From assembly GCA_963966185.1 (NCBI GenBank), contig CAWZYM010000089.1:372001-436000 (forward strand): 64,000 nt of DNA, read 5' to 3'. The position numbers and the translations under genes were made by a program. Below the pieces are notes generated by a model. That model was given only the letters and a program-made list of their open reading frames with translations, did not search any database and had not been told where the DNA came from. The stretch's first letter is position 1; the number at the start of each line of letters is the position of its first letter. Below are positions 1 through 64,000 of the stretch, piece after piece. The stretch is from Rhabditoides inermis (taxonomy: Eukaryota > Nematoda > Chromadorea > Rhabditida > Rhabditidae).

Positions 1-1042
1 TGTCGATCTTTACCGCCTTTCATCATTGTAAACCTGGTTTGTCCAACTTTACCAAGTTTTCATCCTTGTAAACCTGGTTTGTCCAACTTTACCGGCCTTT
101 CATCTTTGTAAACCTGGTTTGTCCAACTTTACCGGACTTTTTATCTTTGTAAACCTTGTTTGTCCAACTTTACCGGCCTTTCATCCTTGTAAACCTGGTT
201 TTTCCAACTTTACCGGCCTTTCAATCTTCTAAACCTGGTTTGTCCAACTTCACCGGCCTTTCATCCTTGTAAACCTGGTTTGTCCAACTCCACCGGCCTT
301 TCATCCTTTTAAATCTGGTTTGTCCAACTTTTACGGACTTTTCATCCTTGTAAACCTGGTTTGTCCAACTTTACCGGGTTTTTATCCTTGAAAGCCTGGT
401 TTGTCTAACTTTACCGGCATTTCATCCTTGTAAACCTAGTTTCTCCAACTTTACCGGGTTTTTATCCATGTTAAGCTGGTTTGTCCAACTTTACCAGGTT
501 TTCATCCATGTAAACCTGGTTTGTCGATCTTTACCGCCTTTCATCATTGTAAACCTGGTTTGTCCAACTTTACCAAGTTTTCATCCTTGTAAACCTGGTT
601 TGTCCAACTTTACCGGCCTTTCATCTTTGTAAACCTGGTTTGTCCAACTTTACCGGACTTTTTATCTTTGTAAACCTTGTTTGTCCAACTTTACCGGCCT
701 TTCATCCTTGTAAACCTGGTTTGTCCAACTTTACCGGCCTTTCAATCTTCTAAACCTGGTTTGTCCAACTTCACCGGCCTTTCATCCTTGTAAACCTGGT
801 TTGTCCAACTCCACCGGCCTTTCATCCTTTTAAATCTGGTTTGTCCAACTTTTACGGACTTTTCATCCTTGTAAACCTGGTTTGTCCAACTTTACCGGGT
901 TTTTATCCTTGAAAGCCTGGTTTGTCTAACTTTACCGGCATTTCATCCTTGTAAACCTAGTTTGTCCAATTTTACCGGGTTTTTATCCATGTTAAGCTGG
1001 TTTGTCCAACTTTACCAGGTTTTCATCCATGTAAACCTGGTT
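1..1042 (-). repeat. 13-monomer HOR, two copies of 521 bp
   Basis: TGTCGATCTTTACC marks the unit start at 1 and 522. Reading left to right the complements are m3, m2, m1, m21, m20, m19, m18, m17, m16, m7, m6, m5, m4. Predicted length is seven monomers of 279 bp plus six of 242 bp, which gives 521 bp as observed. Confidence 0.9.
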
Positions 1043-1206
1043 TGTCGAACTTTACCGCCTTTCATCCTTGTAAACCTGGTTTGTCCAACTTTACCGGCCT
1101 TTCATCTTTGTAAACCTGGTTTGTCCAACTTTACCGGCCTTTCATCCATGTAAACCTGGTTTGTCGAATTTTACCGGGTTTTCATCCATGTAAACCTGGT
1201 TTGTCC
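1..1206 (-). repeat. Orientation block 1, '-' arm
   Basis: Monomers read CCTGGTTTGTCC on the given strand. The block holds two tandem copies of the 13-monomer HOR (1-521 and 522-1042). It then runs through complements of m3, m1/m8, m25, m24 and the first bases of m23 before junction A. Compared with its duplicate at 2858-4103 it lacks one monomer (m2, AAGTTTTC type) near 1060-1100. Confidence 0.93.
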
Positions 1207-1264
1207 AGGATGAAAGGCGGTAAAGTTCGACAAACCAGGTTTACATGGATGAAAACCCGGTAAA
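1170..1264. repeat. Junction A inverted repeat (copy 1)
   Basis: The '-' to '+' switch, at 1206/1207: TTTGTCC joined to AGGATGAAAGG. The joint links the start of m23 (complement) to the middle of m3. Around it are perfect 36 bp inverted arms (1170-1205 and 1229-1264) with a 23 nt spacer. At most one base (A) is shared at the joint. Confidence 0.92.
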
Positions 1265-2327
1265 GTTGGACAAACCAGGTTAACATGGATAAAAACCCGG
1301 TAAAGTTGGACAAACTAGGTTTACAAGGATGAATTGCCGGTAAAGTTAGACAAACCAGGTTTTCAAAGATAAAAACCCGGTAAAGTTGGACAAACCAGGT
1401 TTACAAAGATGAAAGGCCGGTAAAGTTGGACAAACCAGGTTTACAAGGTTGAAAGGGCGGTAAAGTTGGACCGACCAGGTTCACAAGGATGAAAGGCCGG
1501 TGGAGTTGTACAAACCAGGTTTACAAGGATGAAAAGTCCGTAAAAGTTGGACAAACCAGGTTTACAAGGATGAAAGGCCGGTGGAGTGGGACAAACCAGG
1601 TTTACAAGGATGAAAGGCCGGTGAAGTTGGACAAACCAGGTTTAGAAGGTTGAAAGGCCGGTAAAGTTGGACAAACCAGGTTTACAAGAATGAAAGGCCG
1701 GTAAAGTTGTACAAACCAGGTTTACAAGGATGAAAAGTCCGTAAAAGTTGGACAAACCAGATTTACAAGGATGAAAGGCCGGTGGAGTTGGACAAACCAG
1801 GTTTACAAGGATGAAAGGCCGGTGAAGTTGGACAAACCAGGTTTAGAAGGTTGAAAGGCCGGTAAAGTTGGACAAACCAGGTTTACAAGGATGAAAGACC
1901 GGTAAAGTTGGATAAACCAGGTTTACAAAGATAAAAAGTCCGGTAAAGTTGGACAAACCAGGTTTACATTGATGAAAACCCGGTAAAATTCGACAAACCA
2001 GGTTTACATGGATGAAAGGACGGTAAAGTTGGACAAACCAGGTTTACATGGATGAAAACCCGGTAAAATTCGACAAACCAGGTTTACATGGATGAAAGGC
2101 CGGTAAAGTTGGACAAACCAGGTTTACAAAGATGAAAGGCCGGTAAAGTTGGACAAACCAGGTTTACAAGGATGAAAACTTGGTAAAGTTGGACAAACCA
2201 GGTTTACAAGGATGAAAGGCGGTAAAGTTCGACAAACCAGGTTTACATGGATGAAAACCTGGTAAAGTTCGACAAACCAGCTTAACATGGATAAAAACCC
2301 GGTAAAGTTGGACAAACTAGGTTTACA
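1207..2327 (+). repeat. Orientation block 2, '+' arm (1,121 bp)
   Basis: Starts in the middle of m3 at AGGATGAAAGGCGG. It runs in order m3 to m25, then m1, m2, m3, m4, m5, and stops inside m6 (CAAACTAGGTTTACA). It is therefore slightly more than one full 25-monomer HOR. The same 1,121 bp arm recurs at 4104-5224, 8612-9732 and 14808-15928. Confidence 0.92.
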
Positions 2328-2351
2328 ACCTGGTTTGTCCAACTTTACCGG
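2299..2351. repeat. Junction B hairpin (copy 1)
   Basis: The '+' to '-' switch, near 2327/2328: TAGGTTTAC-AA-CCTGG, with the two bases AA compatible with both sides. The site is a near-perfect palindrome: a 19 bp arm (2299-2317, complement 2333-2351), one T/G mismatch (2318 and 2332), then AGGTT (2319-2323) pairing with AACCT (2327-2331) around a 3 nt loop TAC. That is 24 pairs and one mismatch in 53 nt. Confidence 0.93.
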
Positions 2352-4103
2352 ACTTTTTATTTTTGTAAACCTGGTTTGTCCAACTTTACCGGCCTTTCAT
2401 CCTTGTAAACCTGGTTTGTCCAACTTTACCGGCCTTTCAACCTTCTAAACCTGGTTTGTCCAACTTCACCGGCCTTTCATCCTTGTAAACCTGGTTTGTC
2501 CAACTCCACCGGCCTTTCATCCTTTTAATTCTGGTTTGTCCAACTTTTACGGACTTTTCATCCTTGTAAACCTGGTTTGTCCAACTCCACCGGCCTTTCA
2601 TCCTTGTAAACCTGGTTGGTCCAACTTTACCGGCATTTCAACCTTGTAAACCTGGTTTGTCCAACTTTACCGGCCTTTCATCTTTATAAACCTGGTTTGT
2701 CCAACTTTACCGGGTTTTCATCCTTGAAAATCTGGTTTGTCTAACTCTACCGGCATTTCATCCTTGTAAACCTAGTTTGTCCAACTTTACCGGGTTTTTA
2801 TCCATGTTAACCTGGTTTGTCCAACTTTACCGGGTTTTCATCCATGTAAACCTGGTTTGTCGATCTTTACCGCCTTTCATCATTGTAAACCTGGTTTGTC
2901 CAACTTTACCAAGTTTTCATCCTTGTAAACCTGGTTTGTCCAACTTTACCGGCCTTTCATCTTTGTAAACCTGGTTTGTCCAACTTTACCGGACTTTTTA
3001 TCTTTGTAAACCTTGTTTGTCCAACTTTACCGGCCTTTCATCCTTGTAAACCTGGTTTGTCCAACTTTACCGGCCTTTCAATCTTCTAAACCTGGTTTGT
3101 CCAACTTCACCGGCCTTTCATCCTTGTAAACCTGGTTTGTCCAACTCCACCGGCCTTTCATCCTTTTAAATCTGGTTTGTCCAACTTTTACGGACTTTTC
3201 ATCCTTGTAAACCTGGTTTGTCCAACTTTACCGGGTTTTTATCCTTGAAAGCCTGGTTTGTCTAACTTTACCGGCATTTCATCCTTGTAAACCTAGTTTG
3301 TCCAACTTTACCGGGTTTTTATCCATGTTAAGCTGGTTTGTCCAACTTTACCAGGTTTTCATCCATGTAAACCTGGTTTGTCGATCTTTACCGCCTTTCA
3401 TCATTGTAAACCTGGTTTGTCCAACTTTACCAAGTTTTCATCCTTGTAAACCTGGTTTGTCCAACTTTACCGGCCTTTCATCTTTGTAAACCTGGTTTGT
3501 CCAACTTTACCGGACTTTTTATCTTTGTAAACCTTGTTTGTCCAACTTTACCGGCCTTTCATCCTTGTAAACCTGGTTTGTCCAACTTTACCGGCCTTTC
3601 AATCTTCTAAACCTGGTTTGTCCAACTTCACCGGCCTTTCATCCTTGTAAACCTGGTTTGTCCAACTCCACCGGCCTTTCATCCTTTTAAATCTGGTTTG
3701 TCCAACTTTTACGGACTTTTCATCCTTGTAAACCTGGTTTGTCCAACTTTACCGGGTTTTTATCCTTGAAAGCCTGGTTTGTCTAACTTTACCGGCATTT
3801 CATCCTTGTAAACCTAGTTTGTCCAATTTTACCGGGTTTTTATCCATGTTAAGCTGGTTTGTCCAACTTTACCAGGTTTTCATCCATGTAAACCTGGTTT
3901 GTCGAACTTTACCGCCTTTCATCCTTGTAAACCTGGTTTGTCCAACTTTACCAAGTTTTCATCCTTGTAAACCTGGTTTGTCCAACTTTACCGGCCTTTC
4001 ATCTTTGTAAACCTGGTTTGTCCAACTTTACCGGCCTTTCATCCATGTAAACCTGGTTTGTCGAATTTTACCGGGTTTTCATCCATGTAAACCTGGTTTG
4101 TCC
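2328..4103 (-). repeat. Orientation block 3, '-' arm (1,776 bp)
   Basis: Begins at junction B with the complement of m21, then m20 down to m16, then m12/m10-like, m9, m8, m7, m6, m5 and m4. Two 13-monomer HOR copies follow (2858-3378, 3379-3899), then m3, m2, m1, m25, m24 and a piece of m23 up to junction A. Confidence 0.92.
2858..3899 (-). repeat. 13-monomer HOR, two copies of 521 bp
   Basis: Copies at 2858-3378 and 3379-3899, same order as at 1-1042. The second copy is followed by m3 with TTTGTCGAAC instead of the TTTGTCGATC variant. Confidence 0.9.
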
Positions 4104-4161
4104 AGGATGAAAGGCGGTAAAGTTCGACAAACCAGGTTTACATGGATGAAAACCCGGTAAA
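4067..4161. repeat. Junction A inverted repeat (copy 2)
   Basis: Same joint sequence, arms and spacer as the copy at 1170-1264; the switch is at 4103/4104. Confidence 0.92.
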
Positions 4162-5224
4162 GTTGGACAAACCAGGTTAACATGGATAAAAACCCGGTAA
4201 AGTTGGACAAACTAGGTTTACAAGGATGAATTGCCGGTAAAGTTAGACAAACCAGGTTTTCAAAGATAAAAACCCGGTAAAGTTGGACAAACCAGGTTTA
4301 CAAAGATGAAAGGCCGGTAAAGTTGGACAAACCAGGTTTACAAGGTTGAAAGGGCGGTAAAGTTGGACCGACCAGGTTCACAAGGATGAAAGGCCGGTGG
4401 AGTTGTACAAACCAGGTTTACAAGGATGAAAAGTCCGTAAAAGTTGGACAAACCAGGTTTACAAGGATGAAAGGCCGGTGGAGTGGGACAAACCAGGTTT
4501 ACAAGGATGAAAGGCCGGTGAAGTTGGACAAACCAGGTTTAGAAGGTTGAAAGGCCGGTAAAGTTGGACAAACCAGGTTTACAAGAATGAAAGGCCGGTA
4601 AAGTTGTACAAACCAGGTTTACAAGGATGAAAAGTCCGTAAAAGTTGGACAAACCAGATTTACAAGGATGAAAGGCCGGTGGAGTTGGACAAACCAGGTT
4701 TACAAGGATGAAAGGCCGGTGAAGTTGGACAAACCAGGTTTAGAAGGTTGAAAGGCCGGTAAAGTTGGACAAACCAGGTTTACAAGGATGAAAGACCGGT
4801 AAAGTTGGATAAACCAGGTTTACAAAGATAAAAAGTCCGGTAAAGTTGGACAAACCAGGTTTACATTGATGAAAACCCGGTAAAATTCGACAAACCAGGT
4901 TTACATGGATGAAAGGACGGTAAAGTTGGACAAACCAGGTTTACATGGATGAAAACCCGGTAAAATTCGACAAACCAGGTTTACATGGATGAAAGGCCGG
5001 TAAAGTTGGACAAACCAGGTTTACAAAGATGAAAGGCCGGTAAAGTTGGACAAACCAGGTTTACAAGGATGAAAACTTGGTAAAGTTGGACAAACCAGGT
5101 TTACAAGGATGAAAGGCGGTAAAGTTCGACAAACCAGGTTTACATGGATGAAAACCTGGTAAAGTTCGACAAACCAGCTTAACATGGATAAAAACCCGGT
5201 AAAGTTGGACAAACTAGGTTTACA
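4104..5224 (+). repeat. Orientation block 4, '+' arm (1,121 bp)
   Basis: Same monomer order and length as 1207-2327, offset by 2,897 bp. No difference was noticed by eye. It ends at junction B. Confidence 0.92.
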
Positions 5225-5248
5225 ACCTGGTTTGTCCAACTTTACCGG
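5196..5248. repeat. Junction B hairpin (copy 2)
   Basis: Identical to the hairpin at 2299-2351, offset 2,897 bp; the switch is at 5224/5225. Confidence 0.93.
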
Positions 5249-6113
5249 ACTTTTTATTTTTGTAAACCTGGTTTGTCCAACTTTACCGGCCTTTCATCCT
5301 TGTAAACCTGGTTTGTCCAACTTTACCGGCCTTTCAACCTTCTAAACCTGGTTTGTCCAACTTCACCGGCCTTTCATCCTTGTAAACCTGGTTTGTCCAA
5401 CTCCACCGGCCTTTCATCCTTTTAATTCTGGTTTGTCCAACTTTTACGGACTTTTCATCCTTGTAAACCTGGTTTGTCCAACTCCACCGGCCTTTCATCC
5501 TTGTAAACCTGGTTGGTCCAACTTTACCGGCATTTCAACCTTGTAAACCTGGTTTGTCCAACTTTACCGGCCTTTCATCTTTATAAACCTGGTTTGTCCA
5601 ACTTTACCGGGTTTTCATCCTTGAAAATCTGGTTTGTCTAACTCTACCGGCATTTCATCCTTGTAAACCTAGTTTGTCCAACTTTACCGGGTTTTTATCC
5701 ATGTTAACCTGGTTTGTCCAACTTTACCGGGTTTTCATCCATGTAAACCTGTTTTGTCGAACTTTACCGGGTTTTCATCCATGTAAACCTGGTTTGTCCA
5801 ACTTTATCGGCCTTTCATCCGTGTAAACCTGGTTTGTCCTACTTTACCGGCCTTTCATCTTTGTAAACCTGGTTTGTCGAACTTTACCGGGTCCATGTAA
5901 ACCTGGCTTGTCCAACTTTATCGGCCTTTCATCCGTGTAAACCTGGTTTGTCCTACTTTACCGGGTTTTCATCCTTGTAAACCTGGTTTGTCCAACTTTA
6001 CCGGCCTTTCATCTTTGTAAACCTGGTTTGTCCAACTTTACCGGCCTTTCATCCATGTAAACCTGGTTTGTCGAATTTTACCGGGTTTTCATCCATGTAA
6101 ACCTGGTTTGTCC
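5225..6113 (-). repeat. Orientation block 5, '-' arm with 34 bp monomer cassette
   Basis: From junction B it repeats m21 down to m4 as in block 3. At about 5750 it leaves that order (CCTGTTTTGTCGAAC) and enters a cassette of unusual monomers at about 5755-5980, described separately. It closes with m1/m8, m25, m24 and junction A. Confidence 0.9.
5755..5980 (-). repeat. Cassette of odd monomers ('-' copy)
   Basis: Contains TTTATCGG (CG changed to CA on the other strand), TCATCCGTGT, TTTGTCCTACTTT and the 34 bp monomer CCGGGTCCATGT. The same group of variants occurs in '+' orientation at about 47.7, 48.5, 53.4, 54.2, 56.8, 59.1 and 60.2 kb. The cassette has therefore moved or been copied between the two halves of the array. 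Confidence 0.82.
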
Positions 6114-6171
6114 AGGATGAAAGGCGGTAAAGTTCGACAAACCAGGTTTACATGGATGAAAACCCGGTAAA
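6077..6171. repeat. Junction A inverted repeat (copy 3)
   Basis: Same joint, switch at 6113/6114. Here the '-' arm before it comes from the 34 bp-monomer cassette, yet the last two monomers and the joint are unchanged. Confidence 0.92.
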
Positions 6172-6994
6172 GTTGGACAAACCAGGTTAACATGGATAAA
6201 AACCCGGTAAAGTTGGACAAACTAGGTTTACAAGGATGAATTGCCGGTAAAGTTAGACAAACCAGGTTTTCAAAGATAAAAACCCGGTAAAGTTGGACAA
6301 ACCAGGTTTACAAAGATGAAAGGCCGGTAAAGTTGGACAAACCAGGTTTACAAGGTTGAAAGGGCGGTAAAGTTGGACCGACCAGGTTCACAAGGATGAA
6401 AGGCCGGTGGAGTTGTACAAACCAGGTTTACAAGGATGAAAAGTCCGTAAAAGTTGGACAAACCAGGTTTACAAGGATGAAAGGCCGGTGGAGTGGGACA
6501 AACCAGGTTTACAAGGATGAAAGGCCGGTGAAGTTGGACAAACCAGGTTTAGAAGGTTGAAAGGCCGGTAAAGTTGGACAAACCAGGTTTACAAGAATGA
6601 AAGACCGGTAAAGTTGTACAAACCAGGTTTACAAGGATGAAAAGTCCGTAAAAGTTGGACAAACCAGATTTACAAGGATGAAAGGCCGGTGGAGTTGGAC
6701 AAACCAGGTTTACAAGGATGAAAGGCCGGTGAAGTTGGACAAACCAGGTTTAGAAGGTTGAAAGGCCGGTAAAGTTGGACAAACCAGGTTTACAAGGATG
6801 AAAGACCGGTAAAGTTGGATAAACCAGGTTTACAAAGATAAAAAGTCCGGTAAAGTTGGACAAACCAGGTTTACAAGGATGAAAGGCGGTAAAGTTCGAC
6901 AAACCAGGTTTACATGGATGAAAACCTGGTAAAGTTGGACAAACCAGCTTAACATGGATAAAAACCCGGTAAAGTTGGACAAACTAGGTTTACA
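6114..6994 (+). repeat. Orientation block 6, shortened '+' arm (881 bp)
   Basis: Same start as the 1,121 bp arms but exactly 240 bp shorter. After m21 (near 6840) the order jumps straight to m3, so m22-m25, m1 and m2 are missing. It still ends at an intact junction B. The loss is a whole number of monomers, as expected from recombination in register. Confidence 0.88.
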
Positions 6995-7018
6995 ACCTGG
7001 TTTGTCCAACTTTACCGG
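6966..7018. repeat. Junction B hairpin (copy 3)
   Basis: Identical palindrome; the switch is at 6994/6995. It follows the shortened '+' arm, so the 240 bp loss upstream did not touch the joint. Confidence 0.92.
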
Positions 7019-8611
7019 ACTTTTTATTTTTGTAAACCTGGTTTGTCCAACTTTACCGGCCTTTCAACCTTCTAAACCTGGTTTGTCCAACTTCACCGGC
7101 CTTTCATCCTTGTAAACCTGGTTTGTCCAACTCCACCGGCCTTTCATCCTTTTAATTCTGGTTTGTCCAACTTTTACGGACTTTTCATCCTTGTAAACCT
7201 GGTTTGTCCAACTCCACCGGCCTTTCATCCTTGTAAACCTGGTTGGTCCAACTTTACCGGCATTTCAACCTTGTAAACCTGGTTTGTCCAACTTTACCGG
7301 CCTTTCATCTTTATAAACCTGGTTTGTCCAACTTTACCGGGTTTTCATCCTTGAAAATCTGGTTTGTCTAACTCTACCGGCATTTCATCCTTGTAAACCT
7401 AGTTTGTCCAACTTTACCGGGTTTTTATCCATGTTAACCTGGTTTGTCCAACTTTACCGGGTTTTCATCCATGTAAACCTGTTTTGTCGAACTTTACCGG
7501 GTTTTCATCCATGTAAACCTGGTTTGTCCAACTTTACCGGGTTTTCATCCATGTAAACCTGGTTTGTCGATCTTTACCGCCTTTCATCATTGTAAACCTG
7601 GTTTGTCCAACTTTACCAAGTTTTCATCCTTGTAAACCTGGTTTGTCCAACTTTACCGGCCTTTCATCTTTGTAAACCTGGTTTGTCCAACTTTACCGGA
7701 CTTTTTATCTTTGTAAACCTTGTTTGTCCAACTTTACCGGCCTTTCATCCTTGTAAACCTGGTTTGTCCAACTTTACCGGCCTTTCAATCTTCTAAACCT
7801 GGTTTGTCCAACTTCACCGGCCTTTCATCCTTGTAAACCTGGTTTGTCCAACTCCACCGGCCTTTCATCCTTTTAAATCTGGTTTGTCCAACTTTTACGG
7901 ACTTTTCATCCTTGTAAACCTGGTTTGTCCAACTTTACCGGGTTTTTATCCTTGAAAGCCTGGTTTGTCTAACTTTACCGGCATTTCATCCTTGTAAACC
8001 TAGTTTGTCCAACTTTACCGGGTTTTTATCCATGTTAAGCTGGTTTGTCCAACTTTACCAGGTTTTCATCCATGTAAACCTGGTTTGTCGATCTTTACCG
8101 CCTTTCATCATTGTAAACCTGGTTTGTCCAACTTTACCAAGTTTTCATCCTTGTAAACCTGGTTTGTCCAACTTTACCGGCCTTTCATCTTTGTAAACCT
8201 GGTTTGTCCAACTTTACCGGACTTTTTATCTTTGTAAACCATGTTTGTCCAACTTTACCGGCCTTTCATCCTTGTAAACCTGGTTTGTCCAACTTTACCG
8301 GCCTTTCAATCTTCTAAACATGGTTTGTCCAACTTCACCGGCCTTTCATCCTTGTAAACCTGGTTTGTCCAACTCCACCGGCCTTTCATCCTTTTAAATC
8401 TGGTTTGTCCAACTTTTACGGACTTTTCATCCTTGTAAACCTGGTTTGTCCAACTTTACCGGGTTTTTATCCTTGAAAGCCTGGTTTGTCTAACTTTACC
8501 GGCATTTCATCTTTGTAAACCTGGTTTGTCCAACTTTACCGGCCTTTCATCCATGTAAACCTGGTTTGTCGAATTTTACCGGGTTTTCATCCATGTAAAC
8601 CTGGTTTGTCC
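6995..8611 (-). repeat. Orientation block 7, '-' arm
   Basis: Begins at B with m21, then m19 (m20 is skipped here), and descends to m4. It enters the 13-monomer HOR at 7565-8085 and a second, incomplete copy from 8086. At about 8512 it jumps to the m1, m25, m24 tail before junction A. Most of the block is duplicated at 12992-14508 with an offset of 5,997 bp. Confidence 0.9.
7565..8511 (-). repeat. 13-monomer HOR, one and a part copies
   Basis: Full copy 7565-8085, second copy from 8086 broken at about 8512, within the m6-equivalent. Confidence 0.86.
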
Positions 8612-8669
8612 AGGATGAAAGGCGGTAAAGTTCGACAAACCAGGTTTACATGGATGAAAACCCGGTAAA
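8575..8669. repeat. Junction A inverted repeat (copy 4)
   Basis: Same joint and arms; the switch is at 8611/8612. Confidence 0.92.
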
Positions 8670-9732
8670 GTTGGACAAACCAGGTTAACATGGATAAAAA
8701 CCCGGTAAAGTTGGACAAACTAGGTTTACAAGGATGAATTGCCGGTAAAGTTAGACAAACCAGGTTTTCAAAGATAAAAACCCGGTAAAGTTGGACAAAC
8801 CAGGTTTACAAAGATGAAAGGCCGGTAAAGTTGGACAAACCAGGTTTACAAGGTTGAAAGGGCGGTAAAGTTGGACCGACCAGGTTCACAAGGATGAAAG
8901 GCCGGTGGAGTTGTACAAACCAGGTTTACAAGGATGAAAAGTCCGTAAAAGTTGGACAAACCAGGTTTACAAGGATGAAAGGCCGGTGGAGTGGGACAAA
9001 CCAGGTTTACAAGGATGAAAGGCCGGTGAAGTTGGACAAACCAGGTTTAGAAGGTTGAAAGGCCGGTAAAGTTGGACAAACCAGGTTTACAAGAATGAAA
9101 GGCCGGTAAAGTTGTACAAACCAGGTTTACAAGGATGAAAAGTCCGTAAAAGTTGGACAAACCAGATTTACAAGGATGAAAGGCCGGTGGAGTTGGACAA
9201 ACCAGGTTTACAAGGATGAAAGGCCGGTGAAGTTGGACAAACCAGGTTTAGAAGGTTGAAAGGCCGGTAAAGTTGGACAAACCAGGTTTACAAGGATGAA
9301 AGACCGGTAAAGTTGGATAAACCAGGTTTACAAAGATAAAAAGTCCGGTAAAGTTGGACAAACCAGGTTTACATTGATGAAAACCCGGTAAAATTCGACA
9401 AACCAGGTTTACATGGATGAAAGGACGGTAAAGTTGGACAAACCAGGTTTACATGGATGAAAACCCGGTAAAATTCGACAAACCAGGTTTACATGGATGA
9501 AAGGCCGGTAAAGTTGGACAAACCAGGTTTACAAAGATGAAAGGCCGGTAAAGTTGGACAAACCAGGTTTACAAGGATGAAAACTTGGTAAAGTTGGACA
9601 AACCAGGTTTACAAGGATGAAAGGCGGTAAAGTTCGACAAACCAGGTTTACATGGATGAAAACCTGGTAAAGTTCGACAAACCAGCTTAACATGGATAAA
9701 AACCCGGTAAAGTTGGACAAACTAGGTTTACA
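8612..9732 (+). repeat. Orientation block 8, '+' arm (1,121 bp)
   Basis: Same monomer order as 1207-2327, ending at junction B. It is duplicated at 14808-15928 with an offset of 6,196 bp. Confidence 0.92.
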
Positions 9733-9756
9733 ACCTGGTTTGTCCAACTTTACCGG
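9704..9756. repeat. Junction B hairpin (copy 4)
   Basis: Identical palindrome; the switch is at 9732/9733. Confidence 0.93.
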
Positions 9757-10930
9757 ACTTTTTATTTTTGTAAACCTGGTTTGTCCAACTTTACCGGCCT
9801 TTCATCCTTGTAAACCTGGTTTGTCCAACTTTACCGGCCTTTCAACCTTCTAAACCTGGTTTGTCCAACTTCACCGGCCTTTCATCCTTGTAAACCTGGT
9901 TTGTCCAACTCCACCGGCCTTTCATCCTTTTAATTCTGGTTTGTCCAACTTTTACGGACTTTTCATCCTTGTAAACCTGGTTTGTCCAACTTTACCGGCC
10001 TTTCATCTTTGTAAACCTGGTTTGTCCAACTTTACCGGCCTTTCATCCATGTAAACCTGGTTTGTCGAATTTTACCGGGTTTTCATCCATGTAAACCTGG
10101 TTTGTCCAACTTTACCGTCCTTTCATCCATGTAAACCTGGTTTGTCGAATTTTACCGGGTTTTCATCAATGTAAACCTGGTTTGTCCAACTTTACCGGAC
10201 TTTTTATCTTTGTAAACCTGGTTTATCCAACTTTACCGGTCTTTCATCCTTGTAAACCTGGTTTGTCCAACTTTACCGGCCTTTCAACCTTCTAAACCTG
10301 GTTTGTCCAACTTCACCGGCCTTTCATCCTTGTAAACCTGGTTTGTCCAACTCCACCGGCCTTTCATCCTTGTAAATCTGGTTTGTCCAACTTTTACGGA
10401 CTTTTCATCCTTGTAAACCTGGTTTGTACAACTTTACCGGCCTTTCATTCTTGTAAACCTGGTTTGTCCAACTTTACCGGCCTTTCAACCTTCTAAACCT
10501 GGTTTGTCCAACTTCACCGGCCTTTCATCCTTGTAAACCTGGTTTGTCCCACTCCACCGGCCTTTCATCCTTGTAAACCTGGTTTGTCCAACTTTTACGG
10601 ACTTTTCATCCTTGTAAACCTGGTTTGTACAACTCCACCGGCCTTTCATCCTTGTGAACCTGGTCGGTCCAACTTTACCGCCCTTTCAACCTTGTAAACC
10701 TGGTTTGTCCAACTTTACCGGCCTTTCATCTTTGTAAACCTGGTTTGTCCAACTTTACCGGGTTTTTATCTTTGAAAACCTGGTTTGTCTAACTTTACCG
10801 GCAATTCATCCTTGTAAACCTAGTTTGTCCAACTTTACCGGGTTTTTATCCATGTTAACCTGGTTTGTCCAACTTTACCGGGTTTTCATCCATGTAAACC
10901 TGGTTTGTCGAACTTTACCGCCTTTCATCC
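9733..10930 (-). repeat. Orientation block 9, '-' arm ending in a flipped junction A
   Basis: Starts at B with m21 to m16. At about 9990 it changes to the reverse complement of the '+' arm seen in blocks 2, 4 and 8: m1/m8, m25, m24, m23, m22/m24-like, m21, and so on down to m3. It ends at CCTTTCATCC/TGGACAAACC, which is junction A read on the other strand. From about 9990 this is an inverted copy of a '+' arm. Confidence 0.88.
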
Positions 10931-10968
10931 TGGACAAACCAGGTTTACATGGATGAAAACCCGGTAAA
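10874..10968. repeat. Junction A inverted repeat, flipped copy
   Basis: The exact reverse complement of the other A joints: CCTTTCATCC joined to TGGACAAACC at 10930/10931. A switch from '-' to '+' remains '-' to '+' when flipped, so orientation alone hides this. The monomer identities on each side show that the surrounding segment was inverted. Confidence 0.9.
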
Positions 10969-12748
10969 ATTCGACAAACCAGGTTTACATGGATGAAAGG
11001 CCGGTAAAGTTGGACAAACCAGGTTTACAAAGATGAAAGGCCGGTAAAGTTGGACAAACCAGGTTTACAAGGATGAAAACTTGGTAAAGTTGGACAAACC
11101 AGGTTTACAAGGATGAAAGGCGGTAAAGTTCGACAAACCAGGTTTACATGGATGAAAACCTGGTAAAGTTGGACAAACCAGCTTAACATGGATAAAAACC
11201 CGGTAAAATTGGACAAACTAGGTTTACAAGGATGAAATGCCGGTAAAGTTAGACAAACCAGGCTTTCAAGGATAAAAACCCGGTAAAGTTGGACAAACCA
11301 GGTTTACAAGGATGAAAAGTCCGTAAAAGTTGGACAAACCAGATTTAAAAGGATGAAAGGCCGGTGGAGTTGGACAAACCAGGTTTACAAGGATGAAAGG
11401 CCGGTGAAGTTGGACAAACCATGTTTAGAAGATTGAAAGGCCGGTAAAGTTGGACAAACCAGGTTTACAAGGATGAAAGGCCGGTAAAGTTGGACAAACA
11501 TGGTTTACAAAGATAAAAAGTCCGGTAAAGTTGGACAAACCAGGTTTACAAAGATGAAAGGCCGGTAAAGTTGGACAAACCAGGTTTACAAGGATGAAAA
11601 CTTGGTAAAGTTGGACAAACCAGGTTTACAATGATGAAAGGCGGTAAAGATCGACAAACCAGGTTTACATGGATGAAAACCTGGTAAAGTTGGACAAACC
11701 AGCTTAACATGGATAAAAACCCGGTAAAGTTGGACAAACTAGGTTTACAAGGATGAAATGCCGGTAAAGTTAGACAAACCAGGCTTTCAAGGATAAAAAC
11801 CCGGTAAAGTTGGACAAACCAGGTTTACAAGGATGAAAAGTCCGTAAAAGTTGGACAAACCAGATTTAAAAGGATGAAAGGCCGGTGGAGTTGGACAAAC
11901 CAGGTTTACAAGGATGAAAGGCCGGTGAAGTTGGACAAACCAGGTTTAGAAGATTGAAAGGCCGGTAAAGTTGGACAAACCAGGTTTACAAGGATGAAAG
12001 GCCGGTAAAGTTGGACAAACAAGGTTTACAAAGATAAAAAGTCCGGTAAAGTTGGACAAACCAGGTTTACAAAGATGAAAGGCCGGTAAAGTTGGACAAA
12101 CCAGGTTTACAAGGATGAAAACTTGGTAAAGTTGGACAAACCAGGTTTACAATGATGAAAGGCGGTAAAGATCGACAAACCAGGTTTACATGGATGAAAA
12201 CCCGGTAAAGTTGGACAAACCAGGTTTACATGGATGAAAACCCGGTAAAGTTCGACAAAACAGGTTTACATGGATGAAAACCCGGTAAAGTTGGACAAAC
12301 CAGGTTAACATGGATAAAAACCCGGTAAAGTTGGACAAACTAGGTTTACAAGGATGAAATGCCGGTAGAGTTAGACAAACCAGATTTTCAAGGATGAAAA
12401 CCCGGTAAAGTTGGACAAACCAGGTTTATAAAGATGAAAGGCCGGTAAAGTTGGACAAACCAGGTTTACAAGGTTGAAATGCCGGTAAAGTTGGACCAAC
12501 CAGGTTTACAAGGATGAAAGGCCGGTGGAGTTGGACAAACCAGGTTTACAAGGATGAAAAGTCCGTAAAAGTTGGACAAACCAGAATTAAAAGGATGAAA
12601 GGCCGGTGGAGTTGGACAAACCAGGTTTACAAGGATGAAAGGCCGGTGAAGTTGGACAAACCAGGTTTAGAAGGTTGAAAGGCCGGTAAAGTTGGACAAA
12701 CCAGGTTTACAAAAATAAAAAGTCCGGTAAAGTTGGACAAACCAGGTT
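10931..12748 (+). repeat. Orientation block 10, flipped counterpart of a '-' arm
   Basis: Begins with m24, m25 and m1, then two 13-monomer HOR copies in '+' orientation (11015-11535, 11536-12056). Then come m1, m2, m3, m4-like monomers, m5, m6, m7, m8, m9 and so on to m21, ending at a flipped junction B. Read backwards this is the '-' arm of blocks 3 and 13. Confidence 0.88.
11015..12056 (+). repeat. 13-monomer HOR, two copies in '+' orientation
   Basis: Copies at 11015-11535 and 11536-12056, 521 bp apart: m1 to m7 then m16 to m21. They lie inside the flipped segment, which is why they read in the opposite direction to the other 13-monomer units. Confidence 0.9.
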
Positions 12749-12776
12749 GTAAACCTAGTTTGTCCAACTTTACCGG
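12724..12776. repeat. Junction B hairpin, flipped copy
   Basis: Reverse complement of the other B joints (AGGTTGTAAACCTAG at 12745-12759), switch at 12748/12749. Together with the flipped A joint at 10930 it shows that a segment of roughly 2.7 kb was inverted as a block. Confidence 0.9.
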
Positions 12777-12794
12777 GTTTTTATCCATCCTTGT
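12749..12794 (-). repeat. Orientation block 11, 46 bp '-' sliver
   Basis: Only about one monomer: the complement of m6 start and m5 (CCTAGTTTGTCC, then CCGGGTTTTTATCC), followed by ATCCTTGTA of another unit. It lies between a flipped junction B and the unique joint C, and is probably the remnant left at the edge of the inverted segment. Confidence 0.82.
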
Positions 12795-12800
12795 ATGAAA
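12780..12800. other. Joint C, unique orientation joint and duplication edge
   Basis: TTTATCC, then ATCCTTGTA, then TGAAAGACCGG: '-' sequence meets '+' sequence at about 12794/12795, with a few extra '-' bases in between. It occurs once. Its right side is exactly where the 5,997 bp-offset duplication of 6798 onward begins, so it marks the insertion edge of that copy. Confidence 0.8.
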
Positions 12801-12991
12801 GACCGGTAAAGTTGGATAAACCAGGTTTACAAAGATAAAAAGTCCGGTAAAGTTGGACAAACCAGGTTTACAAGGATGAAAGGCGGTAAAGTTCGACAAA
12901 CCAGGTTTACATGGATGAAAACCTGGTAAAGTTGGACAAACCAGCTTAACATGGATAAAAACCCGGTAAAGTTGGACAAACTAGGTTTACA
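12795..12991 (+). repeat. Orientation block 12, '+' stub
   Basis: m20 from TGAAAGACCGG, then m21, m3, m4, m5 and the start of m6, ending at junction B. It equals 6798-6994 at an offset of 5,997 bp, including the m21-to-m3 jump. Its left end is therefore the left end of a duplicated segment. Confidence 0.87.
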
Positions 12992-13015
12992 ACCTGGTTT
13001 GTCCAACTTTACCGG
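12963..13015. repeat. Junction B hairpin (copy 6)
   Basis: Identical palindrome in the usual orientation, only about 240 bp from the flipped copy; the switch is at 12991/12992. Confidence 0.92.
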
Positions 13016-14807
13016 ACTTTTTATTTTTGTAAACCTGGTTTGTCCAACTTTACCGGCCTTTCAACCTTCTAAACCTGGTTTGTCCAACTTCACCGGCCTT
13101 TCATCCTTGTAAACCTGGTTTGTCCAACTCCACCGGCCTTTCATCCTTTTAATTCTGGTTTGTCCAACTTTTACGGACTTTTCATCCTTGTAAACCTGGT
13201 TTGTCCAACTCCACCGGCCTTTCATCCTTGTAAACCTGGTTGGTCCAACTTTACCGGCATTTCAACCTTGTAAACCTGGTTTGTCCAACTTTACCGGCCT
13301 TTCATCTTTATAAACCTGGTTTGTCCAACTTTACCGGGTTTTCATCCTTGAAAATCTGGTTTGTCTAACTCTACCGGCATTTCATCCTTGTAAACCTAGT
13401 TTGTCCAACTTTACCGGGTTTTTATCCATGTTAACCTGGTTTGTCCAACTTTACCGGGTTTTCATCCATGTAAACCTGTTTTGTCGAACTTTACCGGGTT
13501 TTCATCCATGTAAACCTGGTTTGTCCAACTTTACCGGGTTTTCATCCATGTAAACCTGGTTTGTCGATCTTTACCGCCTTTCATCATTGTAAACCTGGTT
13601 TGTCCAACTTTACCAAGTTTTCATCCTTGTAAACCTGGTTTGTCCAACTTTACCGGCCTTTCATCTTTGTAAACCTGGTTTGTCCAACTTTACCGGACTT
13701 TTTATCTTTGTAAACCTTGTTTGTCCAACTTTACCGGCCTTTCATCCTTGTAAACCTGGTTTGTCCAACTTTACCGGCCTTTCAATCTTCTAAACCTGGT
13801 TTGTCCAACTTCACCGGCCTTTCATCCTTGTAAACCTGGTTTGTCCAACTCCACCGGCCTTTCATCCTTTTAAATCTGGTTTGTCCAACTTTTACGGACT
13901 TTTCATCCTTGTAAACCTGGTTTGTCCAACTTTACCGGGTTTTTATCCTTGAAAGCCTGGTTTGTCTAACTTTACCGGCATTTCATCCTTGTAAACCTAG
14001 TTTGTCCAACTTTACCGGGTTTTTATCCATGTTAAGCTGGTTTGTCCAACTTTACCAGGTTTTCATCCATGTAAACCTGGTTTGTCGATCTTTACCGCCT
14101 TTCATCATTGTAAACCTGGTTTGTCCAACTTTACCAAGTTTTCATCCTTGTAAACCTGGTTTGTCCAACTTTACCGGCCTTTCATCTTTGTAAACCTGGT
14201 TTGTCCAACTTTACCGGACTTTTTATCTTTGTAAACCATGTTTGTCCAACTTTACCGGCCTTTCATCCTTGTAAACCTGGTTTGTCCAACTTTACCGGCC
14301 TTTCAATCTTCTAAACATGGTTTGTCCAACTTCACCGGCCTTTCATCCTTGTAAACCTGGTTTGTCCAACTCCACCGGCCTTTCATCCTTTTAAATCTGG
14401 TTTGTCCAACTTTTACGGACTTTTCATCCTTGTAAACCTGGTTTGTCCAACTTTACCGGGTTTTTATCCTTGAAAGCCTGGTTTGTCTAACTTTACCGGC
14501 ATTTCATCCTTGTAAACCTAGTTTGTCCAATTTTACCGGGTTTTTATCCATGTTAAGCTGGTTTGTCCAACTTTACCAGGTTTTCATCCATGTAAACCTG
14601 GTTTGTCGAACTTTACCGCCTTTCATCCTTGTAAACCTGGTTTGTCCAACTTTACCAAGTTTTCATCCTTGTAAACCTGGTTTGTCCAACTTTACCGGCC
14701 TTTCATCTTTGTAAACCTGGTTTGTCCAACTTTACCGGCCTTTCATCCATGTAAACCTGGTTTGTCGAATTTTACCGGGTTTTCATCCATGTAAACCTGG
14801 TTTGTCC
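12992..14807 (-). repeat. Orientation block 13, '-' arm (1,816 bp)
   Basis: Matches 6995-8511 at offset 5,997 up to about 14508. After that it follows block 3 (3805-4103 at offset 10,704). It contains two 13-monomer HOR copies at 13562-14082 and 14083-14603 and ends at junction A. It is a patchwork of two earlier blocks. Confidence 0.9.
13562..14603 (-). repeat. 13-monomer HOR, two copies of 521 bp
   Basis: Copies at 13562-14082 and 14083-14603. The second copy carries CCATGTTTG and ACATGGTTTG variants also seen at 8239 and 8318. Confidence 0.88.
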
Positions 14808-14865
14808 AGGATGAAAGGCGGTAAAGTTCGACAAACCAGGTTTACATGGATGAAAACCCGGTAAA
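14771..14865. repeat. Junction A inverted repeat (copy 6)
   Basis: Same joint and arms as copy 1; the switch is at 14807/14808. Confidence 0.92.
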
Positions 14866-15928
14866 GTTGGACAAACCAGGTTAACATGGATAAAAACCCG
14901 GTAAAGTTGGACAAACTAGGTTTACAAGGATGAATTGCCGGTAAAGTTAGACAAACCAGGTTTTCAAAGATAAAAACCCGGTAAAGTTGGACAAACCAGG
15001 TTTACAAAGATGAAAGGCCGGTAAAGTTGGACAAACCAGGTTTACAAGGTTGAAAGGGCGGTAAAGTTGGACCGACCAGGTTCACAAGGATGAAAGGCCG
15101 GTGGAGTTGTACAAACCAGGTTTACAAGGATGAAAAGTCCGTAAAAGTTGGACAAACCAGGTTTACAAGGATGAAAGGCCGGTGGAGTGGGACAAACCAG
15201 GTTTACAAGGATGAAAGGCCGGTGAAGTTGGACAAACCAGGTTTAGAAGGTTGAAAGGCCGGTAAAGTTGGACAAACCAGGTTTACAAGAATGAAAGGCC
15301 GGTAAAGTTGTACAAACCAGGTTTACAAGGATGAAAAGTCCGTAAAAGTTGGACAAACCAGATTTACAAGGATGAAAGGCCGGTGGAGTTGGACAAACCA
15401 GGTTTACAAGGATGAAAGGCCGGTGAAGTTGGACAAACCAGGTTTAGAAGGTTGAAAGGCCGGTAAAGTTGGACAAACCAGGTTTACAAGGATGAAAGAC
15501 CGGTAAAGTTGGATAAACCAGGTTTACAAAGATAAAAAGTCCGGTAAAGTTGGACAAACCAGGTTTACATTGATGAAAACCCGGTAAAATTCGACAAACC
15601 AGGTTTACATGGATGAAAGGACGGTAAAGTTGGACAAACCAGGTTTACATGGATGAAAACCCGGTAAAATTCGACAAACCAGGTTTACATGGATGAAAGG
15701 CCGGTAAAGTTGGACAAACCAGGTTTACAAAGATGAAAGGCCGGTAAAGTTGGACAAACCAGGTTTACAAGGATGAAAACTTGGTAAAGTTGGACAAACC
15801 AGGTTTACAAGGATGAAAGGCGGTAAAGTTCGACAAACCAGGTTTACATGGATGAAAACCTGGTAAAGTTCGACAAACCAGCTTAACATGGATAAAAACC
15901 CGGTAAAGTTGGACAAACTAGGTTTACA
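14808..15928 (+). repeat. Orientation block 14, '+' arm (1,121 bp)
   Basis: Fourth copy of the full-length '+' arm (m3 to m25, then m1 to m6 start). It matches 4104-5224 at offset 10,704 and 8612-9732 at offset 6,196. Confidence 0.92.
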
Positions 15929-15952
15929 ACCTGGTTTGTCCAACTTTACCGG
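15900..15952. repeat. Junction B hairpin (copy 7)
   Basis: Identical palindrome; the switch is at 15928/15929. Confidence 0.93.
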
Positions 15953-17747
15953 ACTTTTTATTTTTGTAAACCTGGTTTGTCCAACTTTACCGGCCTTTCA
16001 TCCTTGTAAACCTGGTTTGTCCAACTTTACCGGCCTTTCAACCTTCTAAACCTGGTTTGTCCAACTTCACCGGCCTTTCATCCTTGTAAACCTGGTTTGT
16101 CCAACTCCACCGGCCTTTCATCCTTTTAATTCTGGTTTGTCCAACTTTTACGGACTTTTCATCCTTGTAAACCTGGTTTGTCCAACTCCACCGGCCTTTC
16201 ATCCTTGTAAACCTGGTTGGTCCAACTTTACCGGCCTTTCATCCATGTAAACCTGGTTTGTCGAATTTTACCGGGTTTTCATCCATGTAAACCTGGTTTG
16301 TCCAACTTTACCGTCCTTTCATCCATGTAAACCTGGTTTGTCGAATTTTACCGGGTTTTCATCAATGTAAACCTGGTTTGTCCAACTTTACCGGACTTTT
16401 TATCTTTGTAAACCTGGTTTATCCAACTTTACCGGTCTTTCATCCTTGTAAACCTGGTTTGTCCAACTTTACCGGCCTTTCAACCTTCTAAACCTGGTTT
16501 GTCCAACTTCACCGGCCTTTCATCCTTGTAAACCTGGTTTGTCCAACTCCACCGGCCTTTCATCCTTGTAAATCTGGTTTGTCCAACTTTTACGGACTTT
16601 TCATCCTTGTAAACCTGGTTTGTACAACTTTACCGGCCTTTCATTCTTGTAAACCTGGTTTGTCCAACTTTACCGGCCTTTCAACCTTCTAAACCTGGTT
16701 TGTCCAACTTCACCGGCCTTTCATCCTTGTAAACCTGGTTTGTCCCACTCCACCGGCCTTTCATCCTTGTAAACCTGGTTTGTCCAACTTTTACGGACTT
16801 TTCATCCTTGTAAACCTGGTTTGTACAACTCCACCGGCCTTTCATCCTTGTGAACCTGGTCGGTCCAACTTTACCGCCCTTTCAACCTTGTAAACCTGGT
16901 TTGTCCAACTTTACCGGCCTTTCATCTTTGTAAACCTGGTTTGTCCAACTTTACCGGGTTTTTATCTTTGAAAACCTGGTTTGTCTAACTTTACCGGCAA
17001 TTCATCCTTGTAAACCTAGTTTGTCCAACTTTACCGGGTTTTTATCCATGTTAACCTGGTTTGTCCAACTTTACCAAGTTTTCATCCTTGTAAACCTGGT
17101 TTGTCCAACTTTACCGGCCTTTCATCTTTGTAAACCTGGTTTGTCCAACTTTACCGGACTTTTTATCTTTGTAAACCTTGTTTGTCCAACTTTACCGGCC
17201 TTTCATCCTTGTAAACCTGGTTTGTCCAACTTTACCGGCCTTTCAATCTTCTAAACCTGGTTTGTCCAACTTCACCGGCCTTTCATCCTTGTAAACCTGG
17301 TTTGTCCAACTCCACCGGCCTTTCATCCTTTTAAATCTGGTTTGTCCAACTTTTACGGACTTTTCATCCTTGTAAACCTGGTTTGTCCAACTTTACCGGG
17401 TTTTTATCCTTGAAAGCCTGGTTTGTCTAACTTTACCGGCATTTCATCCTTGTAAACCTAGTTTGTCCAACTTTACCGGGTTTTTATCCATGTTAAGCTG
17501 GTTTGTCCAACTTTACCAGGTTTTCATCCATGTAAACCTGGTTTGTCGAACTTTACCGCCTTTCATCCTTGTAAACCTGGTTTGTCCAACTTTACCAAGT
17601 TTTCATCCTTGTAAACCTGGTTTGTCCAACTTTACCGGCCTTTCATTTTTGTAAACCTGGTTTGTCCAACTTTACCGGCCTTTCATCCATGTAAACCTGG
17701 TTTGTCGAATTTTACCGGGTTTTCATCCATGTAAACCTGGTTTGTCC
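15929..17747 (-). repeat. Orientation block 15, last '-' arm
   Basis: Begins at B. To about 17056 it follows 9733-10860 at offset 6,196, including the rare TTTTCATCAATG variant (16357, matching 10161). Two or so monomers near 16177-16250 differ from 9981-10050 without changing the offset. From about 17060 it switches to a 13-monomer-HOR-type order and closes with m25, m24 and junction A. Confidence 0.89.
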
Positions 17748-17805
17748 AGGATGAAAGGCGGTAAAGTTCGACAAACCAGGTTTACATGGATGAAAACCCG
17801 GTAAA
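17711..17805. repeat. Junction A inverted repeat (copy 7, last switch)
   Basis: Same joint, switch at 17747/17748. It opens the 46 kb unidirectional part. The '+' side follows m3, m4, m5, m6, m7 and then leaves the order of the 1,121 bp arms. Confidence 0.92.
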
Positions 17806-17820
17806 GTTGGACAAACCAGG

Positions 17821-18660
17821 TTAACATGGATAAAAACCCGGTAAAGTTGGACAAACTAGGTTTACAAGGATGAATTGCCGGTAAAGTTAGACAAACCAGG
17901 TTTTCAAGGATAAAAACCCGGTAAAGTTGGACAAACCAGGTTTACAAAGATGAAAAGTCCGTAAAAGTTGGACAAACCATATTTAAAAGGATGAAAGGCC
18001 GGTGGAGTTGGACAAACCAGGTTTACAAGGATGAAAGGCCGGTGAAGTTGGACAAACCAGATTTAGAAGGTTGAAAGGCCGGTAAAGTTGGACAAACCAG
18101 GTTTACAAGGATGAAAGGCCGGTAAAGTTGGACAAACAAGGTTTACAAAGATAAAAAGTCCGGTAAAGTTGGACAAACCAGGTTTACATTGATGAAAACC
18201 CGGTAAAATTCGACAAACCAGGTTTACATGGATGAAAGGACGGAAGAGTTGGACAAACCAGGTTTTCAAGGATGAAAGGCCGGTAAAATTGGACAAACCA
18301 GGTTAACATGGATAAAAACCCGGTAAAGTTGGACAAACTAGGTTTACAAGGATGAATTGCCGGTAAAGTTAGACAAACCAGGTTTTCAAGGATAAAAACC
18401 CGGTAAAGTTGGACAAACCAGGTTTACAAAGATGAAAAGTCCGTAAAAGTTGGACAAACCATATTTAAAAGGATGAAAGGCCGGTGGAGTTGGACAAACC
18501 AGGTTTACAAGGATGAAAGGCCGGTGAAGTTGGACAAACCAGATTTAGAAGGTTGAAAGGCCGGTAAAGTTGGACAAACCAGGTTTACAAGGATGAAAGG
18601 CCGGTAAAGTTGGACAAACAAGGTTTACAAAGATAAAAAGTCCGGTAAAGTTGGACAAAC
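17821..18660 (+). repeat. 482 bp local tandem duplication
   Basis: TTAACATGGATAAAAACCC starts at 17821 and again at 18303. Twelve monomers repeat with the same private variants (CCATATTTAAAAGG, CAAACAAGG). The second copy stops at about 18660, where AAGGTTG replaces CATTGATG. Confidence 0.82.
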
Positions 18661-18662
18661 CA

Positions 18663-21500
18663 GGTTTACAAGGTTGAAAGGTCGGTAAAGTTGGACAAAC
18701 CAGGTTTACAAGAATGAAAGTCCGGTAAAGTTGTACAAACCAGGTTTACAAGGATGAAAAGTCCGTAATAGTTGGACAAACCAGATTTACAAGGATGAAA
18801 AGTCCGTAAAAGTTGGACAAACCAGATTTAAAAGGATGAAAGGCCGGTGGAGTTGGACAAACCAGGTTTACAAGGATGAAAGGCCGGTGAAGTTGGACAA
18901 ACCAGGTTTAGAAGGTTGAAAGGCCGGTAAAGTTGGACAAACCAGGTTTACAAAGATAAAAAGTCCGGTAAAGTTGGACAAACCAGGTTTACATTGATGA
19001 AAACCCGGTAAAATTCGACAAACCAGGTTTACATGGATGAAAGGACGGTAAAGTTGGACAAACCAGGTTTACATGGATGAAAACCCGGTAAAATTCGACA
19101 AACCAGGTTTACATGGATGGAAGGCCGGTAAAGTTGGACAAACCAGGTTTACATGGATGGAAGGCCGGTAAATTTGGACAAACCAGGTTTACAAAGATGA
19201 AAGGCCGGTAAAGTTGGACAAACCAGGTTTACAAGGATGAAAACTTGGTAAAGTTGGACAAACCAGGTTTACAAGGATGAAAGGCGGTAAAGTTCGACAA
19301 ACCAGGTTTACATGGATGAAAACCCGGTAAAGTTGGACAAACCAGGTTAACATGGATAAAAACCCGGTAAAGTTGGACAAACTAGGTTTACAAGGATGAA
19401 TTGCCGGTAAAGTTAGACAAACCAGGTTTTCAAGGATAAAAACCCGGTAAAGTTGGACAAACCAGGTTTACAAAGATGAAAGGCCGGTAAAGTTGGACAA
19501 ACCAGGTTTACAAAGATGAAAGGCCGGTAAAGTTGGACAAACCAGGTTTACAAGGTTGAAAGGGCGGTAAAGTTGGACCGACCAGGTTCACAAGGATGAA
19601 AGGCCGGTGGAGTTGTACAAACCAGGTTTACAAGGATGAAAGGCCGGTGAAGTTGGACAAACCAGGTTTACAAGAATGAAAGGCCGGTAAAGTTGTACAA
19701 ACCAGGTTTACAAGGATGAAAAGTCCGTAAAAGTTGGACAAACCAGGTTTAGAAGGTTGAAAGGCCGGTAAAGTTGGACAAACCAGGTTTACAAGAATGA
19801 AAGGCCGGTAAAGTTGTACAAACCAGGTTTACAAGGATGAAAAGTCCGTAAAAGTTGGACAAACCAGATTTACAAGGATGAAAGGCCGGTGGAGTTGGAC
19901 AAACCAGGTTTTCAAGGAGGATGAAAGGCCGGTGAAGTTGGACAAACCAGGTTTAGAAGGTTGAAAGGCCGGTAAAGTTGGACAAACCAGGTTTACAAGG
20001 ATGAAAGACCGGTAAAGTTGGACAAACCAGGTTTACAAAGATAAAAAGTCCGGTAAAGTTGGACAAACCAGGTTTAGAAGGTTGAAAGGCCGGTGGAGTG
20101 GGACAAACCAGGTTTACAAGGATGAAAGGCCGGTGAAGTTGGACAAACCAGGTTTAGAAGGTTGAAAGGCCGGTGGAGTGGGACAAACCAGGTTTACAAG
20201 GATGAAAGGCCGGTGAAGTTGGACAAACCAGGTTTAGAAGGTTGAAAGGCCGGTAAAGTTGGACAAACCAGGTTTACAAGAATGAAAGGCCGGTAAAGTT
20301 GTACAAACCAGGTTTACAAGGATGAAAAGTCCGTAATAGTTGGACAAACCAGATTTACAAGGATGAAAAGTCCGTAAAAGTTGGACAAACCAGATTTAAA
20401 AGGATGAAAGGCCGGTGGAGTTGGACAAACCAGGTTTACAAGGATGAAAGGCCGGTAAAGTTGGACAAACCAGGTTTAGAAGGTTGAAAGGCCGGTGGAG
20501 TGGGACAAACCAGGTTTACAAGGATGAAAGGCCGGTGAAGTTGGACAAACCAGGTTTAGAAGGTTGAAAGGCCGGTGGAGTGGGACAAACCAGGTTTACA
20601 AGGATGAAAGGCCGGTGAAGTTGGACAAACCAGGTTTAGAAGGTTGAAAGGCCGGTAAAGTTGGACAAACCAGGTTTACAAGAATGAAAGGCCGGTAAAG
20701 TTGTACAAACCAGGTTTACAAGGATGAAAAGTCCGTAATAGTTGGACAAACCAGATTTACAAGGATGAAAAGTCCGTAAAAGTTGGACAAACCAGATTTA
20801 AAAGGATGAAAGGCCGGTGGAGTTGGACAAACCAGGTTTACAAGGATGAAAGGCCGGTAAAGTTGGACAAACCAGGTTTACAAGAATGAAAGGCCGGTAA
20901 AGTTGTACAAACCAGGTTTACAAGGATGAAAAGTCCGTAATAGTTGGACAAACCAGATTTACAAGGATGAAAAGTCCGTAAAAGTTGGACAAACCAGATT
21001 TAAAAGGATGAAAGGCCGGTGGAGTTGGACAAACCAGGTTTACAAGGTTGAAAGGGCGGTAAAGTTGGACCGACCAGGTTCACAAGGATGAAAGGCCGGT
21101 GGAGTTGTACAAACCAGGTTTACAAGGATGAAAAGTCCGTAAAAGTTGGACAAACCAGGTTTACAAGGATGAAAGGCCGGTGGAGTGGGACAAACCAGGT
21201 TTACAAGGATGAAAGGCCGGTGAAGTTGGACAAACCAGGTTTAGAAGGTTGAAAGGCCGGTAAAGTTGGACAAACCAGGTTTACAAGAATGAAAGGCCGG
21301 TAAAGTTGTACAAACCAGGTTTACAAGGATGAAAAGTCCGTAAAAGTTGGACAAACCAGATTTACAAGGATGAAAGGCCGGTGGAGTTGGACAAACCAGG
21401 CTACAAGGATGAAAGGCCGGTGAAGTTGGACAAACCAGGTTTACAAGAATGAAAGACCGGTAAAGTTGGACAAACCAGGTTTACAAAGATAAAAAGTCCG
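18663..21500 (+). repeat. Irregular zone with short local expansions
   Basis: No long HOR holds here. Dimers of an m14/m12 hybrid (TTAGAAGGTT with GGTGGAGTGGGA) plus m13 repeat at 80 bp near 20080-20250 and 20480-20640. The private variant CCGTAATAGTTGG recurs at 20331, 20733 and 20935 (402 and 202 bp steps). Monomer length errors also occur: a 3 bp insertion near 19915 (AAGGAGGATG) and a short m18 near 21400 (CCAGGCTACAAGG). Confidence 0.8.
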
Positions 21501-23689
21501 GTAAAGTTGGACAAACCAGGTTTACATTGATGAAAACCCGGTAAAATTCGACAAACCAGGTTTACATGGATGAAAGGACGGTAAAGTTGGACAAACCAGG
21601 TTTACATGGATGAAAACCCGGTAAAATTCGACAAACCAGGTTTACATGGATGAAAGGCCGGTAAAGTTGAACAAACCAGGTTTACAAAGATGAAAGGCCG
21701 GTAAAGTTGGACAAACCAGGTTTACAAGGATGAAAACTTGGTAAAGTTGGACAAACCAGGTTTACAAGGATGAAAGGCGGTAAAGTTCGACAAACCAGGT
21801 TTACATGGATGAAAACCTGGTAAAGTTGGACAAACCAGCTTAACATGGATAAAAACCCGGTAAAGTTGGACAAACTAGGTTTACAAGGATGAAATGCCGG
21901 TAAAGTTAGACAAACCAGGTTTTCAAGGATAAAAACCCGGTAAAGTTGGACAAACCAGGTTTACAAGGATGAAAAGTCCGTAAAAGTTGGACAAACCAGA
22001 TTTAAAAGGATGAAAGGCCGGTGGAGTTGGACAAACCAGGTTTACAAGGATGAAAGGCCGGTGAAGTTGGACAAACCAGGTTTAGAAGGTTGAAAGGCCG
22101 GTAAAGTTGGACAAACCAGGTTTACAAGGATGAAAACCCGGTAAAGTTGGACAAACTAGGTTTACAAGAATGAAAGGCCGGTAAAGTTGTACAAACCAGG
22201 TTTACAAGGATGAAAAGTCCGTAAAAGTTGGACAAACCAGATTTACAAGGATGAAAGGCCGGTGGAGTTGGACAAACCAGGTTTACAAGGATGAAAGGCC
22301 GGTGAAGTTGGACAAACCAGGTTTAGAAGGTTGAAAGGCCGGTAAAGTTGGACAAACCAGGTTTACAAGGATGAAAGACCGGTAAAGTTGGACAAACCAG
22401 GTTTACAAAGATAAAAAGTCCGGTAAAGTTGGACAAACCAGGTTTACATTGATGAAAACCCGGTAAAATTCGACAAACCAGGTTTACATGGATGAAAGGA
22501 CGGTAAAGTTGGACAAACCAGGTTTACATGGATGAAAACCCGGTAAAATTCGACAAACCAGGTTTACATGGATGAAAGGCCGGTAAAGTTGGACAAACCA
22601 GGTTTACAAAGATGAAAGGCCGGTAAAGTTGGACAAATCAGGTTTACAAGGATGAAAACTTGGTAAAGTTGGACAAACCAGGTTTACAAGGATGAAAGGC
22701 GGTAAAGTTCGACAAACCAGGTTTACATGGATGAAAACCTGGTAAAGTTGGACAAACCAGCTTAACATGGATAAAAACCCGGTAAAGTTGGACAAACTAG
22801 GTTTACAAGGATGAAATGCCGGTAAAGTTAGACAAACCAGATTTTCAAGGATAAAAACCCGGTAAAGTTGGACAAACCAGGTTTACAAGGATGAAAAGTC
22901 CGTAAAAGTTGGACAAACCAGATTTAAAAGGATGAAAGGCCGGTTGAGTTGGACAAACCAGGTTTACAAGGATGAAAGGCCGGTGAAGTTGGACAAACCA
23001 GGTTTAGAAGGTTGAAAGGCCGGTAAAGTTGGACAAACCAGGTTTACAAGGATGAAAGGCCGGTAAAGTTGGACAAACAAGGTTTACAAAGATAAAAAGT
23101 CCGGTAAAGTTGGACAAACCAGGTTTACATTGATGAAAACCCGGTAAAATTCGACAAACCAGGTTTACATGGATGAAAGGACGGAAGAGTTGGACAGACC
23201 AGGTTTTCATGGATGAAAGGCCGGTAAAATTGGACAAACCAGGTTAACATGGATAAAAACCCGGTAAAGTTGGACAAACTAGGTTTACAAGGATGAATTG
23301 CCGGTAAAGTTAGACAAACCAGGTTTACAAGAATGAAAGGCCGGTAAAGTTGTACAAACCAGGTTTACAAAGATGAAAGGCCGGTGGAGTTGTACAAACC
23401 AGGTTTACAAGGATGAAAAGTCCGTAAAAGTTGGACAAACCAGGTTTACAAGGATGAAAGGCCGGTGGAGTGGGACAAACCAGGTTTACAAGGATGAAAG
23501 GCCGGTGAAGTTGGACAAACCAGGTTTAGAAGGTTGAAAGGCCGGTAAAGTTGGACAAACCAGGTTTACAAGAATGAAAGGCCGGTAAAGTTGTACAAAC
23601 CAGGTTCACAAGGATGAAAAGTCCGTAAAAGTTGGACAAACCAAATTTACAAGGATGAAAGGCCGGTGGAGTTGGACAAACCAGGTTTA

Positions 23690-26275
23690 CAAGGATGAAA
23701 GGCCGGTGAAGTTGGACAAACCAGGTTTAGAAGGTTGAAAGGCCGGTAAAGTTGGACAAACCAGGTTTACAAGGATGAAAGACCGGTAAAGTTGGACAAA
23801 CCAGGTTTACAAAGATAAAAAGTCCGGTAAAGTTGGACAAACCAGGTTTACAAGGATGAAAGGCCGGTGGAGTTGGACAAACCAGGTTTACAAGGATGAA
23901 AGGCCGGTGAAGTTGGACAAACCAGGTTTAGAAGGTTGAAAGGCCGGTAAAGTTGGACAAACCAGGTTTACAAGGATGAAAGACCGGTAAAGTTGGACAA
24001 ACCAGGTTTACAAAGATGAAAGGCCGGTAAAGTTGGACAAACCAGGTTTACATGGATGAAAACCCGGTAAAATTCGACAAACCAGGTTTACATGGATGAA
24101 AGGCCGGTAAAGTTGGACAAACCAGGTTTACAAAGATGAAAGGCCGGTAAAGTTGGACAAACCAGGTTTACAAGGATGAAAACTTGGTAAAGTTGGACAA
24201 ACCAGGTTTACAAGGATGAAAGGCGGTAAAGTTCGACAAACCAGGTTTACATGGATGAAAACCTGGTAAAGTTGGACAAACCAGCTTAACATGGATAAAA
24301 ACCCGGTAAAGTTGGACAAACTAGGTTTACAAGGATGAAATGCCGGTAAAGTTAGACAAACCAGGTTTTCAAGGATAAAAACCCGGTAAAGTTGGACAAA
24401 CCAGGTTTACAAGGATGAAAAGTCCGTAAAAGTTGGACAAACCAGATTTAAAAGGATGAAAGGCCGGTTGAGTTGGACAAACCAGGTTTACAAGGATGAA
24501 AGGCCGGTGAAGTTGGACAAACCAGGTTTAGAAGGTTGAAAGGCCGGTAAAGTTGGACAAACCAGGTTTACAAGGATGAAAGGCCGGTAAAGTTGGACAA
24601 ACAAGGTTTACAAAGATAAAAAGTCCGGTAAAGTTGGACAAACCAGGTTTACATTGATGAAAACCCGGTAAAATTCGACAAACCAGGTTTACATGGATGA
24701 AAGGACGGAAGAGTTGGACAGACCAGGTTTTCAAGGATGAAAGGCCGGTAAAATTGGACAAACCAGGTTAACATGGATAAAAACCCGGTAAAGTTGGACA
24801 AACTAGGTTTACAAGGATGAATTGCCGGTAAAGTTAGACAAACCAGGTTTACAAGAATGAAAGGCCGGTAAAGTTGTACAAACCAGGTTTACAAAGATGA
24901 AAGGCCGGTGGAGTTGTACAAACCAGGTTTACAAGGATGAAAAGTCCGTAAAAGTTGGACAAACCAGGTTTACAAGGATGAAAGGCCGGTGAAGTTGGAC
25001 AAACCAGGTTTAGAAGGTTGAAAGGCCGGTAAAGTTGGACAAACCAGGTTTACAAGGATGAAAGACCGGTAAAGTTGGACAAACCAGGTTTACAAAGATA
25101 AAAAGTCCGGTAAAGTTGGACAAACCAGGTTTACAAGGATGAAAGGCCGGTGGAGTTGGACAAACCAGGTTTACAAGGATGAAAGGCCGGTGAAGTTGGA
25201 CAAACCAGGTTTAGAAGGTTGAAAGGCCGGTAAAGTTGGACAAACCAGGTTTACAAGGATGAAAGACCGGTAAAGTTGGACAAACCAGGTTTACAAAGAT
25301 GAAAGGCCGGTAAAGTTGGACAAACCAGGTTTACATGGATGAAAACCCGGTAAAATTCGACAAACCAGGTTTACATGGATGAAAGGCCGGTAAAGTTGGA
25401 CAAACCAGGTTTACAAAGATGAAAGGCCGGTAAAGTTGGACAAACCAGGTTTACAAGGATGAAAACTTGGTAAAGTTGGACAAACCAGGTTTACAAGGAT
25501 GAAAGGCGGTAAAGTTCGACAAACCAGGTTTACATGGATGAAAACCTGGTAAAGTTGGACAAACCAGCTTAACATGGATAAAAACCCGGTAAAGTTGGAC
25601 AAACTAGGTTTACAAGGATGAAATGCCGGTAAAGTTAGACAAACCAGGTTTTCAAGGATAAAAACCCGGTAAAGTTGGACAAACCAGGTTTACAAGGATG
25701 AAAAGTCCGTAAAAGTTGGACAAACCAGATTTAAAAGGATGAAAGGCCGGTTGAGTTGGACAAACCAGGTTTACAAGGATGAAAGGCCGGTGAAGTTGGA
25801 CAAACCAGGTTTAGAAGGTTGAAAGGCCGGTAAAGTTGGACAAACCAGGTTTACAAGGATGAAAGGCCGGTAAAGTTGGACAAACAAGGTTTACAAAGAT
25901 AAAAAGTCCGGTAAAGTTGGACAAACCAGGTTTACATTGATGAAAACCCGGTAAAATTCGACAAACCAGGTTTACATGGATGAAAGGACGGAAGAGTTGG
26001 ACAGACCAGGTTTTCAAGGATGAAAGGCCGGTAAAATTGGACAAACCAGGTTAACATGGATAAAAACCCGGTAAAGTTGGACAAACTAGGTTTACAAGGA
26101 TGAATTGCCGGTAAAGTTAGACAAACCAGGTTTACAAGAATGAAAGGCCGGTAAAGTTGTACAAACCAGGTTTACAAAGATGAAAGGCCGGTGGAGTTGT
26201 ACAAACCAGGTTTACAAGGATGAAAAGTCCGTAAAAGTTGGACAAACCAGGTTTACAAGGATGAAAGGCCGGTGG
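23690..26275 (+). repeat. 1,283 bp tandem duplication
   Basis: Two copies, about 23690-24972 and 24973-26275, offset 1,283 bp. The divergence at the right end is GGTGAAGTTGG against GGTGGAGTGGG. Both copies contain the m1 to m7 run and the GGACGGAAGAGTTGGACAGACC monomer. Confidence 0.78.
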
Positions 26276-29200
26276 AGTGGGACAAACCAGGTTTAGAAGG
26301 TTGAAAGGCCGGTAAAGTTGGACAAACCAGGTTTACAAGGATGAAAGGCCGGTAAAGTTGGACAAACAAGGTTTACAAAGATAAAAAGTCCGGTAAAGTT
26401 GGACAAACCAGGTTTACATTGATGAAAACCCGGTAAAATTCGACAAACCAGGTTTACATGGATGAAAGGACGGAAGAGTTGGACAGACCAGGTTTTCATG
26501 GATGAAAGGCCGGTAAAATTGGACAAACCAGGTTAACATGGATAAAAACCCGGTAAAGTTGGACAAACTAGGTTTACAAGGATGAATTGCCGGTAAAGTT
26601 AGACAAACCAGGTTTACAAGAATGAAAGGCCGGTAAAGTTGTACAAACCAGGTTTACAAAGATGAAAGGCCGGTGGAGTTGTACAAACCAGGTTTACAAG
26701 GATGAAAAGTCCGTAAAAGTTGGACAAACCAGGTTTACAAGGATGAAAGGCCGGTGGAGTGGGACAAACCAGGTTTACAAGGATGAAAGGCCGGTGAAGT
26801 TGGACAAACCAGGTTTAGAAGGTTGAAAGGCCGGTAAAGTTGGACAAACCAGGTTTACAAGAATGAAAGGCCGGTAAAGTTGTACAAACCAGGTTCACAA
26901 GGATGAAAAGTCCGTAAAAGTTGGACAAACCAAATTTACAAGGATGAAAGGCCGGTGGAGTTGGACAAACCAGGTTTACAAGGATGAAAGGCCGGTGAAG
27001 TTGGACAAACCAGGTTTAGAAGGTTGAAAGGCCGGTAAAGTTGGACAAACCAGGTTTACAAGGATGAAAGACCGGTAAAGTTGGACAAACCAGGTTTACA
27101 AAGATAAAAAGTCCGGTAAAGTTGGACAAACCAGGTTTACAAGGATGAAAGGCCGGTGGAGTTGGACAAACCAGGTTTACAAGGATGAAAGGCCGGTGAA
27201 GTTGGACAAACCAGGTTTAGAAGGTTGAAAGGCCGGTAAAGTTGGACAAACCAGGTTTACAAGGATGAAAGACCGGTAAAGTTGGACAAACCAGGTTTAC
27301 AAAGATGAAAGGCCGGTAAAGTTGGACAAACCAGGTTTACATGGATGAAAACCCGGTAAAATTCGACAAACCAGGTTTACATGGATGAAAGGCCGGTAAA
27401 GTTGGACAAACCAGGTTTACAAAGATGAAAGGCCGGTAAAGTTGGACAAACCAGGTTTACAAGGATGAAAACTTGGTAAAGTTGGACAAACCAGGTTTAC
27501 AAGGATGAAAGGCGGTAAAGTTCGACAAACCAGGTTTACATGGATGAAAACCTGGTAAAGTTGGACAAACCAGCTTAACATGGATAAAAACCCGGTAAAG
27601 TTGGACAAACTAGGTTTACAAGGATGAAATGCCGGTAAAGTTAGACAAACCAGGTTTTCAAGGATAAAAACCCGGTAAAGTTGGACAAACCAGGTTTACA
27701 AGGATGAAAAGTCCGTAAAAGTTGGACAAACCATATTTAAAAGGATGAAAGGCCGGTTGAGTTGGACAAACCAGGTTTACAAGGATGAAAGGCCGGTGAA
27801 GTTGGACAAACCAGGTTTAGAAGGTTGAAAGGCCGGTAAAGTTGGACAAACCAGGTTTACAAGAATGAAAGGCCGGTAAAGTTGTACAAACCAGGTTCAC
27901 AAGGATGAAAAGTCCGTAAAAGTTGGACAAACCAAATTTACAAGGATGAAAGGCCGGTGGAGTTGGACAAACCAGGTTTACAAGGATGAAAGGCCGGTGA
28001 AGTTGGACAAACCAGGTTTAGAAGGTTGAAAGGCCGGTAAAGTTGGACAAACCAGGTTTACAAGGATGAAAGACCGGTAAAGTTGGACAAACCAGGTTTA
28101 CAAAGATAAAAAGTCCGGTAAAGTTGGACAAACCAGGTTTACAAGGATGAAAGGCCGGTGGAGTTGGACAAACCAGGTTTACAAGGATGAAAGGCCGGTG
28201 AAGTTGGACAAACCAGGTTTAGAAGGTTGAAAGGCCGGTAAAGTTGGACAAACCAGGTTTACAAGGATGAAAGACCGGTAAAGTTGGACAAACCAGGTTT
28301 ACAAAGATGAAAGGCCGGTAAAGTTGGACAAACCAGGTTTACATGGATGAAAACCCGGTAAAATTCGACAAACCAGGTTTACATGGATGAAAGGCCGGTA
28401 AAGTTGGACAAACCAGGTTTACAAAGATGAAAGGCCGGTAAAGTTGGACAAACCAGGTTTACAAGGATGAAAACTTGGTAAAGTTGGACAAACCAGGTTT
28501 ACAAGGATGAAAGGCGGTAAAGTTCGACAAACCAGGTTTACATGGATGAAAACCTGGTAAAGTTGGACAAACCAGCTTAACATGGATAAAAACCCGGTAA
28601 AGTTGGACAAACTAGGTTTACAAGGATGAAATGCCGGTAAAGTTAGACAAACCAGGTTTTCAAGGATAAAAACCCGGTAAAGTTGGACAAACCAGGTTTA
28701 CAAGGATGAAAAGTCCGTAAAAGTTGGACAAACCAGATTTAAAAGGATGAAAGGCCGGTTGAGTTGGACAAACCAGGTTTACAAGGATGAAAGGCCGGTG
28801 AAGTTGGACAAACCAGGTTTAGAAGGTTGAAAGGCCGGTAAAGTTGGACAAACCAGGTTTACAAGGATGAAAGGCCGGTAAAGTTGGACAAACAAGGTTT
28901 ACAAAGATAAAAAGTCCGGTAAAGTTGGACAAACCAGGTTTACATTGATGAAAACCCGGTAAAATTCGACAAACCAGGTTTACATGGATGAAAGGACGGA
29001 AGAGTTGGACAGACCAGGTTTTCAAGGATGAAAGGCCGGTAAAATTGGACAAACCAGGTTAACATGGATAAAAACCCGGTAAAGTTGGACAAACTAGGTT
29101 TACAAGGATGAATTGCCGGTAAAGTTAGACAAACCAGGTTTACAAGAATGAAAGGCCGGTAAAGTTGTACAAACCAGGTTTACAAAGATGAAAGGCCGGT

Positions 29201-32200
29201 GGAGTTGTACAAACCAGGTTTACAAGGATGAAAAGTCCGTAAAAGTTGGACAAACCAGGTTTACAAGGATGAAAGGCCGGTGGAGTGGGACAAACCAGGT
29301 TTAGAAGGTTGAAAGGCCGGTAAAGTTGGACAAACCAGGTTTACAAGGATGAAAGGCCGGTAAAGTTGGACAAACAAGGTTTACAAAGATGAAAAGTCCG
29401 TAAAAGTTGTACAAACCAGGTTCACAAGGATGAAAAGTCCGTAAAAGTTGGACAAACCAAATTTACAAGGATGAAAGGCCGGTGGAGTTGGACAAACCAG
29501 GTTTACAAGGATGAAAGGCCGGTGAAGTTGGACAAACCAGGTTTAGAAGGTTGAAAGGCCGGTAAAGTTGGACAAACCAGGTTTACAAGGATGAAGACCG
29601 GTAAAGTTGGACAAACCAGGTTTACAAAGATAAAAAGTCCGGTAAAGTTGGACAAACCAGGTTTACAAGGATGAAAGGCCGGTGGAGTTGGACAAACCAG
29701 GTTTACAAGGATGAAAGGCCGGTGAAGTTGGACAAACCAGGTTTAGAAGGTTGAAAGGCCGGTAAAGTTGGACAAACCAGGTTTACAAGGATGAAAGACC
29801 GGTAAAGTTGGACAAACCAGGTTTACAAAGATGAAAGGCCGGTAAAGTTGGACAAACCAGGTTTACATGGATGAAAACCCGGTAAAATTCGACAAACCAG
29901 GTTTACATGGATGAAAGGCCGGTAAAGTTGGACAAACCAGGTTTACAAAGATGAAAGGCCGGTAAAGTTGGACAAACCAGGTTTACAAGGATGAAAACTT
30001 GGTAAAGTTGGACAAACCAGGTTTACAAGGATGAAAGGCGGTAAAGTTCGACAAACCAGGTTTACATGGATGAAAACCTGGTAAAGTTGGACAAACCAGC
30101 TTAACATGGATAAAAACCCGGTAAAGTTGGACAAACTAGGTTTACAAGGATGAAATGCCGGTAAAGTTAGACAAACCAGGTTTTCAAGGATAAAAACCCG
30201 GTAAAGTTGGACAAACCAGGTTTACAAGGATGAAAAGTCCGTAAAAGTTGGACAAACCAGATTTAAAAGGATGAAAGGCCGGTTGAGTTGGACAAACCAG
30301 GTTTACAAGGATGAAAGGCCGGTGAAGTTGGACAAACCAGGTTTAGAAGGTTGAAAGGCCGGTAAAGTTGGACAAACCAGGTTTACAAGGATGAAAGGCC
30401 GGTAAAGTTGGACAAACAAGGTTTACAAAGATAAAAAGTCCGGTAAAGTTGGACAAACCAGGTTTACATTGATGAAAACCCGGTAAAATTCGACAAACCA
30501 GGTTTACATGGATGAAAGGACGGAAGAGTTGGACAGACCAGGTTTTCAAGGATGAAAGGCCGGTAAAATTGGACAAACCAGGTTAACATGGATAAAAACC
30601 CGGTAAAGTTGGACAAACTAGGTTTACAAGGATGAATTGCCGGTAAAGTTAGACAAACCAGGTTTACAAGAATGAAAGGCCGGTAAAGTTGTACAAACCA
30701 GGTTTACAAAGATGAAAGGCCGGTGGAGTTGTACAAACCAGGTTTACAAGGATGAAAAGTCCGTAAAAGTTGGACAAACCAGGTTTACAAGGATGAAAGG
30801 CCGGTGGAGTGGGACAAACCAGGTTTAGAAGGTTGAAAGGCCGGTAAAGTTGGACAAACCAGGTTTACAAGGATGAAAGGCCGGTAAAGTTGGACAAACA
30901 AGGTTTACAAAGATAAAAAGTCCGGTAAAGTTGGACAAACCAGGTTTACATTGATGAAAACCCGGTAAAATTCGACAAACCAGGTTTACATGGATGAAAG
31001 GACGGAAGAGTTGGACAGACCAGGTTTTCATGGATGAAAGGCCGGTAAAATTGGACAAACCAGGTTAACATGGATAAAAACCCGGTAAAGTTGGACAAAC
31101 TAGGTTTACAAGGATGAATTGCCGGTAAAGTTAGACAAACCAGGTTTACAAGAATGAAAGGCCGGTAAAGTTGTACAAACCAGGTTTACAAAGATGAAAG
31201 GCCGGTGGAGTTGTACAAACCAGGTTTACAAGGATGAAAAGTCCGTAAAAGTTGGACAAACCAGGTTTACAAGGATGAAAGGCCGGTGGAGTGGGACAAA
31301 CCAGGTTTACAAGGATGAAAGGCCGGTGAAGTTGGACAAACCAGGTTTAGAAGGTTGAAAGGCCGGTAAAGTTGGACAAACCAGGTTTACAAGAATGAAA
31401 GGCCGGTAAAGTTGTACAAACCAGGTTCACAAGGATGAAAAGTCCGTAAAAGTTGGACAAACCAAATTTACAAGGATGAAAGGCCGGTGGAGTTGGACAA
31501 ACCAGGTTTACAAGGATGAAAGGCCGGTGAAGTTGGACAAACCAGGTTTAGAAGGTTGAAAGGCCGGTAAAGTTGGACAAACCAGGTTTACAAGGATGAA
31601 AGACCGGTAAAGTTGGACAAACCAGGTTTACAAAGATAAAAAGTCCGGTAAAGTTGGACAAACCAGGTTTACAAGGATGAAAGGCCGGTGGAGTTGGACA
31701 AACCAGGTTTACAAGGATGAAAGGCCGGTGAAGTTGGACAAACCAGGTTTAGAAGGTTGAAAGGCCGGTAAAGTTGGACAAACCAGGTTTACAAGGATGA
31801 AAGACCGGTAAAGTTGGACAAACCAGGTTTACAAAGATGAAAGGCCGGTAAAGTTGGACAAACCAGGTTTACATGGATGAAAACCCGGTAAAATTCGACA
31901 AACCAGGTTTACATGGATGAAAGGCCGGTAAAGTTGGACAAACCAGGTTTACAAGGATGAAAACTTGGTAAAGTTGGACAAACCAGGTTTACAAGGATGA
32001 AAGGCGGTAAAGTTCGACAAACCAGGTTTACATGGATGAAAACCTGGTAAAGTTGGACAAACCAGCTTAACATGGATAAAAACCCGGTAAAGTTGGACAA
32101 ACTAGGTTTACAAGGATGAAATGCCGGTAAAGTTAGACAAACCAGGTTTTCAAGGATAAAAACCCGGTAAAGTTGGACAAACCAGGTTTACAAGGATGAA

Positions 32201-33330
32201 AAGTCCGTAAAAGTTGGACAAACCAGATTTAAAAGAATGAAAGGCCGGTTGAGTTGGACAAACCAGGTTTACAAGGATGAAAGGCCGGTGAAGTTGGACA
32301 AACCAGGTTTAGAAGGTTGAAAGGCCGGTAAAGTTGGACAAACCAGGTTTACAAGAATGAAAGGCCGGTAAAGTTGTACAAACCAGGTTCACAAGGATGA
32401 AAAGTCCGTAAAAGTTGGACAAACCAAATTTACAAGGATGAAAGGCCGGTGGAGTTGGACAAACCAGGTTTACAAGGATGAAAGGCCGGTGAAGTTGGAC
32501 AAACCAGGTTTAGAAGGTTGAAAGGCCGGTAAAGTTGGACAAACCAGGTTTACAAGGATGAAAGACCGGTAAAGTTGGACAAACCAGGTTTACAAAGATA
32601 AAAAGTCCGGTAAAGTTGGACAAACCAGGTTTACAAGGATGAAAGGCCGGTGGAGTTGGACAAACCAGGTTTACAAGGATGAAAGGCCGGTGAAGTTGGA
32701 CAAACCAGGTTTAGAAGGTTGAAAGGCCGGTAAAGTTGGACAAACCAGGTTTACAAGGATGAAAGACCGGTAAAGTTGGACAAACCAGGTTTACAAAGAT
32801 GAAAGGCCGGTAAAGTTGGACAAACCAGGTTTACATGGATGAAAACCCGGTAAAATTCGACAAACCAGGTTTACATGGATGAAAGGCCGGTAAAGTTGGA
32901 CAAACCAGGTTTACAAAGATGAAAGGCCGGTAAAGTTGGACAAACCAGGTTTACAAGGATGAAAACTTGGTAAAGTTGGACAAACCAGGTTTACAAGGAT
33001 GAAAGGCGGTAAAGTTCGACAAACCAGGTTTACATGGATGAAAACCTGGTAAAGTTGGACAAACCAGCTTAACATGGATAAAAACCCGGTAAAGTTGGAC
33101 AAACTAGGTTTACAAGGATGAAATGCCGGTAAAGTTAGACAAACCAGGTTTTCAAGGATAAAAACCCGGTAAAGTTGGACAAACCAGGTTTACAAGGATG
33201 AAAAGTCCGTAAAAGTTGGACAAACCAGATTTAAAAGGATGAAAGGCCGGTTGAGTTGGACAAACCAGGTTTACAAGGATGAAAGGCCGGTGAAGTTGGA
33301 CAAACCAGGTTTAGAAGGTTGAAAGGCCGG
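25800..33330 (+). repeat. Direct repeat with offset of about 4.5 kb
   Basis: Landmarks at 25811, 26293, 27417, 28419 and 28819 recur at 30343, 30825, 31909, 32911 and 33311. The offset is 4,532 bp, then 4,492 bp. The 40 bp change is one monomer (m1 type) missing near 31925-31950 in the right copy. Confidence 0.8.
27407..28408 (+). repeat. 25-monomer HOR, type II (1,002 bp)
   Basis: Order: m1-m7, m16-m19, m15, m16-m21, m17-m20, m1/m8, m24, m25, then m1 again at 28409. This is 25 monomers and 1,002 bp, the same size as type I but a different composition: m9-m14 and m22-m23 are absent and m16-m20 are repeated. Confidence 0.85.
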
Positions 33331-35370
33331 TAAAGTTGGACAAACCAGGTTTACAAGGATGAAAGGCCGGTAAAGTTGGACAAACAAGGTTTACAAAGAT
33401 AAAAAGTCCGGTAAAGTTGGACAAACCAGGTTTACATTGATGAAAACCCGGTAAAATTCGACAAACCAGGTTTACATGGATGAAAGGACGGAAGAGTTGG
33501 ACAGACCAGGTTTTCAAGGATGAAAGGCCGGTAAAATTGGACAAACCAGGTTAACATGGATAAAAACCCGGTAAAGTTGGACAAACTAGGTTTACAAGGA
33601 TGAATTGCCGGTAAAGTTAGACAAACCAGGTTTACAAGAATGAAAGGCCGGTAAAGTTGTACAAACCAGGTTTACAAAGATGAAAGGCCGGTGGAGTTGT
33701 ACAAACCAGGTTTACAAGGATGAAAAGTCCGTAAAAGTTGGACAAACCAGGTTTACAAGGATGAAAGGCCGGTGGAGTGGGACAAACCAGGTTTAGAAGG
33801 TTGAAAGGCCGGTAAAGTTGGACAAACCAGGTTTACAAGGATGAAAGGCCGGTAAAGTTGGACAAACAAGGTTTACAAAGATAAAAAGTCCGGTAAAGTT
33901 GGACAAACCAGGTTTACATTGATGAAAACCCGGTAAAATTCGACAAACCAGGTTTACATGGATGAAAGGACGGAAGAGTTGGACAGACCAGGTTTTCATG
34001 GATGAAAGGCCGGTAAAATTGGACAAACCAGGTTAACATGGATAAAAACCCGGTAAAGTTGGACAAACTAGGTTTACAAGGATGAATTGCCGGTAAAGTT
34101 AGACAAACCAGGTTTACAAGAATGAAAGGCCGGTAAAGTTGTACAAACCAGGTTTACAAAGATGAAAGGCCGGTGGAGTTGTACAAACCAGGTTTACAAG
34201 GATGAAAAGTCCGTAAAAGTTGGACAAACCAGGTTTACAAGGATGAAAGGCCGGTAAAGTTGGACAAACCAGGTTTACAAGGATGAAATCTTGGTAAAGT
34301 TGGACAAACCAGGTTTACAAGGATGAAAGGCGGTAAAGTTCGACAAACCAGGTTTACATGGATGAAAACCTGGTAAAGTTGGACAAACCAGCTTAACATG
34401 GATAAAAACCCGGTAAAGTTGGACAAACTAGGTTTACAAGGATGAAATGCCGGTAAAGTTAGACAAACCAGGTTTTCAAGGATAAAAACCCGGTAAAGTT
34501 GGACAAACCAGGTTTACAAGGATGAAAAGTCCGTAAAAGTTGGACAAACCAGATTTAAAAGGATGAAAGGCCGGTTGAGTTGGACAAACCAGGTTTACAA
34601 GGATGAAAGGCCGGTGAAGTTGGACAAACCAGGTTTAGAAGGTTGAAAGGCCGGTAAAGTTGGACAAACCAGGTTTACAAGAATGAAAGGCCGGTAAAGT
34701 TGTACAAACCAGGTTTACAAAGATGAAAGGCCGGTGGAGTTGTACAAACCAGGTTTACAAGGATGAAAAGTCCGTAAAAGTTGGACAAACCAGATTTAAA
34801 AGGATGAAAGGCCGGTTGAGTTGGACAAACCAGGTTTACAAGGATGAAAGGCCGGTGAAGTTGGACAAACCAGGTTTAGAAGGTTGAAAGGCCGGTAAAG
34901 TTAGACAAACCAGGTTTACAAGAATGAAAGGCCGGTAAAGTTGTACAAACCAGGTTTACAAAGATGAAAGGCCGGTGGAGTTGTACAAACCAGGTTTACA
35001 AGGATGAAAAGTCCGTAAAAGTTGGACAAACCAGGTTTACAAGGATGAAAGGCCGGTGGAGTGGGACAAACCAGGTTTACAAGGATGAAAGGCCGGTGAA
35101 GTTGGACAAACCAGGTTTAGAAGGTTGAAAGGCCGGTAAAGTTGGACAAACCAGGTTTACAAGAATGAAAGGCCGGTAAAGTTGTACAAACCAGGTTCAC
35201 AAGGATGAAAAGTCCGTAAAAGTTGGACAAACCAAATTTACAAGGATGAAAGGCCGGTGGAGTTGGACAAACCAGGTTTACAAGGATGAAAGGCCGGTGA
35301 AGTTGGACAAACCAGGTTTAGAAGGTTGAAAGGCCGGTAAAGTTGGACAAACCAGGTTTACAAGGATGAA
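27765..35370 (+). repeat. Multi-kilobase duplication D3, left copy
   Basis: Matches 37072-44718. The offset is 9,307 bp at first, 9,308 after a one-base deletion near 29594 (GGATGAAGACC), and 9,348 after the 40 bp loss near 31930. Apart from these I noticed no differences over about 7.6 kb. Confidence 0.82.
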
Positions 35371-37324
35371 AGGCCGGTAAAGTTGGACAAACAAGGTTTA
35401 CAAAGATAAAAAGTCCGGTAAAGTTGGACAAACCAGGTTTACATTGATGAAAACCCGGTAAAATTCGACAAACCAGGTTTACATGGATGAAAGGACGGAA
35501 GAGTTGGACAGACCAGGTTTTCAAGGATGAAAGGCCGGTAAAATTGGACAAACCAGGTTAACATGGATAAAAACCCGGTAAAGTTGGACAAACTAGGTTT
35601 ACAAGGATGAATTGCCGGTAAAGTTAGACAAACCAGGTTTACAAGAATGAAAGGCCGGTAAAGTTGTACAAACCAGGTTTACAAAGATGAAAGGCCGGTG
35701 GAGTTGTACAAACCAGGTTTACAAGGATGAAAAGTCCGTAAAAGTTGGACAAACCAGGTTTACAAGGATGAAAGGCCGGTGGAGTGGGACAAACCAGGTT
35801 TAGAAGGTTGAAAGGCCGGTAAAGTTGGACAAACCAGGTTTACAAGGATGAAAGGCCGGTAAAGTTGGACAAACAAGGTTTACAAAGATAAAAAGTCCGG
35901 TAAAGTTGGACAAACCAGGTTTACATTGATGAAAACCCGGTAAAATTCGACAAACCAGGTTTACATGGATGAAAGGACGGAAGAGTTGGACAGACCAGGT
36001 TTTCATGGATGAAAGGCCGGTAAAATTGGACAAACCAGGTTAACATGGATAAAAACCCGGTAAAGTTGGACAAACTAGGTTTACAAGGATGAATTGCCGG
36101 TAAAGTTAGACAAACCAGGTTTACAAGAATGAAAGGCCGGTAAAGTTGTACAAACCAGGTTTACAAAGATGAAAGGCCGGTGGAGTTGTACAAACCAGGT
36201 TTACAAGGATGAAAAGTCCGTAAAAGTTGGACAAACCAGGTTTACAAGGATGAAAGGCCGGTAAAGTTGGACAAACCAGGTTTACAAGGATGAAATCTTG
36301 GTAAAGTTGGACAAACCAGGTTTACAAGGATGAAAGGCGGTAAAGTTCGACAAACCAGGTTTACATGGATGAAAACCTGGTAAAGTTGGACAAACCAGCT
36401 TAACATGGATAAAAACCCGGTAAAGTTGGACAAACTAGGTTTACAAGGATGAAATGCCGGTAAAGTTAGACAAACCAGGTTTTCAAGGATAAAAACCCGG
36501 TAAAGTTGGACAAACCAGGTTTACAAGGATGAAAAGTCCGTAAAAGTTGGACAAACCAGATTTAAAAGGATGAAAGGCCGGTTGAGTTGGACAAACCAGG
36601 TTTACAAGGATGAAAGGCCGGTGAAGTTGGACAAACCAGGTTTAGAAGGTTGAAAGGCCGGTAAAGTTGGACAAACCAGGTTTACAAGAATGAAAGGCCG
36701 GTAAAGTTGTACAAACCAGGTTTACAAAGATGAAAGGCCGGTGGAGTTGTACAAACCAGGTTTACAAGGATGAAAAGTCCGTAAAAGTTGGACAAACCAG
36801 ATTTAAAAGGATGAAAGGCCGGTTGAGTTGGACAAACCAGGTTTACAAGGATGAAAGGCCGGTGAAGTTGGACAAACCAGGTTTAGAAGGTTGAAAGGCC
36901 GGTAAAGTTAGACAAACCAGGTTTACAAGAATGAAAGGCCGGTAAAGTTGTACAAACCAGGTTTACAAAGATGAAAGGCCGGTGGAGTTGTACAAACCAG
37001 GTTTACAAGGATGAAAAGTCCGTAAAAGTTGGACAAACCAGGTTTACAAGGATGAAAGGCCGGTGGAGTGGGACAAACCAGGTTTACAAGGATGAAAGGC
37101 CGGTGAAGTTGGACAAACCAGGTTTAGAAGGTTGAAAGGCCGGTAAAGTTGGACAAACCAGGTTTACAAGAATGAAAGGCCGGTAAAGTTGTACAAACCA
37201 GGTTCACAAGGATGAAAAGTCCGTAAAAGTTGGACAAACCAAATTTACAAGGATGAAAGGCCGGTGGAGTTGGACAAACCAGGTTTACAAGGATGAAAGG
37301 CCGGTGAAGTTGGACAAACCAGGT
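33311..37324 (+). repeat. 2,007 bp tandem duplication
   Basis: Copies about 33311-35317 and 35318-37324. Private markers such as ATGAAATCTTGG (near 34284 and 36291) and GTTAGACAAACC (near 34900 and 36907) are shared at the same spacing. It sits between the two D3 copies. Confidence 0.83.
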
Positions 37325-40300
37325 TTAGAAGGTTGAAAGGCCGGTAAAGTTGGACAAACCAGGTTTACAAGGATGAAAGACCGGTAAAGTTGGACAAACC
37401 AGGTTTACAAAGATAAAAAGTCCGGTAAAGTTGGACAAACCAGGTTTACAAGGATGAAAGGCCGGTGGAGTTGGACAAACCAGGTTTACAAGGATGAAAG
37501 GCCGGTGAAGTTGGACAAACCAGGTTTAGAAGGTTGAAAGGCCGGTAAAGTTGGACAAACCAGGTTTACAAGGATGAAAGACCGGTAAAGTTGGACAAAC
37601 CAGGTTTACAAAGATGAAAGGCCGGTAAAGTTGGACAAACCAGGTTTACATGGATGAAAACCCGGTAAAATTCGACAAACCAGGTTTACATGGATGAAAG
37701 GCCGGTAAAGTTGGACAAACCAGGTTTACAAAGATGAAAGGCCGGTAAAGTTGGACAAACCAGGTTTACAAGGATGAAAACTTGGTAAAGTTGGACAAAC
37801 CAGGTTTACAAGGATGAAAGGCGGTAAAGTTCGACAAACCAGGTTTACATGGATGAAAACCTGGTAAAGTTGGACAAACCAGCTTAACATGGATAAAAAC
37901 CCGGTAAAGTTGGACAAACTAGGTTTACAAGGATGAAATGCCGGTAAAGTTAGACAAACCAGGTTTTCAAGGATAAAAACCCGGTAAAGTTGGACAAACC
38001 AGGTTTACAAGGATGAAAAGTCCGTAAAAGTTGGACAAACCAGATTTAAAAGGATGAAAGGCCGGTTGAGTTGGACAAACCAGGTTTACAAGGATGAAAG
38101 GCCGGTGAAGTTGGACAAACCAGGTTTAGAAGGTTGAAAGGCCGGTAAAGTTGGACAAACCAGGTTTACAAGGATGAAAGGCCGGTAAAGTTGGACAAAC
38201 AAGGTTTACAAAGATAAAAAGTCCGGTAAAGTTGGACAAACCAGGTTTACATTGATGAAAACCCGGTAAAATTCGACAAACCAGGTTTACATGGATGAAA
38301 GGACGGAAGAGTTGGACAGACCAGGTTTTCAAGGATGAAAGGCCGGTAAAATTGGACAAACCAGGTTAACATGGATAAAAACCCGGTAAAGTTGGACAAA
38401 CTAGGTTTACAAGGATGAATTGCCGGTAAAGTTAGACAAACCAGGTTTACAAGAATGAAAGGCCGGTAAAGTTGTACAAACCAGGTTTACAAAGATGAAA
38501 GGCCGGTGGAGTTGTACAAACCAGGTTTACAAGGATGAAAAGTCCGTAAAAGTTGGACAAACCAGGTTTACAAGGATGAAAGGCCGGTGGAGTGGGACAA
38601 ACCAGGTTTAGAAGGTTGAAAGGCCGGTAAAGTTGGACAAACCAGGTTTACAAGGATGAAAGGCCGGTAAAGTTGGACAAACAAGGTTTACAAAGATGAA
38701 AAGTCCGTAAAAGTTGTACAAACCAGGTTCACAAGGATGAAAAGTCCGTAAAAGTTGGACAAACCAAATTTACAAGGATGAAAGGCCGGTGGAGTTGGAC
38801 AAACCAGGTTTACAAGGATGAAAGGCCGGTGAAGTTGGACAAACCAGGTTTAGAAGGTTGAAAGGCCGGTAAAGTTGGACAAACCAGGTTTACAAGGATG
38901 AAAGACCGGTAAAGTTGGACAAACCAGGTTTACAAAGATAAAAAGTCCGGTAAAGTTGGACAAACCAGGTTTACAAGGATGAAAGGCCGGTGGAGTTGGA
39001 CAAACCAGGTTTACAAGGATGAAAGGCCGGTGAAGTTGGACAAACCAGGTTTAGAAGGTTGAAAGGCCGGTAAAGTTGGACAAACCAGGTTTACAAGGAT
39101 GAAAGACCGGTAAAGTTGGACAAACCAGGTTTACAAAGATGAAAGGCCGGTAAAGTTGGACAAACCAGGTTTACATGGATGAAAACCCGGTAAAATTCGA
39201 CAAACCAGGTTTACATGGATGAAAGGCCGGTAAAGTTGGACAAACCAGGTTTACAAAGATGAAAGGCCGGTAAAGTTGGACAAACCAGGTTTACAAGGAT
39301 GAAAACTTGGTAAAGTTGGACAAACCAGGTTTACAAGGATGAAAGGCGGTAAAGTTCGACAAACCAGGTTTACATGGATGAAAACCTGGTAAAGTTGGAC
39401 AAACCAGCTTAACATGGATAAAAACCCGGTAAAGTTGGACAAACTAGGTTTACAAGGATGAAATGCCGGTAAAGTTAGACAAACCAGGTTTTCAAGGATA
39501 AAAACCCGGTAAAGTTGGACAAACCAGGTTTACAAGGATGAAAAGTCCGTAAAAGTTGGACAAACCAGATTTAAAAGGATGAAAGGCCGGTTGAGTTGGA
39601 CAAACCAGGTTTACAAGGATGAAAGGCCGGTGAAGTTGGACAAACCAGGTTTAGAAGGTTGAAAGGCCGGTAAAGTTGGACAAACCAGGTTTACAAGGAT
39701 GAAAGGCCGGTAAAGTTGGACAAACAAGGTTTACAAAGATAAAAAGTCCGGTAAAGTTGGACAAACCAGGTTTACATTGATGAAAACCCGGTAAAATTCG
39801 ACAAACCAGGTTTACATGGATGAAAGGACGGAAGAGTTGGACAGACCAGGTTTTCAAGGATGAAAGGCCGGTAAAATTGGACAAACCAGGTTAACATGGA
39901 TAAAAACCCGGTAAAGTTGGACAAACTAGGTTTACAAGGATGAATTGCCGGTAAAGTTAGACAAACCAGGTTTACAAGAATGAAAGGCCGGTAAAGTTGT
40001 ACAAACCAGGTTTACAAAGATGAAAGGCCGGTGGAGTTGTACAAACCAGGTTTACAAGGATGAAAAGTCCGTAAAAGTTGGACAAACCAGGTTTACAAGG
40101 ATGAAAGGCCGGTGGAGTGGGACAAACCAGGTTTAGAAGGTTGAAAGGCCGGTAAAGTTGGACAAACCAGGTTTACAAGGATGAAAGGCCGGTAAAGTTG
40201 GACAAACAAGGTTTACAAAGATAAAAAGTCCGGTAAAGTTGGACAAACCAGGTTTACATTGATGAAAACCCGGTAAAATTCGACAAACCAGGTTTACATG

Positions 40301-43300
40301 GATGAAAGGACGGAAGAGTTGGACAGACCAGGTTTTCATGGATGAAAGGCCGGTAAAATTGGACAAACCAGGTTAACATGGATAAAAACCCGGTAAAGTT
40401 GGACAAACTAGGTTTACAAGGATGAATTGCCGGTAAAGTTAGACAAACCAGGTTTACAAGAATGAAAGGCCGGTAAAGTTGTACAAACCAGGTTTACAAA
40501 GATGAAAGGCCGGTGGAGTTGTACAAACCAGGTTTACAAGGATGAAAAGTCCGTAAAAGTTGGACAAACCAGGTTTACAAGGATGAAAGGCCGGTGGAGT
40601 GGGACAAACCAGGTTTACAAGGATGAAAGGCCGGTGAAGTTGGACAAACCAGGTTTAGAAGGTTGAAAGGCCGGTAAAGTTGGACAAACCAGGTTTACAA
40701 GAATGAAAGGCCGGTAAAGTTGTACAAACCAGGTTCACAAGGATGAAAAGTCCGTAAAAGTTGGACAAACCAAATTTACAAGGATGAAAGGCCGGTGGAG
40801 TTGGACAAACCAGGTTTACAAGGATGAAAGGCCGGTGAAGTTGGACAAACCAGGTTTAGAAGGTTGAAAGGCCGGTAAAGTTGGACAAACCAGGTTTACA
40901 AGGATGAAAGACCGGTAAAGTTGGACAAACCAGGTTTACAAAGATAAAAAGTCCGGTAAAGTTGGACAAACCAGGTTTACAAGGATGAAAGGCCGGTGGA
41001 GTTGGACAAACCAGGTTTACAAGGATGAAAGGCCGGTGAAGTTGGACAAACCAGGTTTAGAAGGTTGAAAGGCCGGTAAAGTTGGACAAACCAGGTTTAC
41101 AAGGATGAAAGACCGGTAAAGTTGGACAAACCAGGTTTACAAAGATGAAAGGCCGGTAAAGTTGGACAAACCAGGTTTACATGGATGAAAACCCGGTAAA
41201 ATTCGACAAACCAGGTTTACATGGATGAAAGGCCGGTAAAGTTGGACAAACCAGGTTTACAAAGATGAAAGGCCGGTAAAGTTGGACAAACCAGGTTTAC
41301 AAGGATGAAAACTTGGTAAAGTTGGACAAACCAGGTTTACAAGGATGAAAGGCGGTAAAGTTCGACAAACCAGGTTTACATGGATGAAAACCTGGTAAAG
41401 TTGGACAAACCAGCTTAACATGGATAAAAACCCGGTAAAGTTGGACAAACTAGGTTTACAAGGATGAAATGCCGGTAAAGTTAGACAAACCAGGTTTTCA
41501 AGGATAAAAACCCGGTAAAGTTGGACAAACCAGGTTTACAAGGATGAAAAGTCCGTAAAAGTTGGACAAACCAGATTTAAAAGGATGAAAGGCCGGTTGA
41601 GTTGGACAAACCAGGTTTACAAGGATGAAAGGCCGGTGAAGTTGGACAAACCAGGTTTAGAAGGTTGAAAGGCCGGTAAAGTTGGACAAACCAGGTTTAC
41701 AAGAATGAAAGGCCGGTAAAGTTGTACAAACCAGGTTCACAAGGATGAAAAGTCCGTAAAAGTTGGACAAACCAAATTTACAAGGATGAAAGGCCGGTGG
41801 AGTTGGACAAACCAGGTTTACAAGGATGAAAGGCCGGTGAAGTTGGACAAACCAGGTTTAGAAGGTTGAAAGGCCGGTAAAGTTGGACAAACCAGGTTTA
41901 CAAGGATGAAAGACCGGTAAAGTTGGACAAACCAGGTTTACAAAGATAAAAAGTCCGGTAAAGTTGGACAAACCAGGTTTACAAGGATGAAAGGCCGGTG
42001 GAGTTGGACAAACCAGGTTTACAAGGATGAAAGGCCGGTGAAGTTGGACAAACCAGGTTTAGAAGGTTGAAAGGCCGGTAAAGTTGGACAAACCAGGTTT
42101 ACAAGGATGAAAGACCGGTAAAGTTGGACAAACCAGGTTTACAAAGATGAAAGGCCGGTAAAGTTGGACAAACCAGGTTTACATGGATGAAAACCCGGTA
42201 AAATTCGACAAACCAGGTTTACATGGATGAAAGGCCGGTAAAGTTGGACAAACCAGGTTTACAAAGATGAAAGGCCGGTAAAGTTGGACAAACCAGGTTT
42301 ACAAGGATGAAAACTTGGTAAAGTTGGACAAACCAGGTTTACAAGGATGAAAGGCGGTAAAGTTCGACAAACCAGGTTTACATGGATGAAAACCTGGTAA
42401 AGTTGGACAAACCAGCTTAACATGGATAAAAAACCGGTAAAGTTGGACAAACTAGGTTTACAAGGATGAAATGCCGGTAAAGTTAGACAAACCAGGTTTT
42501 CAAGGATAAAAACCCGGTAAAGTTGGACAAACCAGGTTTACAAGGATGAAAAGTCCGTAAAAGTTGGACAAACCAGATTTAAAAGGATGAAAGGCCGGTT
42601 GAGTTGGACAAACCAGGTTTACAAGGATGAAAGGCCGGTGAAGTTGGACAAACCAGGTTTAGAAGGTTGAAAGGCCGGTAAAGTTGGACAAACCAGGTTT
42701 ACAAGGATGAAAGGCCGGTAAAGTTGGACAAACAAGGTTTACAAAGATAAAAAGTCCGGTAAAGTTGGACAAACCAGGTTTACATTGATGAAAACCCGGT
42801 AAAATTCGACAAACCAGGTTTACATGGATGAAAGGACGGAAGAGTTGGACAGACCAGGTTTTCAAGGATGAAAGGCCGGTAAAATTGGACAAACCAGGTT
42901 AACATGGATAAAAACCCGGTAAAGTTGGACAAACTAGGTTTACAAGGATGAATTGCCGGTAAAGTTAGACAAACCAGGTTTACAAGAATGAAAGGCCGGT
43001 AAAGTTGTACAAACCAGGTTTACAAAGATGAAAGGCCGGTGGAGTTGTACAAACCAGGTTTACAAGGATGAAAAGTCCGTAAAAGTTGGACAAACCAGGT
43101 TTACAAGGATGAAAGGCCGGTGGAGTGGGACAAACCAGGTTTAGAAGGTTGAAAGGCCGGTAAAGTTGGACAAACCAGGTTTACAAGGATGAAAGGCCGG
43201 TAAAGTTGGACAAACAAGGTTTACAAAGATAAAAAGTCCGGTAAAGTTGGACAAACCAGGTTTACATTGATGAAAACCCGGTAAAATTCGACAAACCAGG

Positions 43301-44718
43301 TTTACATGGATGAAAGGACGGAAGAGTTGGACAGACCAGGTTTTCATGGATGAAAGGCCGGTAAAATTGGACAAACCAGGTTAACATGGATAAAAACCCG
43401 GTAAAGTTGGACAAACTAGGTTTACAAGGATGAATTGCCGGTAAAGTTAGACAAACCAGGTTTACAAGAATGAAAGGCCGGTAAAGTTGTACAAACCAGG
43501 TTTACAAAGATGAAAGGCCGGTGGAGTTGTACAAACCAGGTTTACAAGGATGAAAAGTCCGTAAAAGTTGGACAAACCAGGTTTACAAGGATGAAAGGCC
43601 GGTAAAGTTGGACAAACCAGGTTTACAAGGATGAAATCTTGGTAAAGTTGGACAAACCAGGTTTACAAGGATGAAAGGCGGTAAAGTTCGACAAACCAGG
43701 TTTACATGGATGAAAACCTGGTAAAGTTGGACAAACCAGCTTAACATGGATAAAAACCCGGTAAAGTTGGACAAACTAGGTTTACAAGGATGAAATGCCG
43801 GTAAAGTTAGACAAACCAGGTTTTCAAGGATAAAAACCCGGTAAAGTTGGACAAACCAGGTTTACAAGGATGAAAAGTCCGTAAAAGTTGGACAAACCAG
43901 ATTTAAAAGGATGAAAGGCCGGTTGAGTTGGACAAACCAGGTTTACAAGGATGAAAGGCCGGTGAAGTTGGACAAACCAGGTTTAGAAGGTTGAAAGGCC
44001 GGTAAAGTTGGACAAACCAGGTTTACAAGAATGAAAGGCCGGTAAAGTTGTACAAACCAGGTTTACAAAGATGAAAGGCCGGTGGAGTTGTACAAACCAG
44101 GTTTACAAGGATGAAAAGTCCGTAAAAGTTGGACAAACCAGATTTAAAAGGATGAAAGGCCGGTTGAGTTGGACAAACCAGGTTTACAAGGATGAAAGGC
44201 CGGTGAAGTTGGACAAACCAGGTTTAGAAGGTTGAAAGGCCGGTAAAGTTAGACAAACCAGGTTTACAAGAATGAAAGGCCGGTAAAGTTGTACAAACCA
44301 GGTTTACAAAGATGAAAGGCCGGTGGAGTTGTACAAACCAGGTTTACAAGGATGAAAAGTCCGTAAAAGTTGGACAAACCAGGTTTACAAGGATGAAAGG
44401 CCGGTGGAGTGGGACAAACCAGGTTTACAAGGATGAAAGGCCGGTGAAGTTGGACAAACCAGGTTTAGAAGGTTGAAAGGCCGGTAAAGTTGGACAAACC
44501 AGGTTTACAAGAATGAAAGGCCGGTAAAGTTGTACAAACCAGGTTCACAAGGATGAAAAGTCCGTAAAAGTTGGACAAACCAAATTTACAAGGATGAAAG
44601 GCCGGTGGAGTTGGACAAACCAGGTTTACAAGGATGAAAGGCCGGTGAAGTTGGACAAACCAGGTTTAGAAGGTTGAAAGGCCGGTAAAGTTGGACAAAC
44701 CAGGTTTACAAGGATGAA
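37072..44718 (+). repeat. Multi-kilobase duplication D3, right copy
   Basis: Right copy of 27765-35370. One monomer carries AAAAAACCGG at 42426-42435 instead of AAAAACCCGG, a private change. Its right end is where GAAAGACCGG replaces GAAAGGCCGG. Confidence 0.82.
41247..42248 (+). repeat. 25-monomer HOR, type II (1,002 bp), second location
   Basis: Same monomer order and length as 27407-28408. The copy near 31.9-32.9 kb is related but begins after the one-monomer loss noted there. Confidence 0.84.
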
Positions 44719-47700
44719 AGACCGGTAAAGTTGGACAAACCAGGTTTACAAAGATAAAAAGTCCGGTAAAGTTGGACAAACCAGGTTTACAAGGATGAAA
44801 GGCCGGTGGAGTTGGACAAACCAGGTTTACAAGGATGAAAGGCCGGTGAAGTTGGACAAACCAGGTTTAGAAGGTTGAAAGGCCGGTAAAGTTGGACAAA
44901 CCAGGTTTACAAGGATGAAAGACCGGTAAAGTTGGACAAACCAGGTTTACAAAGATGAAAGGCCGGTAAAGTTGGACAAACCAGGTTTACATGGATGAAA
45001 ACCCGGTAAAATTCGACAAACCAGGTTTACATGGATGAAAGGCCGGTAAAGTTGGACAAACCAGGTTTACAAAGATGAAAGGCCGGTAAAGTTGGACAAA
45101 CCAGGTTTACAAGGATGAAAACTTGGTAAAGTTGGACAAACCAGGTTTACAAGGATGAAAGGCGGTAAAGTTCGACAAACCAGGTTTACATGGATGAAAA
45201 CCTGGTAAAGTTGGACAAACCAGCTTAACATGGATAAAAACCCGGTAAAGTTGGACAAACTAGGTTTACAAGGATGAAATGCCGGTAAAGTTAGACAAAC
45301 CAGGTTTTCAAGGATAAAAACCCGGTAAAGTTGGACAAACCAGGTTTACAAGGATGAAAAGTCCGTAAAAGTTGGACAAACCAGATTTAAAAGGATGAAA
45401 GGCCGGTTGAGTTGGACAAACCAGGTTTACAAGGATGAAAGGCCGGTGAAGTTGGACAAACCAGGTTTAGAAGGTTGAAAGGCCGGTAAAGTTGGACAAA
45501 CCAGGTTTACAAGGATGAAAGGCCGGTAAAGTTGGACAAACAAGGTTTACAAAGATAAAAAGTCCGGTAAAGTTGGACAAACCAGGTTTACATTGATGAA
45601 AACCCGGTAAAATTCGACAAACCAGGTTTACATGGATGAAAGGACGGAAGAGTTGGACAGACCAGGTTTTCAAGGATGAAAGGCCGGTAAAATTGGACAA
45701 ACCAGGTTAACATGGATAAAAACCCGGTAAAGTTGGACAAACTAGGTTTACAAGGATGAATTGCCGGTAAAGTTAGACAAACCAGGTTTACAAGAATGAA
45801 AGGCCGGTAAAGTTGTACAAACCAGGTTTACAAAGATGAAAGGCCGGTGGAGTTGTACAAACCAGGTTTACAAGGATGAAAAGTCCGTAAAAGTTGGACA
45901 AACCAGGTTTACAAGGATGAAAGGCCGGTGGAGTGGGACAAACCAGGTTTACAAGGATGAAAGGCCGGTGAAGTTGGACAAACCAGGTTTAGAAGGTTGA
46001 AAGGCCGGTAAAGTTGGACAAACCAGGTTTACAAGAATGAAAGGCCGGTAAAGTTGTACAAACCAGGTTCACAAGGATGAAAAGTCCGTAAAAGTTGGAC
46101 AAACCAAATTTACAAGGATGAAAGGCCGGTGGAGTTGGACAAACCAGGTTTACAAGGATGAAAGGCCGGTGAAGTTGGACAAACCAGGTTTAGAAGGTTG
46201 AAAGGCCGGTAAAGTTGGACAAACCAGGTTTACAAGGATGAAAGACCGGTAAAGTTGGACAAACCAGGTTTACAAAGATAAAAAGTCCGGTAAAGTTGGA
46301 CAAACCAGGTTTACAAGGATGAAAGGCCGGTGGAGTTGGACAAACCAGGTTTACAAGGATGAAAGGCCGGTGAAGTTGGACAAACCAGGTTTAGAAGGTT
46401 GAAAGGCCGGTAAAGTTGGACAAACCAGGTTTACAAGGATGAAAGACCGGTAAAAATGGACAAACCAGGTTTACAAAGATAAAAAGTCCGGTAAAGTTGG
46501 ACAAACCAGGTTTACATTGATGAAAACTTGGTAAAGTTGGACAAACCAGGTTTACAAAGATGAAAGGCGGTAAAGTTCGACAAACCAGGTTTACATGGAT
46601 GAAAACCTGGTAAAGTTGGACAAACCAGCTTAACATGGATAAAAACCCGGTAAAGTTGGACAAACTAGGTTTACAAGGATGAAATGCCGGTAAAGTTAGA
46701 CAAACCAGGTTTACAAGAATGAAAGGCCGGTAAAGTTGTACAAACCAGGTTTACAAGGATGAAAAGTCCGTAAAAGTTGGACAAACCAGATTTACAAGGA
46801 TGAAAGGCCGGTGGAGTTGGACAAACCAGGTTTACAAGGATGAAAGGCCGGTGAAGTTGGACAAACCAGGTTTAGAAGGTTGAAAGGCCGGTAAAGTTGG
46901 ACAAACCAGGTTTACAAGGATGAAAGACCGGTAAAGTTGGACAAACCAGGTTTACAAAGATAAAAAGTCCGGTAAAGTTGGACAAACCAGGTTTACATTG
47001 ATGAAAACCCGGTAAAATTCGACAAACCAGGTTTACATGGATGAAAGGACGGTAAAGTTGGACAAACCAGGTTTACATGGATGAAAACCCGGTAAAATTC
47101 GACAAACCAGGTTTACATGGATGAAAGGCCGGTAAAGTTGGACAAACCAGGTTTACAAAGATGAAAGGCCGGTAAAGTTGGACAAACCAGATTTACAAGG
47201 ATGAAAACCTGGTAAAGTTGGACAAACCAGCTTAACATGGATAAAAACCCGGTAAAGTTGGACAAACTAGGTTTACAAGGATGAAATGCCGGTAAAGTTA
47301 GACAAACCAGGTTTTCAAGGATAAAATCCCGGTAAAGTTGGACAAACCAGGTTTACAAGGATGAAAAGTCCGTAAAAGTTAGACAAACCAGATTTAAAAG
47401 GATGAAAGGCCGGTGGAGTTGGACAAACCAGGTTTACAAGGATGAAAGGCCGGTGAAGTTGGACAAACCAGGTTTAGAAGGTTGAAAGGCCGGTAAAGTT
47501 GGACAAACCAGGTTTACAAGGATGAAAGGCCGGTAAAGTTGGACAAACAAGGTTTACAAAGATAAAAGTCCGGTAAAGTTGGACAAACCAGGTTTACATT
47601 GATGAAAACCCGGTAAAATTCGACAAACCAGATTTACATGGATGAAAGGACGGAAGAGTTGGACAAACCAGGTTTTCAAGGATGAAAGGCCGGTAAAATT

Positions 47701-47743
47701 GGACAAACCAGGTTTACAAAGATGAAAGGCCGGTAAAGTTGGA

Positions 47744-47777
47744 CAAGCCAGCTTTACATGGACCCGGTAAAGTTCGA
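47744..47777 (+). repeat. 34 bp deletion monomer
   Basis: CAAGCCAGC at the start, then ACATGGACCCGG and TTCGA. Compared with m22/m24, six bases (TGAAAA) are missing. It is followed by AAAGTAGGAC, ACACGGATG and CCGATAAAG monomers, the same cassette as at 5755-5980. Confidence 0.85.
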
Positions 47778-48498
47778 CAAACCAGGTTTACAAAGATGAA
47801 AGGCCGGTAAAGTAGGACAAACCAGGTTTACACGGATGAAAGGCCGATAAAGTTGGAAAAACCAGGTTTACATGGAAGAAAACCCGGTAAAGTTGGACAA
47901 ACTAGGTTTACAAGCATGAAATGCCGGTAGAGTTAGACAAACCAGATTTTCAAGGATGAAAACCCGATAAAGTTGGACAAACCAGGTTTACAAAGATGAA
48001 AGGCCGGTAAAGTTGGACAAACCAGGTTTACAAGGTTGAAAGGCCGGTAAAGTTGGACCAACCAGGTTTACAAGGATGAAAGGCCGGTGGAGTTGGACAA
48101 ACCAGGTTTACAAGGATGAAAAGTCCGTAAAAGTTGGACAAACCAGATTTAAAAGGATGAAAGGCCGGTGGAGTTGGACAAACCAGGTTTACAAGGATGA
48201 ATGGCCGGTGAAGTTGGACAAACCAGGTTTAGAAGGTTGAAAGGCCGGTAAAGTTGGACAAACCAGGTTTACAAGGATGAAAGGCCGGTAAAGTTGGACA
48301 AACCAGGTTTACAAAGATGAAAGGCCGGTAAAGTTGGACAAACTAGGTTTACAAGGATGAATTGCCGGTAAAGTTAGACAAACCAGGTTTTCAAGGATAA
48401 AAACCCGGTAAAGTTGGACAAACCAGGTTTACAAAGATGAAAGGCCGGTAAAGTTGGACAAGCCAGGTTTACAAAGATGAAAGGCCGGTAAAGTTGGA

Positions 48499-48532
48499 CA
48501 AGCCAGGTTTACATGGACCCGGTAAAGTTCGA
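48499..48532 (+). repeat. 34 bp deletion monomer
   Basis: Same six-base loss, with CAAGCCAGG. Two CAAGCC monomers stand in a row before the cassette. Confidence 0.84.
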
Positions 48533-51500
48533 CAAACCAGGTTTACAAAGATGAAAGGCCGGTAAAGTAGGACAAACCAGGTTTACACGGATGAAAGGCC
48601 GATAAAGTTGGACAAACCAGGTTTACATGGAAGAAAACCCGGTAAAGTTGGACAAACTAGGTTTACAAGGATGAAATGCCGGTAGAGTTAGACAAACCAG
48701 ATTTTCAAGGATGAAAACCCGGTAAAGTTGGACAAACCAGGTTTACAAGGATGAAAAGTCCGTAAAAGTTGGACAAACCAGGTTTACAAGGATGAAAGGC
48801 CGGTGGAGTGGGACAAACCAGGTTTAGAAGGTTGAAAGGCCGGTAAAGTTGGACAAACCAGGTTTACAAGGATGAAAGGCCGGTAAAGTTGGACAAACAA
48901 GGTTTACAAAGATAAAAAGTCCGGTAAAGTTGGACAAACCAGGTTTACATTGATGAAAACCCGGTAAAATTCGACAAACCAGGTTTACATGGATGAAAGG
49001 ACGGAAGAGTTGGACAGACCAGGTTTTCATGGATGAAAGGCCGGTAAAATTGGACAAACCAGGTTAACATGGATAAAAACCCGGTAAAGTTGGACAAACT
49101 AGGTTTACAAGGATGAATTGCCGGTAAAGTTAGACAAACCAGGTTTACAAGAATGAAAGGCCGGTAAAGTTGTACAAACCAGGTTTACAAAGATGAAAGG
49201 CCGGTGGAGTTGTACAAACCAGGTTTACAAGGATGAAAAGTCCGTAAAAGTTGGACAAACCAGGTTTACAAGGATGAAAGGCCGGTAAAGTTGGACAAAC
49301 CAGGTTTACAAGGATGAAATCTTGGTAAAGTTGGACAAACCAGGTTTACAAGGATGAAAGGCGGTAAAGTTCGACAAACCAGGTTTACATGGATGAAAAC
49401 CTGGTAAAGTTGGACAAACCAGCTTAACATGGATAAAAACCCGGTAAAGTTGGACAAACTAGGTTTACAAGGATGAAATGCCGGTAAAGTTAGACAAACC
49501 AGGTTTTCAAGGATAAAAACCCGGTAAAGTTGGACAAACCAGGTTTACAAGGATGAAAAGTCCGTAAAAGTTGGACAAACCAGATTTAAAAGGATGAAAG
49601 GCCGGTTGAGTTGGACAAACCAGGTTTACAAGGATGAAAGGCCGGTGAAGTTGGACAAACCAGGTTTAGAAGGTTGAAAGGCCGGTAAAGTTGGACAAAC
49701 CAGGTTTACAAGAATGAAAGGCCGGTAAAGTTGTACAAACCAGGTTTACAAAGATGAAAGGCCGGTGGAGTTGTACAAACCAGGTTTACAAGGATGAAAA
49801 GTCCGTAAAAGTTGGACAAACCAGATTTAAAAGGATGAAAGGCCGGTTGAGTTGGACAAACCAGGTTTACAAGGATGAAAGGCCGGTGAAGTTGGACAAA
49901 CCAGGTTTAGAAGGTTGAAAGGCCGGTAAAGTTAGACAAACCAGGTTTACAAGAATGAAAGGCCGGTAAAGTTGTACAAACCAGGTTTACAAAGATGAAA
50001 GGCCGGTGGAGTTGTACAAACCAGGTTTACAAGGATGAAAAGTCCGTAAAAGTTGGACAAACCAGGTTTACAAGGATGAAAGGCCGGTGGAGTGGGACAA
50101 ACCAGGTTTACAAGGATGAAAGGCCGGTGAAGTTGGACAAACCAGGTTTAGAAGGTTGAAAGGCCGGTAAAGTTGGACAAACCAGGTTTACAAGAATGAA
50201 AGGCCGGTAAAGTTGTACAAACCAGGTTCACAAGGATGAAAAGTCCGTAAAAGTTGGACAAACCAAATTTACAAGGATGAAAGGCCGGTGGAGTTGGACA
50301 AACCAGGTTTACAAGGATGAAAGGCCGGTGAAGTTGGACAAACCAGGTTTAGAAGGTTGAAAGGCCGGTAAAGTTGGACAAACCAGGTTTACAAGGATGA
50401 AAGACCGGTAAAGTTGGACAAACCAGGTTTACAAAGATAAAAAGTCCGGTAAAGTTGGACAAACCAGGTTTACAAGGATGAAAGGCCGGTGGAGTTGGAC
50501 AAACCAGGTTTACAAGGATGAAAGGCCGGTGAAGTTGGACAAACCAGGTTTAGAAGGTTGAAAGGCCGGTAAAGTTGGACAAACCAGGTTTACAAGGATG
50601 AAAGACCGGTAAAGTTGGACAAACCAGGTTTACAAAGATGAAAGGCCGGTAAAGTTGGACAAACCAGGTTTACATGGATGAAAACCCGGTAAAATTCGAC
50701 AAACCAGGTTTACATGGATGAAAGGCCGGTAAAGTTGGACAAACCAGGTTTACAAAGATGAAAGGCCGGTAAAGTTGGACAAACCAGGTTTACAAGGATG
50801 AAAACTTGGTAAAGTTGGACAAACCAGGTTTACAAGGATGAAAGGCGGTAAAGTTCGACAAACCAGGTTTACATGGATGAAAACCTGGTAAAGTTGGACA
50901 AACCAGCTTAACATGGATAAAAACCCGGTAAAGTTGGACAAACTAGGTTTACAAGGATGAAATGCCGGTAAAGTTAGACAAACCAGGTTTTCAAGGATAA
51001 AAACCCGGTAAAGTTGGACAAACCAGGTTTACAAGGATGAAAAGTCCGTAAAAGTTGGACAAACCAGATTTAAAAGGATGAAAGGCCGGTTGAGTTGGAC
51101 AAACCAGGTTTACAAGGATGAAAGGCCGGTGAAGTTGGACAAACCAGGTTTAGAAGGTTGAAAGGCCGGTAAAGTTGGACAAACCAGGTTTACAAGGATG
51201 AAAGGCCGGTAAAGTTGGACAAACAAGGTTTACAAAGATAAAAAGTCCGGTAAAGTTGGACAAACCAGGTTTACATTGATGAAAACCCGGTAAAATTCGA
51301 CAAACCAGGTTTACATGGATGAAAGGACGGAAGAGTTGGACAGACCAGGTTTTCAAGGATGAAAGGCCGGTAAAATTGGACAAACCAGGTTAACATGGAT
51401 AAAAACCCGGTAAAGTTGGACAAACTAGGTTTACAAGGATGAATTGCCGGTAAAGTTAGACAAACCAGGTTTACAAGAATGAAAGGCCGGTAAAGTTGTA

Positions 51501-53426
51501 CAAACCAGGTTTACAAAGATGAAAGGCCGGTGGAGTTGTACAAACCAGGTTTACAAGGATGAAAAGTCCGTAAAAGTTGGACAAACCAGGTTTACAAGGA
51601 TGAAAGGCCGGTGGAGTGGGACAAACCAGGTTTACAAGGATGAAAGGCCGGTGAAGTTGGACAAACCAGGTTTAGAAGGTTGAAAGGCCGGTAAAGTTGG
51701 ACAAACCAGGTTTACAAGAATGAAAGGCCGGTAAAGTTGTACAAACCAGGTTCACAAGGATGAAAAGTCCGTAAAAGTTGGACAAACCAAATTTACAAGG
51801 ATGAAAGGCCGGTGGAGTTGGACAAACCAGGTTTACAAGGATGAAAGGCCGGTGAAGTTGGACAAACCAGGTTTAGAAGGTTGAAAGGCCGGTAAAGTTG
51901 GACAAACCAGGTTTACAAGGATGAAAGACCGGTAAAGTTGGACAAACCAGGTTTACAAAGATAAAAAGTCCGGTAAAGTTGGACAAACCAGGTTTACAAG
52001 GATGAAAGGCCGGTGGAGTTGGACAAACCAGGTTTACAAGGATGAAAGGCCGGTGAAGTTGGACAAACCAGGTTTAGAAGGTTGAAAGGCCGGTAAAGTT
52101 GGACAAACCAGGTTTACAAGGATGAAAGACCGGTAAAAATGGACAAACCAGGTTTACAAAGATAAAAAGTCCGGTAAAGTTGGACAAACCAGGTTTACAT
52201 TGATGAAAACTTGGTAAAGTTGGACAAACCAGGTTTACAAAGATGAAAGGCGGTAAAGTTCGACAAACCAGGTTTACATGGATGAAAACCTGGTAAAGTT
52301 GGACAAACCAGCTTAACATGGATAAAAACCCGGTAAAGTTGGACAAACTAGGTTTACAAGGATGAAATGCCGGTAAAGTTAGACAAACCAGGTTTACAAG
52401 AATGAAAGGCCGGTAAAGTTGTACAAACCAGGTTTACAAGGATGAAAAGTCCGTAAAAGTTGGACAAACCAGATTTACAAGGATGAAAGGCCGGTGGAGT
52501 TGGACAAACCAGGTTTACAAGGATGAAAGGCCGGTGAAGTTGGACAAACCAGGTTTAGAAGGTTGAAAGGCCGGTAAAGTTGGACAAACCAGGTTTACAA
52601 GGATGAAAGACCGGTAAAGTTGGACAAACCAGGTTTACAAAGATAAAAAGTCCGGTAAAGTTGGACAAACCAGGTTTACATTGATGAAAACCCGGTAAAA
52701 TTCGACAAACCAGGTTTACATGGATGAAAGGACGGTAAAGTTGGACAAACCAGGTTTACATGGATGAAAACCCGGTAAAATTCGACAAACCAGGTTTACA
52801 TGGATGAAAGGCCGGTAAAGTTGGACAAACCAGGTTTACAAAGATGAAAGGCCGGTAAAGTTGGACAAACCAGATTTACAAGGATGAAAACCTGGTAAAG
52901 TTGGACAAACCAGCTTAACATGGATAAAAACCCGGTAAAGTTGGACAAACTAGGTTTACAAGGATGAAATGCCGGTAAAGTTAGACAAACCAGGTTTTCA
53001 AGGATAAAATCCCGGTAAAGTTGGACAAACCAGGTTTACAAGGATGAAAAGTCCGTAAAAGTTAGACAAACCAGATTTAAAAGGATGAAAGGCCGGTGGA
53101 GTTGGACAAACCAGGTTTACAAGGATGAAAGGCCGGTGAAGTTGGACAAACCAGGTTTAGAAGGTTGAAAGGCCGGTAAAGTTGGACAAACCAGGTTTAC
53201 AAGGATGAAAGGCCGGTAAAGTTGGACAAACAAGGTTTACAAAGATAAAAGTCCGGTAAAGTTGGACAAACCAGGTTTACATTGATGAAAACCCGGTAAA
53301 ATTCGACAAACCAGATTTACATGGATGAAAGGACGGAAGAGTTGGACAAACCAGGTTTTCAAGGATGAAAGGCCGGTAAAATTGGACAAACCAGGTTTAC
53401 AAAGATGAAAGGCCGGTAAAGTTGGA

Positions 53427-53460
53427 CAAGCCAGCTTTACATGGACCCGGTAAAGTTCGA
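53427..53460 (+). repeat. 34 bp deletion monomer
   Basis: Duplicate of 47744-47777 within D4, keeping the CCAGCTTT change. Confidence 0.84.
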
Positions 53461-54181
53461 CAAACCAGGTTTACAAAGATGAAAGGCCGGTAAAGTAGGA
53501 CAAACCAGGTTTACACGGATGAAAGGCCGATAAAGTTGGAAAAACCAGGTTTACATGGAAGAAAACCCGGTAAAGTTGGACAAACTAGGTTTACAAGCAT
53601 GAAATGCCGGTAGAGTTAGACAAACCAGATTTTCAAGGATGAAAACCCGATAAAGTTGGACAAACCAGGTTTACAAAGATGAAAGGCCGGTAAAGTTGGA
53701 CAAACCAGGTTTACAAGGTTGAAAGGCCGGTAAAGTTGGACCAACCAGGTTTACAAGGATGAAAGGCCGGTGGAGTTGGACAAACCAGGTTTACAAGGAT
53801 GAAAAGTCCGTAAAAGTTGGACAAACCAGATTTAAAAGGATGAAAGGCCGGTGGAGTTGGACAAACCAGGTTTACAAGGATGAATGGCCGGTGAAGTTGG
53901 ACAAACCAGGTTTAGAAGGTTGAAAGGCCGGTAAAGTTGGACAAACCAGGTTTACAAGGATGAAAGGCCGGTAAAGTTGGACAAACCAGGTTTACAAAGA
54001 TGAAAGGCCGGTAAAGTTGGACAAACTAGGTTTACAAGGATGAATTGCCGGTAAAGTTAGACAAACCAGGTTTTCAAGGATAAAAACCCGGTAAAGTTGG
54101 ACAAACCAGGTTTACAAAGATGAAAGGCCGGTAAAGTTGGACAAGCCAGGTTTACAAAGATGAAAGGCCGGTAAAGTTGGA

Positions 54182-54215
54182 CAAGCCAGGTTTACATGGA
54201 CCCGGTAAAGTTCGA
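54182..54215 (+). repeat. 34 bp deletion monomer
   Basis: Duplicate of 48499-48532 within D4. Confidence 0.84.
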
Positions 54216-56819
54216 CAAACCAGGTTTACAAAGATGAAAGGCCGGTAAAGTAGGACAAACCAGGTTTACACGGATGAAAGGCCGATAAAGTTGGACAAAC
54301 CAGGTTTACATGGAAGAAAACCCGGTAAAGTTGGACAAACTAGGTTTACAAGGATGAAATGCCGGTAGAGTTAGACAAACCAGATTTTCAAGGATGAAAA
54401 CCCGGTAAAGTTGGACAAACCAGGTTTACAAAGATGAAAGGCCGGTAAAGTTGGACAAACCAGGTTTACAAGGTTGAAAGGCCGGTAAAGTTGGACCAAC
54501 CAGGTTTACAAGGATGAAAGGCCGGTGGAGTTGGACAAACCAGGTTTACAAGGATGAAAAGTCCGTAAAAGTTGGACAAACCAGATTTAAAAGGATGAAA
54601 GGCCGGTGGAGTTGGACAAACCAGGTTTACAAGGATGAAAGGCCGGTGAAGTTGGACAAACCAGGTTTAGAAGGTTGAAAGGCCGGTAAAGTTGGACAAA
54701 CCAGGTTTACAAGGATGAAAGGCCGGTAAAGTTGGACAAACCAGGTTTACAAAGATGAAAGGCCGGTAAAGTTGGACAAACCAGGTTTACAAGGATGAAA
54801 ACTTGGTAAAGTTGGACAAACCAGGTTTACAAGGATGAAAGGCGGTAAAGTTCGACAAACCAGGTTTACATGGATGAAAACCCGGTAAAGTTGGACAAAC
54901 CAGGTTAACATGGATAAAAACCCGGTAAAGTTGGACAAACTAGGTTTACAAGGATGAATTGCCGGTAAAGTTAGACAAACCAGGTTTTCAAGGATAAAAA
55001 CCCGGTAAAGTTGGACAAACCAGGTTTACAAAGATGAAAGGCCGGTAAAGTTGGACAAACCAGGTTTAGAAGGTTGAAAGGCCGGTAAAGTTGGACAAAC
55101 CAGGTTTACAAGGATGAAAGACCGATAAAGTTGGACAAACCAGGTTTACAAAGATAAAAAGTCCGGTAAAGTTGGACAAACCAGGTTTACATTGATGAAA
55201 ACCCGGTAAAATTCGACAAACCAGGTTTACATGGATGAAAGGACGGTAAAGTTGGACAAACCAGGTTTACATGGATGAAAACCCGGTAAAGTTGGACAAA
55301 CCAGGTTAACATGGATAAAAACCCGGTAAAGTTGGACAAACTAGGTTTACAAGGATGAAATGCCGGTAGAGTTAGACAAACCAGATTTTCAAGGATGAAA
55401 ACCCGGTAAAGTTGAACAAACCAGGTTTACAAAGATGAAAGGCCGGTAAAGTTGGACAAACCAGGTTTACAAGGTTGAAAGGCCGGTAAAGTTGGACCAA
55501 CCAGGTTTACAAGGATGAAAGGCCGGTGGAGTTGGACAAACCAGGTTTACAAGGATGAAAAGTCCGTAAAAGTTGGACAAACCAGATTTAAAAGGATGAA
55601 AGGCCGGTGGAGTTGGACAAACCAGGTTTACAAGGATGAAAGGCCGGTGAAGTTGGACAAACCAGGTTTAGAAGGTTGAAAGGCCGGTAAAGTTGGACAA
55701 ACCAGGTTTACAAGAATGAAAGGCCGGTAAAGTTGTACAAACCAGGTTTACAAGGATGAAAAGTCCGTAAAAGTTAGACAAACCAGATTTACAAGGATGA
55801 AAGGCCGGTGGAGTTGGACAAACCAGGTTTACAAGGATGAAAGGCCGGTGAAGTTGGACAAACCAGGTCTAGAAGGTTGAAAGGCCGGTAAAGTTGGACA
55901 AACCAGGTTTACAAGGATGAAAGACCGGTAAAGTTGAACAAACCAGGTTTACAAAGATAAAAAGTCCGGTAAAGTTGGACAAACCAGGTTTACATGGATG
56001 AAAACCCGGTAAAATTCGACAAACCAGGTTTACATGGATGAAAGGACGGTAAAGTTGGACAAACCAGGTTTACATGGATGAAAACCCGGTAAAATTCGAC
56101 AAACCAGGTTTACATGGATGAAAGGCCGGTAAAGGTGGACAAACCAGGTTTACAAAGATGAAAGGCCGGTAAAGTTGGACAAACCAGGTTTACAAGGATG
56201 AAAACTTGGTATAGTTGGACAAACCAGGTTTACAAGGATGAAAGGCGGTAGAGTTCGACAAACCAGGTTTACATGGATGAAAACCTGGTAAAGTTGGACA
56301 AACCAGCTTAACATGGATAAAAACCCGGTAAAGTTGGACAAACTAGGTTTACAAGGATGAAATGCCGGTAAAGTTAGACAAACCAGGTTTTCAAGGATAA
56401 AAACCCGGTAAAGTTGGACAAACCAGGATTACAAGGATGAAAAGTCCGTAAAAGTTGGACAAACCAGATTTAAAAGGATGAAAGGCCGGTGGAGTTGGAC
56501 AAACCAGGTTTACAAGGATGAAAGGCCGGTGAAGTTGGACAAACCAGGTTTAGAAGGTTGAAAGGCCGGTAAAGTTGGACAAACCAGGTTTACAAGGATG
56601 AAAGGCCGGTAAAGTTGGACAAACAAGGTTTACAAAGATAAAAGTCCGGTAAAGTTGGACAAACCAGGTTTACATTGATGAAAACCCGGTAAAATTCGAC
56701 AAACCAGGTTTACATGGATGAAAGGACGGAAGAGTTGGACAAACCAGGTTTTCAAGGATGAAAGGCCGGTAAAATTGGACAAACCAGGTTTACAAAGATG
56801 AAAGGCCGGTAAAGTTGGA

Positions 56820-56853
56820 CAAGCCAGGTTTACATGGACCCGGTAAAGTTCGA
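56820..56853 (+). repeat. 34 bp deletion monomer
   Basis: Same cassette as at 47.7 kb, but here it runs on into CGACAAAACAGG and then m4 and m5. Confidence 0.84.
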
Positions 56854-57414
56854 CAAACCAGGTTTACAAAGATGAAAGGCCGGTAAAGTAGGACAAACCA
56901 GGTTTACACGGATGAAAGGCCGATAAAGTTGGACAAACCAGGTTTACATGGAAGAAAACCCGGTAAAGTTCGACAAAACAGGTTTACATGGATGAAAACC
57001 CGGTAAAGTTGGACAAACCAGGTTAACATGGATAAAAACCCGGTAAAGTTGGACAAACTAGGTTTACAAGGATGAAATGCCGGTAGAGTTAGACAAACCA
57101 GATTTTCAAGGATGAAAGGCCGGTGGAGTTGTACAAACCAGGTTTACAAGGATGAAAGGCCGGTAAAGTTGGACAAACCAGGTTTACAAGGTTGAAAGGG
57201 CGGTAAAGTTGGACCGACCAGGTTCAAAAGGATGAAAGGCCGGTGGAGTTGTACAAACCAGGTTTACAAGGATGAAAAGTCCGTAAAAGTTGGACAAACC
57301 AGGTTTACAAGGATGAAAGGCCGGTGGAGTGGGACAAACCAGGTTTACAAGGATGCAAGGCCGGTGAAGTTGGACAAACCAGGTTTAGAAGCTTGAAAGG
57401 CCGGTAAAGTTGGA

Positions 57415-58416
57415 CAAACCAGGTTTACAAGAATGAAAGGCCGGTAAAGTTGGACAAACCAGGTTTACAAGGATGAAAACTTGGTAAAGTTGGACAAACC
57501 AGGTTTACAAGGATGAAAGGCGGTAAAGTTCGACAAACCAGGTTTACATGGATGAAAACCCGGTAAAGTTGGACAAACCAGGTTAACATGGATAAAAACC
57601 CGGTAAAGTTGGACAAACTAGGTTTACAAGGATGAATTGCCGGTAAAGTTAGACAAACCAGGTTTTCAAGGATAAAAACCCGGTAAAGTTGGACAAACCA
57701 GGTTTACAAAGATGAAAGGCCGGTAAAGTTGGACAAACCAGGTTTACAAGGTTGAAAGGGCGGTAAAGTTGGACCGACCAGGTTCACAAGGATGAAAGGC
57801 CGGTGGAGTTGTACAAACCAGGTTTACAAGGATGAAAAGTCCGTAAAAGTTGGACAAACCAGGTTTACAAGAATGAAAGGCCGGTGGAGTGGGACAAACC
57901 AGGTTTACAAGGATAAAAGGCCGGTGAAGTTGGACAAACCAGGTTTAGAAGGTTGAAAGGCCGGTAAAGTTGGACAAACCAGGTTTACAAGAATGAAAGG
58001 CCGGTAAAGTTGTACAAACCAGGTTTACAAGGATGAAAAGTCCGTAGAAGTTAGACAAACCAGATTTACAAGGATGAAAGGCCGGTGGAGTTGGACAAAC
58101 CAGGTTTACAAGGATGAAAGGCCGGTGAAGTTGGACAAACCAGGTTTAGAAGGTTGAAAGGCCGGTAAAGTTGGACAAACCAGGTTTACAAGGATGAAAG
58201 ACCGGTAAAGTTGAACAAACCAGGTTTACAAAGATAAAAAGTCCGGTAAAGTTGGACAAACCAGGTTTACATGGATGAAAACCCGGTAAAATTCGACAAA
58301 CCAGGTTTACATGGATGAAAGGACGGTAAAGTTGGACAAACCAGGTTTACATGGATGAAAACCCGGTAAAATTCGACAAACCAGGTTTACATGGATGAAA
58401 GGCCGGTAAAGTTGGA
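57415..58416 (+). repeat. 25-monomer HOR, type I (1,002 bp), copy 1
   Basis: m1 to m25 in full order. Its m1 has CAAGAATG, its m12 has CAAGAATG and its m13 has GGATAAAAGG, so it is somewhat diverged from the pair at 61-63 kb. Confidence 0.88.
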
Positions 58417-59096
58417 CAAACCAGGTTTACAAAGATGAAAGGCCGGTAAAGTTGGACAAACCAGGTTTACAAGGATGAAAACTTGGTAAAGTTGGACAAA
58501 CCAGGTTTACAAGGATGAAAGGCGGTAAAGTTCGACAAACCAGGTTTACATGGATGAAAACCTGGTAAAGTTGGACAAACCAGCTTAACATGGATAAAAA
58601 CCCGGTAAAGTTGGACAAACTAGGTTTACAAGGATGAAATGCCGGTAAAGTTAGACAAACCAGGTTTTCAAGGATAAAAACCCGGTAAAGTTGGACAAAC
58701 CAGGTTTACAAGGATGAAAAGTCCGTAAAAGTTGGACAAACCAGATTTAAAAGGATGAAAGGCCGGTGGAGTTGGACAAACCAGGTTTACAAGGATGAAA
58801 GGCCGGTGAAGTTGGACAAACCAGGTTTAGAAGGTTGAAAGGCCGCTAAAGTTGGACAAACCAGGTTTACAAGGATGAAAGGCCGGTAAAGTTGGACAAA
58901 CAAGGTTTACAAAGATAAAAATCCGGTAAAGTTGGACAAACCAGGTTTACATTGATGAAAACCCGGTAAAATTCGACAAACCAGGTTTACATGGATGAAA
59001 GGACGGAAGAGTTGGACAAACCAGGTTTTCAAGGATGAAAGGCCGGTAAAATTGGACAAACCAGGTTTACAAAGATGAAAGGCCGGTAAAGTTGGA

Positions 59097-59130
59097 CAAG
59101 CCAGGTTTACATGGACCCGGTAAAGTTCGA
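59097..59130 (+). repeat. 34 bp deletion monomer
   Basis: In copy 1 of the 1,115 bp duplication; followed by the usual AAAGTAGGAC and ACACGGATG monomers. Confidence 0.84.
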
Positions 59131-60211
59131 CAAACCAGGTTTACAAAGATGAAAGGCCGGTAAAGTAGGACAAACCAGGTTTACACGGATGAAAGGCCGA
59201 TAAAGTTGGACAAACCAGGTTTACATGGAAGAAAACCCGGTAAAGTTCGACAAAACAGGTTTACATGGATGAAAACCCGGTAAAGTTGGACAAACCAGGT
59301 TAACATGGATAAAAACCCGGTAAAGTTGGACAAACTAGGTTTACAAGGATGAAATGCCGGTAGAGTTAGACAAACCAGATTTTCAAGGATGAAAACCCGG
59401 TAAAGTTGGACAAACCAGGTTTACAAAGATGAAAGGCCGGTAAAGTTGGACAAACCAGGTTTACAAGGTTGAAAGGCCGGTAAAGTTGGACCAACCAGGT
59501 TTACAAGGATGAAAGGCCGGTGGAGTTGGACAAACCAGGTTTACAAGGATGAAAAGTCCGTAAAAGTTGGACAAACCAGATTTAAAAGGATGAAAGGCCG
59601 GTGGAGTTGGACAAACCAGGTTTACAAGGATGAAAGGCCGGTGAAGTTGGACAAACCAGGTTTAGAAGGTTGAAAGGCCGGTAAAGTTGGACAAACCAGG
59701 TTTACAAGAATGAAAGGCCGGTAAAGTTGGACAAACAAGGTTTACAAAGATAAAAAGTCCGGTAAAGTTGGACAAACCAGGTTTACATTGATGAAAACCC
59801 GGTAAAATTCGACAAACCAGGTTTACATGGATGAAAGGACGGTAAAGTTGAACAAACCAGGTTTACATGGATGAAAACCCGGTAAAATTCGACAAACCAG
59901 GTTTACATGGATGGAAGGCCGGTAAAGTTGGACAAACCAGGTTTACAAAGATGAAAGTCCGGTAAAATTGGACAAACCAGGTTTACAAGGATGAAAACTT
60001 GGTAAAGTTGGACAAACCAGGTTTACAAGGATGAAAGGCGGTAAAGTTCGACAAACCAGGTTTACATGGATGAAAACCCGGTAAAGTTGGACAAACCAGG
60101 TTAACATGGATGAAAGGACGGAAGAGTTGGACAAACCAGGTTTTCAAGGATGAAAGGCCGGTAAAATTGGACAAACCAGGTTTACAAAGATGAAAGGCCG
60201 GTAAAGTTGGA

Positions 60212-60245
60212 CAAGCCAGGTTTACATGGACCCGGTAAAGTTCGA
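60212..60245 (+). repeat. 34 bp deletion monomer
   Basis: In copy 2 of the 1,115 bp duplication. Confidence 0.84.
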
Positions 60246-61047
60246 CAAACCAGGTTTACAAAGATGAAAGGCCGGTAAAGTAGGACAAACCAGGTTTACA
60301 CGGATGAAAGGCCGATAAAGTTGGACAAACCAGGTTTACATGGAAGAAAACCCGGTAAAGTTCGACAAAACAGGTTTACATGGATGAAAACCCGGTAAAG
60401 TTGGACAAACCAGGTTAACATGGATAAAAACCCGGTAAAGTTGGACAAACTAGGTTTACAAGGATGAAATGCCGGTAGAGTTAGACAAACCAGATTTTCA
60501 AGGATGAAAACCCGGTAAAGTTGGACAAACCAGGTTTACAAAGATGAAAGGCCGGTAAAGTTGGACAAACCAGGTTTACAAGGTTGAAAGGCCGGTAAAG
60601 TTGGACCAACCAGGTTTACAAGGATGAAAGGCCGGTGGAGTTGGACAAACCAGGTTTACAAGGATGAAAAGTCCGTAAAAGTTGGACAAACCAGATTTAA
60701 AAGGATGAAAGGCCGGTGGAGTTGGACAAACCAGGTTTACAAGGATGAAAGGCCGGTGAAGTTGGACAAACCAGGTTTAGAAGGTTGAAAGGCCGGTAAA
60801 GTTGGACAAACCAGGTTTACAAGAATGAAAGGCCGGTAAAGTTGGACAAACAAGGTTTACAAAGATAAAAAGTCCGGTAAAGTTGGACAAACCAGGTTTA
60901 CATTGATGAAAACCCGGTAAAATTCGACAAACCAGGTTTACATGGATGAAAGGACGGTAAAGTAGAACAAACCAGGTTTACATGGATGAAAACCCGGTAA
61001 AATTCGACAAACCAGGTTTACATGGATGGAAGGCCGGTAAAGTTGGA

Positions 61048-62049
61048 CAAACCAGGTTTACAAAGATGAAAGTCCGGTAAAATTGGACAAACCAGGTTTA
61101 CAAGGATGAAAACTTGGTAAAGTTGGACAAACCAGGTTTACAAGGATGAAAGGCGGTAAAGTTCGACAAACCAGGTTTACATGGATGAAAACCCGGTAAA
61201 GTTGGACAAACCAGGTTAACATGGATAAAAACCCGGTAAAGTTGGACAAACTAGGTTTACAAGGATGAATTGCCGGTAAAGTTAGACAAACCAGGTTTTC
61301 AAGGATAAAAACCCGGTAAAGTTGGACAAACCAGGTTTACAAAGATGAAAGGCCGGTAAAGTTGGACAAACCAGGTTTACAAGGTTGAAAGGGCGGTAAA
61401 GTTGGACCGACCAGGTTCACAAGGATGAAAGGCCGGTGGAGTTGTACAAACCAGGTTTACAAGGATGAAAAGTCCGTAAAAGTTGGACAAACCAGGTTTA
61501 CAAGGATGAAAGGCCGGTGGAGTGGGACAAACCAGGTTTACAAGGATGAAAGGCCGGTGAAGTTGGACAAACCAGGTTTAGAAGGTTGAAAGGCCGGTAA
61601 AGTTGGACAAACCAGGTTTACAAGAATGAAAGGCCGGTAAAGTTGTACAAACCAGGTTTACAAGGATGAAAAGTCCGTAAAAGTTAGACAAACCAGATTT
61701 ACAAGGATGAAAGGCCGGTGGAGTTGGACAAACCAGGTTTACAAGGATGAAAGGCCGGTGAAGTTGGACAAACCAGGTTTAGAAAGTTGAAAGGCCGGTA
61801 AAGTTGGACAAACCAGGTTTACAAGGATGAAAGACTGGTAAAGTTGGACAAACCAGGTTTACAAAGATAAAATGTCCGGTAAAGTTGGACAAACCAGGTT
61901 TACATGGATGAAAACCCGGTAAAATTCGACAAACCAGATTTACATGGATGAAAGGACGGTAAAGTTGGACAAACCAGGTTTACATGGATGAAAACCCGGT
62001 AAAATTCGACAAACCAGGTTTACATGGATGAAAGGCCGGTAAAGTTGGA
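61048..62049 (+). repeat. 25-monomer HOR, type I (1,002 bp), copy 2
   Basis: Reference order, with a signature for each monomer: m1 CAAAGATG; m2 AACTTGG; m3 39 bp, GGCGG and TTCGA; m4 CATGGATGAAAACCC; m5 TTAACATGG; m6 CAAACTAGG; m7 TTTTCAAGG; m8 as m1; m9 AAGGTTGAAAGGGCGG; m10 CCGACCAGGTTCAC; m11 41 bp, AAGTCCG; m12 GGTGGAGTGGGA; m13 GGTGAAG; m14 TTAGAAGGTT; m15 AAGAATG and GTTGTA; m16 41 bp; m17 CAGATTT; m18 as m13; m19 as m14; m20 GAAAGACC; m21 41 bp, ATAAAAAGTCC; m22 CATGGAT and TTCGA; m23 GAAAGGACGG; m24 AAAATTCGA; m25 CATGGATGAAAGGCC. Sum 3x41 + 39 + 21x40 = 1,002. Confidence 0.92.
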
Positions 62050-63051
62050 CAAACCAGGTTTACAAAGATGAAAGGCCGGTAAAGTTGGACAAACCAGGTT
62101 TACAAGGATGAAAACTTGGTAAAGTTGGACAAACCAGGTTTACAAGGATGAAAGGCGGTAAAGTTCGACAAACCAGGTTTACATGGATGAAAACCCGGTA
62201 AAGTTGGACAAACCAGGTTAACATGGATAAAAACCCGGTAAAGTTGGACAAACTAGGTTTACAAGGATGAATTGCCGGTAAAGTTAGACAAACCAGGTTT
62301 TCAAGGATAAAAACCCGGTAAAGTTGGACAAACCAGGTTTACAAAGATGAAAGGCCGGTAAAGTTGGACAAACCAGGTTTACAAGGTTGAAAGGGCGGTA
62401 AAGTTGGACCGACCAGGTTCACAAGGATGAAAGGTCGGTGGAGTTGTACAAACCAGGTTTACAAGGATGAAAAGTCCGTAAATGTTGGACAAACCAGGTT
62501 TACAAGGATGAAAGGCCGGTGGAGTGGGACAAACCAGGTTTACAAGGATGAAAGGCCGGTGAAGTTGGACAAACCAGGTTTAGAAGGTTGAAAGGCCGGT
62601 AAAGTTGGACAAACCAGGTTTACAAGAATGAAAGGCCGGTAAAGTTGTACAAACCAGGTTTACAAGGATGAAAAGTCCGTAAAAGTTAGACAAACCAGAT
62701 TTACAAGGATGAAAGGCCGGTGGAGTTGGACAAACCAGGTTTACAAGGATGAAAGGCCGGTGAAGTTGGACAAACCAGGTTTAGAAGGTTGAAAGGCCGG
62801 TAAAGTTGGACAAACCAGGTTTACAAGGATGAAAGACCGGTAAAGTTGGACAAACCAGGTTTACAAAGATAAAAAGTCCGGTAAAGTTGGACAAACCAGG
62901 TTTACATGGATGAAAACCCGGTAAACTTCGACAAACCAGGTTTACATGGATGAAAGGACGGTAAAGTTGGACAAACCAGGTTTACATGGATGAAAACCCG
63001 GTAAAATTCGACAAACCAGGTTTACATGGATGAAAGGCCGGTAAAGTTGGA
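62050..63051 (+). repeat. 25-monomer HOR, type I (1,002 bp), copy 3
   Basis: Tandem with copy 2, same order throughout. Only a few substitutions were seen, such as GGTCGG in m10, AAATGTTGG in m11 and AAACTTCG in m22. The next m1 starts at 63052. Confidence 0.92.
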
Positions 63052-63850
63052 CAAACCAGGTTTACAAAGATGAAAGGCTGGTAAAGTTGGACAAACCAGG
63101 TTTACAAGGATGAAAACTTGGTAAAGTTGGACAAACCAGGTTTACAGGGATGAAAGGCGGTAAAGTTCGACAAACCAGGTTTACATGGATGAAAACCTGG
63201 TAAAGTTGGACAAACCAGCTTAACATGGATAAAAACCCGGTAAAGTTGGACAAACTAGGTTTACAAGGATGAAATGCCGGTAAAGTTAGACAAACCAGGT
63301 TTTCAAGGATAAAAACCCGGTAAAGTTGGACAAACCAGGTTTACAAGGATGAAAAGTCCGTAAAAGTTGGACAAACCAGATTTAAAAGGATGAAAGGCCG
63401 GTGGAGTTGGACAAACCAGGTTTACAAGGATGAAAGGCCGGTGAAGTTGGACAAACCAGGTTTAGAAGGTTGAAAGGCCGGTAAAGTTGGACAAACCAGG
63501 TTTACAAGGATGAAAGGCCGGTAAAGTTGGACAAACAAGGTTTACAAAGATAAAAAGTCCGGTAAAGTTGGACAAACCAGGTTTACATTGATGAAAACCC
63601 GGTAAAATTCGACAAACCAGGTTTACATGGATGAAAGGACGGTAAAGTTTGACAAACCAGGATTACATGGATGAAAATCCGGTAAAATTCGACAAACCAG
63701 GTTTACATGGATGAAAACCCGGTAAAATTGGACAAACCAGGTTTACAAGAAGGAAAGGCCGGTAGAGTTGGACAAACCAGGTTTTCAAGGATGAAAGGCC
63801 GGTAAAATTGGACAAACCAGGTTTACAAAAATGAAAGGCCGGTAAAGTTG
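63052..63850 (+). repeat. Partial HOR leading into the array edge
   Basis: m1 to m7, then m16 to m21 (a 13-monomer-type order, with CAAACAAGG at m21), then m22/m23-like units. From about 63650 private changes increase: GGTAAAGTTTGAC, CCAGGATTACATGG, CAAGAAGGAAAGG, CAAAAATGAAAGG. Confidence 0.82.
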
Positions 63851-64000
63851 GACAAACCAGGTTTACATGGACCCGGTAAAGTTCGCGAACAAGATTTACA
63901 TGGAAGTTGGACAAACCAGGTTTACATGGACCCGGTAAAGTTCGCAAACAAGATTTACATGTTGGACAAACCCGGTAATGTTCGACAAACCAGGTTTACA
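63851..64000 (+). repeat. Truncated and diverged monomers
   Basis: Monomer lengths fall to about 33, 26, 33, 22 and 19 bp. The pair 'ACATGGACCCGGTAAAGTTCG then AACAAGATTTACATG' occurs twice in about 60 bp steps (63852-63910 and 63912-63965). Such decay is typical of satellite array edges. The window ends before any unique flank appears. Confidence 0.82.

Follow-up and report, generated by a model that had tools for sequence, protein, structure and literature searches.

Polarity switches at the border of a single-locus nematode satellite: rare inversion joints and their probable passive copying

The 64,000-bp stretch analysed here (the window; positions 372001-436000 of contig CAWZYM010000089.1, hereafter C89) opens at what is probably the unstable edge of a single-locus satellite, where a few rare joins between sequences of opposite polarity were each made once and then copied passively. 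The whole window consists of satellite S2, which has a 40-bp monomer. Its first 17.7 kb (window 1..17748, both strands) are the right-hand part of a polarity-switch zone (C89:289.66-389.76 kb) in which S2 is found in both polarities, broken by a second satellite, S1, and by a dispersed-repeat fragment; window 17749..64000 (plus strand) is the switch-free start of a 97-kb array (C89:389.75-486.98 kb) that is plus throughout, with 0 switches along its length. The zone itself contains 35 runs of 49 to 5,957 bp, to which the 97-kb run is added. The zone is the interface of S2 with S1, and the window holds only 15 of its 30 switches; in this respect the frame of the original prediction is not supported.

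The genome searched comprises 172.6 Mb in 599 contigs, and C89 was read over 222-506 kb and over 3 kb at either contig end. The exact 40-base S2 monomer occurs 112 times genome-wide (59 plus, 53 minus), and the part of C89 that was read carries 59 plus and 53 minus exact monomers; all 112 are thus at this locus, indicating that S2 in this form is a single-locus satellite, with diverged copies possible elsewhere. Self-identity of the 97-kb array is 0.78 at a lag of 40, 0.583 at 201 and 0.441 at 1002, the long-lag values being lowered by small indels because the comparison was ungapped; by this ungapped comparison no longer lag stands out strongly beyond the monomer steps. The window contains no match to an RNA family at gathering score and no open reading frame of at least 250 aa. 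A shortened-monomer variant with a 59-bp period is present at window 63845-63995 and recurs farther right in C89.

A strand scan located 15 switches in the window, ending with one near 17.74 kb, and exact searches assigned them to seven copies of joint A (TTTGTCCAGGATGAAAGG; 6 plus, 1 minus), seven copies of joint B (TTTACAACCTGGTTTG; 6 plus, 1 minus) and a single joint C, confirming the prediction of fifteen switches of this composition in the first 17.75 kb. Joint A has 0 copies in shuffled sequence. The search for joint B in the window returned 54 matches; the 47 beyond the exact copies are ordinary monomers, each with two mismatches. When C89:289.5-487.2 kb was scanned more finely, 30 switches were found, every one within 80 bp of a joint, and each of the 30 joints has a switch, giving a one-to-one correspondence with 17 A, 12 B and 1 C. 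Genome-wide, the 17 copies of A (16 plus, 1 minus) and the 12 copies of B (8 plus, 4 minus) are all on C89.

From left to right, the window passes from minus to plus at joint A (copy 1, 1200..1217, plus strand) and from plus to minus at joint B (copy 1, 2322..2337, plus strand). Further plus-strand copies follow at 4097..4114 (A, copy 2), 5219..5234 (B, copy 2), 6107..6124 (A, copy 3), 6989..7004 (B, copy 3), 8605..8622 (A, copy 4) and 9727..9742 (B, copy 4); the plus run before B copy 3 is 881 bp long, 240 bp or six monomers below the usual 1,121 bp. The fifth copies of both joints are inverted (minus strand): A at 10921..10938, the sole inverted A among 17 genome-wide, and B at 12738..12753, one of four inverted B among 12. 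Joint C (minus to plus; 12788..12797) occurs once, beside a perfect inverted repeat with arms of 2,829 bp and 0 mismatches. The left arm of this repeat, on whose inner boundary C lies, is window 9960..12788 (C89:381960-384788, plus); the right arm is window 12951..15779 (C89:384951-387779, minus), and a 162-bp spacer separates the two. Inverted pairs 1,500 bp or more in length number eight, and each has one arm inside C89:381960-384788. Plus-strand copies then resume at 12986..13001 (B, copy 6), 14801..14818 (A, copy 6), 15923..15938 (B, copy 7) and 17741..17758 (A, copy 7), the last opening into the 97-kb array.

All 17 copies of joint A have in common a left flank of 92 bp with 0 mismatches and a right flank of 78 bp with 0 mismatches save in the copy at C89:297509, which differs by two; the 12 copies of joint B are identical over 35 bp to the left and 19 bp to the right (0 mismatches), and in 11 of them the left flank is shared over at least 102 bp. 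The description of each joint as the same to the base thus holds for the cores and near flanks, apart from the two right-flank mismatches of that A copy. Pairs of A copies vary widely in the length of flank that they share (as far as 2.9 kb leftward, and rightward beyond the comparison limit of 3 kb), and A copies carry copy-specific mismatches. Because flanks are shared among copies, each joint looks like one event multiplied. For A and B alike, the 97-kb plus array contains parents of either side at 97-99.5% identity over 200 bp, and the 60-200 bp flanks of both joints match array monomers at 97-100%, without diverged joint-specific subunits. Against the best parents, the overlap is 1 bp at A and 2 bp at B, and both joins are out of monomer phase; from these features we infer a molecular route, which fits end joining or microhomology-scale template switching and not exchange between aligned monomers. 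When a fold-back origin of B was considered, 120-bp tiles gave matches to its own arm and general matches alike.

Within the zone and array, S2 forms six blocks, with as much as 29.5 kb of other sequence lying between them. The four outer blocks (starting at 289.7, 294.7, 305.8 and 338.5 kb) have one A each and lack B; the fifth (346.2-354.2 kb) has two A and one B; and the sixth, which runs from 355.2 kb across the window and on to 487 kb, has eleven A, eleven B and C. The presence of A in 6/6 blocks, B in 2/6 and C in 1/6 suggests that A formed first, B later and C last. The first five blocks end rightward at the same base in the dispersed-repeat fragment, followed by S1; on the S1-to-S2 side, the S2 sequence is the same in five of the six, which show two S1 variants, and one differs.

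The original prediction held that two inversions had occurred once each and that composite units containing both joints, in an array with a higher-order repeat (HOR) unit, were then amplified. One-time origin and later amplification are in keeping with the shared flanks and with abundant near-identical duplications of at least 1.5 kb, but a regular HOR unit is not supported, given the spacing of the joints and the four of six blocks that lack B. A-to-A spacing in the window ranges from 2,010 to 3,880 bp, minus runs from B(+) to A(+) in the whole zone range from 889 to 3,094 bp, and the array has no strong lag. Nor are A and B a matched pair, as A stands without B in those four blocks and 4 of the 12 B are flipped. 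Between A(+) and B(+) the plus run measures 1,121 bp in six of seven cases and 881 bp in the other; three A runs close instead at a flipped B, 955 bp on. In C89:232-496 kb there are 194 direct pairs with a length of 1,500 bp or more, a count that includes the long plus array and S1; among the 71 listed pairs that touch the zone or its border, some being confined to S1, the number of mismatches is 0-10 in 69 and 26 and 33 in the other two.

Differences in run length mostly correspond to whole monomers: 2.0, 12.0 and 13.99 monomers for B(-)-to-A runs, and 5.99 for A-to-B runs. For B(+)-to-A(+) runs, 15 of 20 differences are within 0.15 of an integer number of monomers and all 20 within 0.21, with differences of 10 bp or less omitted; these 20 values derive from seven intervals and so are not independent. 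Among S1-to-A runs, compared without the sixth block, which has another edge, 4 of 10 differences are off whole monomers by 0.17-0.32. Later length changes are thus mostly in register, whereas the joins at A and B are not, as expected if the former arose by unequal exchange or slippage.

Comparison of the two polarities gave a mixed picture. The plus segment enclosed by the window's first A and first B, 1,118 bp long, is 99.2% identical to the 97-kb array, on the same strand and over its full length, and at best 90.5% identical to the inverted minus blocks on the left. The minus segment at window 1-1206 is best matched by minus blocks (97.5%, versus 92.6% for the inverted plus array), as is that at window 2329-4103 (95.4% versus 92.3%). 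In 400-bp tiles, the minus runs are a mosaic, some tiles being 99-100% identical to the inverted plus array and others matching minus blocks only. A division of S2 into two deeply separate plus and minus subfamilies was dropped on account of this mosaic, in which many tiles match the inverted plus array at 99-100%. Together with the 4 of 12 flipped B, the mosaic implies exchange between opposite polarities that blurs the history of the locus.

These observations can be assembled into a probable course of events, beginning with at least three rare rearrangements (A, then B, then C) that would have joined S2 monomers of opposite polarity, those at A and B out of monomer register through end joining or microhomology-scale template switching. 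Copying of joints A and B would then have been passive: whole S2 blocks would have been duplicated segmentally along with adjoining S1, and direct copies of the composite would have undergone unequal exchange in register. Provided that the assembly is correct, neutral edge dynamics of a satellite are the most likely explanation; the absence of a selected function, like the order of events, is part of what we infer.

Among other explanations, an assembly artefact, in which mis-joined or fold-back reads within the repeat made the switches, is unlikely, although joint C would be the most exposed to it. In its favour, the contig starts inside S1, the inverted repeat at C has 0 mismatches over its 2,829 bp, and one tandem duplicate, 4,234 bp in length (C89:361306-365539 versus 365521-369754), has 0 mismatches as well. 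Such errors accord poorly with 17 A and 12 B whose shared flanks differ in length and whose copies bear mismatches of their own, with joint-bearing blocks as much as 29.5 kb of non-S2 sequence apart, with the 162-bp spacer of the inverted repeat, or with a 97-kb array on the same contig that has no switch. About as improbable is a true composite HOR, a single unit with both joints amplified in tandem, for which the 1,121-bp plus run in 6/7 cases and the one 4.2-kb tandem pair with 0 mismatches could be adduced; the irregular A-to-A spacing, the flipped B that closes three A runs after 955 bp, and the five blocks that close in the repeat fragment and S1 rather than in B all oppose it, and segmental duplication with unequal exchange explains irregular spacing better than a regular unit does.

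Selection for dyad symmetry, kept for a hairpin or loop role in chromatin, kinetochore or replication as suggested for Tribolium, is likewise improbable. Arms across the 16 of 17 A that were tested are 86-90% complementary over 306-681 bp, and those across the eight B(+) among the 12 B are 85-86% complementary in three, 95-96% in four and 100% in one, compared with 52-56% at six random places of the plus array; the joints are conserved, and similar cassettes are described in T. madens. However, any polarity switch in a satellite yields complementarity, joints and flanks are conserved together as recent copying predicts, and the system is confined to a single locus. Least probable is inversion driven by a transposon or recombinase. 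A dispersed repeat, 282 bp or longer (C89:293664-293945), adjoins S2 at one fixed base in 5/5 blocks and is perhaps a transposon end, but its copies on C89 are at S2/S1 edges or within S1, none being at A, B or C, and the parental overlap at A and B is just 1-2 bp. Genome-wide, 40 matches to this repeat were scored among 101 candidates; inverted pairs 5.8-6.1 kb apart on contigs C23, C269, C270 and C323 suggest that the element is possibly a DNA transposon's terminal repeat.

Satellite S1, to the left of the zone, has periods of 31, 44, 75 and 212 bp and a palindromic core, TGTCCGGACA. C89 starts within S1, a 38-base word of which is seen in the first 41 kb among the matches listed; S1 was seen at C89:1-3000 and 222001-289660, occupying C89:222-289 kb throughout. 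The word occurs 652 times in the genome, always forward, with all of the 100 listed places on C89, and 180 times forward and 0 times in reverse in C89:222-506 kb; flipped S1 was absent wherever it was counted. To the right of S2, C89:486981-487400 is another tandem repeat (CCTAGCTTATTGGCTGCATTTTCC...), so that three tandem repeats meet on this contig. Farther right are open frames and simple repeats; one open frame has 14 protein matches, two of them with PF00078. Comparison of sequence with solved structures gave two weak matches only (E 0.05 and 0.34). The other end of C89 (1204765-1207764) is a low-complexity repeat of type CCTCTTCCTCTCCCTGTAT, and the 1,200 bases inspected at either contig end showed no telomere repeat. 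The genome contains 42 matches to PF01060, a family typical of nematodes, and 12 to SL2 RNA, a pointer to the rhabditine branch; each is matched in 0 of 14 control genomes, and a nematode origin is likely on these grounds.

Among the nematode titles listed in a literature search of limited coverage, none concerned polarity-switching satellites. The locus may perhaps be an instance, beyond Tribolium, of a macro-dyad satellite cassette system, its host being a nematode of a lineage that we take to be holocentric; we advance this reading tentatively. If it is correct, the locus would show that cassettes with fixed joints and repeated borders to a second satellite can form at the edges of arrays through copying only, without any centromeric role, and the six blocks on one contig would preserve the stages (A only, A and B, A with B and C). 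Homogenisation usually erases the order of joint formation in satellites; at this locus the order is readable.

Satellites described in holocentric nematodes are species-specific and scattered in the genome (PMC3634726), and Nippostrongylus has very long complex tandem repeats (PMC5765664); the word "inverted" does not occur in the main text of either report. Somatic elimination of satellites occurs in some nematodes (PMC13370393). Human alpha-satellite HOR arrays are also tandem satellites with higher-order structure but are described as having few inversions within HOR units and as typically maintaining their orientation, unlike S2 (PMC9859433). Maize CEN10 is described as having undergone microhomology-mediated recombination and an inversion that split the CentC array, but this was one inversion, in contrast to the joints copied many times here (PMC8997354).

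Judged by likeness of architecture, the closest precedent is the set of inversion sites and cassettes of T. madens, where inverted sub-arrays join at conserved inversion sites, a minor satellite lies in cassettes with conserved transition zones, macro-dyads are said to be documented only in Tribolium, and macro-dyad symmetry is proposed to matter for (peri)centromeric chromatin (PMC13081366). Beyond T. madens, "macro-dyad" together with "satellite" found only work on holocentric Edessa bugs, in a passage of the reference list. The suggestion that fixed inversion joints are unusual must accordingly be set beside the Tribolium precedent. The two systems have in common kilobase-scale sub-arrays of opposite polarity in one satellite; few inversion joints, each near-identical among copies; and satellite cassettes within another satellite, with repeated edges and variable monomer number (PMC13081366). 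They differ in that T. madens has thousands of copies at putative (peri)centromeres of all chromosomes, versus 30 joints at one locus here; in that its joints have diverged subunits, versus ordinary monomers here; and in that, here, S1 is not seen inverted and a dispersed-repeat fragment lies at the edge (PMC13081366). The locus behaves as a Tribolium cassette does, but joint-specific diverged subunits and genome-wide occurrence were not seen, and we therefore do not class it as a member of the Tribolium type; it offers a neutral counter-model to the (peri)centromeric role proposed for macro-dyads. The pattern has a precedent, but the nematode setting and readable stages of this locus suit it well to testing whether a centromere is required for symmetry of this kind.
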